Positions 1-37,704 of a DNA stretch of 37,704 nt are shown piece by piece (positions within the stretch are counted from its first letter, which is position 1; every line of letters starts with the position of its first letter). The notes below the pieces were generated by a model. That model was given only the letters and a program-made list of their open reading frames with translations. It did not search any database and was not told where the DNA came from. The stretch comes from an uncultured Deferribacteres bacterium (GTDB lineage Bacteria > Zhuqueibacterota > JdFR-76 > DREG01). The stretch is from assembly GCA_913009825.1 (NCBI GenBank), contig CAJVYQ010000053.1, positions 1 through 37,704 of the forward strand, read 5' to 3'. The position numbers and the translations under genes were made by a program.

Positions 1-41
1 GTCTCCTGCTGTTTGTGCGCCTGAAACCAAGTCCGTTAGCA
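1..41 (+). other. partial attC-like site (3' half)
   Basis: The window opens inside an attC-like site. Its 3' core box GTTAGCA lies at 35-41. The preceding bases (CTCCTGCT, GTTTGTGC, CCGTTAGC) match the 3' half of the site ending at 1099 (GCCTGCT, TTTTGTGC, CCGTTAGG). Only the right half is present. It would close the cassette to the left and start the toxin-antitoxin cassette at about 36. Confidence 0.5.
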
Positions 42-98
42 TTAAAAATATCTCAAGCCAGATGAATTCAAATGATTTTCTTTTCTCAAACAAATAAA

Positions 99-127
99 TT
101 GATATATTATAGAAAGTTTAGTATATT
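99..127 (+). promoter_or_regulatory. sigma-70-type promoter for the Phd/PIN pair
   Basis: TTGATA (99-104) and TATATT (122-127) are separated by 17 bases and lie 37 bases upstream of the antitoxin ATG. The sequence is a near-consensus housekeeping promoter. It lies inside the cassette, so the pair can be expressed without an upstream integron promoter, as is common for toxin-antitoxin cassettes. Confidence 0.5.
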
Positions 128-141
128 CTAGACAGACTAGA
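127..141. promoter_or_regulatory. candidate antitoxin operator
   Basis: TCTAG-ACAGA-CTAGA is a 5-bp inverted repeat around a 5-base centre. It overlaps the last base of the -10 box and the transcription start region. Phd/YefM antitoxins usually repress their own promoter through short palindromes at this position. The role is inferred from position and symmetry only. Confidence 0.3.
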
Positions 142-163
142 TATTTAAATAAGGAGTTTAGTT

Positions 164-418
164 ATGTCCGGAAACACATGGCAATTACAAGACGCAAAAA
201 ATAAATTTAGCAATCTTGTTAATAGCGCTCAAAAAAATGGACCGCAATTTGTTACTAAACATGGTAAAGAAGCTGTAGTAGTTCTTGCATTTGAAGATTA
301 TAAAAAATTATCAAAACCAAAAACAGATTTATATAAGTTTTTTCAGAAATCACCTCTTGCTAAAGTAGAGTTGGAAATTGAGAGAAATAAAGATATGCCA
401 AGAGAGATCGATTTATGA
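164..418 (+). CDS. Phd/YefM-family antitoxin
   Basis: An 84-aa antitoxin that would bind and neutralise the PIN toxin encoded directly downstream and repress the shared promoter. The N-terminal half has the Phd/YefM fold signature: WQLQDAKNKFSNLV, then GPQFVTKHGKEAVVVLAFEDYKKL. The charged C-terminal tail (about residues 50-84) is the usual toxin-wrapping region. An AAGGAG ribosome site at 151-156 supports the ATG at 164. Its stop overlaps the toxin start (ATGA, 415-418), indicating translational coupling. The gene is AT-rich like its neighbours and lies in an integron-type cassette. Confidence 0.88.
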   Translation: MSGNTWQLQDAKNKFSNLVNSAQKNGPQFVTKHGKEAVVVLAFEDYKKLSKPKTDLYKFFQKSPLAKVELEIERNKDMPREIDL

Positions 419-849
419 AATATCTACTTGATACTTGTGTGATCTCAGAACTTATTAAAACAAAACCTAATAATAATGTAGTCAATTGGATTAAAAAGAA
501 CAATGAGCAAGATTATTTTCTGAGCAGTCTAACTTTTGGAGAAATTCACAAGGGAATCGTAAAATTATCGGACAAATCAAGAAAAGACAAATTGCACCAA
601 TGGGTGGATCATGATCTGATGGAAAGATTTAGGAACAGAATAATTCCCATTGATATTAATGTGGCAAAGATTTGGGGGCAAATTCAGGGAAGGGGCGAAC
701 TTGAAGGCAAACCGATGCCGGCAATTGATAGTTTAATTGCAGCTACCGGACTTTTTTATAACTTAATTGTGGCAACACGAAATATTTTAGATATGCAACC
801 AAGCAAGGTAGTCTTACTAAATCCCTGGGAATCAGATTTTAAAAAATAG
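415..849 (+). CDS. PIN-domain toxin (VapC/FitB-like)
   Basis: A 144-aa PIN-domain ribonuclease, the toxin of the pair. It starts MKYLLDTCVISELI with the first acidic metal ligand at D6 and an E at position 12. A second acidic site is in FGEIHKGI (near residue 43), and the third cluster is PAIDSLIAATG (near residue 105) followed by ATRNILDM. These match the PIN active site that binds Mg/Mn. PIN toxins cleave RNA, often tRNA or rRNA; the target here is unknown. It overlaps the antitoxin by 4 bases. Pairing with a Phd-type rather than a VapB-type antitoxin is common. All active-site positions look intact. Confidence 0.88.
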   Translation: MKYLLDTCVISELIKTKPNNNVVNWIKKNNEQDYFLSSLTFGEIHKGIVKLSDKSRKDKLHQWVDHDLMERFRNRIIPIDINVAKIWGQIQGRGELEGKPMPAIDSLIAATGLFYNLIVATRNILDMQPSKVVLLNPWESDFKK

Positions 850-883
850 TAAAATCTAAATTAGTTTTATGACATCAGCGTCT

Positions 884-925
884 GCCAACATATCCGTTTT
901 AAAAAACAAAAGCGGACAAGTTGGC
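884..925. repeat. imperfect hairpin after the PIN toxin gene
   Basis: GCCAAC (884-889) pairs with GTTGGC (920-925). The inner bases TCCG and TTTT pair with CGGA and AAAA, with unpaired bases between them. It could be a weak terminator for the toxin-antitoxin operon. It could also be a very short attC-like fold, but no T-tract or proper GTTRRRY core is present. Nothing else is evident in 850-980. Confidence 0.3.
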
Positions 926-982
926 TTGTAGTAGATTGACCGTTCTTGAACTAAGATGGGCGTTCGTTGCCCCGAATGGATG

Positions 983-1099
983 GCTTTGACACAAAAAGCT
1001 GATGGTTTTTTGGACTTTCAGTTCGGTTTGGTTCAATTTCATCTTTTCTAAAACGATTGTCGCCTGCTTTTTGTGCAACTTAACTGCCAGCCGTTAGGC
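983..1099 (+). other. attC-like integron recombination site
   Basis: The 3' core GTTAGGC (1093-1099) fits GTTRRRY. ACACAAAAAGC near 990 pairs with GCTTTTTGTG near 1067, giving the arms of an attC fold. The 5' core is degenerate (GCTTTGAC near 983). The internal sequence (AAAAAGCTGA, TTTGGA, TTTCAG, TTTGGTTCA) is shared with the site at 7696-7797, so these are two copies of one attC family. Confidence 0.55.
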
Positions 1100-1230
1100 A
1101 GGCAGCCGGATGCGTTATGATCAAGCTTGTGTAGACGATATTGTGATGGGTGTAAGGTTGCTGAGCTCTGTTCTGCGTGTATTCCGGTCTTGAGCCCATC
1201 CAACATGACATCTGAAAAGGAGTAGAACAA

Positions 1231-1593
1231 ATGACTATACCAGAGAACGAGATTCACTATCTCGAAATCGTAACACCGGATGCCCAATCTGCGCGTGACT
1301 TATACAGTCAGGCGTATGGCTGGCGCTTTGAGGACATGGCGCCCGAGTTGGGAAACGCGTTCGCAGCCTCTCTACACAACGGCTCACTTTGCGGTATTCG
1401 AGCTCTGATGCACACTCAAGAGAAGCCGACGGTTCGAACCTACATTCGAGTGGCGGATATCCAATACTCCCTCCAAAGGGCTGTGGAATTGGGCGCCACA
1501 GTTGCCCTTGAGCCTACAGAGATTTCGGGACGAGGAATAATCGCCATCTATCGGTACGGCGGAATTGAGCAGGGGATTTGGCAGGTTCCATGA
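1231..1593 (+). CDS. VOC superfamily (glyoxalase/bleomycin-resistance fold) protein
   Basis: A 120-aa single-module VOC protein. It begins ENEIHYLEIVTPDAQSARDLYSQAYGW, the usual beta-alpha-beta start with a possible metal ligand (His or Glu) in strand 1. It ends with a GGIEQGIWQVP strand. VOC proteins bind a divalent metal and act as lyases, isomerases, dioxygenases or drug-binding proteins; no substrate is visible. AAGGAG at about 1217 supports the ATG. The gene is clearly more GC-rich than its neighbours, and its stop is 6 bases before the attC 5' core. This is typical of a small cassette ORF acquired from another source. Confidence 0.8.
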   Translation: MTIPENEIHYLEIVTPDAQSARDLYSQAYGWRFEDMAPELGNAFAASLHNGSLCGIRALMHTQEKPTVRTYIRVADIQYSLQRAVELGATVALEPTEISGRGIIAIYRYGGIEQGIWQVP

Positions 1594-1599
1594 AATACT

Positions 1600-1665
1600 G
1601 CCTAACACGCAGATGCACCTGACGGTCCGCTACGCGGCCCGCAGGTGATCGGCAGATAGTTAGCA
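1600..1665 (+). other. attC integron recombination site (66 bp)
   Basis: This is the clearest attC in the window. The 5' core GCCTAAC (1600-1606) fits RYYYAAC and the 3' end is GTTAGCA (1659-1665). Between them, a GCACCTG arm pairs imperfectly with CAGGTG, around a GTCCGC-TACGCGG central stem. Layout and length match classical short attC sites. It is GC-rich, unlike the attC sites on either side, so this cassette differs in origin. Confidence 0.75.
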
Positions 1666-1719
1666 TCTTCGATATATTGCAACAAAGAAAATGCTTCTAA
1701 CAAAACAAGGAAATATACC

Positions 1720-4700
1720 ATGGGTTATTATCAAAAACACATTAGTATTCCGATTATCTTAAGTATGTTATTTTTTCTGAAGATCTCAGTAAATTCACAA
1801 ACTACAAGCTGGTTCAGTAACGGACCGTCTGGGGGTTATGTAAATTGTGTGTCAGTATCAAAATCGAATCCCAATATTGTATATATAGGCACAAAGCAGA
1901 GCATATATAAAAGTGAGGATAAGGGTAAATCATGGATAAAAACCGGTTTTAGGGATTATGAAATAAGGAGCCTAAAAATCTCACCTATATCATCCGATAT
2001 TGTTTTTGCTGGAACGTATGAAAAAGGATTTTGGAAAACTAGTAATGGAGGAGTGGACTGGGTCTTTAAAGGGCTTTCAAATAATACAATAAACTGCATT
2101 ACTGTTGATCCAAATGATCCTAATAAAATTTACTTTGGCAGTGGCAACCAGATGAAGTGGGGAGGATGTGGAATTTTTAGGAGCACCGATGGTGGGGTAA
2201 CTTTTGATCCGCTAATTGAATGGACAGCCGGTGATTACGTGGAACAGATTAATAGCATTTTTATTGATCCAGATAATTCCGACCATATCTATGTTGCACG
2301 TGTCGCAAGTTCTGACTATGGATCTTTTTTTTACAGCACTGATGGTGGTACAAATTGGATAAGTAAAAGAATGACAACATCAAGCTCTGAGGGAATAATA
2401 TATGTTGCAGTGGCAAGAGATTCAGTCGGACAAAAAATAGTGTATGTAATGGCGAAGTCGGCTTATGATCCTTGGGCCAATCCAAGTCTCTATAAAACAG
2501 CAGATTTAGGTGATAACTGGGAAGAGGTTGCATGTCCTTATACTTCTACTTATGATCCCGATGTTTTTATGATTGACCCCAATAATCCCAATACAATTTA
2601 TACTGGGGTACGATCTTCCGTTAACCAAATACTAACTTATAAAACTGATCAAAACCAGTGGGCTGTTATACCAAGAACAGGATTGCCCTCAATAAATTCT
2701 ACGTGTATTGACATATCAACTGAAACAAACCCAACAATCTATCTCGGAACTTCCTATGGTGGGATTTATAATTTTACCACCGGTGTTTCATCTTATTGGT
2801 CCCAAATTGTCAGTGGATTAAATGAAACATACATTAGTGATATAGCTGTGCTCCCCTCCTCACCAGATTTAGCATACGCGTGTGTAAAAGATGAATACGG
2901 ACTATTTAAGACACTTGATGGTGGTGTCAATTGGAATTGGCTTACGACCTCTAAGCCTGATCTTCTAGCTATTGATCCTCAAAATCCATCAACTTTATTT
3001 GCTGCCGAAGGTGATCAGGATGGGAGTGATTACTATATTTATAAAAGTATAAATGGGGGTTTGGGCTGGCAGCAGATAAAATTCTTTGGCTGTACTGGAA
3101 ACGATTGTAGCACTAAGCTTACAGATATCTTGATCCATCCAACTAAGTCAAATAATATTTTAATTGCAACTCAAATGCGATGGAATAGCTCTTTAGGTTT
3201 ACATGGATTTGGAACAGTTGCCAGAACAATTGATGGTGGTAATAGTTGGGATCAATTATTAAACGTTTCATCATCGGCTTTAGCAATAGATCCAAATAAT
3301 CCGGATATCATTTATTCTGGAAAACAAAAATCGGGGCAAATATGGAAAATTGAAAATGCTTGGGGAGTACGAAATGCAACAGAGATAACACCTTCGGAAG
3401 GGATGGGTAATATTACTGACATCGAATTGGATAACAGTTCAAATGTATATGTATCAACCGAGTCAGGTTTATGGAGATATAATGCAGGCAATTGGACAGC
3501 ATTAACATTGCCCTATATAGACATAAAATCATTAGCAATTGATCGAGATATTACACCAAATACGATATATGCAGGTACCGGGGACAATGGAGTATTTATT
3601 TCCAATGACGGAGGTACAACCTGGAATGTTTGGAATTACGGTTTGAAGAATTTTGCAATTACAAAATTGAAAATTGGTGGGTTAAAAGTTTGGATAGGAA
3701 CTGAGTATGGAGGTGTCTGGTGCCGTAATACTCCTAATTCGGTTACAACAGAATATGATCTTCTATTTACATCTTTGGCAGATATGAATTATGCAAAATA
3801 TGGTGCGGGATATACTTTCGATGGAAATTATATCTATTCTATTTGCGGTGGACTTGGCGAGTTACCGTGGATCTCAACAAGCGTAGAAAGATTTAACCTT
3901 GGAAATAATTCTTGGACTGAATTTGTTACGGATCTTATTCCGAGAAGGTATTGTTCTGCTGAATACGTTGCATCTCAGAAAAAGATATATATTTTCAATG
4001 GAGACACTTATACAAATACGTCATATACGGATACAGTGGAAATTGTTGATGTTCAGACTGGCGATCTTTCTTATAGTGCAACAAATCCCTATCCAGTTGA
4101 AAATGGTGGGTCGGCTGTTTGGCATGATAAAGTATATTTATTCGGTGGGAGTAATTCCAATGGTTTTTCTAATCGTCTTTATGAGTTCGATCCTCTTACA
4201 AGCAACTGGACAAGGTTACCCGATATGCCGGAAGCTAAGCAGACCAATGGTGAGATTATTAATGGTGTCCTATATGTTTTTGGGGGTTACAGTGGTTCAG
4301 TTTCAAAACGAATAGATGCTTACAATATTCAAAATTCAACATGGTCATATTTAGGCGATATGCCGGTTGGAATATCGGCACATGCAACTACTAAATCAGG
4401 GGAAAATATATTTATTGTCGGATCATATGATGATATAAAATTTTTGGCAGTATATAAAACAGAAACAAATAATTTTACCCAATTAAGTTCTAATATGATT
4501 GGTAGAAGGCATGCAGGGGCAAGTGTTGTAAGAGACAATTTGTACATATTCGGAGGAAATCAGCCTTCTACAGTACTAAAAAGTTTAGAATATTCTGATA
4601 TAATTGTATCAGTACGTGAACAAATGAATAATGAATCACCAAAAGAATATGCACTTTCGCAAAACTACCCAAACCCATTTAATCCATCAACAACAATCCA

Positions 4701-4905
4701 CTACTCTATACCGGAGCAGAGCAATGTAACTCTCGAAATCTTTGATATTCTGGGTAGAAGAGTTAAAATACTTGTGGATGAACATAAAAACGCTGGTAAT
4801 TATAAAATTGAGTTTAAATCCCAAAATTTATCTGGCGGAATATATTTCTACAGAATAAAAGCAGGAGAATTTTCGGACATGAAGAAAATGTTATTGCTAA
4901 AATAA
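1720..4905 (+). CDS. secreted Asp-box/Kelch propeller protein with type IX secretion tail
   Basis: A 1061-aa exoprotein. Residues 1-26 are a Sec signal peptide ending VNSQT. Residues of about 30-680 hold many sortilin/BNR-type Asp-box repeats (STDGGVTF, STDGGTNW, TLDGGVNW, TIDGGNSW, SNDGGTTW), which form beta-propellers. Residues of about 680-965 hold Kelch-type repeats (VYLFGG, LYVFGG, LYIFGG with trailing W). Residues 978-1061 are a Por secretion-system sorting tail starting LSQNYPNPFNPST and ending KKMLLLK. It is therefore probably exported by type IX secretion and kept at or released from the surface. There is no catalytic signature; binding or adhesion is plausible. The gene fills one 3.55-kb cassette. 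The sorting tail is closely similar to that of the next gene. Confidence 0.85.
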   Translation: MGYYQKHISIPIILSMLFFLKISVNSQTTSWFSNGPSGGYVNCVSVSKSNPNIVYIGTKQSIYKSEDKGKSWIKTGFRDYEIRSLKISPISSDIVFAGTYEKGFWKTSNGGVDWVFKGLSNNTINCITVDPNDPNKIYFGSGNQMKWGGCGIFRSTDGGVTFDPLIEWTAGDYVEQINSIFIDPDNSDHIYVARVASSDYGSFFYSTDGGTNWISKRMTTSSSEGIIYVAVARDSVGQKIVYVMAKSAYDPWANPSLYKTADLGDNWEEVACPYTSTYDPDVFMIDPNNPNTIYTGVRSSVNQILTYKTDQNQWAVIPRTGLPSINSTCIDISTETNPTIYLGTSYGGIYNFTTGVSSYWSQIVSGLNETYISDIAVLPSSPDLAYACVKDEYGLFKTLDGGVNWNWLTTSKPDLLAIDPQNPSTLFAAEGDQDGSDYYIYKSINGGLGWQQIKFFGCTGNDCSTKLTDILIHPTKSNNILIATQMRWNSSLGLHGFGTVARTIDGGNSWDQLLNVSSSALAIDPNNPDIIYSGKQKSGQIWKIENAWGVRNATEITPSEGMGNITDIELDNSSNVYVSTESGLWRYNAGNWTALTLPYIDIKSLAIDRDITPNTIYAGTGDNGVFISNDGGTTWNVWNYGLKNFAITKLKIGGLKVWIGTEYGGVWCRNTPNSVTTEYDLLFTSLADMNYAKYGAGYTFDGNYIYSICGGLGELPWISTSVERFNLGNNSWTEFVTDLIPRRYCSAEYVASQKKIYIFNGDTYTNTSYTDTVEIVDVQTGDLSYSATNPYPVENGGSAVWHDKVYLFGGSNSNGFSNRLYEFDPLTSNWTRLPDMPEAKQTNGEIINGVLYVFGGYSGSVSKRIDAYNIQNSTWSYLGDMPVGISAHATTKSGENIFIVGSYDDIKFLAVYKTETNNFTQLSSNMIGRRHAGASVVRDNLYIFGGNQPSTVLKSLEYSDIIVSVREQMNNESPKEYALSQNYPNPFNPSTTIHYSIPEQSNVTLEIFDILGRRVKILVDEHKNAGNYKIEFKSQNLSGGIYFYRIKAGEFSDMKKMLLLK

Positions 4906-4929
4906 TTATATAAATGGTAAGTTTGGTAG

Positions 4930-4955
4930 GATGGGTTCGTCTCTTTGAACCCATC
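4930..4955 (+). terminator. hairpin downstream of the propeller gene
   Basis: GATGGGTTC (4930-4938) and GAACCCATC (4947-4955) form a perfect 9-bp stem with an 8-base loop, 24 bases after the stop codon. Only a short T-run follows, so intrinsic termination is plausible but not certain. The segment GTTTGGTAGG-TG-GTTCGTC recurs downstream of the next exoprotein gene (about 7535-7555). Homology between the two genes thus extends past their stop codons. Confidence 0.45.
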
Positions 4956-5073
4956 ATTTGGGCAGTAAAAGGACGATACAAATACGCTCGCGCAGGATTT
5001 GTCACCCATGTGCTTGGCTCATCAGGTAATCCTGTGCGGAATAAATGAGTAGGGATTGCATCCCGCAAACATT

Positions 5074-5218
5074 GCTTAACATTTGCATTCAGTCGGATTG
5101 AAACCGCCGAAGTTTTTACAACATTTTGAGACGAATAAAGTGTTCAGGTCATTTTCAATGTTAATTTTATGCGGTTTCAACCGCTGATGCCTTTGTTCTA
5201 GCCGCAACGCCGTTATAT
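5074..5218 (+). other. attC-like integron recombination site (145 bp)
   Basis: The 5' core GCTTAAC (5074-5080) fits RYYYAAC. The 3' core is GTTATAT (5212-5218), a relaxed GTTRRRY. GCATTCAGTCGGATTGAAACC near 5086 pairs with GGTTTCAACCGCTGATGC near 5173. The left arm has three extra bases that have no partner. Such extrahelical bases are the hallmark that directs integrase to the bottom strand of an attC. The length falls in the long, VCR-like range. Confidence 0.65.
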
Positions 5219-5248
5219 GCTATAAAAACTTACTAACTGGAGGTTAAA

Positions 5249-7486
5249 ATGAAAACATTTCTAAGTGTCATAATTTCCCTTCTTTTATTGAATGTCGCAA
5301 AGGCTAAAATCATTCATGTCCCAGGAGACCAACCAACTATTAAAGCTGGAATTGCTACTGCTATAGAAGGCGATACGGTTTTAGTACAGCCAGGTAAGTA
5401 TGTAGAACATATCTCTTTTAACGGTAAGGGCATAGTTGTTGGTTCGCTCTTTCTTACCACTCGTGATACTTCCTATATTTCTCAGACGGTCATTGATGGC
5501 GACACCAGCGGAAAAGTGGTATTTTTCATTAGTAATGAAGTGAAGACTTCGATTCTATGCGGGTTTACAATACAGAATGGTTTGGGCGGAGTTTTTTGCT
5601 TTAAGTCATCTCCGACAATTACTTATTGTACAATTAGCAGTAATTCGACTATCGATACATTAGAAAACGGGAAAGGAGCTGGGGGTGGAATATATTGTGA
5701 ACATGCATCTCCTACAATTTCCTACTGCACAATTTATGGTAATACGGCATATGGATACTTTGCTTGGGGTGGCGGAATTTATTGCTGCCTCAGTTCCAAA
5801 CCCGAAATAACTCATTGTATAATAAGTAACAATTCTTCAGTTCCATATTATTTTGCAACTCTGGGTGGTGGCATTTATAGCAGAGAAAGTTCACCGCGTA
5901 TCCTTAATAGTCTCATCACTAACAATAAATCTTCCATGGGTGCCGGTATGTATTGCTATTGGTATGACAATACGGAAGTGATTAATTGTACTGTTACTGA
6001 AAATATAAATTCAATACACAGTTCTACAGTGAGTATTGATGGACACTCTTCAATAAAAATAGCTAATTCCATAATTTATGGAAATACAGGAAACTCCGAC
6101 GTCGCAGTAAATGATGTGTTCAGTTCCATAAAATGCTATACCTCAGATATTGGAACCGGTTACTCGGGAGGCACAAATATTAGTTCCAATCCATTATTTA
6201 TAGGTAGCAGTGATTACAGACTGCAAGCGGCGAGTCCTTGTATAGACGCAGGTAACAGTTTGTGGGTTGGTTGGGATAGTGATTTAAATGGTAATCAGAG
6301 GCTTTGGGACGGCAATGGTTCTGGGGTAGCATATGTTGATATGGGTGCATATGAATACGGTTCTCAATCCGTTTCTCCTCTGTATTTAACTCATAACACA
6401 GGCGATTTTAAAATGTCGATTTTCTGGGATGGTAGTATTGGGCATCTCAGTTCAATGACGGCGCTTGGCGAAGGATGTGAATTTAAAAACAACTCAGATG
6501 CACTGTACGCGGGAGGATTGATCTTCGGAACGAAATCTGCGGGTTATGTAAACGGTAATCAGGCCAGCTTAGGTATTGTAAATGATTTCATTAATATTGA
6601 ATCAATACACACCGTTACATCAATGGACCCTGAGATTGACTATATTTCGGAGACGGCCTATAATGATAACAATGCAGCAGCTCCTTATGGAGTATCTGTC
6701 AGTCAAGAAGCCCTTTCCAAAAGCGGTGATGAATTTGTAATCTTAAAATTCGGATTTACTCCTACATCTTCTTCATTGAAATACTTTTACGCCGGAATAT
6801 TTGCCGATTGGGATGTTGGTGCAGCCGATGGTTATTCTAAAAACCTTGGGGGGTATGATCAATCAAGAAACCTTGCATATCAATATATTAATGACAGATC
6901 CCCAGACCCAAATTACTATGGTATAGTTGCTCTGAGCGGTATGGCAGGCGCTAAGATTGCTGCTGATACTGGTGGAGTGACAATGCGTGAAACAGCATTA
7001 CAAAGAATATCTACTTTTGAGAATGATACAATCACAGAGATTGGTGATTACAGAATGTGGATTGGATCTGGACCCTTTACTCTAAAACAAGGAAATACTA
7101 AATTTGTATATTTTGCATTTGTTGCCGGGACGGATCTTGCTAATCTACAGGCTAATGCTGATGCTGCGGCACAAAAATATCAGCATATAATTACTGATGT
7201 TGACGAAAATGAAGTTTTGCCTACACAATTTGGTTTAAGTCAGAATTACCCCGATCCTTTTAATCCCACGACACTCATAAATTATCAGATACCGAAGGGG
7301 TCTAATGTAATTCTCGAAATCTTTGATGTTTTAGGTAGAAGGGTTAAAGTACTTGTTGATGAATATAAAAACGCAGGTAATTATAAAATAGAGTTTAACG
7401 CCAAAAGTTTATCAAGTGGAACGTATTTCTACAGAATAAGAACAGGAAAATTTTCGGCTGTGAAGAAAATGTTATTGATAAAATGA
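5249..7486 (+). CDS. secreted right-handed beta-helix protein with type IX secretion tail
   Basis: A 745-aa exoprotein. Signal peptide residues 1-19 (ending AKA) are followed by IIHVPGDQPTIKAGIATA, the usual start of parallel beta-helix (PbH1, NosD-like) proteins. Repeats of the type SPTITYCTISSN and GGGIYC run from about residue 95 to 300 and form helix coils. A spacer ends near 370 (DMGAYEYG). Residues of about 375-650 form a domain I do not recognise. Residues 660-745 are the sorting tail (LSQNYPDPFNPTT to KKMLLIK), nearly the same as in the upstream exoprotein. Beta-helix proteins often bind or cleave polysaccharides, but no lyase or hydrolase motif is evident. The ATG follows GGAGG by 6-7 bases and lies 31 bases after the upstream attC. 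Confidence 0.83.
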   Translation: MKTFLSVIISLLLLNVAKAKIIHVPGDQPTIKAGIATAIEGDTVLVQPGKYVEHISFNGKGIVVGSLFLTTRDTSYISQTVIDGDTSGKVVFFISNEVKTSILCGFTIQNGLGGVFCFKSSPTITYCTISSNSTIDTLENGKGAGGGIYCEHASPTISYCTIYGNTAYGYFAWGGGIYCCLSSKPEITHCIISNNSSVPYYFATLGGGIYSRESSPRILNSLITNNKSSMGAGMYCYWYDNTEVINCTVTENINSIHSSTVSIDGHSSIKIANSIIYGNTGNSDVAVNDVFSSIKCYTSDIGTGYSGGTNISSNPLFIGSSDYRLQAASPCIDAGNSLWVGWDSDLNGNQRLWDGNGSGVAYVDMGAYEYGSQSVSPLYLTHNTGDFKMSIFWDGSIGHLSSMTALGEGCEFKNNSDALYAGGLIFGTKSAGYVNGNQASLGIVNDFINIESIHTVTSMDPEIDYISETAYNDNNAAAPYGVSVSQEALSKSGDEFVILKFGFTPTSSSLKYFYAGIFADWDVGAADGYSKNLGGYDQSRNLAYQYINDRSPDPNYYGIVALSGMAGAKIAADTGGVTMRETALQRISTFENDTITEIGDYRMWIGSGPFTLKQGNTKFVYFAFVAGTDLANLQANADAAAQKYQHIITDVDENEVLPTQFGLSQNYPDPFNPTTLINYQIPKGSNVILEIFDVLGRRVKVLVDEYKNAGNYKIEFNAKSLSSGTYFYRIRTGKFSAVKKMLLIK

Positions 7487-7695
7487 TATTAAGGAAGAGT
7501 AAGTTAATACTTGCCTCTTGCTTTCTGAGCGTACGTTTGGTAGGGTGTGTTCGTCATTTTATACGTACCATTTAGTTAAGTATCATGTAAAAGCAATTTG
7601 AAAATAAAAATTGACAAGGGGAAAAATGCCAAAAATTATTTAGTTCAGGGCCAGTCAAAAATAATGTGTAAAAAAATGCTAACCAGCGCTTCAAC

Positions 7696-7797
7696 GCCTA
7701 ACAAAAAAGCTGAATGTTTTTGGAATTTCAGGTGGGATTTGGTTCAGTGTTTTTGCTTTCTAAAAACTTTTTCTCCTGCTTTTTTGTTGGGTTAAGC
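7696..7797 (+). other. attC-like integron recombination site (102 bp)
   Basis: The 5' core GCCTAAC (7696-7702) fits RYYYAAC and the 3' core GTTAAGC (7791-7797) fits GTTRRRY. AAAAAAGC next to the 5' core pairs with GCTTTTTT next to the 3' core. Inner GTTTTTGGAA-like bases pair with TTCTAAAAAC. It shares internal sequence with the site at 983-1099. A 65-codon open frame across this site (7598-7795) is not a gene. Confidence 0.62.
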
Positions 7798-7891
7798 GTA
7801 AGATAGTTATCTTTTAAAATATACGCAAAAATATAATTGGTTATGCATGATTATTTTATGATCTTATGCATGATTTTAAAAAAAGAAACAT

Positions 7892-8095
7892 ATTATAAGA
7901 ATAACAATTGATATACCCGAAGATTTGATTAAAGAAGCGATGAGAGTAACCAAGGCTTCCCCCAAAACCGCTTTACTTAAAAATGCGCTTAACAATATAA
8001 TTTAACAAAACATAATAAAATTGCTAAAGAACTATAAAGGAAAAATAGATATTGATATCAATTTAAATTCTATCAGAGACAGAAATGGATATTAG
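7892..8095 (+). pseudogene. decayed VapB-type antitoxin
   Basis: One frame reads MRITIDIPEDLIKEAM-like (7895 onward), then VTKASPKTALLKNALNNII, stop TAA at 8003-8005. It continues in the same frame as QNIIKLLKNYKGKIDIDINLNSI to TAG at 8093. This is the layout of DUF2191-type VapB antitoxins, whose C-terminus has a GKI-D-D motif. Two lesions are visible: the expected ATG is ATA (7895-7897), and an in-frame ochre stop splits the gene. It lies directly after an attC, so it was probably carried in the next cassette. It is recognisable only by hand translation. Confidence 0.6.
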
Positions 8096-8235
8096 TTGAT
8101 AGCTCTGTATGGATTGATTATTCTAAAAGTGGCAAAAATTCCGGAAGATTAGATAGATATATTGATTACTCATGTTTCGCATTAGTTAACCAGCTTAAAG
8201 ACAAGGAAAAGATAAAAGAGAACTATGAGCCCTGA
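8089..8235 (+). pseudogene. truncated VapC (PIN) toxin remnant
   Basis: The frame at 8089 reads ILVDSSVWIDYSKSG, the N-terminal strand of VapC toxins with the first catalytic Asp. It then runs NSGRLDRYIDY before losing similarity and stopping at 8233-8235. The nearest ATG (8085) is out of frame by one base, and the central and C-terminal PIN acidic residues are missing. It overlaps the antitoxin remnant, as in intact vapBC operons. The stop is formed by the start of an inserted GCCCTGAAAGGGC palindrome, suggesting that the repeat or an associated deletion removed the rest. Confidence 0.55.
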
Positions 8236-8303
8236 AAGGGCGGGATAGTCACCCGCCATAGCCATTAATTCATTTGTGTTGTGTATACCGCCCTTTCAGG
8301 GCT
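8228..8303. repeat. REP-like palindrome pair (AGCCCTGAAAGGGCGG)
   Basis: AGCCCTGAAAGGGCGG (8228-8243) and its reverse complement (8288-8303) flank about 44 bases. Each arm is itself nearly self-complementary (CCCTGAAAGGG). The same unit recurs at 14619, 14688 and, inverted, at 14730. Paired palindromes of this form resemble REP/BIME elements mobilised by RAYT transposases, but no such transposase is in the window. Confidence 0.65.
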
Positions 8304-8585
8304 TATTCGATAACAATCGATGAACAGAGGTTGTTGCGGAAAAATACGGTTACTTGTTTTATTCACAAGATGATAAATATCGAAAAATGGTATTAAGGAT
8401 ATTCAGGACTACTTTATTTTTCGAATCTTGACAAGTCGCGGGACTTGAGTTGATCAAAATTTAATTTGCATAAATGATTTATATTGGCGGAATTGGTACC
8501 TTTTTTAAAAGTAAAAAAACAATCTCATGTCATTAAATTACTTTATGATATCACTCAAGTTCCAATGAATATTATTTGGAAAAAT
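8304..8585. other. AT-rich region without an intact gene
   Basis: No supported gene. One stretch (about 8325-8430) reads as EVVAEKYGYLFYSQDDKYRK and then MVLRIFRTTLFFES before a stop. This could be the remnant of a lost coding sequence, but I do not recognise the family. The rest is low-complexity AT-rich sequence. Confidence 0.3.
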
Positions 8586-8710
8586 GTAACTACTCAGCTA
8601 TGTTTTATATTAGACTAAATCACACTTCGACTCCGCTCAGTAGGGCTTATATTCCTGGTCCAAGCAGAGTTTAAAAGTTCAACAAATAGATAGTATCGCT
8701 GAGTAGTTAC
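8586..8710. repeat. MITE-like element with 13-bp terminal inverted repeats
   Basis: GTAACTACTCAGC (8586-8598) and GCTGAGTAGTTAC (8698-8710) are perfect inverted repeats bounding 125 bp with no ORF. This is the layout of a miniature inverted-repeat element. It is a single copy within the window. Confidence 0.5.
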
Positions 8711-8800
8711 GGAAAAATATAATAAATTCTCAAACCATTTGTTTACAGAATGGTATTAATAAAGTTGGCATTCCCGACTTGATTATTTTACCTTTTCCTC

Positions 8801-9038
8801 AGTAATTTCCGGTTAGGTTTTTTGCAGCCCCGTAATTTACAAAGCTCGTCCCGCAGTCCCGCAGTAAACTACGGGACTAAAAATAGGAAGCGCCATAAAT
8901 AGCGCTCACAACGCAGGACGCTTCAGCGTCCTTTCCATTCTTAGTCCCGAAGTTTTTCTTCGGGGCGGAATAGCAAACACCGTTTTTGTTCTCTTTTTTG
9001 ACTATGCTGCCAATTGCAAAAACCTAACCGGAAATTAC
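8801..9038. repeat. palindromic element with AACCTAACCGGAAATTACT ends
   Basis: AGTAATTTCCGGTTAGGTTTT (from 8801) is repeated inverted as AAAACCTAACCGGAAATTACT (ending 9038). The interior holds further inverted segments (CGTAATTTAC, CAGTAAACTACGGG, GACGCTTCAGCGTCC). One end of the family recurs at about 14866-14886. It ends 28 bases before the GH31 start codon, so it could supply or disturb that gene's upstream region. The antisense frame at 8941-9498 runs through it and is not a gene. Confidence 0.55.
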
Positions 9039-9066
9039 TGACTTTTCCTGAGGTTTTCCGAAAAAT

Positions 9067-10845
9067 ATGAAGCGAAAAACCAAAACTTTCCTGTCTATCA
9101 AAATAGTTACAATATTTCTGCTTGTTATTCTTATTCTCTTCTGTTTTTATCTCGTTTTCCCTTTCTGGGGTATGCCGTTTAATGCACAACGACACGGGAA
9201 TGTGCCGGTCACGCCGCCCTGGGCTTTGGAATGCTGGCTGTGGGAAGATGATGAAAACACGGCGGCGCGTGTGGATGAACTGCTCGCCGGTTATGCGGAA
9301 CACGATATTCCCGTACGAACCGTTATACTGGACAGTCCCTGGAGTACCCGCTACAATGATTTTATCGTGGATGAAAACCGCTATCCCGCCCCGGAAGCAT
9401 GGTTCGGAAAATTGCAAAAAAACGGCTACCGGGTTGTCTTGTGGATGACCTGTATGGTGAATAGCAAAAACAAAGATACGCAGATTAAAAATTCGCAAAC
9501 CTGGTATGAGGCGGCACGATATAACGGCTATTTAGCGGCCGAGGGTTATCAAATAGGATGGTGGAAAGGTGAAGGCGGTTTCATCGATTACACCAACCCG
9601 GCCGCGATGAAATGGTGGCGCGGTTTGCAGCAGAAGGTTTTTGAGTACGGTATCGACGGCTGGAAATTAGACGGTACGGCTTCTTTTTTCACGAGTAAAT
9701 TGGGCCCGCTGCCCATTTTTTATCAGCGAACCAACGCCGGCTGGATGACGACACGCGGCTATCTGGATCACTATTACCGGGATGAATATGTTTATGGCCG
9801 GCAGCAGAATCCGGAGTTTGTCACTCTGTCGCGGGCTATCGACCGCTGGTACATTCATCCGGAGGGCTACGCGCCATTGGATGCCGCGCCGGTGACCTGG
9901 GTAGGCGATCAGAAACATACCTGGAAATCTGGTGATCGGGATGCCGCCGGTGATGATGATCTGGTGCGGGAGGGTGCCGAAGGGATTGAGCAGGCGCTGC
10001 AGAATATTCTTCGCAGCGCAAAAATCGGCTATTGCGTCATCGGCTCCGATGTGGCCGGTTTCAGCGGTGCGAAAATTCCGCCCCGGCTCTACATCCGCTG
10101 GGCGCAGTTTTCCACATTTTGCGGTCTGTTTCTTAACGGCGGCCATGGCGAGCGTGCGTTGTGGCGGCGCAGCCGGCAGGAATTGGAAATTATCCGTAAA
10201 TTTTCCTGGCTGCACACCGAGTTAATCCCGTACATGTACAGTCATGTGGTGATGTGCCATCGGGGCGGAAAGCCGTTGCAGCGTTCCGTCAGGGGGAAAT
10301 ATCACTACCTGTTTGGCGATGATTTCTTAGTCGCACCCATTTACCGGGACACGCCGACCAATACGGTTACGCTGCCCAAAGGCAACTGGCGCTATCTGTT
10401 TGATGATCATGAATTGCTGCCGGGGGGACAAACCATAACGCGGGATTTTCCCCTGGATGAATATCCTGTTTATGTTCGGGATGGGGCCATAATTCCCCTG
10501 CACGTGACAAGAAGCTACACAGGTTTTGGCGATGAAAATTCAGCCGGATACCTTACACTGCTGATCTATCCCGCCGGTCGCAATCATTTTGTAGTACATC
10601 ATCCGGACGGCGGCGGGGAAACAAAAGTGACTGTGGAGCAGAAAGAGAATACACTGCTTGTTCGTCTGAACGGTGTGAAAAAACCGCATATTCTACGTAT
10701 TTATTCTGAAATGCAGCCCAAAGAAGTCAGACTGGACGGCGCAATTTTACCGCAGCAGGAAAAATGGCAATACAATACCGGAGATAAAAAATTGCTGATC
10801 AGAACCGATGAATATGATGAAGGCGAGTATTCGATTTTATTTTGA
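9067..10845 (+). CDS. glycoside hydrolase family 31 protein, membrane-anchored
   Basis: A 592-aa retaining alpha-glycosidase of GH31. A hydrophobic segment at residues 12-32 is either an uncleaved anchor or a signal peptide. The TIM barrel carries YGIDGWKLDG with the predicted nucleophile D202, and TWVGDQKHTW with the predicted acid/base D281. These match the two GH31 signature Asp residues. The C-terminal beta-sandwich region includes FLVAPIY, LPKGNWRYLFD and YPVYVRDGAIIPL, typical GH31 post-barrel motifs. GH31 enzymes cleave alpha-glucosides, alpha-xylosides, alpha-galactosides or sulfoquinovosides; the specificity is not evident. It has no full N-terminal GH31 sandwich, so it is shorter than alpha-glucosidases. 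It likely acts in the periplasm on glycan side chains. Confidence 0.85.
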   Translation: MKRKTKTFLSIKIVTIFLLVILILFCFYLVFPFWGMPFNAQRHGNVPVTPPWALECWLWEDDENTAARVDELLAGYAEHDIPVRTVILDSPWSTRYNDFIVDENRYPAPEAWFGKLQKNGYRVVLWMTCMVNSKNKDTQIKNSQTWYEAARYNGYLAAEGYQIGWWKGEGGFIDYTNPAAMKWWRGLQQKVFEYGIDGWKLDGTASFFTSKLGPLPIFYQRTNAGWMTTRGYLDHYYRDEYVYGRQQNPEFVTLSRAIDRWYIHPEGYAPLDAAPVTWVGDQKHTWKSGDRDAAGDDDLVREGAEGIEQALQNILRSAKIGYCVIGSDVAGFSGAKIPPRLYIRWAQFSTFCGLFLNGGHGERALWRRSRQELEIIRKFSWLHTELIPYMYSHVVMCHRGGKPLQRSVRGKYHYLFGDDFLVAPIYRDTPTNTVTLPKGNWRYLFDDHELLPGGQTITRDFPLDEYPVYVRDGAIIPLHVTRSYTGFGDENSAGYLTLLIYPAGRNHFVVHHPDGGGETKVTVEQKENTLLVRLNGVKKPHILRIYSEMQPKEVRLDGAILPQQEKWQYNTGDKKLLIRTDEYDEGEYSILF

Positions 10846-10877
10846 ATGGTTCGAAATTAAACCTGTTTAACAATGGA

Positions 10878-11645
10878 ATGATGATGTCAATTTATCTGAC
10901 CAATTTATTTTCAATAATGATTCTTCTGATTTCCTCTGTGTTGGCAAATGCTCAGGATAGTATTCCCACCCATTCCGATTCATTGAAAGCTATCTCAGTG
11001 AAAAACAGAAATATATTAACCATAGAACTTGGTCGTTCCGATTATTTCACATACGATAGTTCGCCATATAAAAATGTTATCGTGAAATATAAGAAAAAAT
11101 TGCATAATAATCGTGATATTAATTTTTTTATAAATTATGCGAAGGAAAAAGATGTATATTTTCCATATTACGATTTAATAATTAAGAATCCGGGAGGAAT
11201 GTTTATATTAACCGGACTCTACCTGTCTTCGCATCGAAAGTATTTTGCATTTAATTTTGGTCTTATATCCTGCATCGTAAGGGATCCTGATCCTTTTGAG
11301 GGAAGTTATTATTTTGTCCCAATACCGACCGATGGATTTTCAGTTGGTTTTATCAATAAGCTATATGTTGCTTTTGACTCCATAGACAAAGAACTTTTTA
11401 AAATACCTGTAGTGTATTCAATGACCGCATTGTTCAAAATATCTGCAATATCAATTCATTATTGCCTTGATCATCCGAATATGCAATTTTATGCAGGTAT
11501 TTCAAACAATGGAACAGATGAGTATTAGTATAAATTTGGCATGCGAATACAATTGAAAAAAAGGTATTTTTTGGGATGTCATTATTTTTTTGAAAGTTTA
11601 CATCGAGGCGCTGGTTTCCGGATCGCATTGGGTTATGGTTTTTAA
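10878..11645 (+). pseudogene. exported barrel-like protein interrupted by an in-frame TAG
   Basis: I do not recognise this family. The start MMMSIYLTNLFSIMILLISS with a cleavage site at ANA-QD is a Sec signal peptide. I prefer ATG 10878 over the TTG at 10842 because it places the signal at the N-terminus. The frame hits TAG at 11526-11528, giving a 216-aa product. It then continues without a break for 38 codons, including FGMRIQLKKRYFLG and RGAGFRIALGYGF, to TAA at 11643-11645. A C-terminal Phe after alternating residues is typical of outer-membrane beta-barrels, so the TAG probably truncates a barrel. It is AT-rich compared with GH31 and begins right behind it. Read-through or sequencing error is the alternative. 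Confidence 0.55.
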
Positions 11646-11716
11646 CTATTCGGGTAGTTTAATCGGTTATGACTATATTGTTTGTGTCATTCGCGGAATG
11701 AATGGGATAAAAAATC

Positions 11717-12145
11717 GTGCAAATTGCTGAAGTAAAAAAATATTCATCCGAACTGAAAGAAGCGATGGATCGATTGATCCCGCAGCTTTCATCCGCTCAC
11801 ATTCCCCCGACAAAAGAGCAGCTCGTGCGGATAATTGAATCGTCCGCTACTATTTTGCTGACTGCTCATAATGAGACTGGGATCATCGGCTTTTTATCTC
11901 TCATTCTATATCGTGTGCCCACCGGGCTGAAAGCATGGATTGAAGATGTAGTGGTGGATCGTTCGGAGAGAGGGAGAGGAACCGGCGAAGCTTTGATTCG
12001 TCATGTCGTTGAATTGGCGCAAAAAAAAGGGGCAAAATGGGTTGATCTCACTTTACGACCATCCCGTGAAACCGCGAACCGGCTCTATCAAAAAATCGGT
12101 TTTCGGCAAAGAGAAACCAATGTGTATCGCTGCGATTTAAAGTGA
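11717..12145 (+). CDS. GNAT-family N-acetyltransferase
   Basis: A 142-aa GNAT protein that would transfer an acetyl group from acetyl-CoA to an amine. Motif A is intact: IEDVVVDRSERGRGTGEALI, with the R-G-x-G-x-G/A pyrophosphate loop near residues 84-92. It is followed by the motif B helix TANRLYQKIGFRQRETNVYR. The size matches single-domain GNATs. The start is GTG with only a weak ribosome site. It stands alone between AT-rich stretches and the converging toxin-antitoxin pair. Substrate unknown; the shape resembles general amine/aminoglycoside-type acetyltransferases. Confidence 0.85.
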   Translation: MQIAEVKKYSSELKEAMDRLIPQLSSAHIPPTKEQLVRIIESSATILLTAHNETGIIGFLSLILYRVPTGLKAWIEDVVVDRSERGRGTGEALIRHVVELAQKKGAKWVDLTLRPSRETANRLYQKIGFRQRETNVYRCDLK

Positions 12146-12215
12146 AATGTGTAGTGATTGAATGTGGTGAATTTTCCTTGCTACCAAGGCACCAAGACAC
12201 GAAGTTTTAGAAACA

Positions 12216-12572
12216 TTACAACGATAGATCAAAAACGATTCTTAATGCCTGGTCGATTTGATTTAGACTTTCTTCAGACAACTTGCCAAGAATTTTTTCC
12301 AAACGAAAGCGGTGATCAATTGGGCGGGTCTGAAGACAATCTGCAATTGACTTTTTTGTGAGACCGTTAGCAGCGGTAGGATGAATTTCAACATTAGTCT
12401 TAATTCTAACTTTTTTCTCGTTCCAACCTGTAATTGGCACGACCTGAATTACCGGAACTCTTTCATTGTATACGTCGTTTGTCACTACTACACAGGGACG
12501 AATTTTACCGGTTTCAGATCCTTTCGTTGGCTCCAAATTAACATTTATTATCATACCTCTTTCAAGTTTCAT
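12216..12572 (-). CDS. MazF/PemK-type endoribonuclease toxin
   Basis: A 118-aa toxin of the MazF/PemK fold, an mRNA- or rRNA-cleaving endoribonuclease. The signature is clear: RGMIINVNLEPTKGSETGKI followed by RPCVVVTND, with VIQVVPIT, TKKSIADCLQTRPID and a C-terminal helix. I place the start at the ATG at 12572, which overlaps the antitoxin stop by one base (TAATG) and implies coupled translation. The TTG at 12584 would add four residues. The cut-site specificity cannot be read from the sequence. Nothing suggests inactivation. Confidence 0.9.
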   Translation of the reverse strand: MKLERGMIINVNLEPTKGSETGKIRPCVVVTNDVYNERVPVIQVVPITGWNEKKVRIKTNVEIHPTAANGLTKKSIADCLQTRPIDHRFRLEKILGKLSEESLNQIDQALRIVFDLSL

Positions 12573-12829
12573 TATTCCGGCCAATCCGATATTGCAGAAT
12601 CGGTAATTTTTTGGAGATCATCATCTTTTTGATATATTTCGGCATATAGCTCGGCAGATTCTTTCAAACTTTGATATTCGAGTTTTTTCCTTAATTCTTC
12701 AAGAGCTGCCCTTACCATGGAACTTTTATCTTTAAAACCAAAGCGAGAATATTGTTTTATAAACTCAATTTGAGATTCTGCTACGCTAAATTTTGCTTGT
12801 TGCATCTTAAGGCCTATAAAGTGGTTCAT
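12572..12829 (-). CDS. ribbon-helix-helix antitoxin of the MazF pair
   Basis: An 85-aa antitoxin upstream of and overlapping the MazF gene. The N-terminal part (AKFSVAESQIEFIKQYSRFG, then FKDKSSMVRAALEEL) has the strand plus two-helix layout of CopG/MetJ-type DNA-binding domains. The acidic C-terminus (YQKDDDLQKITDSAISDWPE) is the likely toxin-binding tail. A second Met (residue 9, MQQAKF) is a plausible alternative start and would put the RHH strand at the very N-terminus. It probably represses its own operon. Confidence 0.8.
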   Translation of the reverse strand: MNHFIGLKMQQAKFSVAESQIEFIKQYSRFGFKDKSSMVRAALEELRKKLEYQSLKESAELYAEIYQKDDDLQKITDSAISDWPE

Positions 12830-12892
12830 TAAATGGTACCTGTTTACGACCTTAATATAGGGCGTTTATTCAATAAAATCAATTTTATTTTT

Positions 12893-13044
12893 ACCTGAAT
12901 TGAGCGATTCTCATGTCATTCCGTAGGAATCTTGTTGGTTTAGTGCACAGAACTAACAAGATTCTTTCCCGCCTGCGGTCGGGCAGGCAGAATGACAAAA
13001 CTCTTTGGGTGGTTGTTTCAAACTAAGAATCGCTCAATTTAGGT
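12893..13044. repeat. MITE-like element, family 1 (ACCTAAATTGAGCGATTCT ends)
   Basis: Left end ACCTGAATTGAGCGATTCT (12893-12911) and right end AGAATCGCTCAATTTAGGT (13026-13044) are 19-bp inverted repeats with one difference. The interior has a second palindrome (TGTCATTCC, CTTGTTGGTTTAGTG) and TCTTTGGGTGGTTGT, shared with the partial copy near 25805. There is no ORF. Other copies lie at 34133-34237 and 14431-14546, with right ends at 19722-19740 and 25801-25845. Confidence 0.75.
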
Positions 13045-13100
13045 TTTAGTTTTGTGCAAATTAATTACGGGTTATTGTCAATACTGAAGTTTCAAATTTC

Positions 13101-13199
13101 AAGTGACTAAAGTGATCTAAAGTTTACAAAAACAAGCCAATGAGTCATGCGAACAGAACTTTTGCTCTTACGTTTTGTTTATTTTAACTTTAGTCACTT
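13101..13199. repeat. inverted repeat AAGTGACTAAAGT
   Basis: AAGTGACTAAAGT (13101-13113) and ACTTTAGTCACTT (13187-13199) are perfect inverted repeats, with further partial pairing outside them (CTTTAG, CAAACTTTAG). This non-coding 99-bp unit fills the space before the ROK gene and looks like another short palindromic element. Confidence 0.45.
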
Positions 13200-13274
13200 C
13201 AAACTTTAGTTCACCCTAAACTTTTGTGTCAATAAATACATTCAAATAATCAGTCAGAACTCAGGAGCAAAAAA

Positions 13275-14192
13275 TTGAGCATCATTGGCATTGACATCGG
13301 CGGCACAAAATGCGCTGTAATTAGGGCGGATAATGACGGCAGCCCGCAGGAAATTCATCGTTTTGCCACCACCAATTTGGACGAAACGCTGGAGGCGATA
13401 TTTTCAGGAATCAGTGAGCTGCGTCCTGGCGGATCGCCCGTCTTCGGCATCTCCTGCGGCGGGCCGCTGGACAGCAAAACCGGAATGATTCAGTCACCGC
13501 CCAATCTGCCCGGGTGGGATAATATCCCGATTGTTAAAATGATGACGGATCGTTTTGGCGGCCGCGCTTATCTGATGAATGACGCCAACGCCGGCGCGCT
13601 GGCGGAATGGCGTTTCGGCGCCGCGCAGGGTTTCAAAAACATCCTGTTTTTTACCCACGGTACCGGCATGGGAGGAGGACTTATTTTAGATGGCCGTCTT
13701 TACGAAGGCACAACAGGCGATGCCGGGGAAGTCGGTCATATCCGTTTGGATAAAGACGGGCCGGTTGGTTACGGAAAAGCCGGTTCGTTTGAGGGATTTT
13801 GCAGCGGCGGCGGCATCGCAAAACTTGCCGGGTCGGCAGGATTTCACCCGGCCGATAGCGGTTCGAAAGAAAATGTAACAGCCCGGGATGTGGCTTTGGC
13901 CGCCGAAAAAGGGGATGAGGAGGCACTGGCAATTCTGTCGCTGAGCGGCAGATATTTAGGGCAGGGGCTGGCCATTTTAATCGATATCTTAAATCCGGAA
14001 ATTATTGTGCTGGGCAGCATCTATTCCCGCGCCGGTAAATTTCTTGAGCCGGCCATGAGAAAAGCGCTGGCAGAGGAGGCGCGGTCACGGTCATTACAGG
14101 CATGCAAAATTGTGCCGGCAAAACTTGGCGAAGACATCGGTAATTATGCGGCCGTATCCATTGCACTGTACAAAGAGGGTAAGTTGGGATGA
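13275..14192 (+). CDS. ROK-family sugar kinase
   Basis: A 305-aa ROK protein without an N-terminal HTH, so a kinase rather than a repressor. It starts IGIDIGGTKCAVI (phosphate-1 loop), then LMNDANAGALAEW with the conserved catalytic-base Asp, THGTGMGGGLILDG and GDAGEVGHI. The usual Zn-binding CxCGxxGCxE cluster is altered: after GHI the sequence is GKAGSFEGFCSGGG with one Cys. ROK kinases phosphorylate glucose, fructose, GlcNAc or ManNAc; the one used here is unknown. The start is TTG, with AGGAG about 8 bases upstream. It overlaps the truncated phosphodiesterase frame by 4 bases (ATGA). Confidence 0.85.
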   Translation: MSIIGIDIGGTKCAVIRADNDGSPQEIHRFATTNLDETLEAIFSGISELRPGGSPVFGISCGGPLDSKTGMIQSPPNLPGWDNIPIVKMMTDRFGGRAYLMNDANAGALAEWRFGAAQGFKNILFFTHGTGMGGGLILDGRLYEGTTGDAGEVGHIRLDKDGPVGYGKAGSFEGFCSGGGIAKLAGSAGFHPADSGSKENVTARDVALAAEKGDEEALAILSLSGRYLGQGLAILIDILNPEIIVLGSIYSRAGKFLEPAMRKALAEEARSRSLQACKIVPAKLGEDIGNYAAVSIALYKEGKLG

Positions 14193-14430
14193 AACGGCGA
14201 AGTAAAAATATGAGAAAAAACAAGTCCCTGTTTTTTGTTGCCGGGTATCTTTTTTTAAGTTTGGTATTTTGCAGCAAAACGGAAATCAAATTGCCGGAAA
14301 GAGGCATCTGTGCTCATCGCGGCGCGAATAGTACCTATCCGGAAAACAGTATTGCGGCGTTTCAGGAAGCGATTCGTTTGGGCGCGCAAATGATCGAATT
14401 TGATGTTTGCTGACCAAAGATAAAACATAC
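14189..14430 (+). pseudogene. glycerophosphodiester phosphodiesterase, N-terminal remnant
   Basis: A lipoprotein-type signal (FLSLVFCSKTE) is followed by ICAHRGANSTYPENSIAAFQ and GAQMIEFDV, the GDPD N-terminal motif with catalytic His-Arg and the Glu/Asp metal ligands. The frame stops at TGA 14411-14413. In a shifted frame the family sequence continues as LTKDKTY up to about 14430. That indicates a one- or two-base deletion near 14408. Right after TKDKTY, at 14431, a family-1 palindromic element begins, and the remaining roughly 200 residues of the enzyme are absent. The gene overlaps the ROK stop and was presumably co-transcribed with it. Confidence 0.7.
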
Positions 14431-14546
14431 ACCTAAATTGAGCTATTGTAGGGCGATTCGCTGAATCGCCAGCGGGATTACCATTAAAATAAAAACCTTT
14501 ATGGCTTCGGCAATAAGCACAAAAACAAGAAAATTGTTCAATTTAG
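14431..14546. repeat. MITE-like element, family 1, at the break in the GDPD gene
   Basis: The left end is ACCTAAATTGAGC (14431-14443) and the right end is TTGTTCAATTTAGG (about 14534-14547), matching the family ends at 12893 and 34133. An inner hairpin, GGCGATTCGCTGAATCGCC, lies just inside the left end. It sits exactly where recognisable phosphodiesterase coding sequence ends. Confidence 0.6.
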
Positions 14547-14618
14547 GATACAACAAAAAAAATAAAACCAACCGCGTGAAATACTGTCTTTGTCCAATTC
14601 AATTATGGTTCTTAAATC

Positions 14619-14810
14619 AGCCCTGAAAGGGCGGCATATAAAAGCTCAGGGCAACGCCCTGAGTAAAAAGAAAACAGCATTTTCACAAGCCCTGAAAGGG
14701 CGGCATACACAATCCAAAAGGACTATTTCGCCCTTTCAGGGCTTATATTTCTCATTTATTCTACTCAGGACGTTGCCCTGAGCTATTATATGTCACCCCG
14801 TTGGGGTGAT
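14619..14810. repeat. cluster of REP-like palindromes
   Basis: AGCCCTGAAAGGGCGG occurs at 14619 and 14688, and its complement GCCCTTTCAGGGCT at 14730. Between and after them lie CTCAGGGCAACGCCCTGAG (14645-14663), CTCAGGACGTTGCCCTGAG (14764-14782) and GTCACCCCGTTGGGGTGAT (14792-14810). These are separate, strongly self-complementary units packed into 190 bp. An open frame across them (14590-14781) is not a gene. Confidence 0.7.
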
Positions 14811-14865
14811 TTAAAATGTTTTGATTTAGATTTTATGGGTGCGAATCTTGAATTTTAAAGTGGCA

Positions 14866-14886
14866 AAAACCTAACCGGAAATTACT
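14866..14886. repeat. single end of the AACCTAACCGGAAATTACT family
   Basis: CAAAAACCTAACCGGAAATTACT around 14864-14886 is identical to the right end of the element at 8801-9038. No matching left arm lies within reach, so this is a solo end or a remnant. The rest of 14811-15012 holds a second GATTCGCTGAATCG palindrome and no gene. Confidence 0.5.
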
Positions 14887-15012
14887 AATTGCGATTCGCT
14901 GAATCGACTTGCAGTAATATTTTGGATTTTACAATGCATCGAAACGGCTCAACAATCTGTTAGGGCTGAACTGACTACTAAAGCAAGATAAGGCAATTAA
15001 GGTGAATTGCAG

Positions 15013-16131
15013 ATGAAAAATTTGCTTTGTTTTATTTTTCTATTTGTATTAATTATAAATTGTAATACATCGGACACACCCAATCTTCAAGTATTCATTG
15101 ACGAAGATTATAACGCTTTATTCACGAGAACAAATGGATGGACAGGAGGAGATGTAGCTCATTCAATACCGTTATCGGATTCTTCAACTCTTTGGATTTT
15201 CGGTGATAGTTGGATTGGGCCTGTTAAAGATAGACGGCATTATAATTCAACTATGATAAGTAACGTAATCGCTATTCAACATAGTAAAGATACATATTCA
15301 GATAATCTAACATTTTATTATAAAGAGATAGATGGAAAACCGGCTCCATTTATTAGCCCTTCTGATGGCAATGGAGTATTTTGGTTTACCGATGGTGGCA
15401 TAAAAACAAGTAAAGGATTATTCCTTTTTGCTTCCCAGGTGATCAAAAAGGAAGACGATGAAAGCATTTTTGGTTTTGAGACCATTGGGAAATTTATTGT
15501 TCATGTTAAATATCCATTTGATGAACCCAATAATTGGAAGTGGAACATAAAGAAAATGCCGTATCTTTACAAATCATCCGAAGGATATGAACTATCTTTT
15601 GGCAGTCCACAATTTATAAGCAATGGCTATATTTATATTTACGGATATGAAATGAATATAGAGAATTTTGAGCGATTTATGATTTTAGCGAGAGTTGCGG
15701 AAGATAAAATTATCGATTTTGATACCTGGGAGTTTTTTTATGATAGGAAATGGCATAAAGAATCGACTAAAGTTACAAGACTCTGTAATCATTTTGGAGC
15801 GGAATACTCTGTTTCATATCAACCTTCCTTAAAAAAATATGTAACAATTTATACTGAGAATGGCATGTCGGATAATATAATGTTAAGAACAGCAGCCAAA
15901 CCGGAAGGTCCCTGGAGCGAACCGTTAATTGTCTATAGAGCACCTGAAGTAAAATGGGATAAAGAATACTTTTGTTATGCAGCAAAAGGTCACCCTGAAC
16001 TGTCAAATGGTTCTAACGACTTGCTTGTCAGTTATATTTGTAATTCTTTTAATTTTTCTAAAATGGTGGAGGATACAAGGATATACAGACCAAAATTTAT
16101 AAGAATAAGATTTGCAGACAATAATTATTAA
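15013..16131 (+). CDS. DUF4185/DUF5005-like propeller lipoprotein
   Basis: A 372-aa predicted lipoprotein: the signal peptide ends in the lipobox LIINC at the N-terminus. The core begins TRTNGWTGGDVAHSIPLSDS and WIFGDSWIG, then NSTMISNVIAIQ. This resembles the first blade of DUF4185/DUF5005 five-bladed propellers, which are related in shape to GH43/GH32 enzymes. Later blades include GVFWFTDGGI and YEMNIENFERFMILARV. No proven activity is known to me; a glycan-binding or hydrolytic role fits the neighbours. I chose ATG 15013 over TTG 15007 because AAGGTG lies 8 bases ahead of it. It is markedly more AT-rich than the rhamnosidase that follows. Confidence 0.65.
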   Translation: MKNLLCFIFLFVLIINCNTSDTPNLQVFIDEDYNALFTRTNGWTGGDVAHSIPLSDSSTLWIFGDSWIGPVKDRRHYNSTMISNVIAIQHSKDTYSDNLTFYYKEIDGKPAPFISPSDGNGVFWFTDGGIKTSKGLFLFASQVIKKEDDESIFGFETIGKFIVHVKYPFDEPNNWKWNIKKMPYLYKSSEGYELSFGSPQFISNGYIYIYGYEMNIENFERFMILARVAEDKIIDFDTWEFFYDRKWHKESTKVTRLCNHFGAEYSVSYQPSLKKYVTIYTENGMSDNIMLRTAAKPEGPWSEPLIVYRAPEVKWDKEYFCYAAKGHPELSNGSNDLLVSYICNSFNFSKMVEDTRIYRPKFIRIRFADNNY

Positions 16132-16288
16132 ATTTTTGCCCCAACCTCTTTTTATAAAGGAGAGGAAATTCTTCTCCTTTGTAAGAGCCTGTCCCCGGCT
16201 TGCCGAAGGAAGGAGTTAGTGTAGGTTCAATGCCGCCATATTTTCCCGAACCGTTTGCATTTTTAACATTTTGATGGATTCATATAAT

Positions 16289-16296
16289 AAACGCTT
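16289..16296. promoter_or_regulatory. LacI-type half-palindromic operator candidate before GH78
   Basis: AAACGCTT fits the AANCGNTT core used by many LacI-family regulators. It lies 37 bases upstream of the GH78 start. A similar core (AAACGATT, 21928-21935) is upstream of the LacI gene itself. The 8-bp match is short, so chance is possible. Confidence 0.25.
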
Positions 16297-16332
16297 GAAC
16301 AATTACCGGAAATCTTAAAATTGGAGGAAGTT

Positions 16333-19300
16333 ATGCCATCCGTAAAAAAATTACTCCAAAACAATTGGCTGTTTCATCTGTTTGTGGCCGGTATCCTGTT
16401 ATTTACCGGATTGCTTTCCTGTGCCAAAGCTCCCAATGTCCCCGGGGCGCCGGAAGATTTACGCTGCGAATATCAAACTGATCCGTTAGGGATTGATGTG
16501 TTGCAGCCCCGTTTATCCTGGTTCGTCAATGACGGCAGAAGGGGAGCGGTTCAATCCGCCTACCGGATTTTAGTGGCAGGCAGCGAGCAGAAGCTCCGGC
16601 AGGATGCGGGAGATATTTGGGACAGCGGGAAGACTCTTTCCGGGCAGTCGGTGCATGTTCCGTACGCCGGCAGCGATTTACAATCAGGGAAAAGATACTA
16701 TTGGAAGGTGCGCACCTGGGATGGAGCTGATCAGCCTTCGCAGTACAGTAAATCCGCCTGGTGGGAAACGGGACTTTTGCATTCCACGGATTGGCGGGCG
16801 GAATGGATCGCCAAAAAATTACCGCCGGAAAAACCGGGATTGAATAATTGGCAATGGGGAGAATGGATCTGGAATGCTGCCGAGAACGGGAAAGATAAAC
16901 TCATTTATTTTCGCAAAAAATTTGAACTGCCTGCCTCGAAAAAAGTTGTTCGTGCCCGAATCAAAACCACAGCCGACAATTATTTCACCGCGTTTTTGAA
17001 TGGAAAGAAGATTGGTGAGGGTGCAGTCTGGACGAAAATGTTCGTTTTTGATGTCAAACCGATTCTTAAACCGGGCGCGAACATCATTGCCGTTACTGCC
17101 GCGAACAACAACGGAGAAATCTGCGGCTTTTTGTTCAGCCTTAAAATTGAGTTTGAAGACAGCTCGGCGCTTTACATTAATTCGGATAAAACATGGAAAA
17201 ACAGTACCCGCAAATTTTCCCATTGGCAGGATGCGGATTTTGATGATGGACACTGGCAAACCGTGCATGTTATCGAAGCGTACGGCGGGCCGCAATGGGG
17301 GAGAATTGAGAAAAAGGGAATTTACTCTCCGCCCCGGTCTATTTTGGTGCGCAAAGAATTCACGGCCGAAAAGAAAATCCATGCCGCCCGGGTTTACGTT
17401 ACCGGTCTGGGCAGTTATATCCTCCATGTTAATGGTCGGCGCATCGGCAATGACATCTTTACGCCGGGCTGGACCGATTATCCGACGCGCATCCAATACC
17501 AAACCTACGATGTGACGTCGTTTCTGAAGCGGGGGAAAAATGCCGTAGGTGCAATTTTGGGTAATATGTGGTGGAGCAGCGGATTGGGCTGGCGTGGTTC
17601 CAGTGTGTACAGTAAAGGCCCGCTGCGCTTTTTCATGCAATTGATTATGACTTATACAGACGGCAGCAGCGACACATTGGTAACCGATAAAACCTGGCGC
17701 ACACACGATTCGCCAATTCTGGAAAACAGCCTCTATCATGGGGAGACATACGATGCCCGATTGGAAATGGCCGGCTGGGATGAACCCGGATTTGATGATT
17801 TAACTTGGGAACCGGTGATCAAACCGGAACAACAGATTGTGAAACTTGTTGCGCAACAAGGGCCCGCCATCCAAATAACCCGGGAAATCCATCCGGTAAA
17901 TATCACCGAACCGGATTCGGGCACTTACGTTTTTGATCTGGGTCAAAATATGGTCGGCTGGGTTCAACTGAAAGTGAGAGGAAAAACCGGCACAAAAGTC
18001 GTGCTGCGGTTTGCCGAAATTTTGAAAAAAGACGGCAATATTTACACAGAAAACTTGCGCAGCGCCCGGGCAACGGACACTTACATTTTGCGCGGCGGTG
18101 GTACTGAAATCCGGCAGCCACATTTTACCTACCATGGTTTTCGCTATGTGGAGGTGAAGGGCTTTCCGGGTGTGCCGGATAAAAACGCAATCACGGGCAA
18201 AGTGATTCATTCGGCGGCGGCGGAGATTGGCCATTTTGCCTGTTCCAATGACTTGATCAACCGGATTCAGCATAATATTGTTTGGGGACAGCGAGGCAAT
18301 ATGGAAAGCGTACCCACCGACTGTCCGCAGCGGGACGAACGACTGGGTTGGATGGGCGATGCACAGACTTTTTCGCCCACAGCCAGTTACAATATGAATA
18401 TGGCCCGTTTCTTTTCCAAATGGATGAATGATATCACCGATTGCCAGGATGCGGACGGCGCGGTGCATGATGTAAGTCCTACCATTGTGGTCGGCGGTCC
18501 GGCAAAACCGGCCTGGGGAGATGCCGTGGTTATTGTGCCCTGGATGATGTACCGTTTTTATGGCGATAAACGGATCATCGAAAAAAATTATGACGGTATG
18601 GCCGCCTGGGTGAATTATATGAAAAATAAGAGTAAAGGGTTCCTGTATGAACAAAACGGCTACGGCGATTGGGTGGCTCCGGTAGAATCGCCCAAAAAAC
18701 CGATCGGTTCCGCTTATTTTTATTATAGTACAAAACTCCTGTCCCAAATGGCGGCAATTATCGGCAAAGAGGCTGACGCATTCATCTATGAAAAACTGGC
18801 CGAAAAAATTGCCGAAGCATACAACAAGAAGCATCTGGACAATAATAGTTATGAATATGAAGGCGCCACGCAAACGGCCAATTTACTGCCGCTGGCATTT
18901 GGTATAACGCCCCCCAACCTGACAGATAAAGTGGTTGCAAATGTAGTGAAAGATGTGAAGAAAAGAGGGAATCACTTGTCAACCGGATTTTTAGGCACCG
19001 GTTATCTGCTTCCTGTGCTTAGCGGGAACGGTTTCCATGAATTGGCGTATCAAGTCGCTTCGCAGACAACTTACCCTTCCTGGGGCTACATGGTTGAGAA
19101 AGGCGCAACCACAATCTGGGAGTTGTGGAACGGCGATACGCAGGGGCCGGGAATGAATTCCCGCAATCATTTTGCTCTCGGTTCGGTTGGCGAATGGTTT
19201 TACGGTTACCTCGCCGGTATCCGTCCGGATCCGTCCACGCCGGGTTTTAAAAAGGCGGTCATCGCTCCCCGGCCTGCCGGTGATTTAACTTGGGCGGAAG

Positions 19301-19581
19301 GAAGTATGAAAACAGTTTACGGCGTGATTTTTACACGCTGGGAGACAAAAACGGATCGTTTTATTTTGAACCTTTCGCTGCCGGCGAATACTTCCGCTGC
19401 CGTTTTTCTGCCAAAATCGGGCGAAAAAAATGTGACAATGAAGGAAAGCGGAAAAATTATCTTCTCCGCCGGAAAAGCGGCGCCGGGTGTGACGGAAATA
19501 AAATTTAATCGCACAGAAAAAGATGCCGTTGTATTTGATGTCGGCGCCGGCAAATATAAATTTACGGTGTTACATGAATAA
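16333..19581 (+). CDS. GH78 alpha-L-rhamnosidase, lipoprotein
   Basis: A 1082-aa inverting alpha-L-rhamnosidase. Residues 1-30 are a lipoprotein signal ending GLLSC. Next comes an Ig-like N-terminal domain (PEDLRCEYQTDPLGIDVLQP to about residue 150). Then come two beta-sandwich domains (Bac_rhamnosid_N-like, with ARVYVTGLGSYILHVNG). The (alpha/alpha)6 barrel holds PTDCPQRDERLGWMGDAQTF (general acid E669 region) and TTIWELWNGD (base E930 region), both GH78 hallmarks. A C-terminal sandwich ends the protein. It removes terminal alpha-L-rhamnose from glycans, probably in the periplasm or at the outer membrane. ATG 16333 follows GGAGGAAG. Long antisense frames (17800-18873, 16819-17739) are shadows of its codon bias. 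Confidence 0.93.
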   Translation: MPSVKKLLQNNWLFHLFVAGILLFTGLLSCAKAPNVPGAPEDLRCEYQTDPLGIDVLQPRLSWFVNDGRRGAVQSAYRILVAGSEQKLRQDAGDIWDSGKTLSGQSVHVPYAGSDLQSGKRYYWKVRTWDGADQPSQYSKSAWWETGLLHSTDWRAEWIAKKLPPEKPGLNNWQWGEWIWNAAENGKDKLIYFRKKFELPASKKVVRARIKTTADNYFTAFLNGKKIGEGAVWTKMFVFDVKPILKPGANIIAVTAANNNGEICGFLFSLKIEFEDSSALYINSDKTWKNSTRKFSHWQDADFDDGHWQTVHVIEAYGGPQWGRIEKKGIYSPPRSILVRKEFTAEKKIHAARVYVTGLGSYILHVNGRRIGNDIFTPGWTDYPTRIQYQTYDVTSFLKRGKNAVGAILGNMWWSSGLGWRGSSVYSKGPLRFFMQLIMTYTDGSSDTLVTDKTWRTHDSPILENSLYHGETYDARLEMAGWDEPGFDDLTWEPVIKPEQQIVKLVAQQGPAIQITREIHPVNITEPDSGTYVFDLGQNMVGWVQLKVRGKTGTKVVLRFAEILKKDGNIYTENLRSARATDTYILRGGGTEIRQPHFTYHGFRYVEVKGFPGVPDKNAITGKVIHSAAAEIGHFACSNDLINRIQHNIVWGQRGNMESVPTDCPQRDERLGWMGDAQTFSPTASYNMNMARFFSKWMNDITDCQDADGAVHDVSPTIVVGGPAKPAWGDAVVIVPWMMYRFYGDKRIIEKNYDGMAAWVNYMKNKSKGFLYEQNGYGDWVAPVESPKKPIGSAYFYYSTKLLSQMAAIIGKEADAFIYEKLAEKIAEAYNKKHLDNNSYEYEGATQTANLLPLAFGITPPNLTDKVVANVVKDVKKRGNHLSTGFLGTGYLLPVLSGNGFHELAYQVASQTTYPSWGYMVEKGATTIWELWNGDTQGPGMNSRNHFALGSVGEWFYGYLAGIRPDPSTPGFKKAVIAPRPAGDLTWAEGSMKTVYGVIFTRWETKTDRFILNLSLPANTSAAVFLPKSGEKNVTMKESGKIIFSAGKAAPGVTEIKFNRTEKDAVVFDVGAGKYKFTVLHE

Positions 19582-19721
19582 GTTACCAATCCCAACCCGG
19601 ACTCAGCTAAGCTCGGGTAGGAGTTGTACTCCTGCCCGAATATCGGAGGCAATTCACTGAGATTCCGGCTTTCGCCTGCCTGCGCAGGCAGGCCTACCCG
19701 ATGCGGGCGGGGAATCCAGAA

Positions 19722-19740
19722 ATAATCGCTCAATTTAGGT
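19722..19740. repeat. solo right end of family-1 element
   Basis: AATAATCGCTCAATTTAGGT matches the right ends at 13044 and 34237. A nearby GCCTGCCTGCGCAGGCAGGC palindrome (about 19674-19693) and the AACCCGGACTC region before it are also repeat-like. No left end is visible, so this is a truncated copy. The interval 19582-19769 holds no gene. Confidence 0.5.
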
Positions 19741-19769
19741 AATACAAATCAGAAAACGGGAGACAAAGT

Positions 19770-21134
19770 ATGGTTATTGGAAAATCATCTATTGTTCAAC
19801 GCCTTGATCAACTGTACGAATTCGATCGCGAGCCGGTAACCGGCGACAAACTGCAAGGCCCTGGAAAATTTGCGGCGCTTTATGCGGGTGAACATATTGC
19901 GGCAACGGAGTTTGTCATCGGCCCCATGTTTGTTCTGCACGGCGTGGCCGCCAAAGACCTGTTCTTAGGATTGCTGATAGGTAATCTGTTGGCGGTTTTA
20001 TCCTGGACTTTTATTGTGGCGCCTATTGCCGTGCGTACCAGGCTTACACTGTATTGGTATCTGCGCAAAATCTGCGGTCCCGGACTAACTTACATTTACA
20101 ACGTCGCTAATGCTCTGCTCTACTGTATTTTGGCGGGAGCGATGATTTCGGTCTCGGCCACGGCGGTTGGGTTGGCTTTTGACATACCCACACCGGCGCT
20201 CACCGATGTATTCCCGAACAGCGTTGGCTGGGTGTTGATCACACTGGCGGTGGGGGCCGTAGTGACTGTCATTGCAATAATGGGCTTCGAAAAAGTGTCC
20301 AAATTTTCTATCATCGGATCGCCGTGGCTGTTTGCTATTTTTATCGCCGGTGCACTGGCCATGCTGCCGAGCCTTGGCCATATCGGCAGCTGGAGTGATT
20401 TCTGGCATATAGCGGAAACAAAAATATGGAACGGCATTCCGGAAGTGGGTCAGGAAAAATATACTTTCCGGCACATCACTTTTTTTGCCTGGTTTTGCAA
20501 CCTGGCTATGCATGTCGGTCTGTCGGATATGGCGATTTTGCGTTTCGCAAAAAAATGGACGTACGGTTTATTCTCTGCTTTTGGCATGTATCCGGGACAT
20601 TTTTTTGCCTGGATCTGCTCCGGAATTATGGTTGCCGCCGTGGCGCGACAAATGAATCCGGGCATGATGGCTTTTACGGCTGCCGGTTTTATGGGCGCCG
20701 TGGCAGTTGTGGTGGCCGGATGGACGACGGCGAATCCAACCATGTATCGTGCCGGACTGGCATTACAGGTGGCTACGCCAAATTGGAAAAGGTGGCGCAT
20801 TACACTTGTTGCGGGTATAGTCACAAGCATTGTTGCCTGTTTTCCTATTGTTTTTATGCGTTTGTTGGATTTTGTCGCTCTCTACGGCCTGATTTTGATG
20901 CCCATCGGCGCGGTTGTTTTTGCCGAACATTGGCTGCTGCCTCTGCTGGGTATCCGGCAGTATCGCGCCGAAACGGAACACCTGTTTATCAACTGGGCTG
21001 CGCTGGTTACCTGGATCGGTACGCTGGTGATTGTTTTTCTTTTGCCGCTGCATCTGTTCTTCAAATGGCTGCCCGGATATTTCATTGCACTGGCCATGTA
21101 CATTTTATTGAATTGGAAAGAAAGAGGAAAATAA
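19770..21134 (+). CDS. NCS1-like permease
   Basis: A 454-aa integral membrane protein with about 12 hydrophobic segments. The cytoplasmic N-terminus (IVQRLDQLYEFDREPVTGDK) leads into LQGPGKFAALYAGEHIAATEF, the usual entry to TM1 of nucleobase:cation symporter-1 proteins. SVSATAVG, FGMYPGHFFAWICSG and WTTANPTMYRAGLALQ further resemble NCS1 permeases, which take up nucleobases, hydantoins or related small molecules with Na+ or H+. In this glycan locus a sugar or sugar-derived substrate is possible. It starts at ATG after GGGAGA. Confidence 0.7.
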   Translation: MVIGKSSIVQRLDQLYEFDREPVTGDKLQGPGKFAALYAGEHIAATEFVIGPMFVLHGVAAKDLFLGLLIGNLLAVLSWTFIVAPIAVRTRLTLYWYLRKICGPGLTYIYNVANALLYCILAGAMISVSATAVGLAFDIPTPALTDVFPNSVGWVLITLAVGAVVTVIAIMGFEKVSKFSIIGSPWLFAIFIAGALAMLPSLGHIGSWSDFWHIAETKIWNGIPEVGQEKYTFRHITFFAWFCNLAMHVGLSDMAILRFAKKWTYGLFSAFGMYPGHFFAWICSGIMVAAVARQMNPGMMAFTAAGFMGAVAVVVAGWTTANPTMYRAGLALQVATPNWKRWRITLVAGIVTSIVACFPIVFMRLLDFVALYGLILMPIGAVVFAEHWLLPLLGIRQYRAETEHLFINWAALVTWIGTLVIVFLLPLHLFFKWLPGYFIALAMYILLNWKERGK

Positions 21135-21361
21135 AGGGAAAATATTGCCCCGTGGTGAACCACGAGGCTAAAAGTAGGAAGGACGCTGAAGCGCCCTGTC
21201 GGAGGAGCGTCAATTATGGCGCTTGCTAACTTAGTCTCGTGATTTATCACGGGGGCTCATGCTTAAGGGAAAATATTGCCCCGTGGTAAACCACGAGGCT
21301 AAAAGTAGGAAGGACGCTGAAGCGCCCTGTCGGAGGAGCGTCAATTATGGCGCTTGCTAAC
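21134..21361. repeat. 97-bp direct repeat, two copies
   Basis: Copy 1 (21134-21230) and copy 2 (21265-21361) differ at one base (GTGGTGAACC versus GTGGTAAACC). They are separated by 34 bp that include CGTGATTTATCACG. Each copy holds a CCCGTGGT-ACCACG hairpin and GGACGCTGAAGCGCCC. Related pieces (GACGCTTCAGCGTCC, TAGGAAG, GGACTAAAAATAGG) appear in the element at 8801-9038. There is no ORF, and with only two copies this is not a CRISPR. Confidence 0.85.
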
Positions 21362-21546
21362 CTTAGGGCGAGTGTTGTAAATAATTGAACACAAAATGAA
21401 AGCACCTGAAAATAATGGAAGATTCTAAGAAAATATTTCTTAAGTCAAAAACATTGCTTATGTCCTCCCGTTGAGGAGAGTAGGGGGGGTGTTCTTCCAA
21501 GCTACCTGAAATCATTACAAATTTATTTAAAAAGGAGAACTGTTCC

Positions 21547-21735
21547 ATGTTAAAAACTGTCTTAATTATTCTTTCGCTTGGATCGTTATTGCTGATCATC
21601 GTTTCTGCTACAATGGTATTTTTGGGAAACATGACCCCATCTGATTTCAAAACCTGGACGATTGTCGCCAGCCTGGTCTGGTTTGTCACCTCGCCCTGGT
21701 GGATGATTTCACGAAAAACATCCCAAACCAATTGA
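21547..21735 (+). CDS. small two-helix membrane protein
   Basis: A 62-aa protein with two predicted membrane helices (residues 4-26 and 37-54) joined by a short polar loop, LGNMTPSDFKTW. The end of helix 2, SLVWFVTSPWWM, is aromatic. AAGGAGAA lies 8 bases upstream of the ATG, a strong ribosome site, which argues for a real gene despite its size. It lies between the permease and the LacI gene. I do not recognise a characterised family; an accessory role for a neighbouring transporter is only a guess from position. Confidence 0.65.
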   Translation: MLKTVLIILSLGSLLLIIVSATMVFLGNMTPSDFKTWTIVASLVWFVTSPWWMISRKTSQTN

Positions 21736-21927
21736 GGCGTGAATAAAAAAAAGATAGTAACTTATTTAAGACGTCCGCAAAACATACGTAAAACACTAAA
21801 AGATCATAAATTTCGTAGAACATTTCGTGTATTTCGCGGGCTTAACAGTTACAGAATTAAAATGTTACAAATTATATAATTTTTCAGAATTTACTTGTAA
21901 TTCGACCATATATTTTTTATTTTATGC

Positions 21928-21935
21928 AAACGATT
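21928..21935. promoter_or_regulatory. candidate LacI autoregulatory operator
   Basis: CAA-A-CG-A-TTG (21927-21936) is a palindrome around a central CG, and its core AAACGATT fits AANCGNTT. It lies about 75 bases upstream of the LacI-family start, as expected for autoregulation. The AT-rich stretch 21736-22009 otherwise holds no gene. Confidence 0.35.
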
Positions 21936-22009
21936 GTGGCATCCAATTGATCTTTTTCCAACCCATTCATTGTTTGAGACTCATGGATCTTAAAAAATAA
22001 GGTGCTTTT

Positions 22010-23059
22010 ATGATTCCAACACTCAAAGATGTTGCCGAACGCGCCGGCGTTCATCCTTCAACTGTATCCCGGGTTTTACAGGGGAAAGAGAACCTGCCCA
22101 TTTCGGAAAAAACACGCACATCGATCTTTGCCATCGCCAAAGAATTGAATTACCAACCTAACCAATTGGCGCGGGCATTTCGTTTAAAGAAGACCCAGAC
22201 CATCGGCTTAATTGTCCCGGATATTTCCAATCCTTTCTTTTCCGGTATTGCCCGAAGTATCGAAATTTGCAGTCGCCGTAAAGACTATACAGTTGTGCTT
22301 GGCAATACCGATGAAAATCAGGACCGGGAAATCCGCATGATCAATAATCTGCTCAGCCGGGGGATCGATGGGTTGATTTTAGCTCCGGTTCAGGACCGTT
22401 CCGGTCACATCAAAGATTTGTGTAATAGAAATTTTCCGTTGGTTCTGATAGACCGTTGTTTTGACGAACTGGAAACCAATGCGGTAATCAGCGATAATGA
22501 GGAAGCCGCCTTCAATGCCATCTCTTATCTTGCACAAGCAGGGCACCGGCGGATCGGATTTATCAGCGGACGAAAAAATATCTACACGATCCGGAAACGA
22601 TTTTTGGGTTATCAAAAAGGGATAAAAACTTTCGATTTGGTTGATGATTCTGAGCTGGTCTCTGATAATGGATTTACTCTGGAAAGCGGTTATCATTCAA
22701 CTCGTAAAATTTTATCTTTACCAAAATCTCCCACAGCATTGTTGATCTCCGGAAACAAGATTACCGTAGGCGCCATGAAAGCTATTTTTGAGAAAAAATT
22801 GTCCATCCCGGATGATATCTCATTGATCGGTTTTACGGATTTCATCGGTTCTCCGTATTGGGTAGTGCCCATGACCACCATTACCCACCCGGTAAAAGAG
22901 ATGGGTGAAGCAGCGTTTAACCTTTTGTTTAATAACATGGCGACAAAGGAGACGGTACCCCATTCCAAGATGATGGTTGCGACGAAATTGAATATCAGAG
23001 GTTCGGTGAAAAACCTGGCATTGGCTGATTTTGCCGCGAACAGTTTCCCGCAGGGATAA
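22010..23059 (+). CDS. LacI-family transcriptional regulator
   Basis: A 349-aa one-component regulator. Residues 3-50 are the LacI HTH (TLKDVAERAGVHPSTVSRVL) with hinge helix YQPNQLARAFRLKKTQTIG. Residues 60-335 form the periplasmic-binding-like sensor (IGLIVPDISNPFFSGIARSI, RGIDGLILAPVQ, VLIDRCFD, AGHRRIGFISG). It would bind a CG-centred palindrome and release it on binding a sugar. It is the only regulator in the locus and starts 11 bases before the membrane/sialidase fusion, so the two are probably co-transcribed. AAGGTG precedes the ATG. Confidence 0.92.
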   Translation: MIPTLKDVAERAGVHPSTVSRVLQGKENLPISEKTRTSIFAIAKELNYQPNQLARAFRLKKTQTIGLIVPDISNPFFSGIARSIEICSRRKDYTVVLGNTDENQDREIRMINNLLSRGIDGLILAPVQDRSGHIKDLCNRNFPLVLIDRCFDELETNAVISDNEEAAFNAISYLAQAGHRRIGFISGRKNIYTIRKRFLGYQKGIKTFDLVDDSELVSDNGFTLESGYHSTRKILSLPKSPTALLISGNKITVGAMKAIFEKKLSIPDDISLIGFTDFIGSPYWVVPMTTITHPVKEMGEAAFNLLFNNMATKETVPHSKMMVATKLNIRGSVKNLALADFAANSFPQG

Positions 23060-23070
23060 AATATTTAGAT

Positions 23071-25599
23071 ATGCAAAATTTCTCCAAAATGAATAAAATC
23101 GATCTTCTTTTTGTTGCTCTTGCCATGTCCTTTGGTTGGGGATTTCGCGGCAATTACGGCCATGAATACGGCGCCATGGTGCCCGGTGCCCTGGCTGCCA
23201 TCGCTGCCTGTTTGGTTTCCGGCAGGAAAGACTGGTATGACAAGATTCTTTATTTCGGTTTGTTTGGCGCCATCGGCTGGGCATTTGGCGGACAGATGAG
23301 TTATGGCATCATCATCGGTTACACTCATTCTGCTGATCCGCTCACCGTTTTTTATGGATTTGGTGCGCTGTTCCTGGAAGGCTTCATCTGGGGAGGGATC
23401 GGAGCCGGTATTTTAGCACTGGTGGTGGTATTGGATTCCAAACGGCTGAACGAAATGATTTTCCCCTTTTTGATGATTTTTCTTGTCTGGTCTGTGGTAA
23501 ATATTATTTTACTTTCCCAATATGGCGATACAGAACCGGATGTTTTTTATTATTTTGATACGGATTGGATCGCCGCAGCGGGAGCCTTGCCGGTATTGCT
23601 GCTGATCATCGTTATCCGCCGGGAAATATCCCAGGCCGTCTCATTGATGCTCCATTTAACCATCGGTTGGCTGGCTGGGATTTTTATTTTTGTGACTTTG
23701 CTTGGATTGCATTTGTCGCCGCCGCGCAGCGATAACTGGGCCGGCGCTCTGGGTGTGTTTATTGGCCTGGCCATTTTTCTACTTCGGCATAAGTACCGGT
23801 TGGCGCTTTACGCTTCGTTATTTGTCGGTTTATTTTCGGGTATCGGATTTTCGACCGGACAACTGTTCCAGATTTGGGGAACGGCATCGGGGATACATCT
23901 GGACTGGTGGAAGATCATGGAGCAATCTTTTGGCTTGATCACCGGTTTGGGTGTTGCTTTGTCTTTTCAAAACCTGCGCGCCGCTGCACCCGGATTGAAG
24001 CAGGATGCGAAGGGGTTCAATTTTGGAAAAGGATTTGCACTGTTTTTTCTTTTGATAGCCATGACGTATGTGAATTTCGAAAAAAATGTAACGGCCTGGT
24101 TGAAAAGCGGCATGGTGGATGCGCAAATTTTTGGGAGGTCGCCTCATTTTTGGTTCGATGCGGCATATCTGTTTTTGGGTTTGTTGGTGATTATCTTCAT
24201 CGTAAAAGCGCGAAAAGAAAAGCCGGTTATTTTGCCGGAAACATTGGTGGGGCAGGGCTACTTGCTTTTTCTTGTCATCCTTTGGTGGATAATCATCGGT
24301 GATCTGTTTTTGGCCGTTTTTCATTTCAATTTAATCCGTCTTATAGTGGAGGGTTCTTTTTTTATGTCTGCTATTTTACTTTCAACCTGGTTGGCGCTGC
24401 GTAAACCTTTAATGGTAGCGGCGCCGGTTCAAACATTGTCGAATCCACAACTCAAAATTAAAAAAGTCATGGTAACTCTTGCTGTTGTCTTGCCGTTGGT
24501 GATTTTGATAAACGGTTCACTGGCGTTATTATCTCATGCTAAACCTTTGGCGGGCGTTCACCTTCGCTTTGGTGAACAACAACGACAGAAACTGAAAAAA
24601 ACCGGGGCGGCGATGTTGCAATCGGAATTTATCTTTGATCAGGCTCCTTTCGCGGAATGTCATGCATCAACCATTGTGGCAACGAAACAGGGTTTGGTTT
24701 CGGCCTGGTTCGGCGGCACGGAAGAGAAGAATCCCGATGTGGGGATCTGGATTTCCAGAAATACCGGCAGCGGTTGGTCACAGGTAGTGGAAATCGCCAA
24801 CGGTGTGCAGAAGCAAAAATTACGCTATCCATGCTGGAATCCGGTTCTCTTTCAACCTCGGTCGGGACCTTTGATGTTGTTTTATAAAGTGGGACCCAAT
24901 CCGAGGGAATGGTGGGGGATGGTGATCACTTCCGATGACGGCGGAGCAACCTGGTCTGAACCGCAAAAACTTCCCGGTGGATTTCTTGGCCCTATCAAAA
25001 ACAAACCGGTGCAGCTTGACAATGGTTCCATTTTATGTCCTTCCAGCACCGAATCACGGACTGAAGGCTGGAAAGTGCATCTGGAGCGATTTTGGCCTGC
25101 GGAAAATAAATGGCAAATGATCGGGCCGCTAAACGACGGGAAGAAATTTGGCGCCATTCAACCTACAATTCTCACATATCCTTCCGGCGCGCTGCAGATT
25201 CTCTGTCGCAGCAAACAGAGGCGAATCACCGAATGCCGGTCCCGGGATAGCGGCAAAACCTGGAGCGAAATGCGGGCCACCGAACTGCCCAATCCCAACA
25301 GCGGCATCGATGCCGTGACGCTCCGCGACGGGCGGACCTTGTTGGTTTACAATCACACGGAAAGAAACCGCACGCCGCTCAATGTGGCAATTTCTGCGCA
25401 TGGCGAACATTGGCGGGCAGCCCTGGTTTTGGAAGATCAGCCGGGAGAATATTCTTATCCTGCCGTCATTCAATCCGGGGACGGATTGGTACACATCACC
25501 TACACTTACAAGCGAAAAAAGATCAAACATGTTGTATTGGATCCGGAAAAGTTGGTTCTGCGTGAAATGTACAATGGAAAGTGGCCGGAAAAGAAATGA
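23071..25599 (+). CDS. fusion of a polytopic membrane domain and a sialidase-like propeller
   Basis: An 842-aa two-part protein. Residues of about 5-495 contain roughly 12-14 hydrophobic helices, beginning MSFGWGFRGNYGHEYGAMVP, with no transporter family I can name. Residues of about 515-840 are a BNR_2/sialidase-like propeller: AECHASTIVATKQGLVSAWF, then GGTEEKNPDVGIW, and Asp-boxes SDDGGATWSE (about 620) and SRDSGKTWSE (about 723). The propeller could be a sialidase, but propellers of this style also include rhamnose-glucuronate lyases or hydrolases. Activity is therefore open. The topology would put the propeller on the periplasmic face. It follows the LacI gene by 11 bases. A second Met (23092) is a possible start. 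Confidence 0.72.
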   Translation: MQNFSKMNKIDLLFVALAMSFGWGFRGNYGHEYGAMVPGALAAIAACLVSGRKDWYDKILYFGLFGAIGWAFGGQMSYGIIIGYTHSADPLTVFYGFGALFLEGFIWGGIGAGILALVVVLDSKRLNEMIFPFLMIFLVWSVVNIILLSQYGDTEPDVFYYFDTDWIAAAGALPVLLLIIVIRREISQAVSLMLHLTIGWLAGIFIFVTLLGLHLSPPRSDNWAGALGVFIGLAIFLLRHKYRLALYASLFVGLFSGIGFSTGQLFQIWGTASGIHLDWWKIMEQSFGLITGLGVALSFQNLRAAAPGLKQDAKGFNFGKGFALFFLLIAMTYVNFEKNVTAWLKSGMVDAQIFGRSPHFWFDAAYLFLGLLVIIFIVKARKEKPVILPETLVGQGYLLFLVILWWIIIGDLFLAVFHFNLIRLIVEGSFFMSAILLSTWLALRKPLMVAAPVQTLSNPQLKIKKVMVTLAVVLPLVILINGSLALLSHAKPLAGVHLRFGEQQRQKLKKTGAAMLQSEFIFDQAPFAECHASTIVATKQGLVSAWFGGTEEKNPDVGIWISRNTGSGWSQVVEIANGVQKQKLRYPCWNPVLFQPRSGPLMLFYKVGPNPREWWGMVITSDDGGATWSEPQKLPGGFLGPIKNKPVQLDNGSILCPSSTESRTEGWKVHLERFWPAENKWQMIGPLNDGKKFGAIQPTILTYPSGALQILCRSKQRRITECRSRDSGKTWSEMRATELPNPNSGIDAVTLRDGRTLLVYNHTERNRTPLNVAISAHGEHWRAALVLEDQPGEYSYPAVIQSGDGLVHITYTYKRKKIKHVVLDPEKLVLREMYNGKWPEKK

Positions 25600-25901
25600 T
25601 TGTATGATTGTATTGGAAGATGTTTTACACCACCCGTACCCCTCTCAATGGGGACTACTATTTTCTGGGAGTACGGGGGGTGTTTCTTCAATCTACATGA
25701 ATAGTTCCCGTTTTGGCAGCATTTTACTTTTTTGAAACGACTTGCCAGGTTGTCATTTCCATAAGATTTAAGCGGAGATCACATGGGCGAATTACATTTC
25801 ACTCTTTGGGTGGTTGTCTTAAGAATAGAATTGCTCAATTTAGGTATCATTTTCGATGCTCCATACGAAATTGAACTCCCGAACAGATATATTATAAAGC
25901 T
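25600..25901. repeat. intergenic composite of repeat fragments
   Basis: About 25619-25705 forms an imperfect palindrome (ACACCACCCGTACCCC paired with GTACGGGGGGTGT). About 25722-25767 resembles an end of family 3 (TTTTACTTTTTTGAAACGAC, GTTGTCATTTCC). About 25801-25845 is a right end of family 1 (TCTTTGGGTGGTTGT and TTGCTCAATTTAGGT). No gene is supported. Confidence 0.5.
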
Positions 25902-26573
25902 ATGAAGAAACACGTTCTCGGCATTGCCTTCGATATGGATGGTCTGATTTTCGATACGGAAGGTTTGTACAAGCAGGCATGGCAGAATGCCGCGGCAAAA
26001 TTGGCTTACCCAATCGATGATGAACTGTATGAAAAATTCATTGGTGTGCCCAATGATAAATGTGAACGAATGCTGCTGCAAAAATTTGGCGGCGATTTTC
26101 CTCTGCAGGAATTCAGGCAGGAGTGGAAGCAAAACCACGTTGCAATCCTGGAACGGGACGGCATCACCATAAAACCGGGTTTTGAGCACTTGATGCGGTT
26201 TTTGGCCCAAAAATCCCTCCCGCTTGCTGTGGCAACCTCTTCATTGCGACAGGAGCTGATCTGGAATTTTAGAAATACAAATTATTTAACCTGGTTTTCC
26301 ACTATCGTCACCCGTGAAGACCTTCATCACGGAAAGCCCGATCCGGAAATTTACTTGTTGGTTGCAAAAAAGATGAGCCTGAAGCCGGAAAATTTGCTGG
26401 CTCTTGAGGATTCGAACAACGGCATGAGAGCCGCCATTGCCGCCGGAACCATTGCCGTGATGATTCCGGATCTTTTACCTCCCGAAAATGACATAAAGAA
26501 GGGCGCTTTTGCCATCGTAAATAGTCTGCAGGATGTGATCGATTTGGTGTTTTGGGATGAATCGGAAAAATGA
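25902..26573 (+). CDS. HAD-superfamily sugar phosphatase / beta-phosphoglucomutase-like
   Basis: A 223-aa HAD subfamily IA enzyme with an alpha-helical cap. Motif I is FDMDGLIFDTE (nucleophile Asp 11, acid Asp 13). Motif II is LAVATSS near residue 106. Motif III/IV is HHGKPDPEIYLLVAKKMSL plus LALEDSNNGMRAAIAAG. All catalytic residues are present. The family includes phosphosugar phosphatases and beta-phosphoglucomutases. In this locus it would process a phosphorylated monosaccharide made by the ROK or PfkB kinase. No strong ribosome site is visible. Confidence 0.88.
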   Translation: MKKHVLGIAFDMDGLIFDTEGLYKQAWQNAAAKLAYPIDDELYEKFIGVPNDKCERMLLQKFGGDFPLQEFRQEWKQNHVAILERDGITIKPGFEHLMRFLAQKSLPLAVATSSLRQELIWNFRNTNYLTWFSTIVTREDLHHGKPDPEIYLLVAKKMSLKPENLLALEDSNNGMRAAIAAGTIAVMIPDLLPPENDIKKGAFAIVNSLQDVIDLVFWDESEK

Positions 26574-26575
26574 AA

Positions 26576-26768
26576 GTAACACTTTTATGTTTTGAAATAC
26601 TGCAATTTTCCAGCAGACCGTCATTCCCGAATGCTCTTATCGGCCTGCCTGTTGCAGACAGGGAATCCATTTTCTAAATTGTGTGAATTCCCTGTCTGCA
26701 CAGGCAGGCCGTTTAAATTATGCGGGAATGACAACTTTGCGTGTCGTTTCAAAAAACTAAAACGTTAC
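26576..26768. repeat. MITE-like element, family 3 (GTAAC ends)
   Basis: Left end GTAACACTTTTATGTTTTGAAA (26576) and right end TTTCAAAAAACTAAAACGTTAC (ending 26768) are imperfect inverted repeats. Inside are GTCATTCCCG and CGGGAATGAC, and a nested CCTGTCTGCACAGGCAGG palindrome. About 70 bases near the right end are close to the copy at 36165-36343. It occupies the whole gap between the HAD and SSS genes. Confidence 0.7.
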
Positions 26769-26792
26769 GAATAAAAAAGGAGAACTCAATTC

Positions 26793-28304
26793 TTGGGGTC
26801 CCAATTTTATTTAGCTGATAAGGTTATACTGCTTTTATATTTTTTAGGCGTGATTCTGTTAGGCGTGTATTTTCGGAAAAAAAGCTCCACACCCATGGGG
26901 TTCATGATCGCTGAAGGTTCTCTGCCAAGTTGGGCAGTGGGGTTATCCATGTTGGGTACTTTTGTCAGCAGTATTACCTTCATTGCATATCCCGGCCAGG
27001 CGTACAATTTTAATTGGGATGCTTTCATGTTTTCCGTCACACTGCCTGTTGCCGCATTGATTGCGACCGTCTACTTTGTGCCGCTGTACCGCAGCAAAGT
27101 GAAGGTATCGGCTTACGAATATCTGGAGCAGCGCTTCGGCGGCTGGGCGCGGGTTTACGGCAGTATCAGTTTCATGTTCGGTTCCCTGACCCGGATCGGT
27201 ATGATTTTGTTCCTGGTCTCCCTGGTTTTGCATAGTTTAACCGGCTGGTCTTATGTTACAATCATCATCAGTATGGGAATCGGCGTCACGCTTTACACGG
27301 TAGTTGGCGGCATTGAGGCTGTGATCTGGACGGATGTCATTCAGGTGATTATTTTGATTGGCGGTGCATTGATTGCTACACTCATTCTAATCTTTGATAT
27401 GCCGGACGGACCGGGACAGATTTTTGCTATCGCCGCCCAGCATGATAAATTTTCGCTGGGCAGTTGGCGGTTCGATTTAGTGGCACCAACGGCGTGGGTA
27501 GTAGTATTGTACGGTATTATGGAAAATCTACGGAATTTTGGCGTGGATCAAAATTATGTGCAAAGATACCAAACCACCCATTCCACGAAGGATGCAGTAA
27601 AATCGGTCTGGACGGCCGCTATCGCCTACATTCCCATTTCCGCGCTTTTCCTGTTCATCGGTACCGCGCTGTTTGCTTACTATTCCGTTTATCCAAATCT
27701 GCTGCCGCAGAATCTTCACGGAGAATTGATGGGCGACAAAATTTTTCCCCATTTCATCGTAACGCAATTACCGGTGGGGTTGCGCGGCGTTTTGATTGCC
27801 GCCATTATGGCGGCGGCCATGAGCAGTATCGATTCATCCCTGAATTGTGTATCAACTCTCACGCTGCTCGATTTTTACAAGAAATATTTTCGAAAGGATG
27901 CGGACGATGTGCAAAGTATCAGGATGCTGCGCTGGTATACGGCTATTTGGGGATTTTTAGGCACGCTCACCGGGTTGGCCCTTATCCAGGTTCGAACCGC
28001 GCTGGAAACCGGCTGGCAGCTTGGCGGCATCGCCGGCGGAGGGGTGATCGGCCTGTTTTTGTTAGGCATCATGTTCCGCTGGGTGAAAAGGCGGCATGCG
28101 ATTGTGGCCGTAATCACCAGCGTCATCAGCATCGCCTGGGCTACATTTGCCCGTAATTTGCCGGATGGATGGGCCTGGCTGGAGTGCACCTGGCATACGC
28201 GTATGATTGGTGTCATTGGTACGATCACGCTTTTGGTTGTTGGTATTGTGTTGGGTGCAACCAATTATTTCAACAGGGAAGCCTGGTTTCAGGAGGGGAA
28301 ATAA
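26793..28304 (+). CDS. SSS-family sodium:solute symporter
   Basis: A 503-aa solute:sodium symporter with about 13 helices. Family marks include LSMLGTFVSSITFIAYPGQA (TM2), VSAYEYLEQRFGGWARVYGS, TLYTVVGGIEAVIWTDVIQV and MAAAMSSIDSSLNC, the last near the conserved Na2-site Ser region. It would import a sugar or sugar acid with Na+. SSS proteins include sialic-acid (SiaT-type), glucose/galactose and uronate-type carriers. The start is TTG, with AAGGAG about 11 bases upstream. It is separated from the HAD gene only by a mobile repeat. Confidence 0.92.
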   Translation: MGSQFYLADKVILLLYFLGVILLGVYFRKKSSTPMGFMIAEGSLPSWAVGLSMLGTFVSSITFIAYPGQAYNFNWDAFMFSVTLPVAALIATVYFVPLYRSKVKVSAYEYLEQRFGGWARVYGSISFMFGSLTRIGMILFLVSLVLHSLTGWSYVTIIISMGIGVTLYTVVGGIEAVIWTDVIQVIILIGGALIATLILIFDMPDGPGQIFAIAAQHDKFSLGSWRFDLVAPTAWVVVLYGIMENLRNFGVDQNYVQRYQTTHSTKDAVKSVWTAAIAYIPISALFLFIGTALFAYYSVYPNLLPQNLHGELMGDKIFPHFIVTQLPVGLRGVLIAAIMAAAMSSIDSSLNCVSTLTLLDFYKKYFRKDADDVQSIRMLRWYTAIWGFLGTLTGLALIQVRTALETGWQLGGIAGGGVIGLFLLGIMFRWVKRRHAIVAVITSVISIAWATFARNLPDGWAWLECTWHTRMIGVIGTITLLVVGIVLGATNYFNREAWFQEGK

Positions 28305-28423
28305 TATCAGCGGTTCGGGTAAATTTTACTTGGAATTTTGACGCAAATTTTTATTTTAGAAATAAACAGAATCGGTAGATTCATTAATCGACAGAACAGA
28401 TAGAACCAACCGGATCCAGTCAG

Positions 28424-29455
28424 ATGAATAACAACCAACCGATCAAACCGTATCATCCTTTATCAAAAAACGAATTAGCAGAAACGCTCCGTCGAATTAA
28501 AAATGCCCGGATCGCCGTGATTGGTGACTTTTGTCTGGATGTTTACTGGCTGTTGGATATAAGCGCCGGTGAAATTTCCATCGAAACCGGAAAAAGAACC
28601 CTGCCGATTCGGGAACAACGATATTCGTTGGGCGGCGCCGGCAACGTGGTTGCCAATTTGCATGATTTAGGCGTAGGCGGGATCTTTGCATTTGGTATTG
28701 TGGGAGATGATCCGTTCGGCGACAAAATGTTAAATCTGCTTGCGGAAAAAGCCAATTGTGACAATATGCTGACCGGCGATTCTCCATCCTGGCAAACACT
28801 GACGTACTGCAAGCCGATGTTGAACGGCGAAGAACTGTCCCGGTTGGATGTGGGAAATTTCAACAAACTGTCCGAATCGTTGGCGTCACGATTGATCGAT
28901 AATCTGGAACACGCAGTGGAACGGTATCATGTTGTTATCATCAACGAGCAGGTTGTTAGCGGTATTCACACGGATTATTTGCGCAAGGGTCTGGCAGAAG
29001 TTGTCAAACGATATAAAAAGCCGGTATTTCTTTTGGATGGCAGACATGTTCAGGGCGTTTATCCGGCGTGGTTGAAAATGAACGATCACGAAGCGCTGAA
29101 GATGTGCGGGAAACAAAAACCGGTTACCGAAGAAATTTCCCGGGAAGAAGTTTTGGCGGCAATTGAATTTGTCTATCAAAAACAGGAAGCGCCACTTGTT
29201 GTGACGCGGGGCGGCGAGGGATGTGTGGTGCGCAACGCCGACGGCATCTCTCTGGTACCGGGAATCCGGGTTCGCGGTGAAATTGATACGGTGGGCGCCG
29301 GCGACAGTTTTTTGGCCGGTCTGTCTGCTGCGCTAGCTGTTGGCAAGCAATTGGGAGCGGCGGCGCAGGTGGGCAATTTAGTGTCTGCGGTGACAATCCA
29401 AAAAATCGGTCGAACGGGAACGGCAACGCCGGAGGAGATTTTAGCTCTTCTGTAA
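28424..29455 (+). CDS. PfkB-family carbohydrate kinase (HldE-N/RfaE-like)
   Basis: A 343-aa ribokinase-like kinase. The N-terminus IAVIGDFCLDVYW and the loop YSLGGAGNVVANLHDLGVGG resemble the kinase half of HldE/RfaE. The C-terminal signature DTVGAGDSFLAGL contains the anion hole and catalytic Asp. It lacks the nucleotidyltransferase domain of HldE. In this locus a role in phosphorylating an imported monosaccharide is more likely than heptose synthesis. It ends 32 bases before the MFS gene, suggesting one transcript. Confidence 0.85.
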   Translation: MNNNQPIKPYHPLSKNELAETLRRIKNARIAVIGDFCLDVYWLLDISAGEISIETGKRTLPIREQRYSLGGAGNVVANLHDLGVGGIFAFGIVGDDPFGDKMLNLLAEKANCDNMLTGDSPSWQTLTYCKPMLNGEELSRLDVGNFNKLSESLASRLIDNLEHAVERYHVVIINEQVVSGIHTDYLRKGLAEVVKRYKKPVFLLDGRHVQGVYPAWLKMNDHEALKMCGKQKPVTEEISREEVLAAIEFVYQKQEAPLVVTRGGEGCVVRNADGISLVPGIRVRGEIDTVGAGDSFLAGLSAALAVGKQLGAAAQVGNLVSAVTIQKIGRTGTATPEEILALL

Positions 29456-29487
29456 AAAGCAGTTCATCAATTAAAAAGGAGAATGAG

Positions 29488-31020
29488 ATGGTTGAAAATG
29501 ATCTTCAAAATGCAGCCGCCGCGAAAGGTGGAGAAATGACAAATAAGTGGCTTTTCTGGACTTGCTTCATTGCGCTGATTGCTACCTCCTTCGGCTTCAT
29601 CATCAGGGCTAATATAATCGGAGATTTGGGTGTGTATTTCAACCTGAGTGAGACGCAAAAAGGAGAAATTTTGGGTGTCGGTTTATGGCCCTTTGCCCTG
29701 AGTATTATTCTTTTCAGTCTGGTTATCGACAAGATAGGCTATGGCCGGGCGCTTTTGTTTGCCTTGTTTTGTCATATAACTTCTGCTGTGGTAACCATTT
29801 TCGCCACCGGTTACCAAATGCTTTACTGGGGAACCTTTATTTTGGCGCTGGGCAACGGTACTGTAGAAGCTGTAATCAATCCGGTTGTCGCCACTGTTTT
29901 TTCGAAAAATAAAACAAAATGGTTGAATATTCTGCATGCCGGCTGGCCGGGCGGTATGGTACTGGGCGGTCTGTTGATTCTTATTCTGATGCCAAACCTG
30001 AATTGGCAGTGGAAAGTGGGATTGGTATTTATCCCCACCACCGCTTATGGTTTGATGATGATCCGGGCTAAATTTCCGGTACAAGAACGCGTTAAAGCGG
30101 GGATTTCCTACAAAACCATGCTGCAGGAAGCCGGGATTGTCGGTGCAATTATCGTCATTGTCATCATGACGGCTGAAATCGGCCGTATTTTTGAATGGTC
30201 TTTGATCACAGAAATAATTATTGCCGGTGTGCTCATCATCGGCTATAGCAGTTATGTGCGCACTCTCGGTCATCCCGTTTTCATTTTTCTGCTGCTTATC
30301 ATGCTGCCGTTAGCTACTACCGAATTGGGCACCGATAGCTGGATCACCGAATTGGTGACGCCTGTGATGACTAAAATGGGTTTACAGGCCGGTTGGGTGC
30401 TGGTTTATACCGCCTTTATCATGATGATGCTGCGTTTTTTTGCCGGCCCGTTTATACACAGGCTATCGCCGTTAGGTTTGCTGGCGGTATGCAGCGCCAT
30501 TGCCATTGTCGGCTTGCTGGCGCTGTCCAGGGCGACGGGATTTATGATCTTTATTGCGGCCACAATTTATGCATTGGGCAAAAGCTTTTTCTGGCCAACC
30601 ATGATGGGCGTGGCTGCCGAGCGGTTTCCCAAGGGCGGCGCACTCACACTCAATTCCATCGGCGGTGTCGGCATGCTGAGTGTCGGTGTCATCGGTGCGG
30701 TGTTTTTAGGCAATATTCAGGATAAGCATGTTGATTATGAACTTCTGCTTAAAAATCCGGTATTGTACCAGAAAATTGTGGCGCCGGAGAAAAACAGTGT
30801 TTTCGGAAAATACAAACCCATCGATCAGGAAAAAGTTCAGTCGCTGAACTCCGATGAAAAGACGATGATTAGCGAGATTACCGCTTCTGCCAAGAAAAAT
30901 GCTTTGGCAACAGTGGCCATTTTCCCGGCAATTATGCTGATTTCCTACTTGATCTTAATTTTCTACTTCCGGGCTAAGGGCGGGTATAAGCCGGAGGAAT
31001 TAGTCATTCAGGAGGAATAG
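29488..31020 (+). CDS. MFS transporter
   Basis: A 510-aa major facilitator with 12 predicted helices. ATSFGFIIRANIIGDLGVYF lies in TM1 and VIDKIGYGRALLFA is the TM2-TM3 motif A equivalent. IHRLSPLGLLAV is the corresponding loop in the second half. An extra soluble segment between the last two helices (about residues 410-475) is unusual and lies where other MFS sugar carriers have a short loop. The substrate is unknown; sugar or oligosaccharide uptake fits the locus. AAGGAG is placed correctly before ATG 29488. Confidence 0.85.
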   Translation: MVENDLQNAAAAKGGEMTNKWLFWTCFIALIATSFGFIIRANIIGDLGVYFNLSETQKGEILGVGLWPFALSIILFSLVIDKIGYGRALLFALFCHITSAVVTIFATGYQMLYWGTFILALGNGTVEAVINPVVATVFSKNKTKWLNILHAGWPGGMVLGGLLILILMPNLNWQWKVGLVFIPTTAYGLMMIRAKFPVQERVKAGISYKTMLQEAGIVGAIIVIVIMTAEIGRIFEWSLITEIIIAGVLIIGYSSYVRTLGHPVFIFLLLIMLPLATTELGTDSWITELVTPVMTKMGLQAGWVLVYTAFIMMMLRFFAGPFIHRLSPLGLLAVCSAIAIVGLLALSRATGFMIFIAATIYALGKSFFWPTMMGVAAERFPKGGALTLNSIGGVGMLSVGVIGAVFLGNIQDKHVDYELLLKNPVLYQKIVAPEKNSVFGKYKPIDQEKVQSLNSDEKTMISEITASAKKNALATVAIFPAIMLISYLILIFYFRAKGGYKPEELVIQEE

Positions 31021-31064
31021 GTAAGTCAAAGGTTCAGGACGAAAAAAACTTGGTTTGAAAAGAT

Positions 31065-31313
31065 GTAACTTTTTAATCCTTTGAAAAACTGTGTCTTTTC
31101 ATTATTTAAAGTAGTTTGATTGATGTCATTTCCTGTCTGCACAGGCAGGTGATTCCCCGCTTTTTGTGATGAGGATTCACATACATCTTTGTTTGTAAGT
31201 AGAGATTTCTCTCTTCGCTCCGATAAAAAGCATCGGAACTACGCTCGAAATGACATGTTTCAGCAGATATGTTGATAACTGATCGTCGGTTTTTCAAAAA
31301 ATTAAAATGTTAC
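31065..31313. repeat. MITE-like element, family 3
   Basis: Left end GTAACTTTTTAATCCTTTGAAA (31065) and right end TTTTTCAAAAAATTAAAATGTTAC (ending 31313) are inverted repeats matching those at 26576-26768. The interior contains CCTGTCTGCACAGGCAGG and ATGTCATTTC/GAAATGACAT palindromes. It separates the MFS gene from the oxidoreductase gene in an otherwise compact run. Confidence 0.68.
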
Positions 31314-31343
31314 GAAAAGATATTGAATACGAAGGAGAAAAAA

Positions 31344-32795
31344 ATGGCTGAGTTTTCACGCAGAGAATTCATGAAAACAGTAACGACAACTGCCATCGGC
31401 GCCGGTTTGGTGTCGTGTGCATCGTCATCAAGCTGGATGAAAGCGGTTGGCGCCAATGGAGATGTGCGCATCGGCGTCGTCGGTATCAGGAGCAAAGGAG
31501 CGCACCATATTGAGCAGTTCCGCCAATTACCGGGAGTCCGGGTGGTTGCTCTGTGCGATGTGGATCAGAATATACTGGATCGTGAAGTGCAGAAATTTAA
31601 AGACCGCAAGGAAAAAGTGGAGGCGTACCGGGATGTGCGCAATCTGCTGGACAATAAAGAGATCGATGCGGTGGTGATAGCGACACCAAACCACTGGCAT
31701 TCGCTGATCAGTATCTGGGCCTGTCAGGCGGGGAAGGATGTGTATGTGGAGAAACCGGTTTCCCACAATATTTGGGAAGGCGGCCAATTAGTGAAGGCAG
31801 CCGGAAGATACAATCGCATTGTGCAGGCGGGCACGCAGAATCGTTCCGATACCGGTTTACAGGAGGCAATTCGTTATATTCAGGAAGGGAATCTCGGCAA
31901 AATCGTTCTGGCGCGCGGATTGTGTTATAAAGTAAGGGACAGCATTGGTAAGGTTGACGGCCCGCAGGACCCGCCGGCAACCGTTGATTACAATTTATGG
32001 ACCGGGCCGGCTCCATTGTTGCCGCTGCGTAGAAAAAGGTTGCATTATGATTGGCATTGGGTCTGGCCAACAGGGAATGGCGATATCGGCAACCAGGGTA
32101 TTCATGAAATGGACATTGCCCGCTGGGCGTTGGGTGAGAATGAACTGGCGCCATCCGTAGTGAGCGTGGGCGGCAGGTTCGGCTACGATGACGACGGTCA
32201 AACGCCCAACACGCAATTTGCTTTTTTCAAATACAAAACTGCACCGCTGATTTTTGAAGTACATGGACTGACCCGTACCAAAGATTTGCGGGCACGGGAC
32301 ATCTACCGCGGTATCAGTATCGGCAATGTGATTCATTGCGAGAACGGCTATTTTGCCGGCGGTTGGGCCTACGATAATGACGGCAAAAAGATCAAACAAT
32401 TTGTCCGGGATGGCGGTAAAGATCATGCTGCCAATTTTATCAAAGCGGTGCGCAGCAGGAAACGTTCGGATCTGGGCGCCGATATTCTGGAAGGGCACAT
32501 CTCCAGCGCGCTGTGTCACATGGCTAATATTTCTTACCGGATCGGCAAAAAATCGATGCCGGAAGAGATAGCAGGTGTTATGAAAGACAATGAATATGCC
32601 ATGGAAACGTTCGACCGTTTTCGCAAGCATCTGGCCATCCATGATGTTGATCTGGAAAAAATTAGAGCGATCCTGGGCCCCACACTGTCGATGGATACCG
32701 GCAAACAAAAATTTAAGGGTGTTCATTCCGACTGGGCAAACTATTATATTTCCAGAAATTATCGGAAACCGTTTGTAGTTCCCGGAAAAATCTAA
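31344..32795 (+). CDS. Gfo/Idh/MocA-family oxidoreductase with Tat signal
   Basis: A 483-aa NAD(P)-dependent sugar oxidoreductase. The N-terminus SRREFMKTVTTTAIGAGLVS is a twin-arginine signal, so the folded enzyme is exported with its cofactor. The Rossmann half follows: VRIGVVGIRSKGAHHIEQF (a variant GxGxxG), VVALCDVD, AVVIATPNHWHSLIS and VYVEKPVSHN with the EKP motif. The C-terminal half contains GNGDIGNQGIHEMDIARWAL. Members oxidise or reduce sugars, act in redox-assisted glycoside cleavage (GH109-like), or handle anhydro-sugars. ATG 31344 follows AAGGAG; an open frame starting at 31269 lies in a repeat and is not used. The lipobox-like GLVSC inside the Tat signal suggests possible lipidation. 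Confidence 0.9.
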   Translation: MAEFSRREFMKTVTTTAIGAGLVSCASSSSWMKAVGANGDVRIGVVGIRSKGAHHIEQFRQLPGVRVVALCDVDQNILDREVQKFKDRKEKVEAYRDVRNLLDNKEIDAVVIATPNHWHSLISIWACQAGKDVYVEKPVSHNIWEGGQLVKAAGRYNRIVQAGTQNRSDTGLQEAIRYIQEGNLGKIVLARGLCYKVRDSIGKVDGPQDPPATVDYNLWTGPAPLLPLRRKRLHYDWHWVWPTGNGDIGNQGIHEMDIARWALGENELAPSVVSVGGRFGYDDDGQTPNTQFAFFKYKTAPLIFEVHGLTRTKDLRARDIYRGISIGNVIHCENGYFAGGWAYDNDGKKIKQFVRDGGKDHAANFIKAVRSRKRSDLGADILEGHISSALCHMANISYRIGKKSMPEEIAGVMKDNEYAMETFDRFRKHLAIHDVDLEKIRAILGPTLSMDTGKQKFKGVHSDWANYYISRNYRKPFVVPGKI

Positions 32796-32816
32796 TCATC
32801 GAAAAAGGAGATTAAA

Positions 32817-34085
32817 ATGAAACTCTCAAAAAACAGTTTAATCATCACATTTATTACGATTCTCCTGTTTTTCGGACTGTTGACTTCGTGTGAAAAGAAA
32901 CCATCCTCCCAGGTTAAAAATGACAAAATTATTTCAGCGGAATTCAGGGATGTCAAATCTACCGGCCATGGCAAGCTGGAAATAACCGGACAGGGCGAGG
33001 ATCAGATTTATGTGCTGACGGTTTGGGGAAGCGCTTACGAAATGGGTGCAGCATACGGTACACTGCTTAAAAATGAAATAGGGACGAGTGTACCCGAACT
33101 GATTAAAAAGATGACCGAAAATGCGGGCGTGGGTGTGGAAGTGCTGGATGGGATTTATCAACAGGCCAAACCCTACATCCCCGCCTATTTTCTTGATGAA
33201 ATGCGCGGTATTGCCGATAGCAGCGGCCTGTCGCTGCAGGATGTGATCCGGGCGAATTTGATCGGCGAAGCCAGCGAGTGGCATTGCAGTCTGTTTGGCG
33301 CCTGGGGCAAGGCAACAGCCGCGGACGGCCATCTTTATCAACTACGCAGTCTGGATTATGAAACCGGCGCTAATATTCAAAAGTATCCTGTGGTTGTTGT
33401 TTACGTTCCTGATAAAGGGCATCCCTTTGCCAATATTACCTGGGCCGGAATTGTGGGGTGTATTTCCGGTGTCAGCCGGGAACGTTTGGCTATCAGTGAA
33501 ATCGGCGACGATTACAACAAAGAAGACGATACTTATTCCGGTATTCCTTTCATGTTTTTACTACGCAATGTTTTGCAATTCGATGAAAGTCTGGACGCCG
33601 CTATTCAACGGATCAAAAACGCACCGCGAACCACTTCGCTCATTTACGGCATCGGCGATGGTGAATTTGGCCAGCTACGCGGTTTCCAAACTTCCCACAC
33701 GCTTTGTAATGTATTCTCCCCGGATAATCTGGAGCCGGTGACGGCAACACACAAACGGATCGATGATATTGTTTACTGGGGCATGAGTTGGGACGTGCCC
33801 GATTACGACGGCCCGCTTCATGACAAATTGGTGGAACATTACGGTAACATCAATGCCCAGGTAACCATTAACGATATTGTTACTTCGGTGGGCACCGGCA
33901 ATTTACAAACCGTGGTTTATGATTTAACCGATATGAAAACCTGGATTGCCAACGCCAAAGCCGATGATGAATCGGGTCCTTTGGAGGCTTATAACCGGCA
34001 ATTTGTGGAATTTGACATGGGACAGATATTTGCAAAAGCAAAGGAATTGGCGGGGAAGCAGCAGGAAGCTTCTTCTGCAAAGTAA
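32817..34085 (+). CDS. C45-family (acyltransferase-like) Ntn hydrolase, lipoprotein
   Basis: A 422-aa predicted lipoprotein (signal ending GLLTSC). The core WGSAYEMGAAYGTLLKNEI, then DEMRGIADSSG, leads to EWHCSLFGAWGKATAADGHL and YQLRSLDYE. This is the C45/phospholipase-B-like arrangement, in which a Cys (here in WHCS) becomes the Ntn nucleophile after cleavage of the preceding segment. Families include isopenicillin-N acyltransferase-like amidases. It could remove an N- or O-acyl group from a substrate in the periplasm, but that is inference. It starts 21 bases after the oxidoreductase stop, with AAGGAG, so the two are co-transcribed. Confidence 0.78.
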   Translation: MKLSKNSLIITFITILLFFGLLTSCEKKPSSQVKNDKIISAEFRDVKSTGHGKLEITGQGEDQIYVLTVWGSAYEMGAAYGTLLKNEIGTSVPELIKKMTENAGVGVEVLDGIYQQAKPYIPAYFLDEMRGIADSSGLSLQDVIRANLIGEASEWHCSLFGAWGKATAADGHLYQLRSLDYETGANIQKYPVVVVYVPDKGHPFANITWAGIVGCISGVSRERLAISEIGDDYNKEDDTYSGIPFMFLLRNVLQFDESLDAAIQRIKNAPRTTSLIYGIGDGEFGQLRGFQTSHTLCNVFSPDNLEPVTATHKRIDDIVYWGMSWDVPDYDGPLHDKLVEHYGNINAQVTINDIVTSVGTGNLQTVVYDLTDMKTWIANAKADDESGPLEAYNRQFVEFDMGQIFAKAKELAGKQQEASSAK

Positions 34086-34088
34086 ACC

Positions 34089-34127
34089 CTTAAACCTTCC
34101 AGGTTTTGAAAACCTGGAAGGTTTAAG
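34089..34127. terminator. perfect palindrome after the C45 gene
   Basis: CTTAAACCTTCCAGGTTTT and its complement meet around a single G, giving a stem of up to 19 bp four bases after the stop codon. It could act as a terminator. The same palindrome style (AAACCTTCCAGGTTTT) is a dispersed repeat in other FCB-group genomes, so it may be a REP-like unit. Confidence 0.5.
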
Positions 34128-34132
34128 TTCTC

Positions 34133-34237
34133 ACCTTAATTGAGCGATTCTGCACTTCAGACGATCACCAATCGAGTGAAATGTCATTCAGCCTGTTCGC
34201 AGCAGGCTGAATGACAGAAGAATCGCTCAGTTTAGGT
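34133..34237. repeat. MITE-like element, family 1
   Basis: Left end ACCTTAATTGAGCGATTCT (34134) and right end AGAATCGCTCAGTTTAGGT (ending 34237) are inverted repeats. The interior palindrome TGTCATTCAGCCTG-TTCG-CAGCAGGCTGAATGACA makes nearly the whole element self-complementary. There is no ORF. The AGE epimerase starts 24 bases after its right end. Confidence 0.75.
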
Positions 34238-34260
34238 CTCATAAAAATATTGAGGCGTTT

Positions 34261-35556
34261 ATGAGCGAAAAAAGTGATTTTGTGAAAGTCGATGTCAAAA
34301 AGGTTCAGAAAATGATTGCTCTGCTTGAACCTTACTTACAGCAAAAACTTTTACCGTTCTGGTTGAACAATTCGATCGATGAAAAATACGGCGGGTATCT
34401 GAGCTATTTCGATAAAAACGGCAAGCCGACCGGGAAAACGGATAAAACCCTGATATGCCAGTTGCGCATGATTTATACTTTCGCCAGCGCTTACAGAGCG
34501 GGCTGTGGTGATGAGCGCTGCCTGAAAGCCGCCAGGCAGGGTGTGGATTTTGTCACTCGTCATTTTTGGGATGATCGGTACGGCGGTTGGTACTGGATAA
34601 CCGACCGGCAGGGTAAGGTAATTGATGACAGCAAAATTATGTACGGTCACAGTTTTGGCGTTTATTCCATGGCGGAATATGCCCTTGCTACCGGTGAAGC
34701 TGTTGGCGGAGAATATGCGGAAAAAACGTTTTCCGTGATTCAATGCAATGCCGCGGACAATGCGCTGGGCGGTTATTGGGAAATGTTTCAACGCGACTGG
34801 ACTCTGAAACCGGGCGGTGTTTACGGCGGCGACCGGAAAACACTGGATGTGCACATGCATTTTATGGAAGCGTTCACCACTTTATTTGAAATGAGTCGAT
34901 CACCGGCTCTTGAACGAAAATTACGGGAGATCATCCGTTTGTTGACGGAAAAAATGCTTCACCCGGAATTCGGCACCGGCATTGCCCAGTTTGATGAAAA
35001 GTTCAATCCGCTGCCCGCTATTCTGTTTCAAAGTGTCTGGGGCTCGGACCGGCCGGCCGGTGAGGAAGCAAGACCGCTGAATAATACCAACTACGGTCAC
35101 AATATCGAAATGGCCTGGCTGCTCAAACTGGCGCTGGATACACTGAAAGAGAACAATTCATGCTATTTGCCGGTCATACGCAAGTTAGCGGATCAGGCTT
35201 ATAAATACGGTGTGGATTGGAAATACGGCGGCATATATGTGGAAGGTCCCAATGACGGTCCGGCGACACAGGTGGTAAAGGAATTCTGGCAGCAGGCCGA
35301 AGCGATGACCGGTTTTCTGGATATGTTTCTTCTGTTCAAAAAGGAGAAGTACTGGCGCGCTTTTGAAAATATGTTCGATTTCATCTGGAACCGCTGCATC
35401 AACCATGAAGTGGGAGAATGGTATGCGCTGTTGGCGCGGGACGGCGCGGTGAAATGGGATTATCTGGCCCACGAATGGAAGATAAGTTACCACACTGTAA
35501 GAGCGACAATTCAGACCCTGAATCGACTGAAGAGATTGAATGAAATTCTCCCCTGA
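34261..35556 (+). CDS. AGE-family epimerase/isomerase
   Basis: A 431-aa (alpha/alpha)6-barrel protein of the N-acylglucosamine 2-epimerase family. Marks include PFWLNNSIDEKYGGYLSYFD, KTLICQLRMIYTFASAYRAG, DVHMHFMEAFTTLFE, NYGHNIEMAWLL and HEWKISYHTVRATIQTL, which carry the conserved His and Glu/Arg residues of the active-site cleft. Members interconvert GlcNAc/ManNAc, cellobiose/glucosyl-mannose, or mannose/fructose. The length (about 400-430) suits all of these. There is no signal peptide, so it acts in the cytosol on imported sugar. GAGG lies a few bases before the ATG. Confidence 0.88.
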   Translation: MSEKSDFVKVDVKKVQKMIALLEPYLQQKLLPFWLNNSIDEKYGGYLSYFDKNGKPTGKTDKTLICQLRMIYTFASAYRAGCGDERCLKAARQGVDFVTRHFWDDRYGGWYWITDRQGKVIDDSKIMYGHSFGVYSMAEYALATGEAVGGEYAEKTFSVIQCNAADNALGGYWEMFQRDWTLKPGGVYGGDRKTLDVHMHFMEAFTTLFEMSRSPALERKLREIIRLLTEKMLHPEFGTGIAQFDEKFNPLPAILFQSVWGSDRPAGEEARPLNNTNYGHNIEMAWLLKLALDTLKENNSCYLPVIRKLADQAYKYGVDWKYGGIYVEGPNDGPATQVVKEFWQQAEAMTGFLDMFLLFKKEKYWRAFENMFDFIWNRCINHEVGEWYALLARDGAVKWDYLAHEWKISYHTVRATIQTLNRLKRLNEILP

Positions 35557-35761
35557 GATGATTAATTCACAAATTTTGTTGTAACAAACCTTAATTTGTT
35601 CATATATAATAAATTGGACTGTAGTTGATAAAAAAACAGATTTCTAAACGCAGAGAATAACAAATTTTCTTTTCCGGTATTTTCCAGTTGACAGCTATCT
35701 TTCATAGTAATAAACAGTTAAGATTTTCGCAGCCTATCTCTGCGTATCTCAGCGTCCTTTG

Positions 35762-36090
35762 GTGCGCTACGAAACGTACAATAACCAGTGGGTTAAAATC
35801 CCACCGTGGCAATTCGCCGTTCCCCACGAAGCCATGGGCAGGTTATGACCGGTGACGGTCATGGCTAAGCTGCCCTATCAATGCCGAAGCATCGGCAGAG
35901 ACGACAAGCAGGCTGCTGTTAAGGCCTCTCGAAACGAAGAATAAGTGTCCAGTCCCGCTGTGGCGGGAGAAAACCGCACGTACGGAAGGGGAAGAGGGAG
36001 TGCAGATGACGCCTGAGAAAATAGCCTGAAGTAGTGCCCGAAAGGATCGCACGAAACAGTCGGCTAAATCAGCACCCTACTCGATCGGTT
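35762..36090 (+). ncRNA. probable group II intron remnant (5' ribozyme part)
   Basis: It begins GTGCGCTACGAAACG, like the GUGYG 5' end of group II introns. A dense series of hairpins follows: GTGGG-TTAAAAT-CCCAC, CGTGG...CCACG, ATGACCG-GTGA-CGGTCAT, TGCCG-AAGCA-CGGCA and CCCGC-TGTG-GCGGG. Next come GCACGTACGGAAGG and GTAGTGCCCGAAAGG, as in the region leading to a reverse-transcriptase ORF. No RT frame and no domain V follow, so it would be a truncated copy. The minus-strand frame 35843-36052 is not a gene. Flanking GCAGAG/CTCTGCG repeats (35715-35760 and 36119-36145) suggest it sits in another repeat. 35557-35761 holds no gene. Confidence 0.5.
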
Positions 36091-36164
36091 CTGCGTTTTA
36101 GAACGTCTGTTTTTTAATGCAGAGGCGCAGAGGACGCAGAGAAATTGAATATACAGAACTGTTG

Positions 36165-36343
36165 GTAACTATTTATTATCTGATTAGTGTTTGACCGAAA
36201 ACTCCGTTTTTCTGTCATTTCCGAATGATTTTATCGGCCTGTCTGCAACAGGCAGGCCGCTTAAGTCATGCGGGAATGACAATTTTACGTGTCGTTTAAA
36301 AGAAGCTGATCAGAACAATTATTTCAAAGCACAAAAATGTTAC
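36165..36343. repeat. MITE-like element, family 3 (divergent copy)
   Basis: The ends GTAACTATTTATTAT and CAAAAATGTTAC are weaker. The interior (ATCGGCCTG, AGGCAGGCCG, ATGCGGGAATGACAA, CGTGTCGTTT) closely matches about 70 bases of the element at 26576-26768. It lies upstream of the DHS-like gene and inflates its apparent open frame, which would otherwise start at 36191. Confidence 0.6.
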
Positions 36344-36376
36344 CTAATTTCAAATTTCCAACAACGGAGTTTTTTC

Positions 36377-37483
36377 ATGCCTTACCCGCAAATAGATATG
36401 CGTCAGCTCAAGGTTTATCCGCTGGCATCCCGGAAGAGCAAAAGCAGAATCGAAGGAATTGCCGTCAACCCGGATGCCGATCCTCCCGCCGCGCCGGAAA
36501 TTGAGGGAGTTGTGGATGAAATTGCCCGAAGAATTTTGGCGGCAAGAGCGAGAGGTGCAGCCGTCATTCTTGCTTATGGCGCTCATTTAGTAAAGAATGG
36601 CGCCGGACCAATTCTCATCAAACTCATGGAAAACGGCTGGCTGACCCATTTGGCTACACAGGGCGCCGGCGGAATCCATGACTGGGAATTTTCCTATTTG
36701 GGTAGGTCGGAAGAGGATGTCCGGGCAAACGTAGCTACCGGAAGTTTCGGCGCCTGGGAGGAGACCGGAAAGTATATTAATTTAGCTGTGCAGGCTGGGG
36801 CTATCGATGGCATGGGGTATGGCGAATCGCTGGGAGCGCTGATTGAGAATGAAGCGCTGGTTCTTCCGGATCCGGCCCAACTGGAAAAAGAAATTGAAGA
36901 GGCTTTAAAAAGTACTAACGAGTTTTTACCGGCCAAAATTGAGTTGTTGAAAACCATCCGGAAATTCAATCTGCCGGCAGGGGTTGTAAAAATTCCTCAT
37001 CCGTATAAAAAATATTCTGTTTTTGGCAATGCGTTTCGAAATCGCGTGCCTTTAACCGTGCACCCGGGTATCGGCTACGATATCATTTACAACAATCCTT
37101 ACACCAATGGCGCAGCCTTGGGCAGGGGAGCGCACATCGATTACAAAATTTTTGTTCATTCGGTGAGTAACCTTTCTCACGGTGTTTTTCTTTCCATCGG
37201 TTCCGCTATCATGGCGCCGCAGATTTTTGAAAAGGCGCTTTCTTTCGCCAACAATATTAAATTGCAGCACGGAGAGAAGATCACCGGTTATTACATTCTG
37301 ATCAATGATTTGCAAAAATCCGTGTGGAATTGGGAAAAAGGCGAACCGCCGAAAAGTTCGCCCGATTATTATCTGCGTTTTCTCAAATCTTTTTACCGGA
37401 TGGGCGGCACGGTTCGCTATCTTGCGGCAGACAATCGCAAATTGCTGCACAATCTTTACCGGCGGCTTAAAAAACTGTCGTAA
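36377..37483 (+). CDS. deoxyhypusine-synthase-like protein of unknown function
   Basis: A 368-aa protein starting MPYPQIDMRQLKVYPL after ACGGAG. Residues of about 50-150 follow the deoxyhypusine synthase pattern: AVILAYGAHLVKNGAGPILI, then WLTHLATQGAGGIHDWEFSY, then EDVRANVATGSFGAWEETGK. This is the NAD-binding Rossmann core. VHPGIGYDIIYNNPYTNGAA follows in the second half. I cannot see the DHS catalytic Lys context (SWGKI-like), and bacteria have no eIF5A to modify. A different NAD-dependent reaction is therefore likely, perhaps on a sugar-derived substrate given the locus. I know this sequence type only as uncharacterised. Confidence 0.6.
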   Translation: MPYPQIDMRQLKVYPLASRKSKSRIEGIAVNPDADPPAAPEIEGVVDEIARRILAARARGAAVILAYGAHLVKNGAGPILIKLMENGWLTHLATQGAGGIHDWEFSYLGRSEEDVRANVATGSFGAWEETGKYINLAVQAGAIDGMGYGESLGALIENEALVLPDPAQLEKEIEEALKSTNEFLPAKIELLKTIRKFNLPAGVVKIPHPYKKYSVFGNAFRNRVPLTVHPGIGYDIIYNNPYTNGAALGRGAHIDYKIFVHSVSNLSHGVFLSIGSAIMAPQIFEKALSFANNIKLQHGEKITGYYILINDLQKSVWNWEKGEPPKSSPDYYLRFLKSFYRMGGTVRYLAADNRKLLHNLYRRLKKLS

Positions 37484-37495
37484 CATTTTATTAAT

Positions 37496-37704
37496 ACCTA
37501 AATTCAGACCTCGTTAAATCAGGTGTTTTATTGTTCATTAAATTCTTGTTTACTAGTCAATTGTGAGAAAATCCATTAATAATTGAACACTGCATGTTTG
37601 ATTTTAAACTAAAAAACAAGTACTTACGCAATATATAGTGCAAATTCATGATGATTTTTGTCCGGTTATTCAACCTAATATTTATCAAATTTAACGAGGT
37701 CTGA
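37496..37704. repeat. inverted-repeat element reaching the window edge
   Basis: ACCTAAATTCAGACCTCGTTAAAT starts at 37496. TCAGACCTCGTTAAAT (37504-37519) is repeated perfectly inverted at 37689-37704, the last bases of the window. If ATTTAGGT follows outside, this is a 217-bp element sharing the ACCTAAATT tip of family 1 but with different inner ends. There is no ORF inside. Confidence 0.5.

Follow-up and report, generated by a model that had tools for sequence, protein, structure and literature searches.

KSB1-type bacteria carry integron arrays that, on the reading we favor at a probability of roughly 0.7, collect modular secreted proteins, which ordinary recombination, partly within a common C-terminal tail, then remixes. 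That large cassettes with such tailed genes exist is close to certain, and the proteins of the two cassettes analyzed here are very probably mosaics. The example is a stretch of 37,704 bp (the window), which is the entire contig C53 of a KSB1-type draft genome (G000; 5.1 Mb, 123 contigs). Every genome used was a draft assembly.

The array consists of an attC site, a toxin-antitoxin pair, an attC, a glyoxalase-like gene, an attC, a 1061-aa exoprotein gene, an attC, a 745-aa exoprotein gene and a final attC (Table 1). The sites are tandem and in a single orientation, and the cargo genes begin just past R'. The upstream part of the array lies on contig C56, the last 127 bases of which are identical to the first 127 of the window; the attC there sits after a 646-aa ORF. 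Measured from R' to R', cassettes 2, 3 and 4 span 566, 3538 and 2609 bp, with the ORF starting ~60 bases (cassette 3) and ~50 bases (cassette 4) past R'. A preliminary description of this DNA had proposed two true attC-bounded cassettes at 1660-5212 and 5213-7791, each with a single giant secreted gene. Location of the attCs by covariance model or finder, together with strong covariation, bore this out: the boundaries were correct within ~16 bp, and each cassette holds one long ORF (1061 and 745 aa). Its statement that most cassettes are under 1 kb did not hold in this genome, where 20 bracketed cassettes have a median size of 1078 bp.

Table 1. Features of the cassette array in the window (positions on the window; strand as read).
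Feature	Position	Strand	Basis
First attC, 3' part, R' GTTAGCA; full site C56:35701-35832	1..41	+	127-bp exact contig overlap
Cassette 1 cargo: Phd-type antitoxin and PIN-domain toxin	164..849	+	Domain matches
attC, R'' degenerate, R' GTTAGGC	971..1099	+	78.7 bits with R2
Cassette 2 cargo: glyoxalase-like protein, slightly below Pfam cut-off; cassette 1093-1658	1231..1593	+	
Short-type attC, R'' GCCTAAC, R' GTTAGCA	1600..1665	+	Stem-aware finder
Cassette 3, 3538 bp	1659..5196	+	R' to R'
1061-aa exoprotein: propeller, Kelch, T9SS type A tail	1720..4905	+	Pfam/NCBIfam
Module A, Sortilin/BNR-type propeller; 80% DNA identity to G012:C57:4599-6545	1807..3735	+	
Module B, Kelch; 81% DNA identity to G039:C7:10168-9310	3753..4601	+	
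T9SS sorting tail, cassette 3	4640..4905	+	
Shared post-stop motif, first copy	4922..4941	+	
attC separating both large cassettes, R'' GCTTAAC, R' GTTCTAG	5074..5203	+	61.5 bits with R2
Cassette 4, 2609 bp	5197..7805	+	R' to R'
745-aa exoprotein: beta-helix (module C), module D, T9SS type A tail	5249..7486	+	Pfam/NCBIfam
Module D; with tail ~79% DNA identity to G012:C57 from 6544 on	6363..7225	+	
T9SS sorting tail, cassette 4	7226..7486	+	
Shared post-stop motif, second copy	7536..7555	+	
Last attC of the array, R'' TGCTAAC, R' GTTATCT	7677..7812	+	103.7 bits with R2

The attC assignments rest on covariance models and a stem-aware finder. Model R1, in which eight aligned G000 sites define the R and L stems, identified 45 sites in G000 at E <= 0.01. 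The sites at 971-1099 and 5074-5203 were absent from its building set and were found genome-wide at E values of 2.7e-11 (61.2 bits) and 2.9e-7 (45.7 bits), respectively. The site at 1600-1665 was called by our own finder and not by the covariance model, scoring 43.5 against a best of 40 in five shuffles of the region. A regular-expression scan for R''/R' pairs gave mainly chance matches and was replaced by these methods. The sites carry R''/R' boxes, and their L''/L' stem has its extrahelical base in L''. Across 46 sites, 85.3% of cells were paired, compared with 64.4% after shuffling. The covariation score of 0.498 compares with 0.161 in shuffles and no more than 0.098 with the partner column slid, a wide margin even though an alignment fitted to the structure biases covariation in its favor. 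Because they follow stop codons and form stems, the sites might be read as terminators of transcription or some other kind of hairpin downstream of exoprotein genes; the box sequences, the extrahelical base, the covariation and the finding of only two significant sites in 212 kb of sequence from 20 further loci (19 selected by protein homology) make this highly improbable.

A full integron integrase is encoded elsewhere in the genome, at C88:11442-12383 (TIGR02249, 471.5 bits; cut-off 265), and an attC at C88:13143-13273 (118.2 bits with R1) lies 760 bp upstream of it. Since C53 and C56 contain no integrase match, and the integrase thus does not adjoin the array, we class the array as CALIN-type and not as a complete integron. 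A weak Rfam match suggests that C88 ends in the first part of a group II intron. At the ends of C88 and C23 and the starts of C99 and C73, the contig breaks just past an attC at an apparent group II intron end, with one apparent intron-end sequence common to C88 and C23 and another to C99 and C73. An identical N-terminal piece of a second integron-type integrase is found at C21:2-136 and C111:2-136, both at contig starts. Solitary attC-like sites are dispersed in the genome outside arrays (for example on C7, C22, C28, C30, C33 and C40). An array of ten attCs at G000:C18:70001-80874 (L054) includes a bracketed 3.47 kb cassette encoding a 742-aa protein (glycosyltransferase 25, GH16 and a weak sulfotransferase match) and a sugar transferase.

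By eye, decayed toxin-antitoxin remnants appear to lie at 7850-8250, 3' of the last attC, and positions 9067-37483 hold sugar-related genes (GH31, alpha-L-rhamnosidase, BNR repeat, ROK, MFS and N-acylglucosamine 2-epimerase). A group II intron D1-D4-4 match at 35786-35927 is followed by an ORF that gave no reverse transcriptase match, and an Acido-Lenti-1 RNA match lies at 14619-14663 on the minus strand. The segment 37505-37704 resembles L027 at ~13568-13772 in inverted orientation, with inverted ends, and by eye is perhaps a small mobile repeat. Scans for promoters (42 versus 33.4 in shuffled sequence, sd 5.1) and terminators (6 versus 5.6, sd 2.7) stayed near the shuffled level, and plasmid searches with the glyoxalase-like and 1061-aa proteins returned no matches.

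The two exoproteins have unrelated bodies, as had been proposed: a Sortilin-type propeller followed by Kelch repeats in one and a beta-helix in the other (Pfam, NCBIfam). Both C-termini match Por_Secre_tail/TIGR04183 above cut-offs, and both N-termini look leader-like, resembling typical signal peptides by eye. Given 96 sorting-tail matches and the presence of SprA in the same genome (876 bits, including neighbors in frame), export of the tailed cassette proteins by the type IX secretion system (T9SS) is plausible; SprA exceeded the cut-off in 80 of 82 genomes of the phylum. Structure prediction from two-row alignments was poor, with a mean pLDDT of 34.7 for module D with its tail and of 47.4 for the 1061-aa protein, in which the propeller part (~residues 40-660) alone had many blocks at 60-80.

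The two tails are closely related, at 70% amino acid and 79% DNA identity over 247 bp, for which the earlier wording of 'nearly identical' was too strong; the longest alignable DNA match to the tail elsewhere in the genome is 59 bp. The similarity of the DNA past the stop codons proved real (0 of 500 shuffles aligned as well), and the post-stop motif occurs genome-wide in just two copies, both here. A common tail and motif would be expected if one cassette had been duplicated and one body replaced later, but the attC types of the two differ and similarity ceases 5' of the tail region, so that we consider this origin quite unlikely.

Searches with the cassette proteins revealed relatives that combine these parts differently. 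Among the best 80 matches in the genome collection, the closest relative of the tails lies in an attC array of genome G012, on a contig (C57) whose blast match statistics are identical to those of JABMRT010000010.1 (candidate division KSB1). There, a single gene of 1119 aa (L095:4302-7661, in a cassette at 4262-7837) shares 80% DNA identity with cassette 3 along 1960 bp and, from the end of that match, 79% with cassette 4 along 1147 bp. The fused protein consists of module A of cassette 3 followed by module D and the tail of cassette 4, with a differing N-terminus (residues 1-93). Module B has its nearest relative elsewhere: its match of ~850 bp in genome G039 starts right after module A and stops short of the tail, and the G039 gene is a non-cassette gene on a contig with no attC. 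In a search of 82 genomes with the 1061-aa protein, four, including G000, reached 1e-40; its module A and module B parts have one close relative each, that of module A, the sole one at E <= 1e-40, being in the attC array. Module D with its tail has many relatives at 30-41% identity.

The tail of the fused gene is itself composite. At 61 informative sites it changes near L095:7486 from cassette-4-like (29:2) to cassette-3-like (8:22), a change point that none of 20,000 permutations equaled. This bears on an alternative origin of the fusion, by one in-frame deletion between adjacent cassettes ordered A-B-tail and C-D-tail. Such a deletion would be expected to produce A-D-tail, and both junctions fall in similar short linkers. 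A single event does not give the cassette-3-like second half of the tail, however, and the fused gene also differs in its N-terminus and has an attC unlike that of cassette 4; mainly because of the change point, we rate this origin as unlikely.

The module junctions lie within coding sequence, away from attC, and the integrase alone therefore cannot have swapped the modules. Cassette mobility can move whole genes; module exchange needs another type of recombination. The proposal of a cassette route for exchanging surface modules on a common tag is thus supported as regards exchange on related tails and unsupported as regards attC as the point of exchange. The attCs of the window cassettes gave no blastn match at the fused relative, and because the flanking attCs of related cassettes differ, whole-cassette transfer between genomes lacks support. 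Nearly all relatives of modules C and D that we examined lie outside cassettes. Of 20 fetched neighborhoods, 19 were chosen by homology to the proteins, and a single one of these 19 (L253) had a significant attC. As the relatives are mostly without attC, module exchange also occurs outside cassettes. Separate genes closely related to the one and the other protein did not occur together in any other genome among the 82, and a syntenic arrangement of both genes without attC, which would have spoken against the preliminary description, was not found in relatives across the same set. In G039 the module B gene is followed by a tailed beta-helix gene with no attC, the latter just 27% identical to that of the window.

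The modules were compared with a core gene. Each of G000, G012 and G039 represents a family of its own, and the rpoB core domain shows 65-67% protein identity between the same genome pairs. Fourfold sites are identical at 63% (module A), 51% (D) and 60% (B) versus 35%, 35% and 34% in rpoB; AT-rich composition lifts the chance level at such sites somewhat, by our estimate not to the module values. The modules are far closer than rpoB, and modules A, B and D have therefore moved horizontally across families.

Large tailed cassettes are a recurrent class in the phylum, well exemplified by the window, which is no freak. attCs of this type were detected in 41 of 82 phylum genomes (E <= 1e-5); absences in these scans are not firm, because each scan scored a limited number of candidates in a genome (attC, 41; the two proteins, 9 and 13). 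We rescanned neighborhoods from 16 genomes besides G000 (106 sites) together with G000 loci (56 sites) for attCs, and searched them for tails with a profile built from 21 G000 tails. A same-strand tailed gene ended just 5' of attC at 14 of 163 sites (1600-1665 included), and a converging tailed gene was found at one. Bracketed cassettes numbered 66, with a median of 1569 bp; 23 exceeded 2 kb and eight held a tailed gene, in five genomes (G012 had three and G000 two, while G034, G045 (weak) and G066 had a single one each). Any attC that escaped detection would divide a cassette, and the sizes are therefore maxima. Requiring at least 35 bits at both sites left 46 cassettes, of which 16 exceeded 2 kb and seven were tailed. 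Other arrays thus hold cargo of this kind: counting the window pair, there are seven better-supported tailed cassettes and one weak one. Other tailed genes beside attC again have propellers, Kelch, beta-helix, FG-GAP or PKD bodies. By eye, IS3-like transposase genes lie at L095:1060-2515 within a tailed Kelch cassette of G012.

Tailed genes were also enriched next to attC. They made up 14 of the 115 genes whose ends lie no more than 250 bp from an attC versus 28 of 699 other ORFs at the same loci (p = 0.001), and 11 of 112 (p = 0.012) once the window pair and the doubtful L141, with its poor attC boxes (CGGCAAA/TCTGCCC), were dropped. The count excluded loci L015-L021 and L031, mostly chosen for their tails, as well as ORFs below 80 aa, ORFs running off an end and ORFs below 150 aa within attC. 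The R' of L055 is off consensus, and the L119 cassette depends on a 25-bit site.

Ordinary chromosomal domain shuffling of T9SS exoproteins, with the cassette setting incidental among ~100 such genes per genome, is a serious contender at somewhat below even odds. The abundance of tails in the genome and the position of module B and most module C and D relatives away from attC speak for it, as does the rearrangement of P. gingivalis surface proteins, as described in the accessible text of PMC5266723. It does not explain why tailed genes are over-represented directly 5' of attC, or why both the best tail relative among the matches listed and the sole module A relative at E <= 1e-40 sit in an attC array. 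We therefore prefer that arrays collect modular secreted proteins and that ordinary recombination remixes them. The leader would carry the exoprotein across the inner membrane and the tail would route it to the T9SS for export and attachment, leaving propeller, Kelch or beta-helix bodies that may bind or process something outside the cell. IntI-type recombination at attC would gather, order and exchange whole cassettes; separately, homologous or short-homology recombination would replace domain-sized pieces within genes. One crossover region would be the conserved tail, where an in-frame join gives a new body an export tag that already works. A stronger version, in which KSB1 arrays are a workshop where tailed genes are assembled in one orientation, the tail is the recombination handle and the product is already a mobile cassette, is tentative, with the odds against it; a causal role of the arrays in module shuffling is likewise doubtful.

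Integrons are mainly associated with small cargo, resistance genes among them. In the present case the cargo is entire multi-domain surface proteins, in a phylum that the records examined represent by metagenome-assembled genomes alone. This links cassette capture and domain shuffling, both of them engines of diversity, to cell-surface display. The parts recur in other arrangements in related bacteria, which suggests that the cassettes contribute to reshuffling what cells display outside. The loci offer a concrete set for asking whether integrons speed secretome evolution.

The array resembles known integron arrays in attC architecture, tandem order, single orientation, toxin-antitoxin neighbors and a full IntI in the genome. 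Signal-peptide cargo is also common in such arrays: according to the accessible parts of two reports, it accounts for 13.2% of archaeal cassette proteins (PMC9668308) and 11.6% of Xanthomonas cassette proteins (PMC12444791). A literature search by title and start of abstract, with subscription journals largely outside its coverage, found no paper combining integron cassettes with T9SS-tailed cargo. The array differs from known ones in its larger cassettes, its multi-domain T9SS-tailed exoprotein cargo and its mosaic cargo genes. The proteins share with T9SS type A substrates a start that looks leader-like by eye, a variable body and a Por_Secre_tail above cut-offs, but they are encoded in attC-bounded cassettes and their modules are common to several families at ~80% DNA identity. 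In the accessible text of PMC5266723, domain exchange likewise diversifies surface proteins of P. gingivalis, apparently within one species, whereas here it spans families and takes place in integron cassettes.

Follow-up and report, generated by a model that had tools for sequence, protein, structure and literature searches.

By computational analysis we found that the gene at positions 23071-25599 of the window (the whole 37,704-nucleotide stretch analyzed, from contig CAJVYQ010000053.1 of an uncultured Deferribacteres bacterium) encodes a true two-module protein, in which a member of a conserved and undescribed membrane family (residues 1-500) is followed by a BNR_2-type sialidase-fold propeller with an altered active site, and that this fusion is conserved in a second genome. 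The gene is a single intact open reading frame on the plus strand having an ATG start and encoding 842 residues (Table 1). The Pfam match to BNR_2 (PF13088) had an E value of 9.8e-90 and a score of 301 bits against a cutoff of 31.4 and spanned profile positions 3-277 of 277, with the wider homologous propeller domain beginning near residue 520. Pfam gave no match within residues 1-541 and NCBIfam gave none for the 842-residue protein. Hence, the multi-helix membrane domain and propeller with two Asp-boxes first proposed from the DNA were borne out by Pfam, AlphaFold and the sequence, the only adjustment being the size of the membrane domain, which is about 500 residues rather than about 490 and is followed by a linker.

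Table 1 Features of the fusion gene and its surroundings in the window
Feature	Residues	Positions	Strand	Basis or remark
GH78 alpha-L-rhamnosidase		16321..19581	+	Pfam; 60% identical relative in G006 propeller locus
LacI-family regulator		22010..23059	+	Pfam LacI and Peripla_BP_3; 11 bases upstream of the fusion gene
Membrane domain	1-500	23071..24570	+	Family alignments A1, A2 and A4; AlphaFold; charge and hydropathy
Two-helix insert	~126-205	23446..23685	+	A1 columns 143-206; model helices 130-151 and 163-183
Linker	501-541	24571..24693	+	Ends of standalone members and start of BNR_2 match
BNR_2 sialidase-fold propeller	542-809	24694..25497	+	Pfam and GH33 PDB profile match
Asp-box 1, SDDGGATW	621-628	24931..24954	+	
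Gln at the catalytic Glu place (NanC Glu584)	697	25159..25161	+	Alignment; residue roles from PMC4646021
Asp-box 2, SRDSGKTW	724-731	25240..25263	+	
Tyr at the sialidase nucleophile place (NanC Tyr695)	796	25456..25458	+	Alignment; residue roles from PMC4646021
SSF sodium:solute symporter		26793..28304	+	Pfam; two genes downstream of the fusion gene
PfkB kinase		28424..29455	+	Pfam and NCBIfam; nearest model heptose-7-phosphate kinase domain, below cutoff

Separate genes in all close relatives would have spoken against the original prediction. Fused and split forms were both found in other genomes. An independent KSB1 record (JADHVV010000011.1, genome G065) carries a second, in-frame fusion that is 59% identical to the window protein over 829 residues and has a linker of similar length. 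In G006, a genome from the order of the window organism, the membrane part and the propeller are separate genes on different contigs, the former encoding 519 residues and having a neighbor that, by sequence reading, resembles an ABC sugar-binding protein. The two fused copies formed one clade in the membrane-domain tree (96/90); the propeller tree did not resolve a single origin, yet is compatible with one. The two-helix insert is shared by the fused pair and G006 and is missing from the shorter standalone members. Given the second diverged copy, the separate genes in G006 and the clade of fused copies, the fusion is rare, diverged and maintained. Assembly error or a frameshift joining two adjacent genes, a reading to which the split genes of G006 lend some color, is extremely improbable and is refuted in practice because the second genome carries the same fusion. 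Neither the fusion nor the membrane family, which has no name to search by, gave any relevant result in a literature search.

Members of the membrane family are about 430-550 residues long and mostly stand alone. They were found in 16 genomes of the KSB1 phylum, and three further phyla had them in 64 of 85, 56 of 68 and 12 of 14 genomes. The conserved motifs are RGxxGHE, SYG, PPRS and WWxxME, and the window protein carries this set together with the family tail. Alignment A1 had 41 invariant columns among 16 sequences, and in alignment A2 all 23 diverse members retained Trp23, Arg26, Gly27, Gly30, Gly34, Ala35, Gly39, Gly96, Gly104, Pro218, Arg219, Glu284, Gly288 and Gly292. When 32 members were scanned with Pfam, two matched DUF6077 weakly (best E = 3e-6) and one matched GYF_2; none of the 32 matched an NCBIfam model. 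In a PDB sequence search the top matches had E values of 0.007 or worse and seem to be random. The N-terminus could have proved to be a known transporter prone to routine domain fusions, and no such match was found in Pfam, NCBIfam, PDB sequences or PDB folds. The gene neighbors of standalone members are varied. At seven loci (L053, L146, L148, L149, L153, L156 and L177) a PF13524 glycosyltransferase-like gene adjoins the membrane-family gene on the same strand; it lies directly upstream in six of seven loci of another phylum and encodes 608-735 residues in the measured copies. Because its conservation extends far past the fusion and most of its members are standalone, the family must serve some independent function.

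The junction of the two modules lies at a conserved place. Standalone members mostly end 0-9 residues past the Arg-Phe of the family's conserved tail, G(A)HxRF, and the window membrane domain ends in GVHLRF, just beyond which the propeller is joined on. G543 and G544, two genomes from another phylum, have an FGE-sulfatase domain after the corresponding tail (E = 7e-50 and 1e-48); these SUMF1-like (PF03781) fusions lie at L189:1282-3861:+ and L188:6380-8794:-. Many paralogs, several of them in the phylum of 68 genomes, bear an unassigned extracytoplasmic extension of about 115-122 residues after the membrane module (L052, where it starts FGPNAYW, and L141, L157, L159, L162, L167, L170, L172, L174 and L192). 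Since a propeller, an FGE-sulfatase domain and a domain of about 115 residues all follow the tail, periplasmic domains of several kinds can be joined to the family at a single place.

AlphaFold gave a confident all-helical model of residues 1-510 (pLDDT 88.8, pTM 0.91) and of a 427-residue standalone core (pLDDT 92.9, pTM 0.93). By hydropathy and loop charge, 15 transmembrane helices are predicted in the window domain; to the model of the standalone core we assign 13. Taking a Foldseek TM-score of 0.5 or more as a fold match, neither model matched the PDB: nothing reached E ≤ 0.001, and among the matches listed the TM-score of the query was at most about 0.20. The membrane model matched nothing in BFVD. 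The structure prediction called for at the outset thus yielded a confident helical model lacking a PDB fold match, and a new fold is a possibility that these searches of the PDB and BFVD raise. HGSNAT/NagX (DUF5009-type) acetyltransferases resemble the window membrane part in being polytopic and in belonging to glycan-catabolic loci, but share neither sequence nor fold similarity with it; HGSNAT was absent from the PDB profile matches and the listed fold matches, though a true homolog is easily found. A search for internal repeats gave a 4+4 helix repeat with an hhalign P of 4e-4 on A2. Internal duplication is only a hint, because one of 60 block-shuffled controls reached or beat the A4 score.

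An orientation with the N-terminus inside is indicated by charge, 22 of 23 members having more lysine plus arginine in cytoplasmic than in outer loops. The window protein has 23 such residues inside versus 12 outside, half of the 12 being in the C-terminal tail. From this distribution and the odd number of helices, the N-terminus is predicted to be cytoplasmic and the C-terminus with the propeller periplasmic. Arg26, His31, Glu32, Ser77, Tyr78, Arg219, Trp279, Glu284 and Arg499 are invariant or nearly so, and such polar residues map at or near the predicted periplasmic helix ends. On inspection, standalone propellers start with signal peptides, of which several have a lipobox-like cysteine, and this argues that the propeller domain ordinarily functions outside the cytoplasm. 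The proposed tethering of the propeller to the inner membrane is well supported as a prediction by charge, odd helix count and these signal peptides.

The propeller profile matched GH33 sialidases best in the PDB, the top match being NanC (4yw1, E = 1.1e-17). In NanC, Arg290, Arg600 and Arg662 form the arginine triad, Glu584 is catalytic and Tyr695 is the nucleophile (PMC4646021). In the HMMER alignment Arg713, Arg767 and Tyr796 of the window protein correspond to Arg600, Arg662 and Tyr695, and the place of Glu584 is taken by Gln697, the 16-residue spacing of Gln697 and Arg713 being that of Glu584 and Arg600. His531 seemingly sits at the place of Arg290, in a stretch (the N-terminal blades) outside the PDB profile alignment. 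The window propeller resembles the GH33 exo-sialidases and intramolecular trans-sialidases in its fold by profile, in having Asp-boxes and two arginines of the triad, and in the tyrosine position. It differs from them in the change of glutamate to glutamine, which leaves the tyrosine unpaired with a catalytic glutamate, in the apparent histidine for the first arginine, in its fusion to a polytopic membrane part and in belonging to a strongly conserved separate subfamily (CHAS, GPIKNKP, PNPNSGID and EYSYPAV). Gln697 was invariant in all 19 relatives aligned, and by this alignment the variant site is a conserved one and not decay. Sialic-acid cleavage is unlikely because every relative aligned has glutamine for the catalytic glutamate; a plain sialidase was rejected on this change, and the sialidase-type cleavage implied at first was not supported. 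The propeller could be a binder devoid of activity.

The PF13088 BNR_2 proteins, which include standalone KSB1 lipoproteins, match the window protein over the full length of the domain, and several standalone relatives are 57-63% identical to its propeller. Those relatives have a signal peptide, whereas the window propeller is joined to 15 membrane helices. Propellers of the window type are abundant: in two phyla, a genome has about 15 matches. Linked split forms were seen in G434 and G547, and among about 51 sampled membrane-family loci we counted five unfused propellers nearby versus about two expected at about 15 propellers per genome. Owing to the abundance of propellers, proximity to a membrane-family gene is weak evidence, and we rejected operon linkage of split forms as a strong argument on this slight excess. 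A 724-residue open frame at G411:C74:22603-24609 apparently encodes two tandem propellers of the window subfamily.

The fusion gene lies, as first noted, 11 bases behind a regulator, which is of LacI type, and the description of this as the only regulator of the locus holds for the genes scanned: a ROK gene at 13275-14192 (305 residues) matched only the ROK family and had no DNA-binding domain by Pfam. Glycan-degradation genes of the window include GH78, GH31, SSF, MFS, PfkB, Gfo/Idh and AGE-type epimerase genes. The G065 fusion is surrounded by GH5, two GH2 and FAD oxidoreductase genes. Relatives of the SSF gene were found in three standalone-propeller loci or genomes and also in membrane-family loci, and the window PfkB has a 43% identical relative in the propeller locus of G015. 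Standalone-propeller loci contain DHDPS/NAL-type aldolase genes (twice), phosphoheptose-isomerase-like genes (twice) and an FGGY kinase gene directly upstream (three times). In G006 (L109:4540-8558) the end of an SSF gene is overlapped by the standalone propeller gene, and 28 bases past the propeller gene lies an HGSNAT/DUF5009-type gene encoding a polytopic HGSNAT homolog (E = 1e-17) distinct from the membrane family. Such loci would fit the liberation and breakdown of a sugar that is acidic or long-chain. The G015 locus (L108:2108-4635 and 9739-10575), with a DHDPS/NAL-type aldolase, separate HldE-like nucleotidyltransferase and kinase genes and a phosphoheptose-isomerase-like gene, appears to encode a pathway for a long-chain sugar. 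For the window, a locus dedicated to sialic-acid catabolism was considered on the presence of ROK, AGE-type epimerase and SSF genes but was rejected, as no NanA-type lyase (PF00701) match was found among the window genes scanned with Pfam; the genome of the organism has only distant DHDPS-family genes, outside the window.

Other genes of the window deserve mention. A DUF4185/DUF5005 protein (15007-16131) adjoins the GH78 gene, and we take DUF4185 to include the GH183 endo-D-arabinanases. Two secreted proteins having a type IX sorting domain (Por_Secre_tail) are encoded at 1720-4905 (Sortilin and Kelch propellers) and 5249-7486 (beta-helix). A C45-type autoproteolytic acyltransferase/hydrolase (NCBIfam NF040521, above cutoff) is encoded at 32817-34085, inside the sugar locus.

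We tentatively favor a reading in which two pre-existing modules were joined such that the propeller acts on an acidic sugar at the periplasmic face and the membrane part handles the product, with catabolism following. The 15-helix membrane part would hold the propeller on the periplasmic face beside the conserved polar site, this anchoring replacing export via the propeller's own signal peptide. The propeller would most likely bind or cleave an acidic, probably non-sialic, terminal sugar of oligosaccharides reaching the periplasm. The membrane part would then process the freed sugar or the leftover glycan at its periplasmic site, either by transport or by chemical modification, and the SSF and MFS transporters and the kinase of the locus would pass the product to catabolism. 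Computation establishes the fusion, its conservation, the two families and the altered active site, while the topology is predicted and the substrate class and the hand-over between propeller and membrane part are what we infer. Coupling of the propeller to transport, as originally suggested, is plausible.

Chemical modification could instead be the whole task of the membrane part. As a group-transfer enzyme, unrelated to HGSNAT/NagX and similar in action, it would modify a periplasmic sugar or glycan using a cytoplasmic donor, with the propeller presenting or trimming the acceptor. The conserved Arg, His, Glu and Trp residues at predicted periplasmic helix ends would suit such an enzyme, as would the HGSNAT homolog that follows the G006 propeller gene, the PF13524 genes beside seven membrane-family loci (six directly upstream) and the FGE-sulfatase domain, which has an enzyme fold, joined to the module in another phylum. 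However, neither its sequence nor its fold matched any transferase, HGSNAT among them, in the searches made, and we identified no cytoplasmic donor-binding motif in the membrane part. We consider this reading unlikely.

Rather more doubtful is a transporter whose propeller is a catalytically dead receptor, akin to a fused binding protein, boosting uptake of one acidic oligosaccharide. Loss of the glutamate in 19 of 19 relatives, with two carboxylate-binding arginines and the tyrosine retained, fits a receptor, and SSF or ABC transport genes beside several standalone members and the weak internal repeat fit transport. SSF, MFS and ABC sugar importers are likewise polytopic and are neighbors of the window gene and of several relatives, but the membrane domain matched no transporter family, nor did its model match a solved transporter. 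Moreover, the locus already has SSF and MFS transporters, and the repeat does not clearly exceed its controls.

It is improbable that the membrane part is a mere anchor that replaced a lipoprotein signal, its ancestral function being lost or irrelevant here. Some membrane attachment is usual for the propeller, as its close relatives are signal-peptide or lipoprotein types, but 15 helices far exceed what an anchor requires and both fused copies retain the residues that are most conserved in the family.

Taken alone, the propeller is a variant of a well-known fold, and the novelty lies in the membrane family, which is present in most sampled genomes of three phyla and has strictly conserved residues, confident models and, in these searches, no solved counterpart. 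It is possible, although we would not count on it, that the membrane part has a new fold and belongs to a new class of transporters or membrane enzymes that extends across several under-studied bacterial phyla, with the interchangeable periplasmic domains at its tail feeding its periplasmic site. The fusion provides a second route, beside lipoprotein anchoring, to keep such a propeller at the inner membrane, and whether the sialidase fold has acquired another substrate or mechanism can be tested on the propeller subfamily having glutamine for glutamate. Because the fusion puts the membrane family in physical connection with a periplasmic domain that acts on sugars, it offers a natural hint as to the role of that family.
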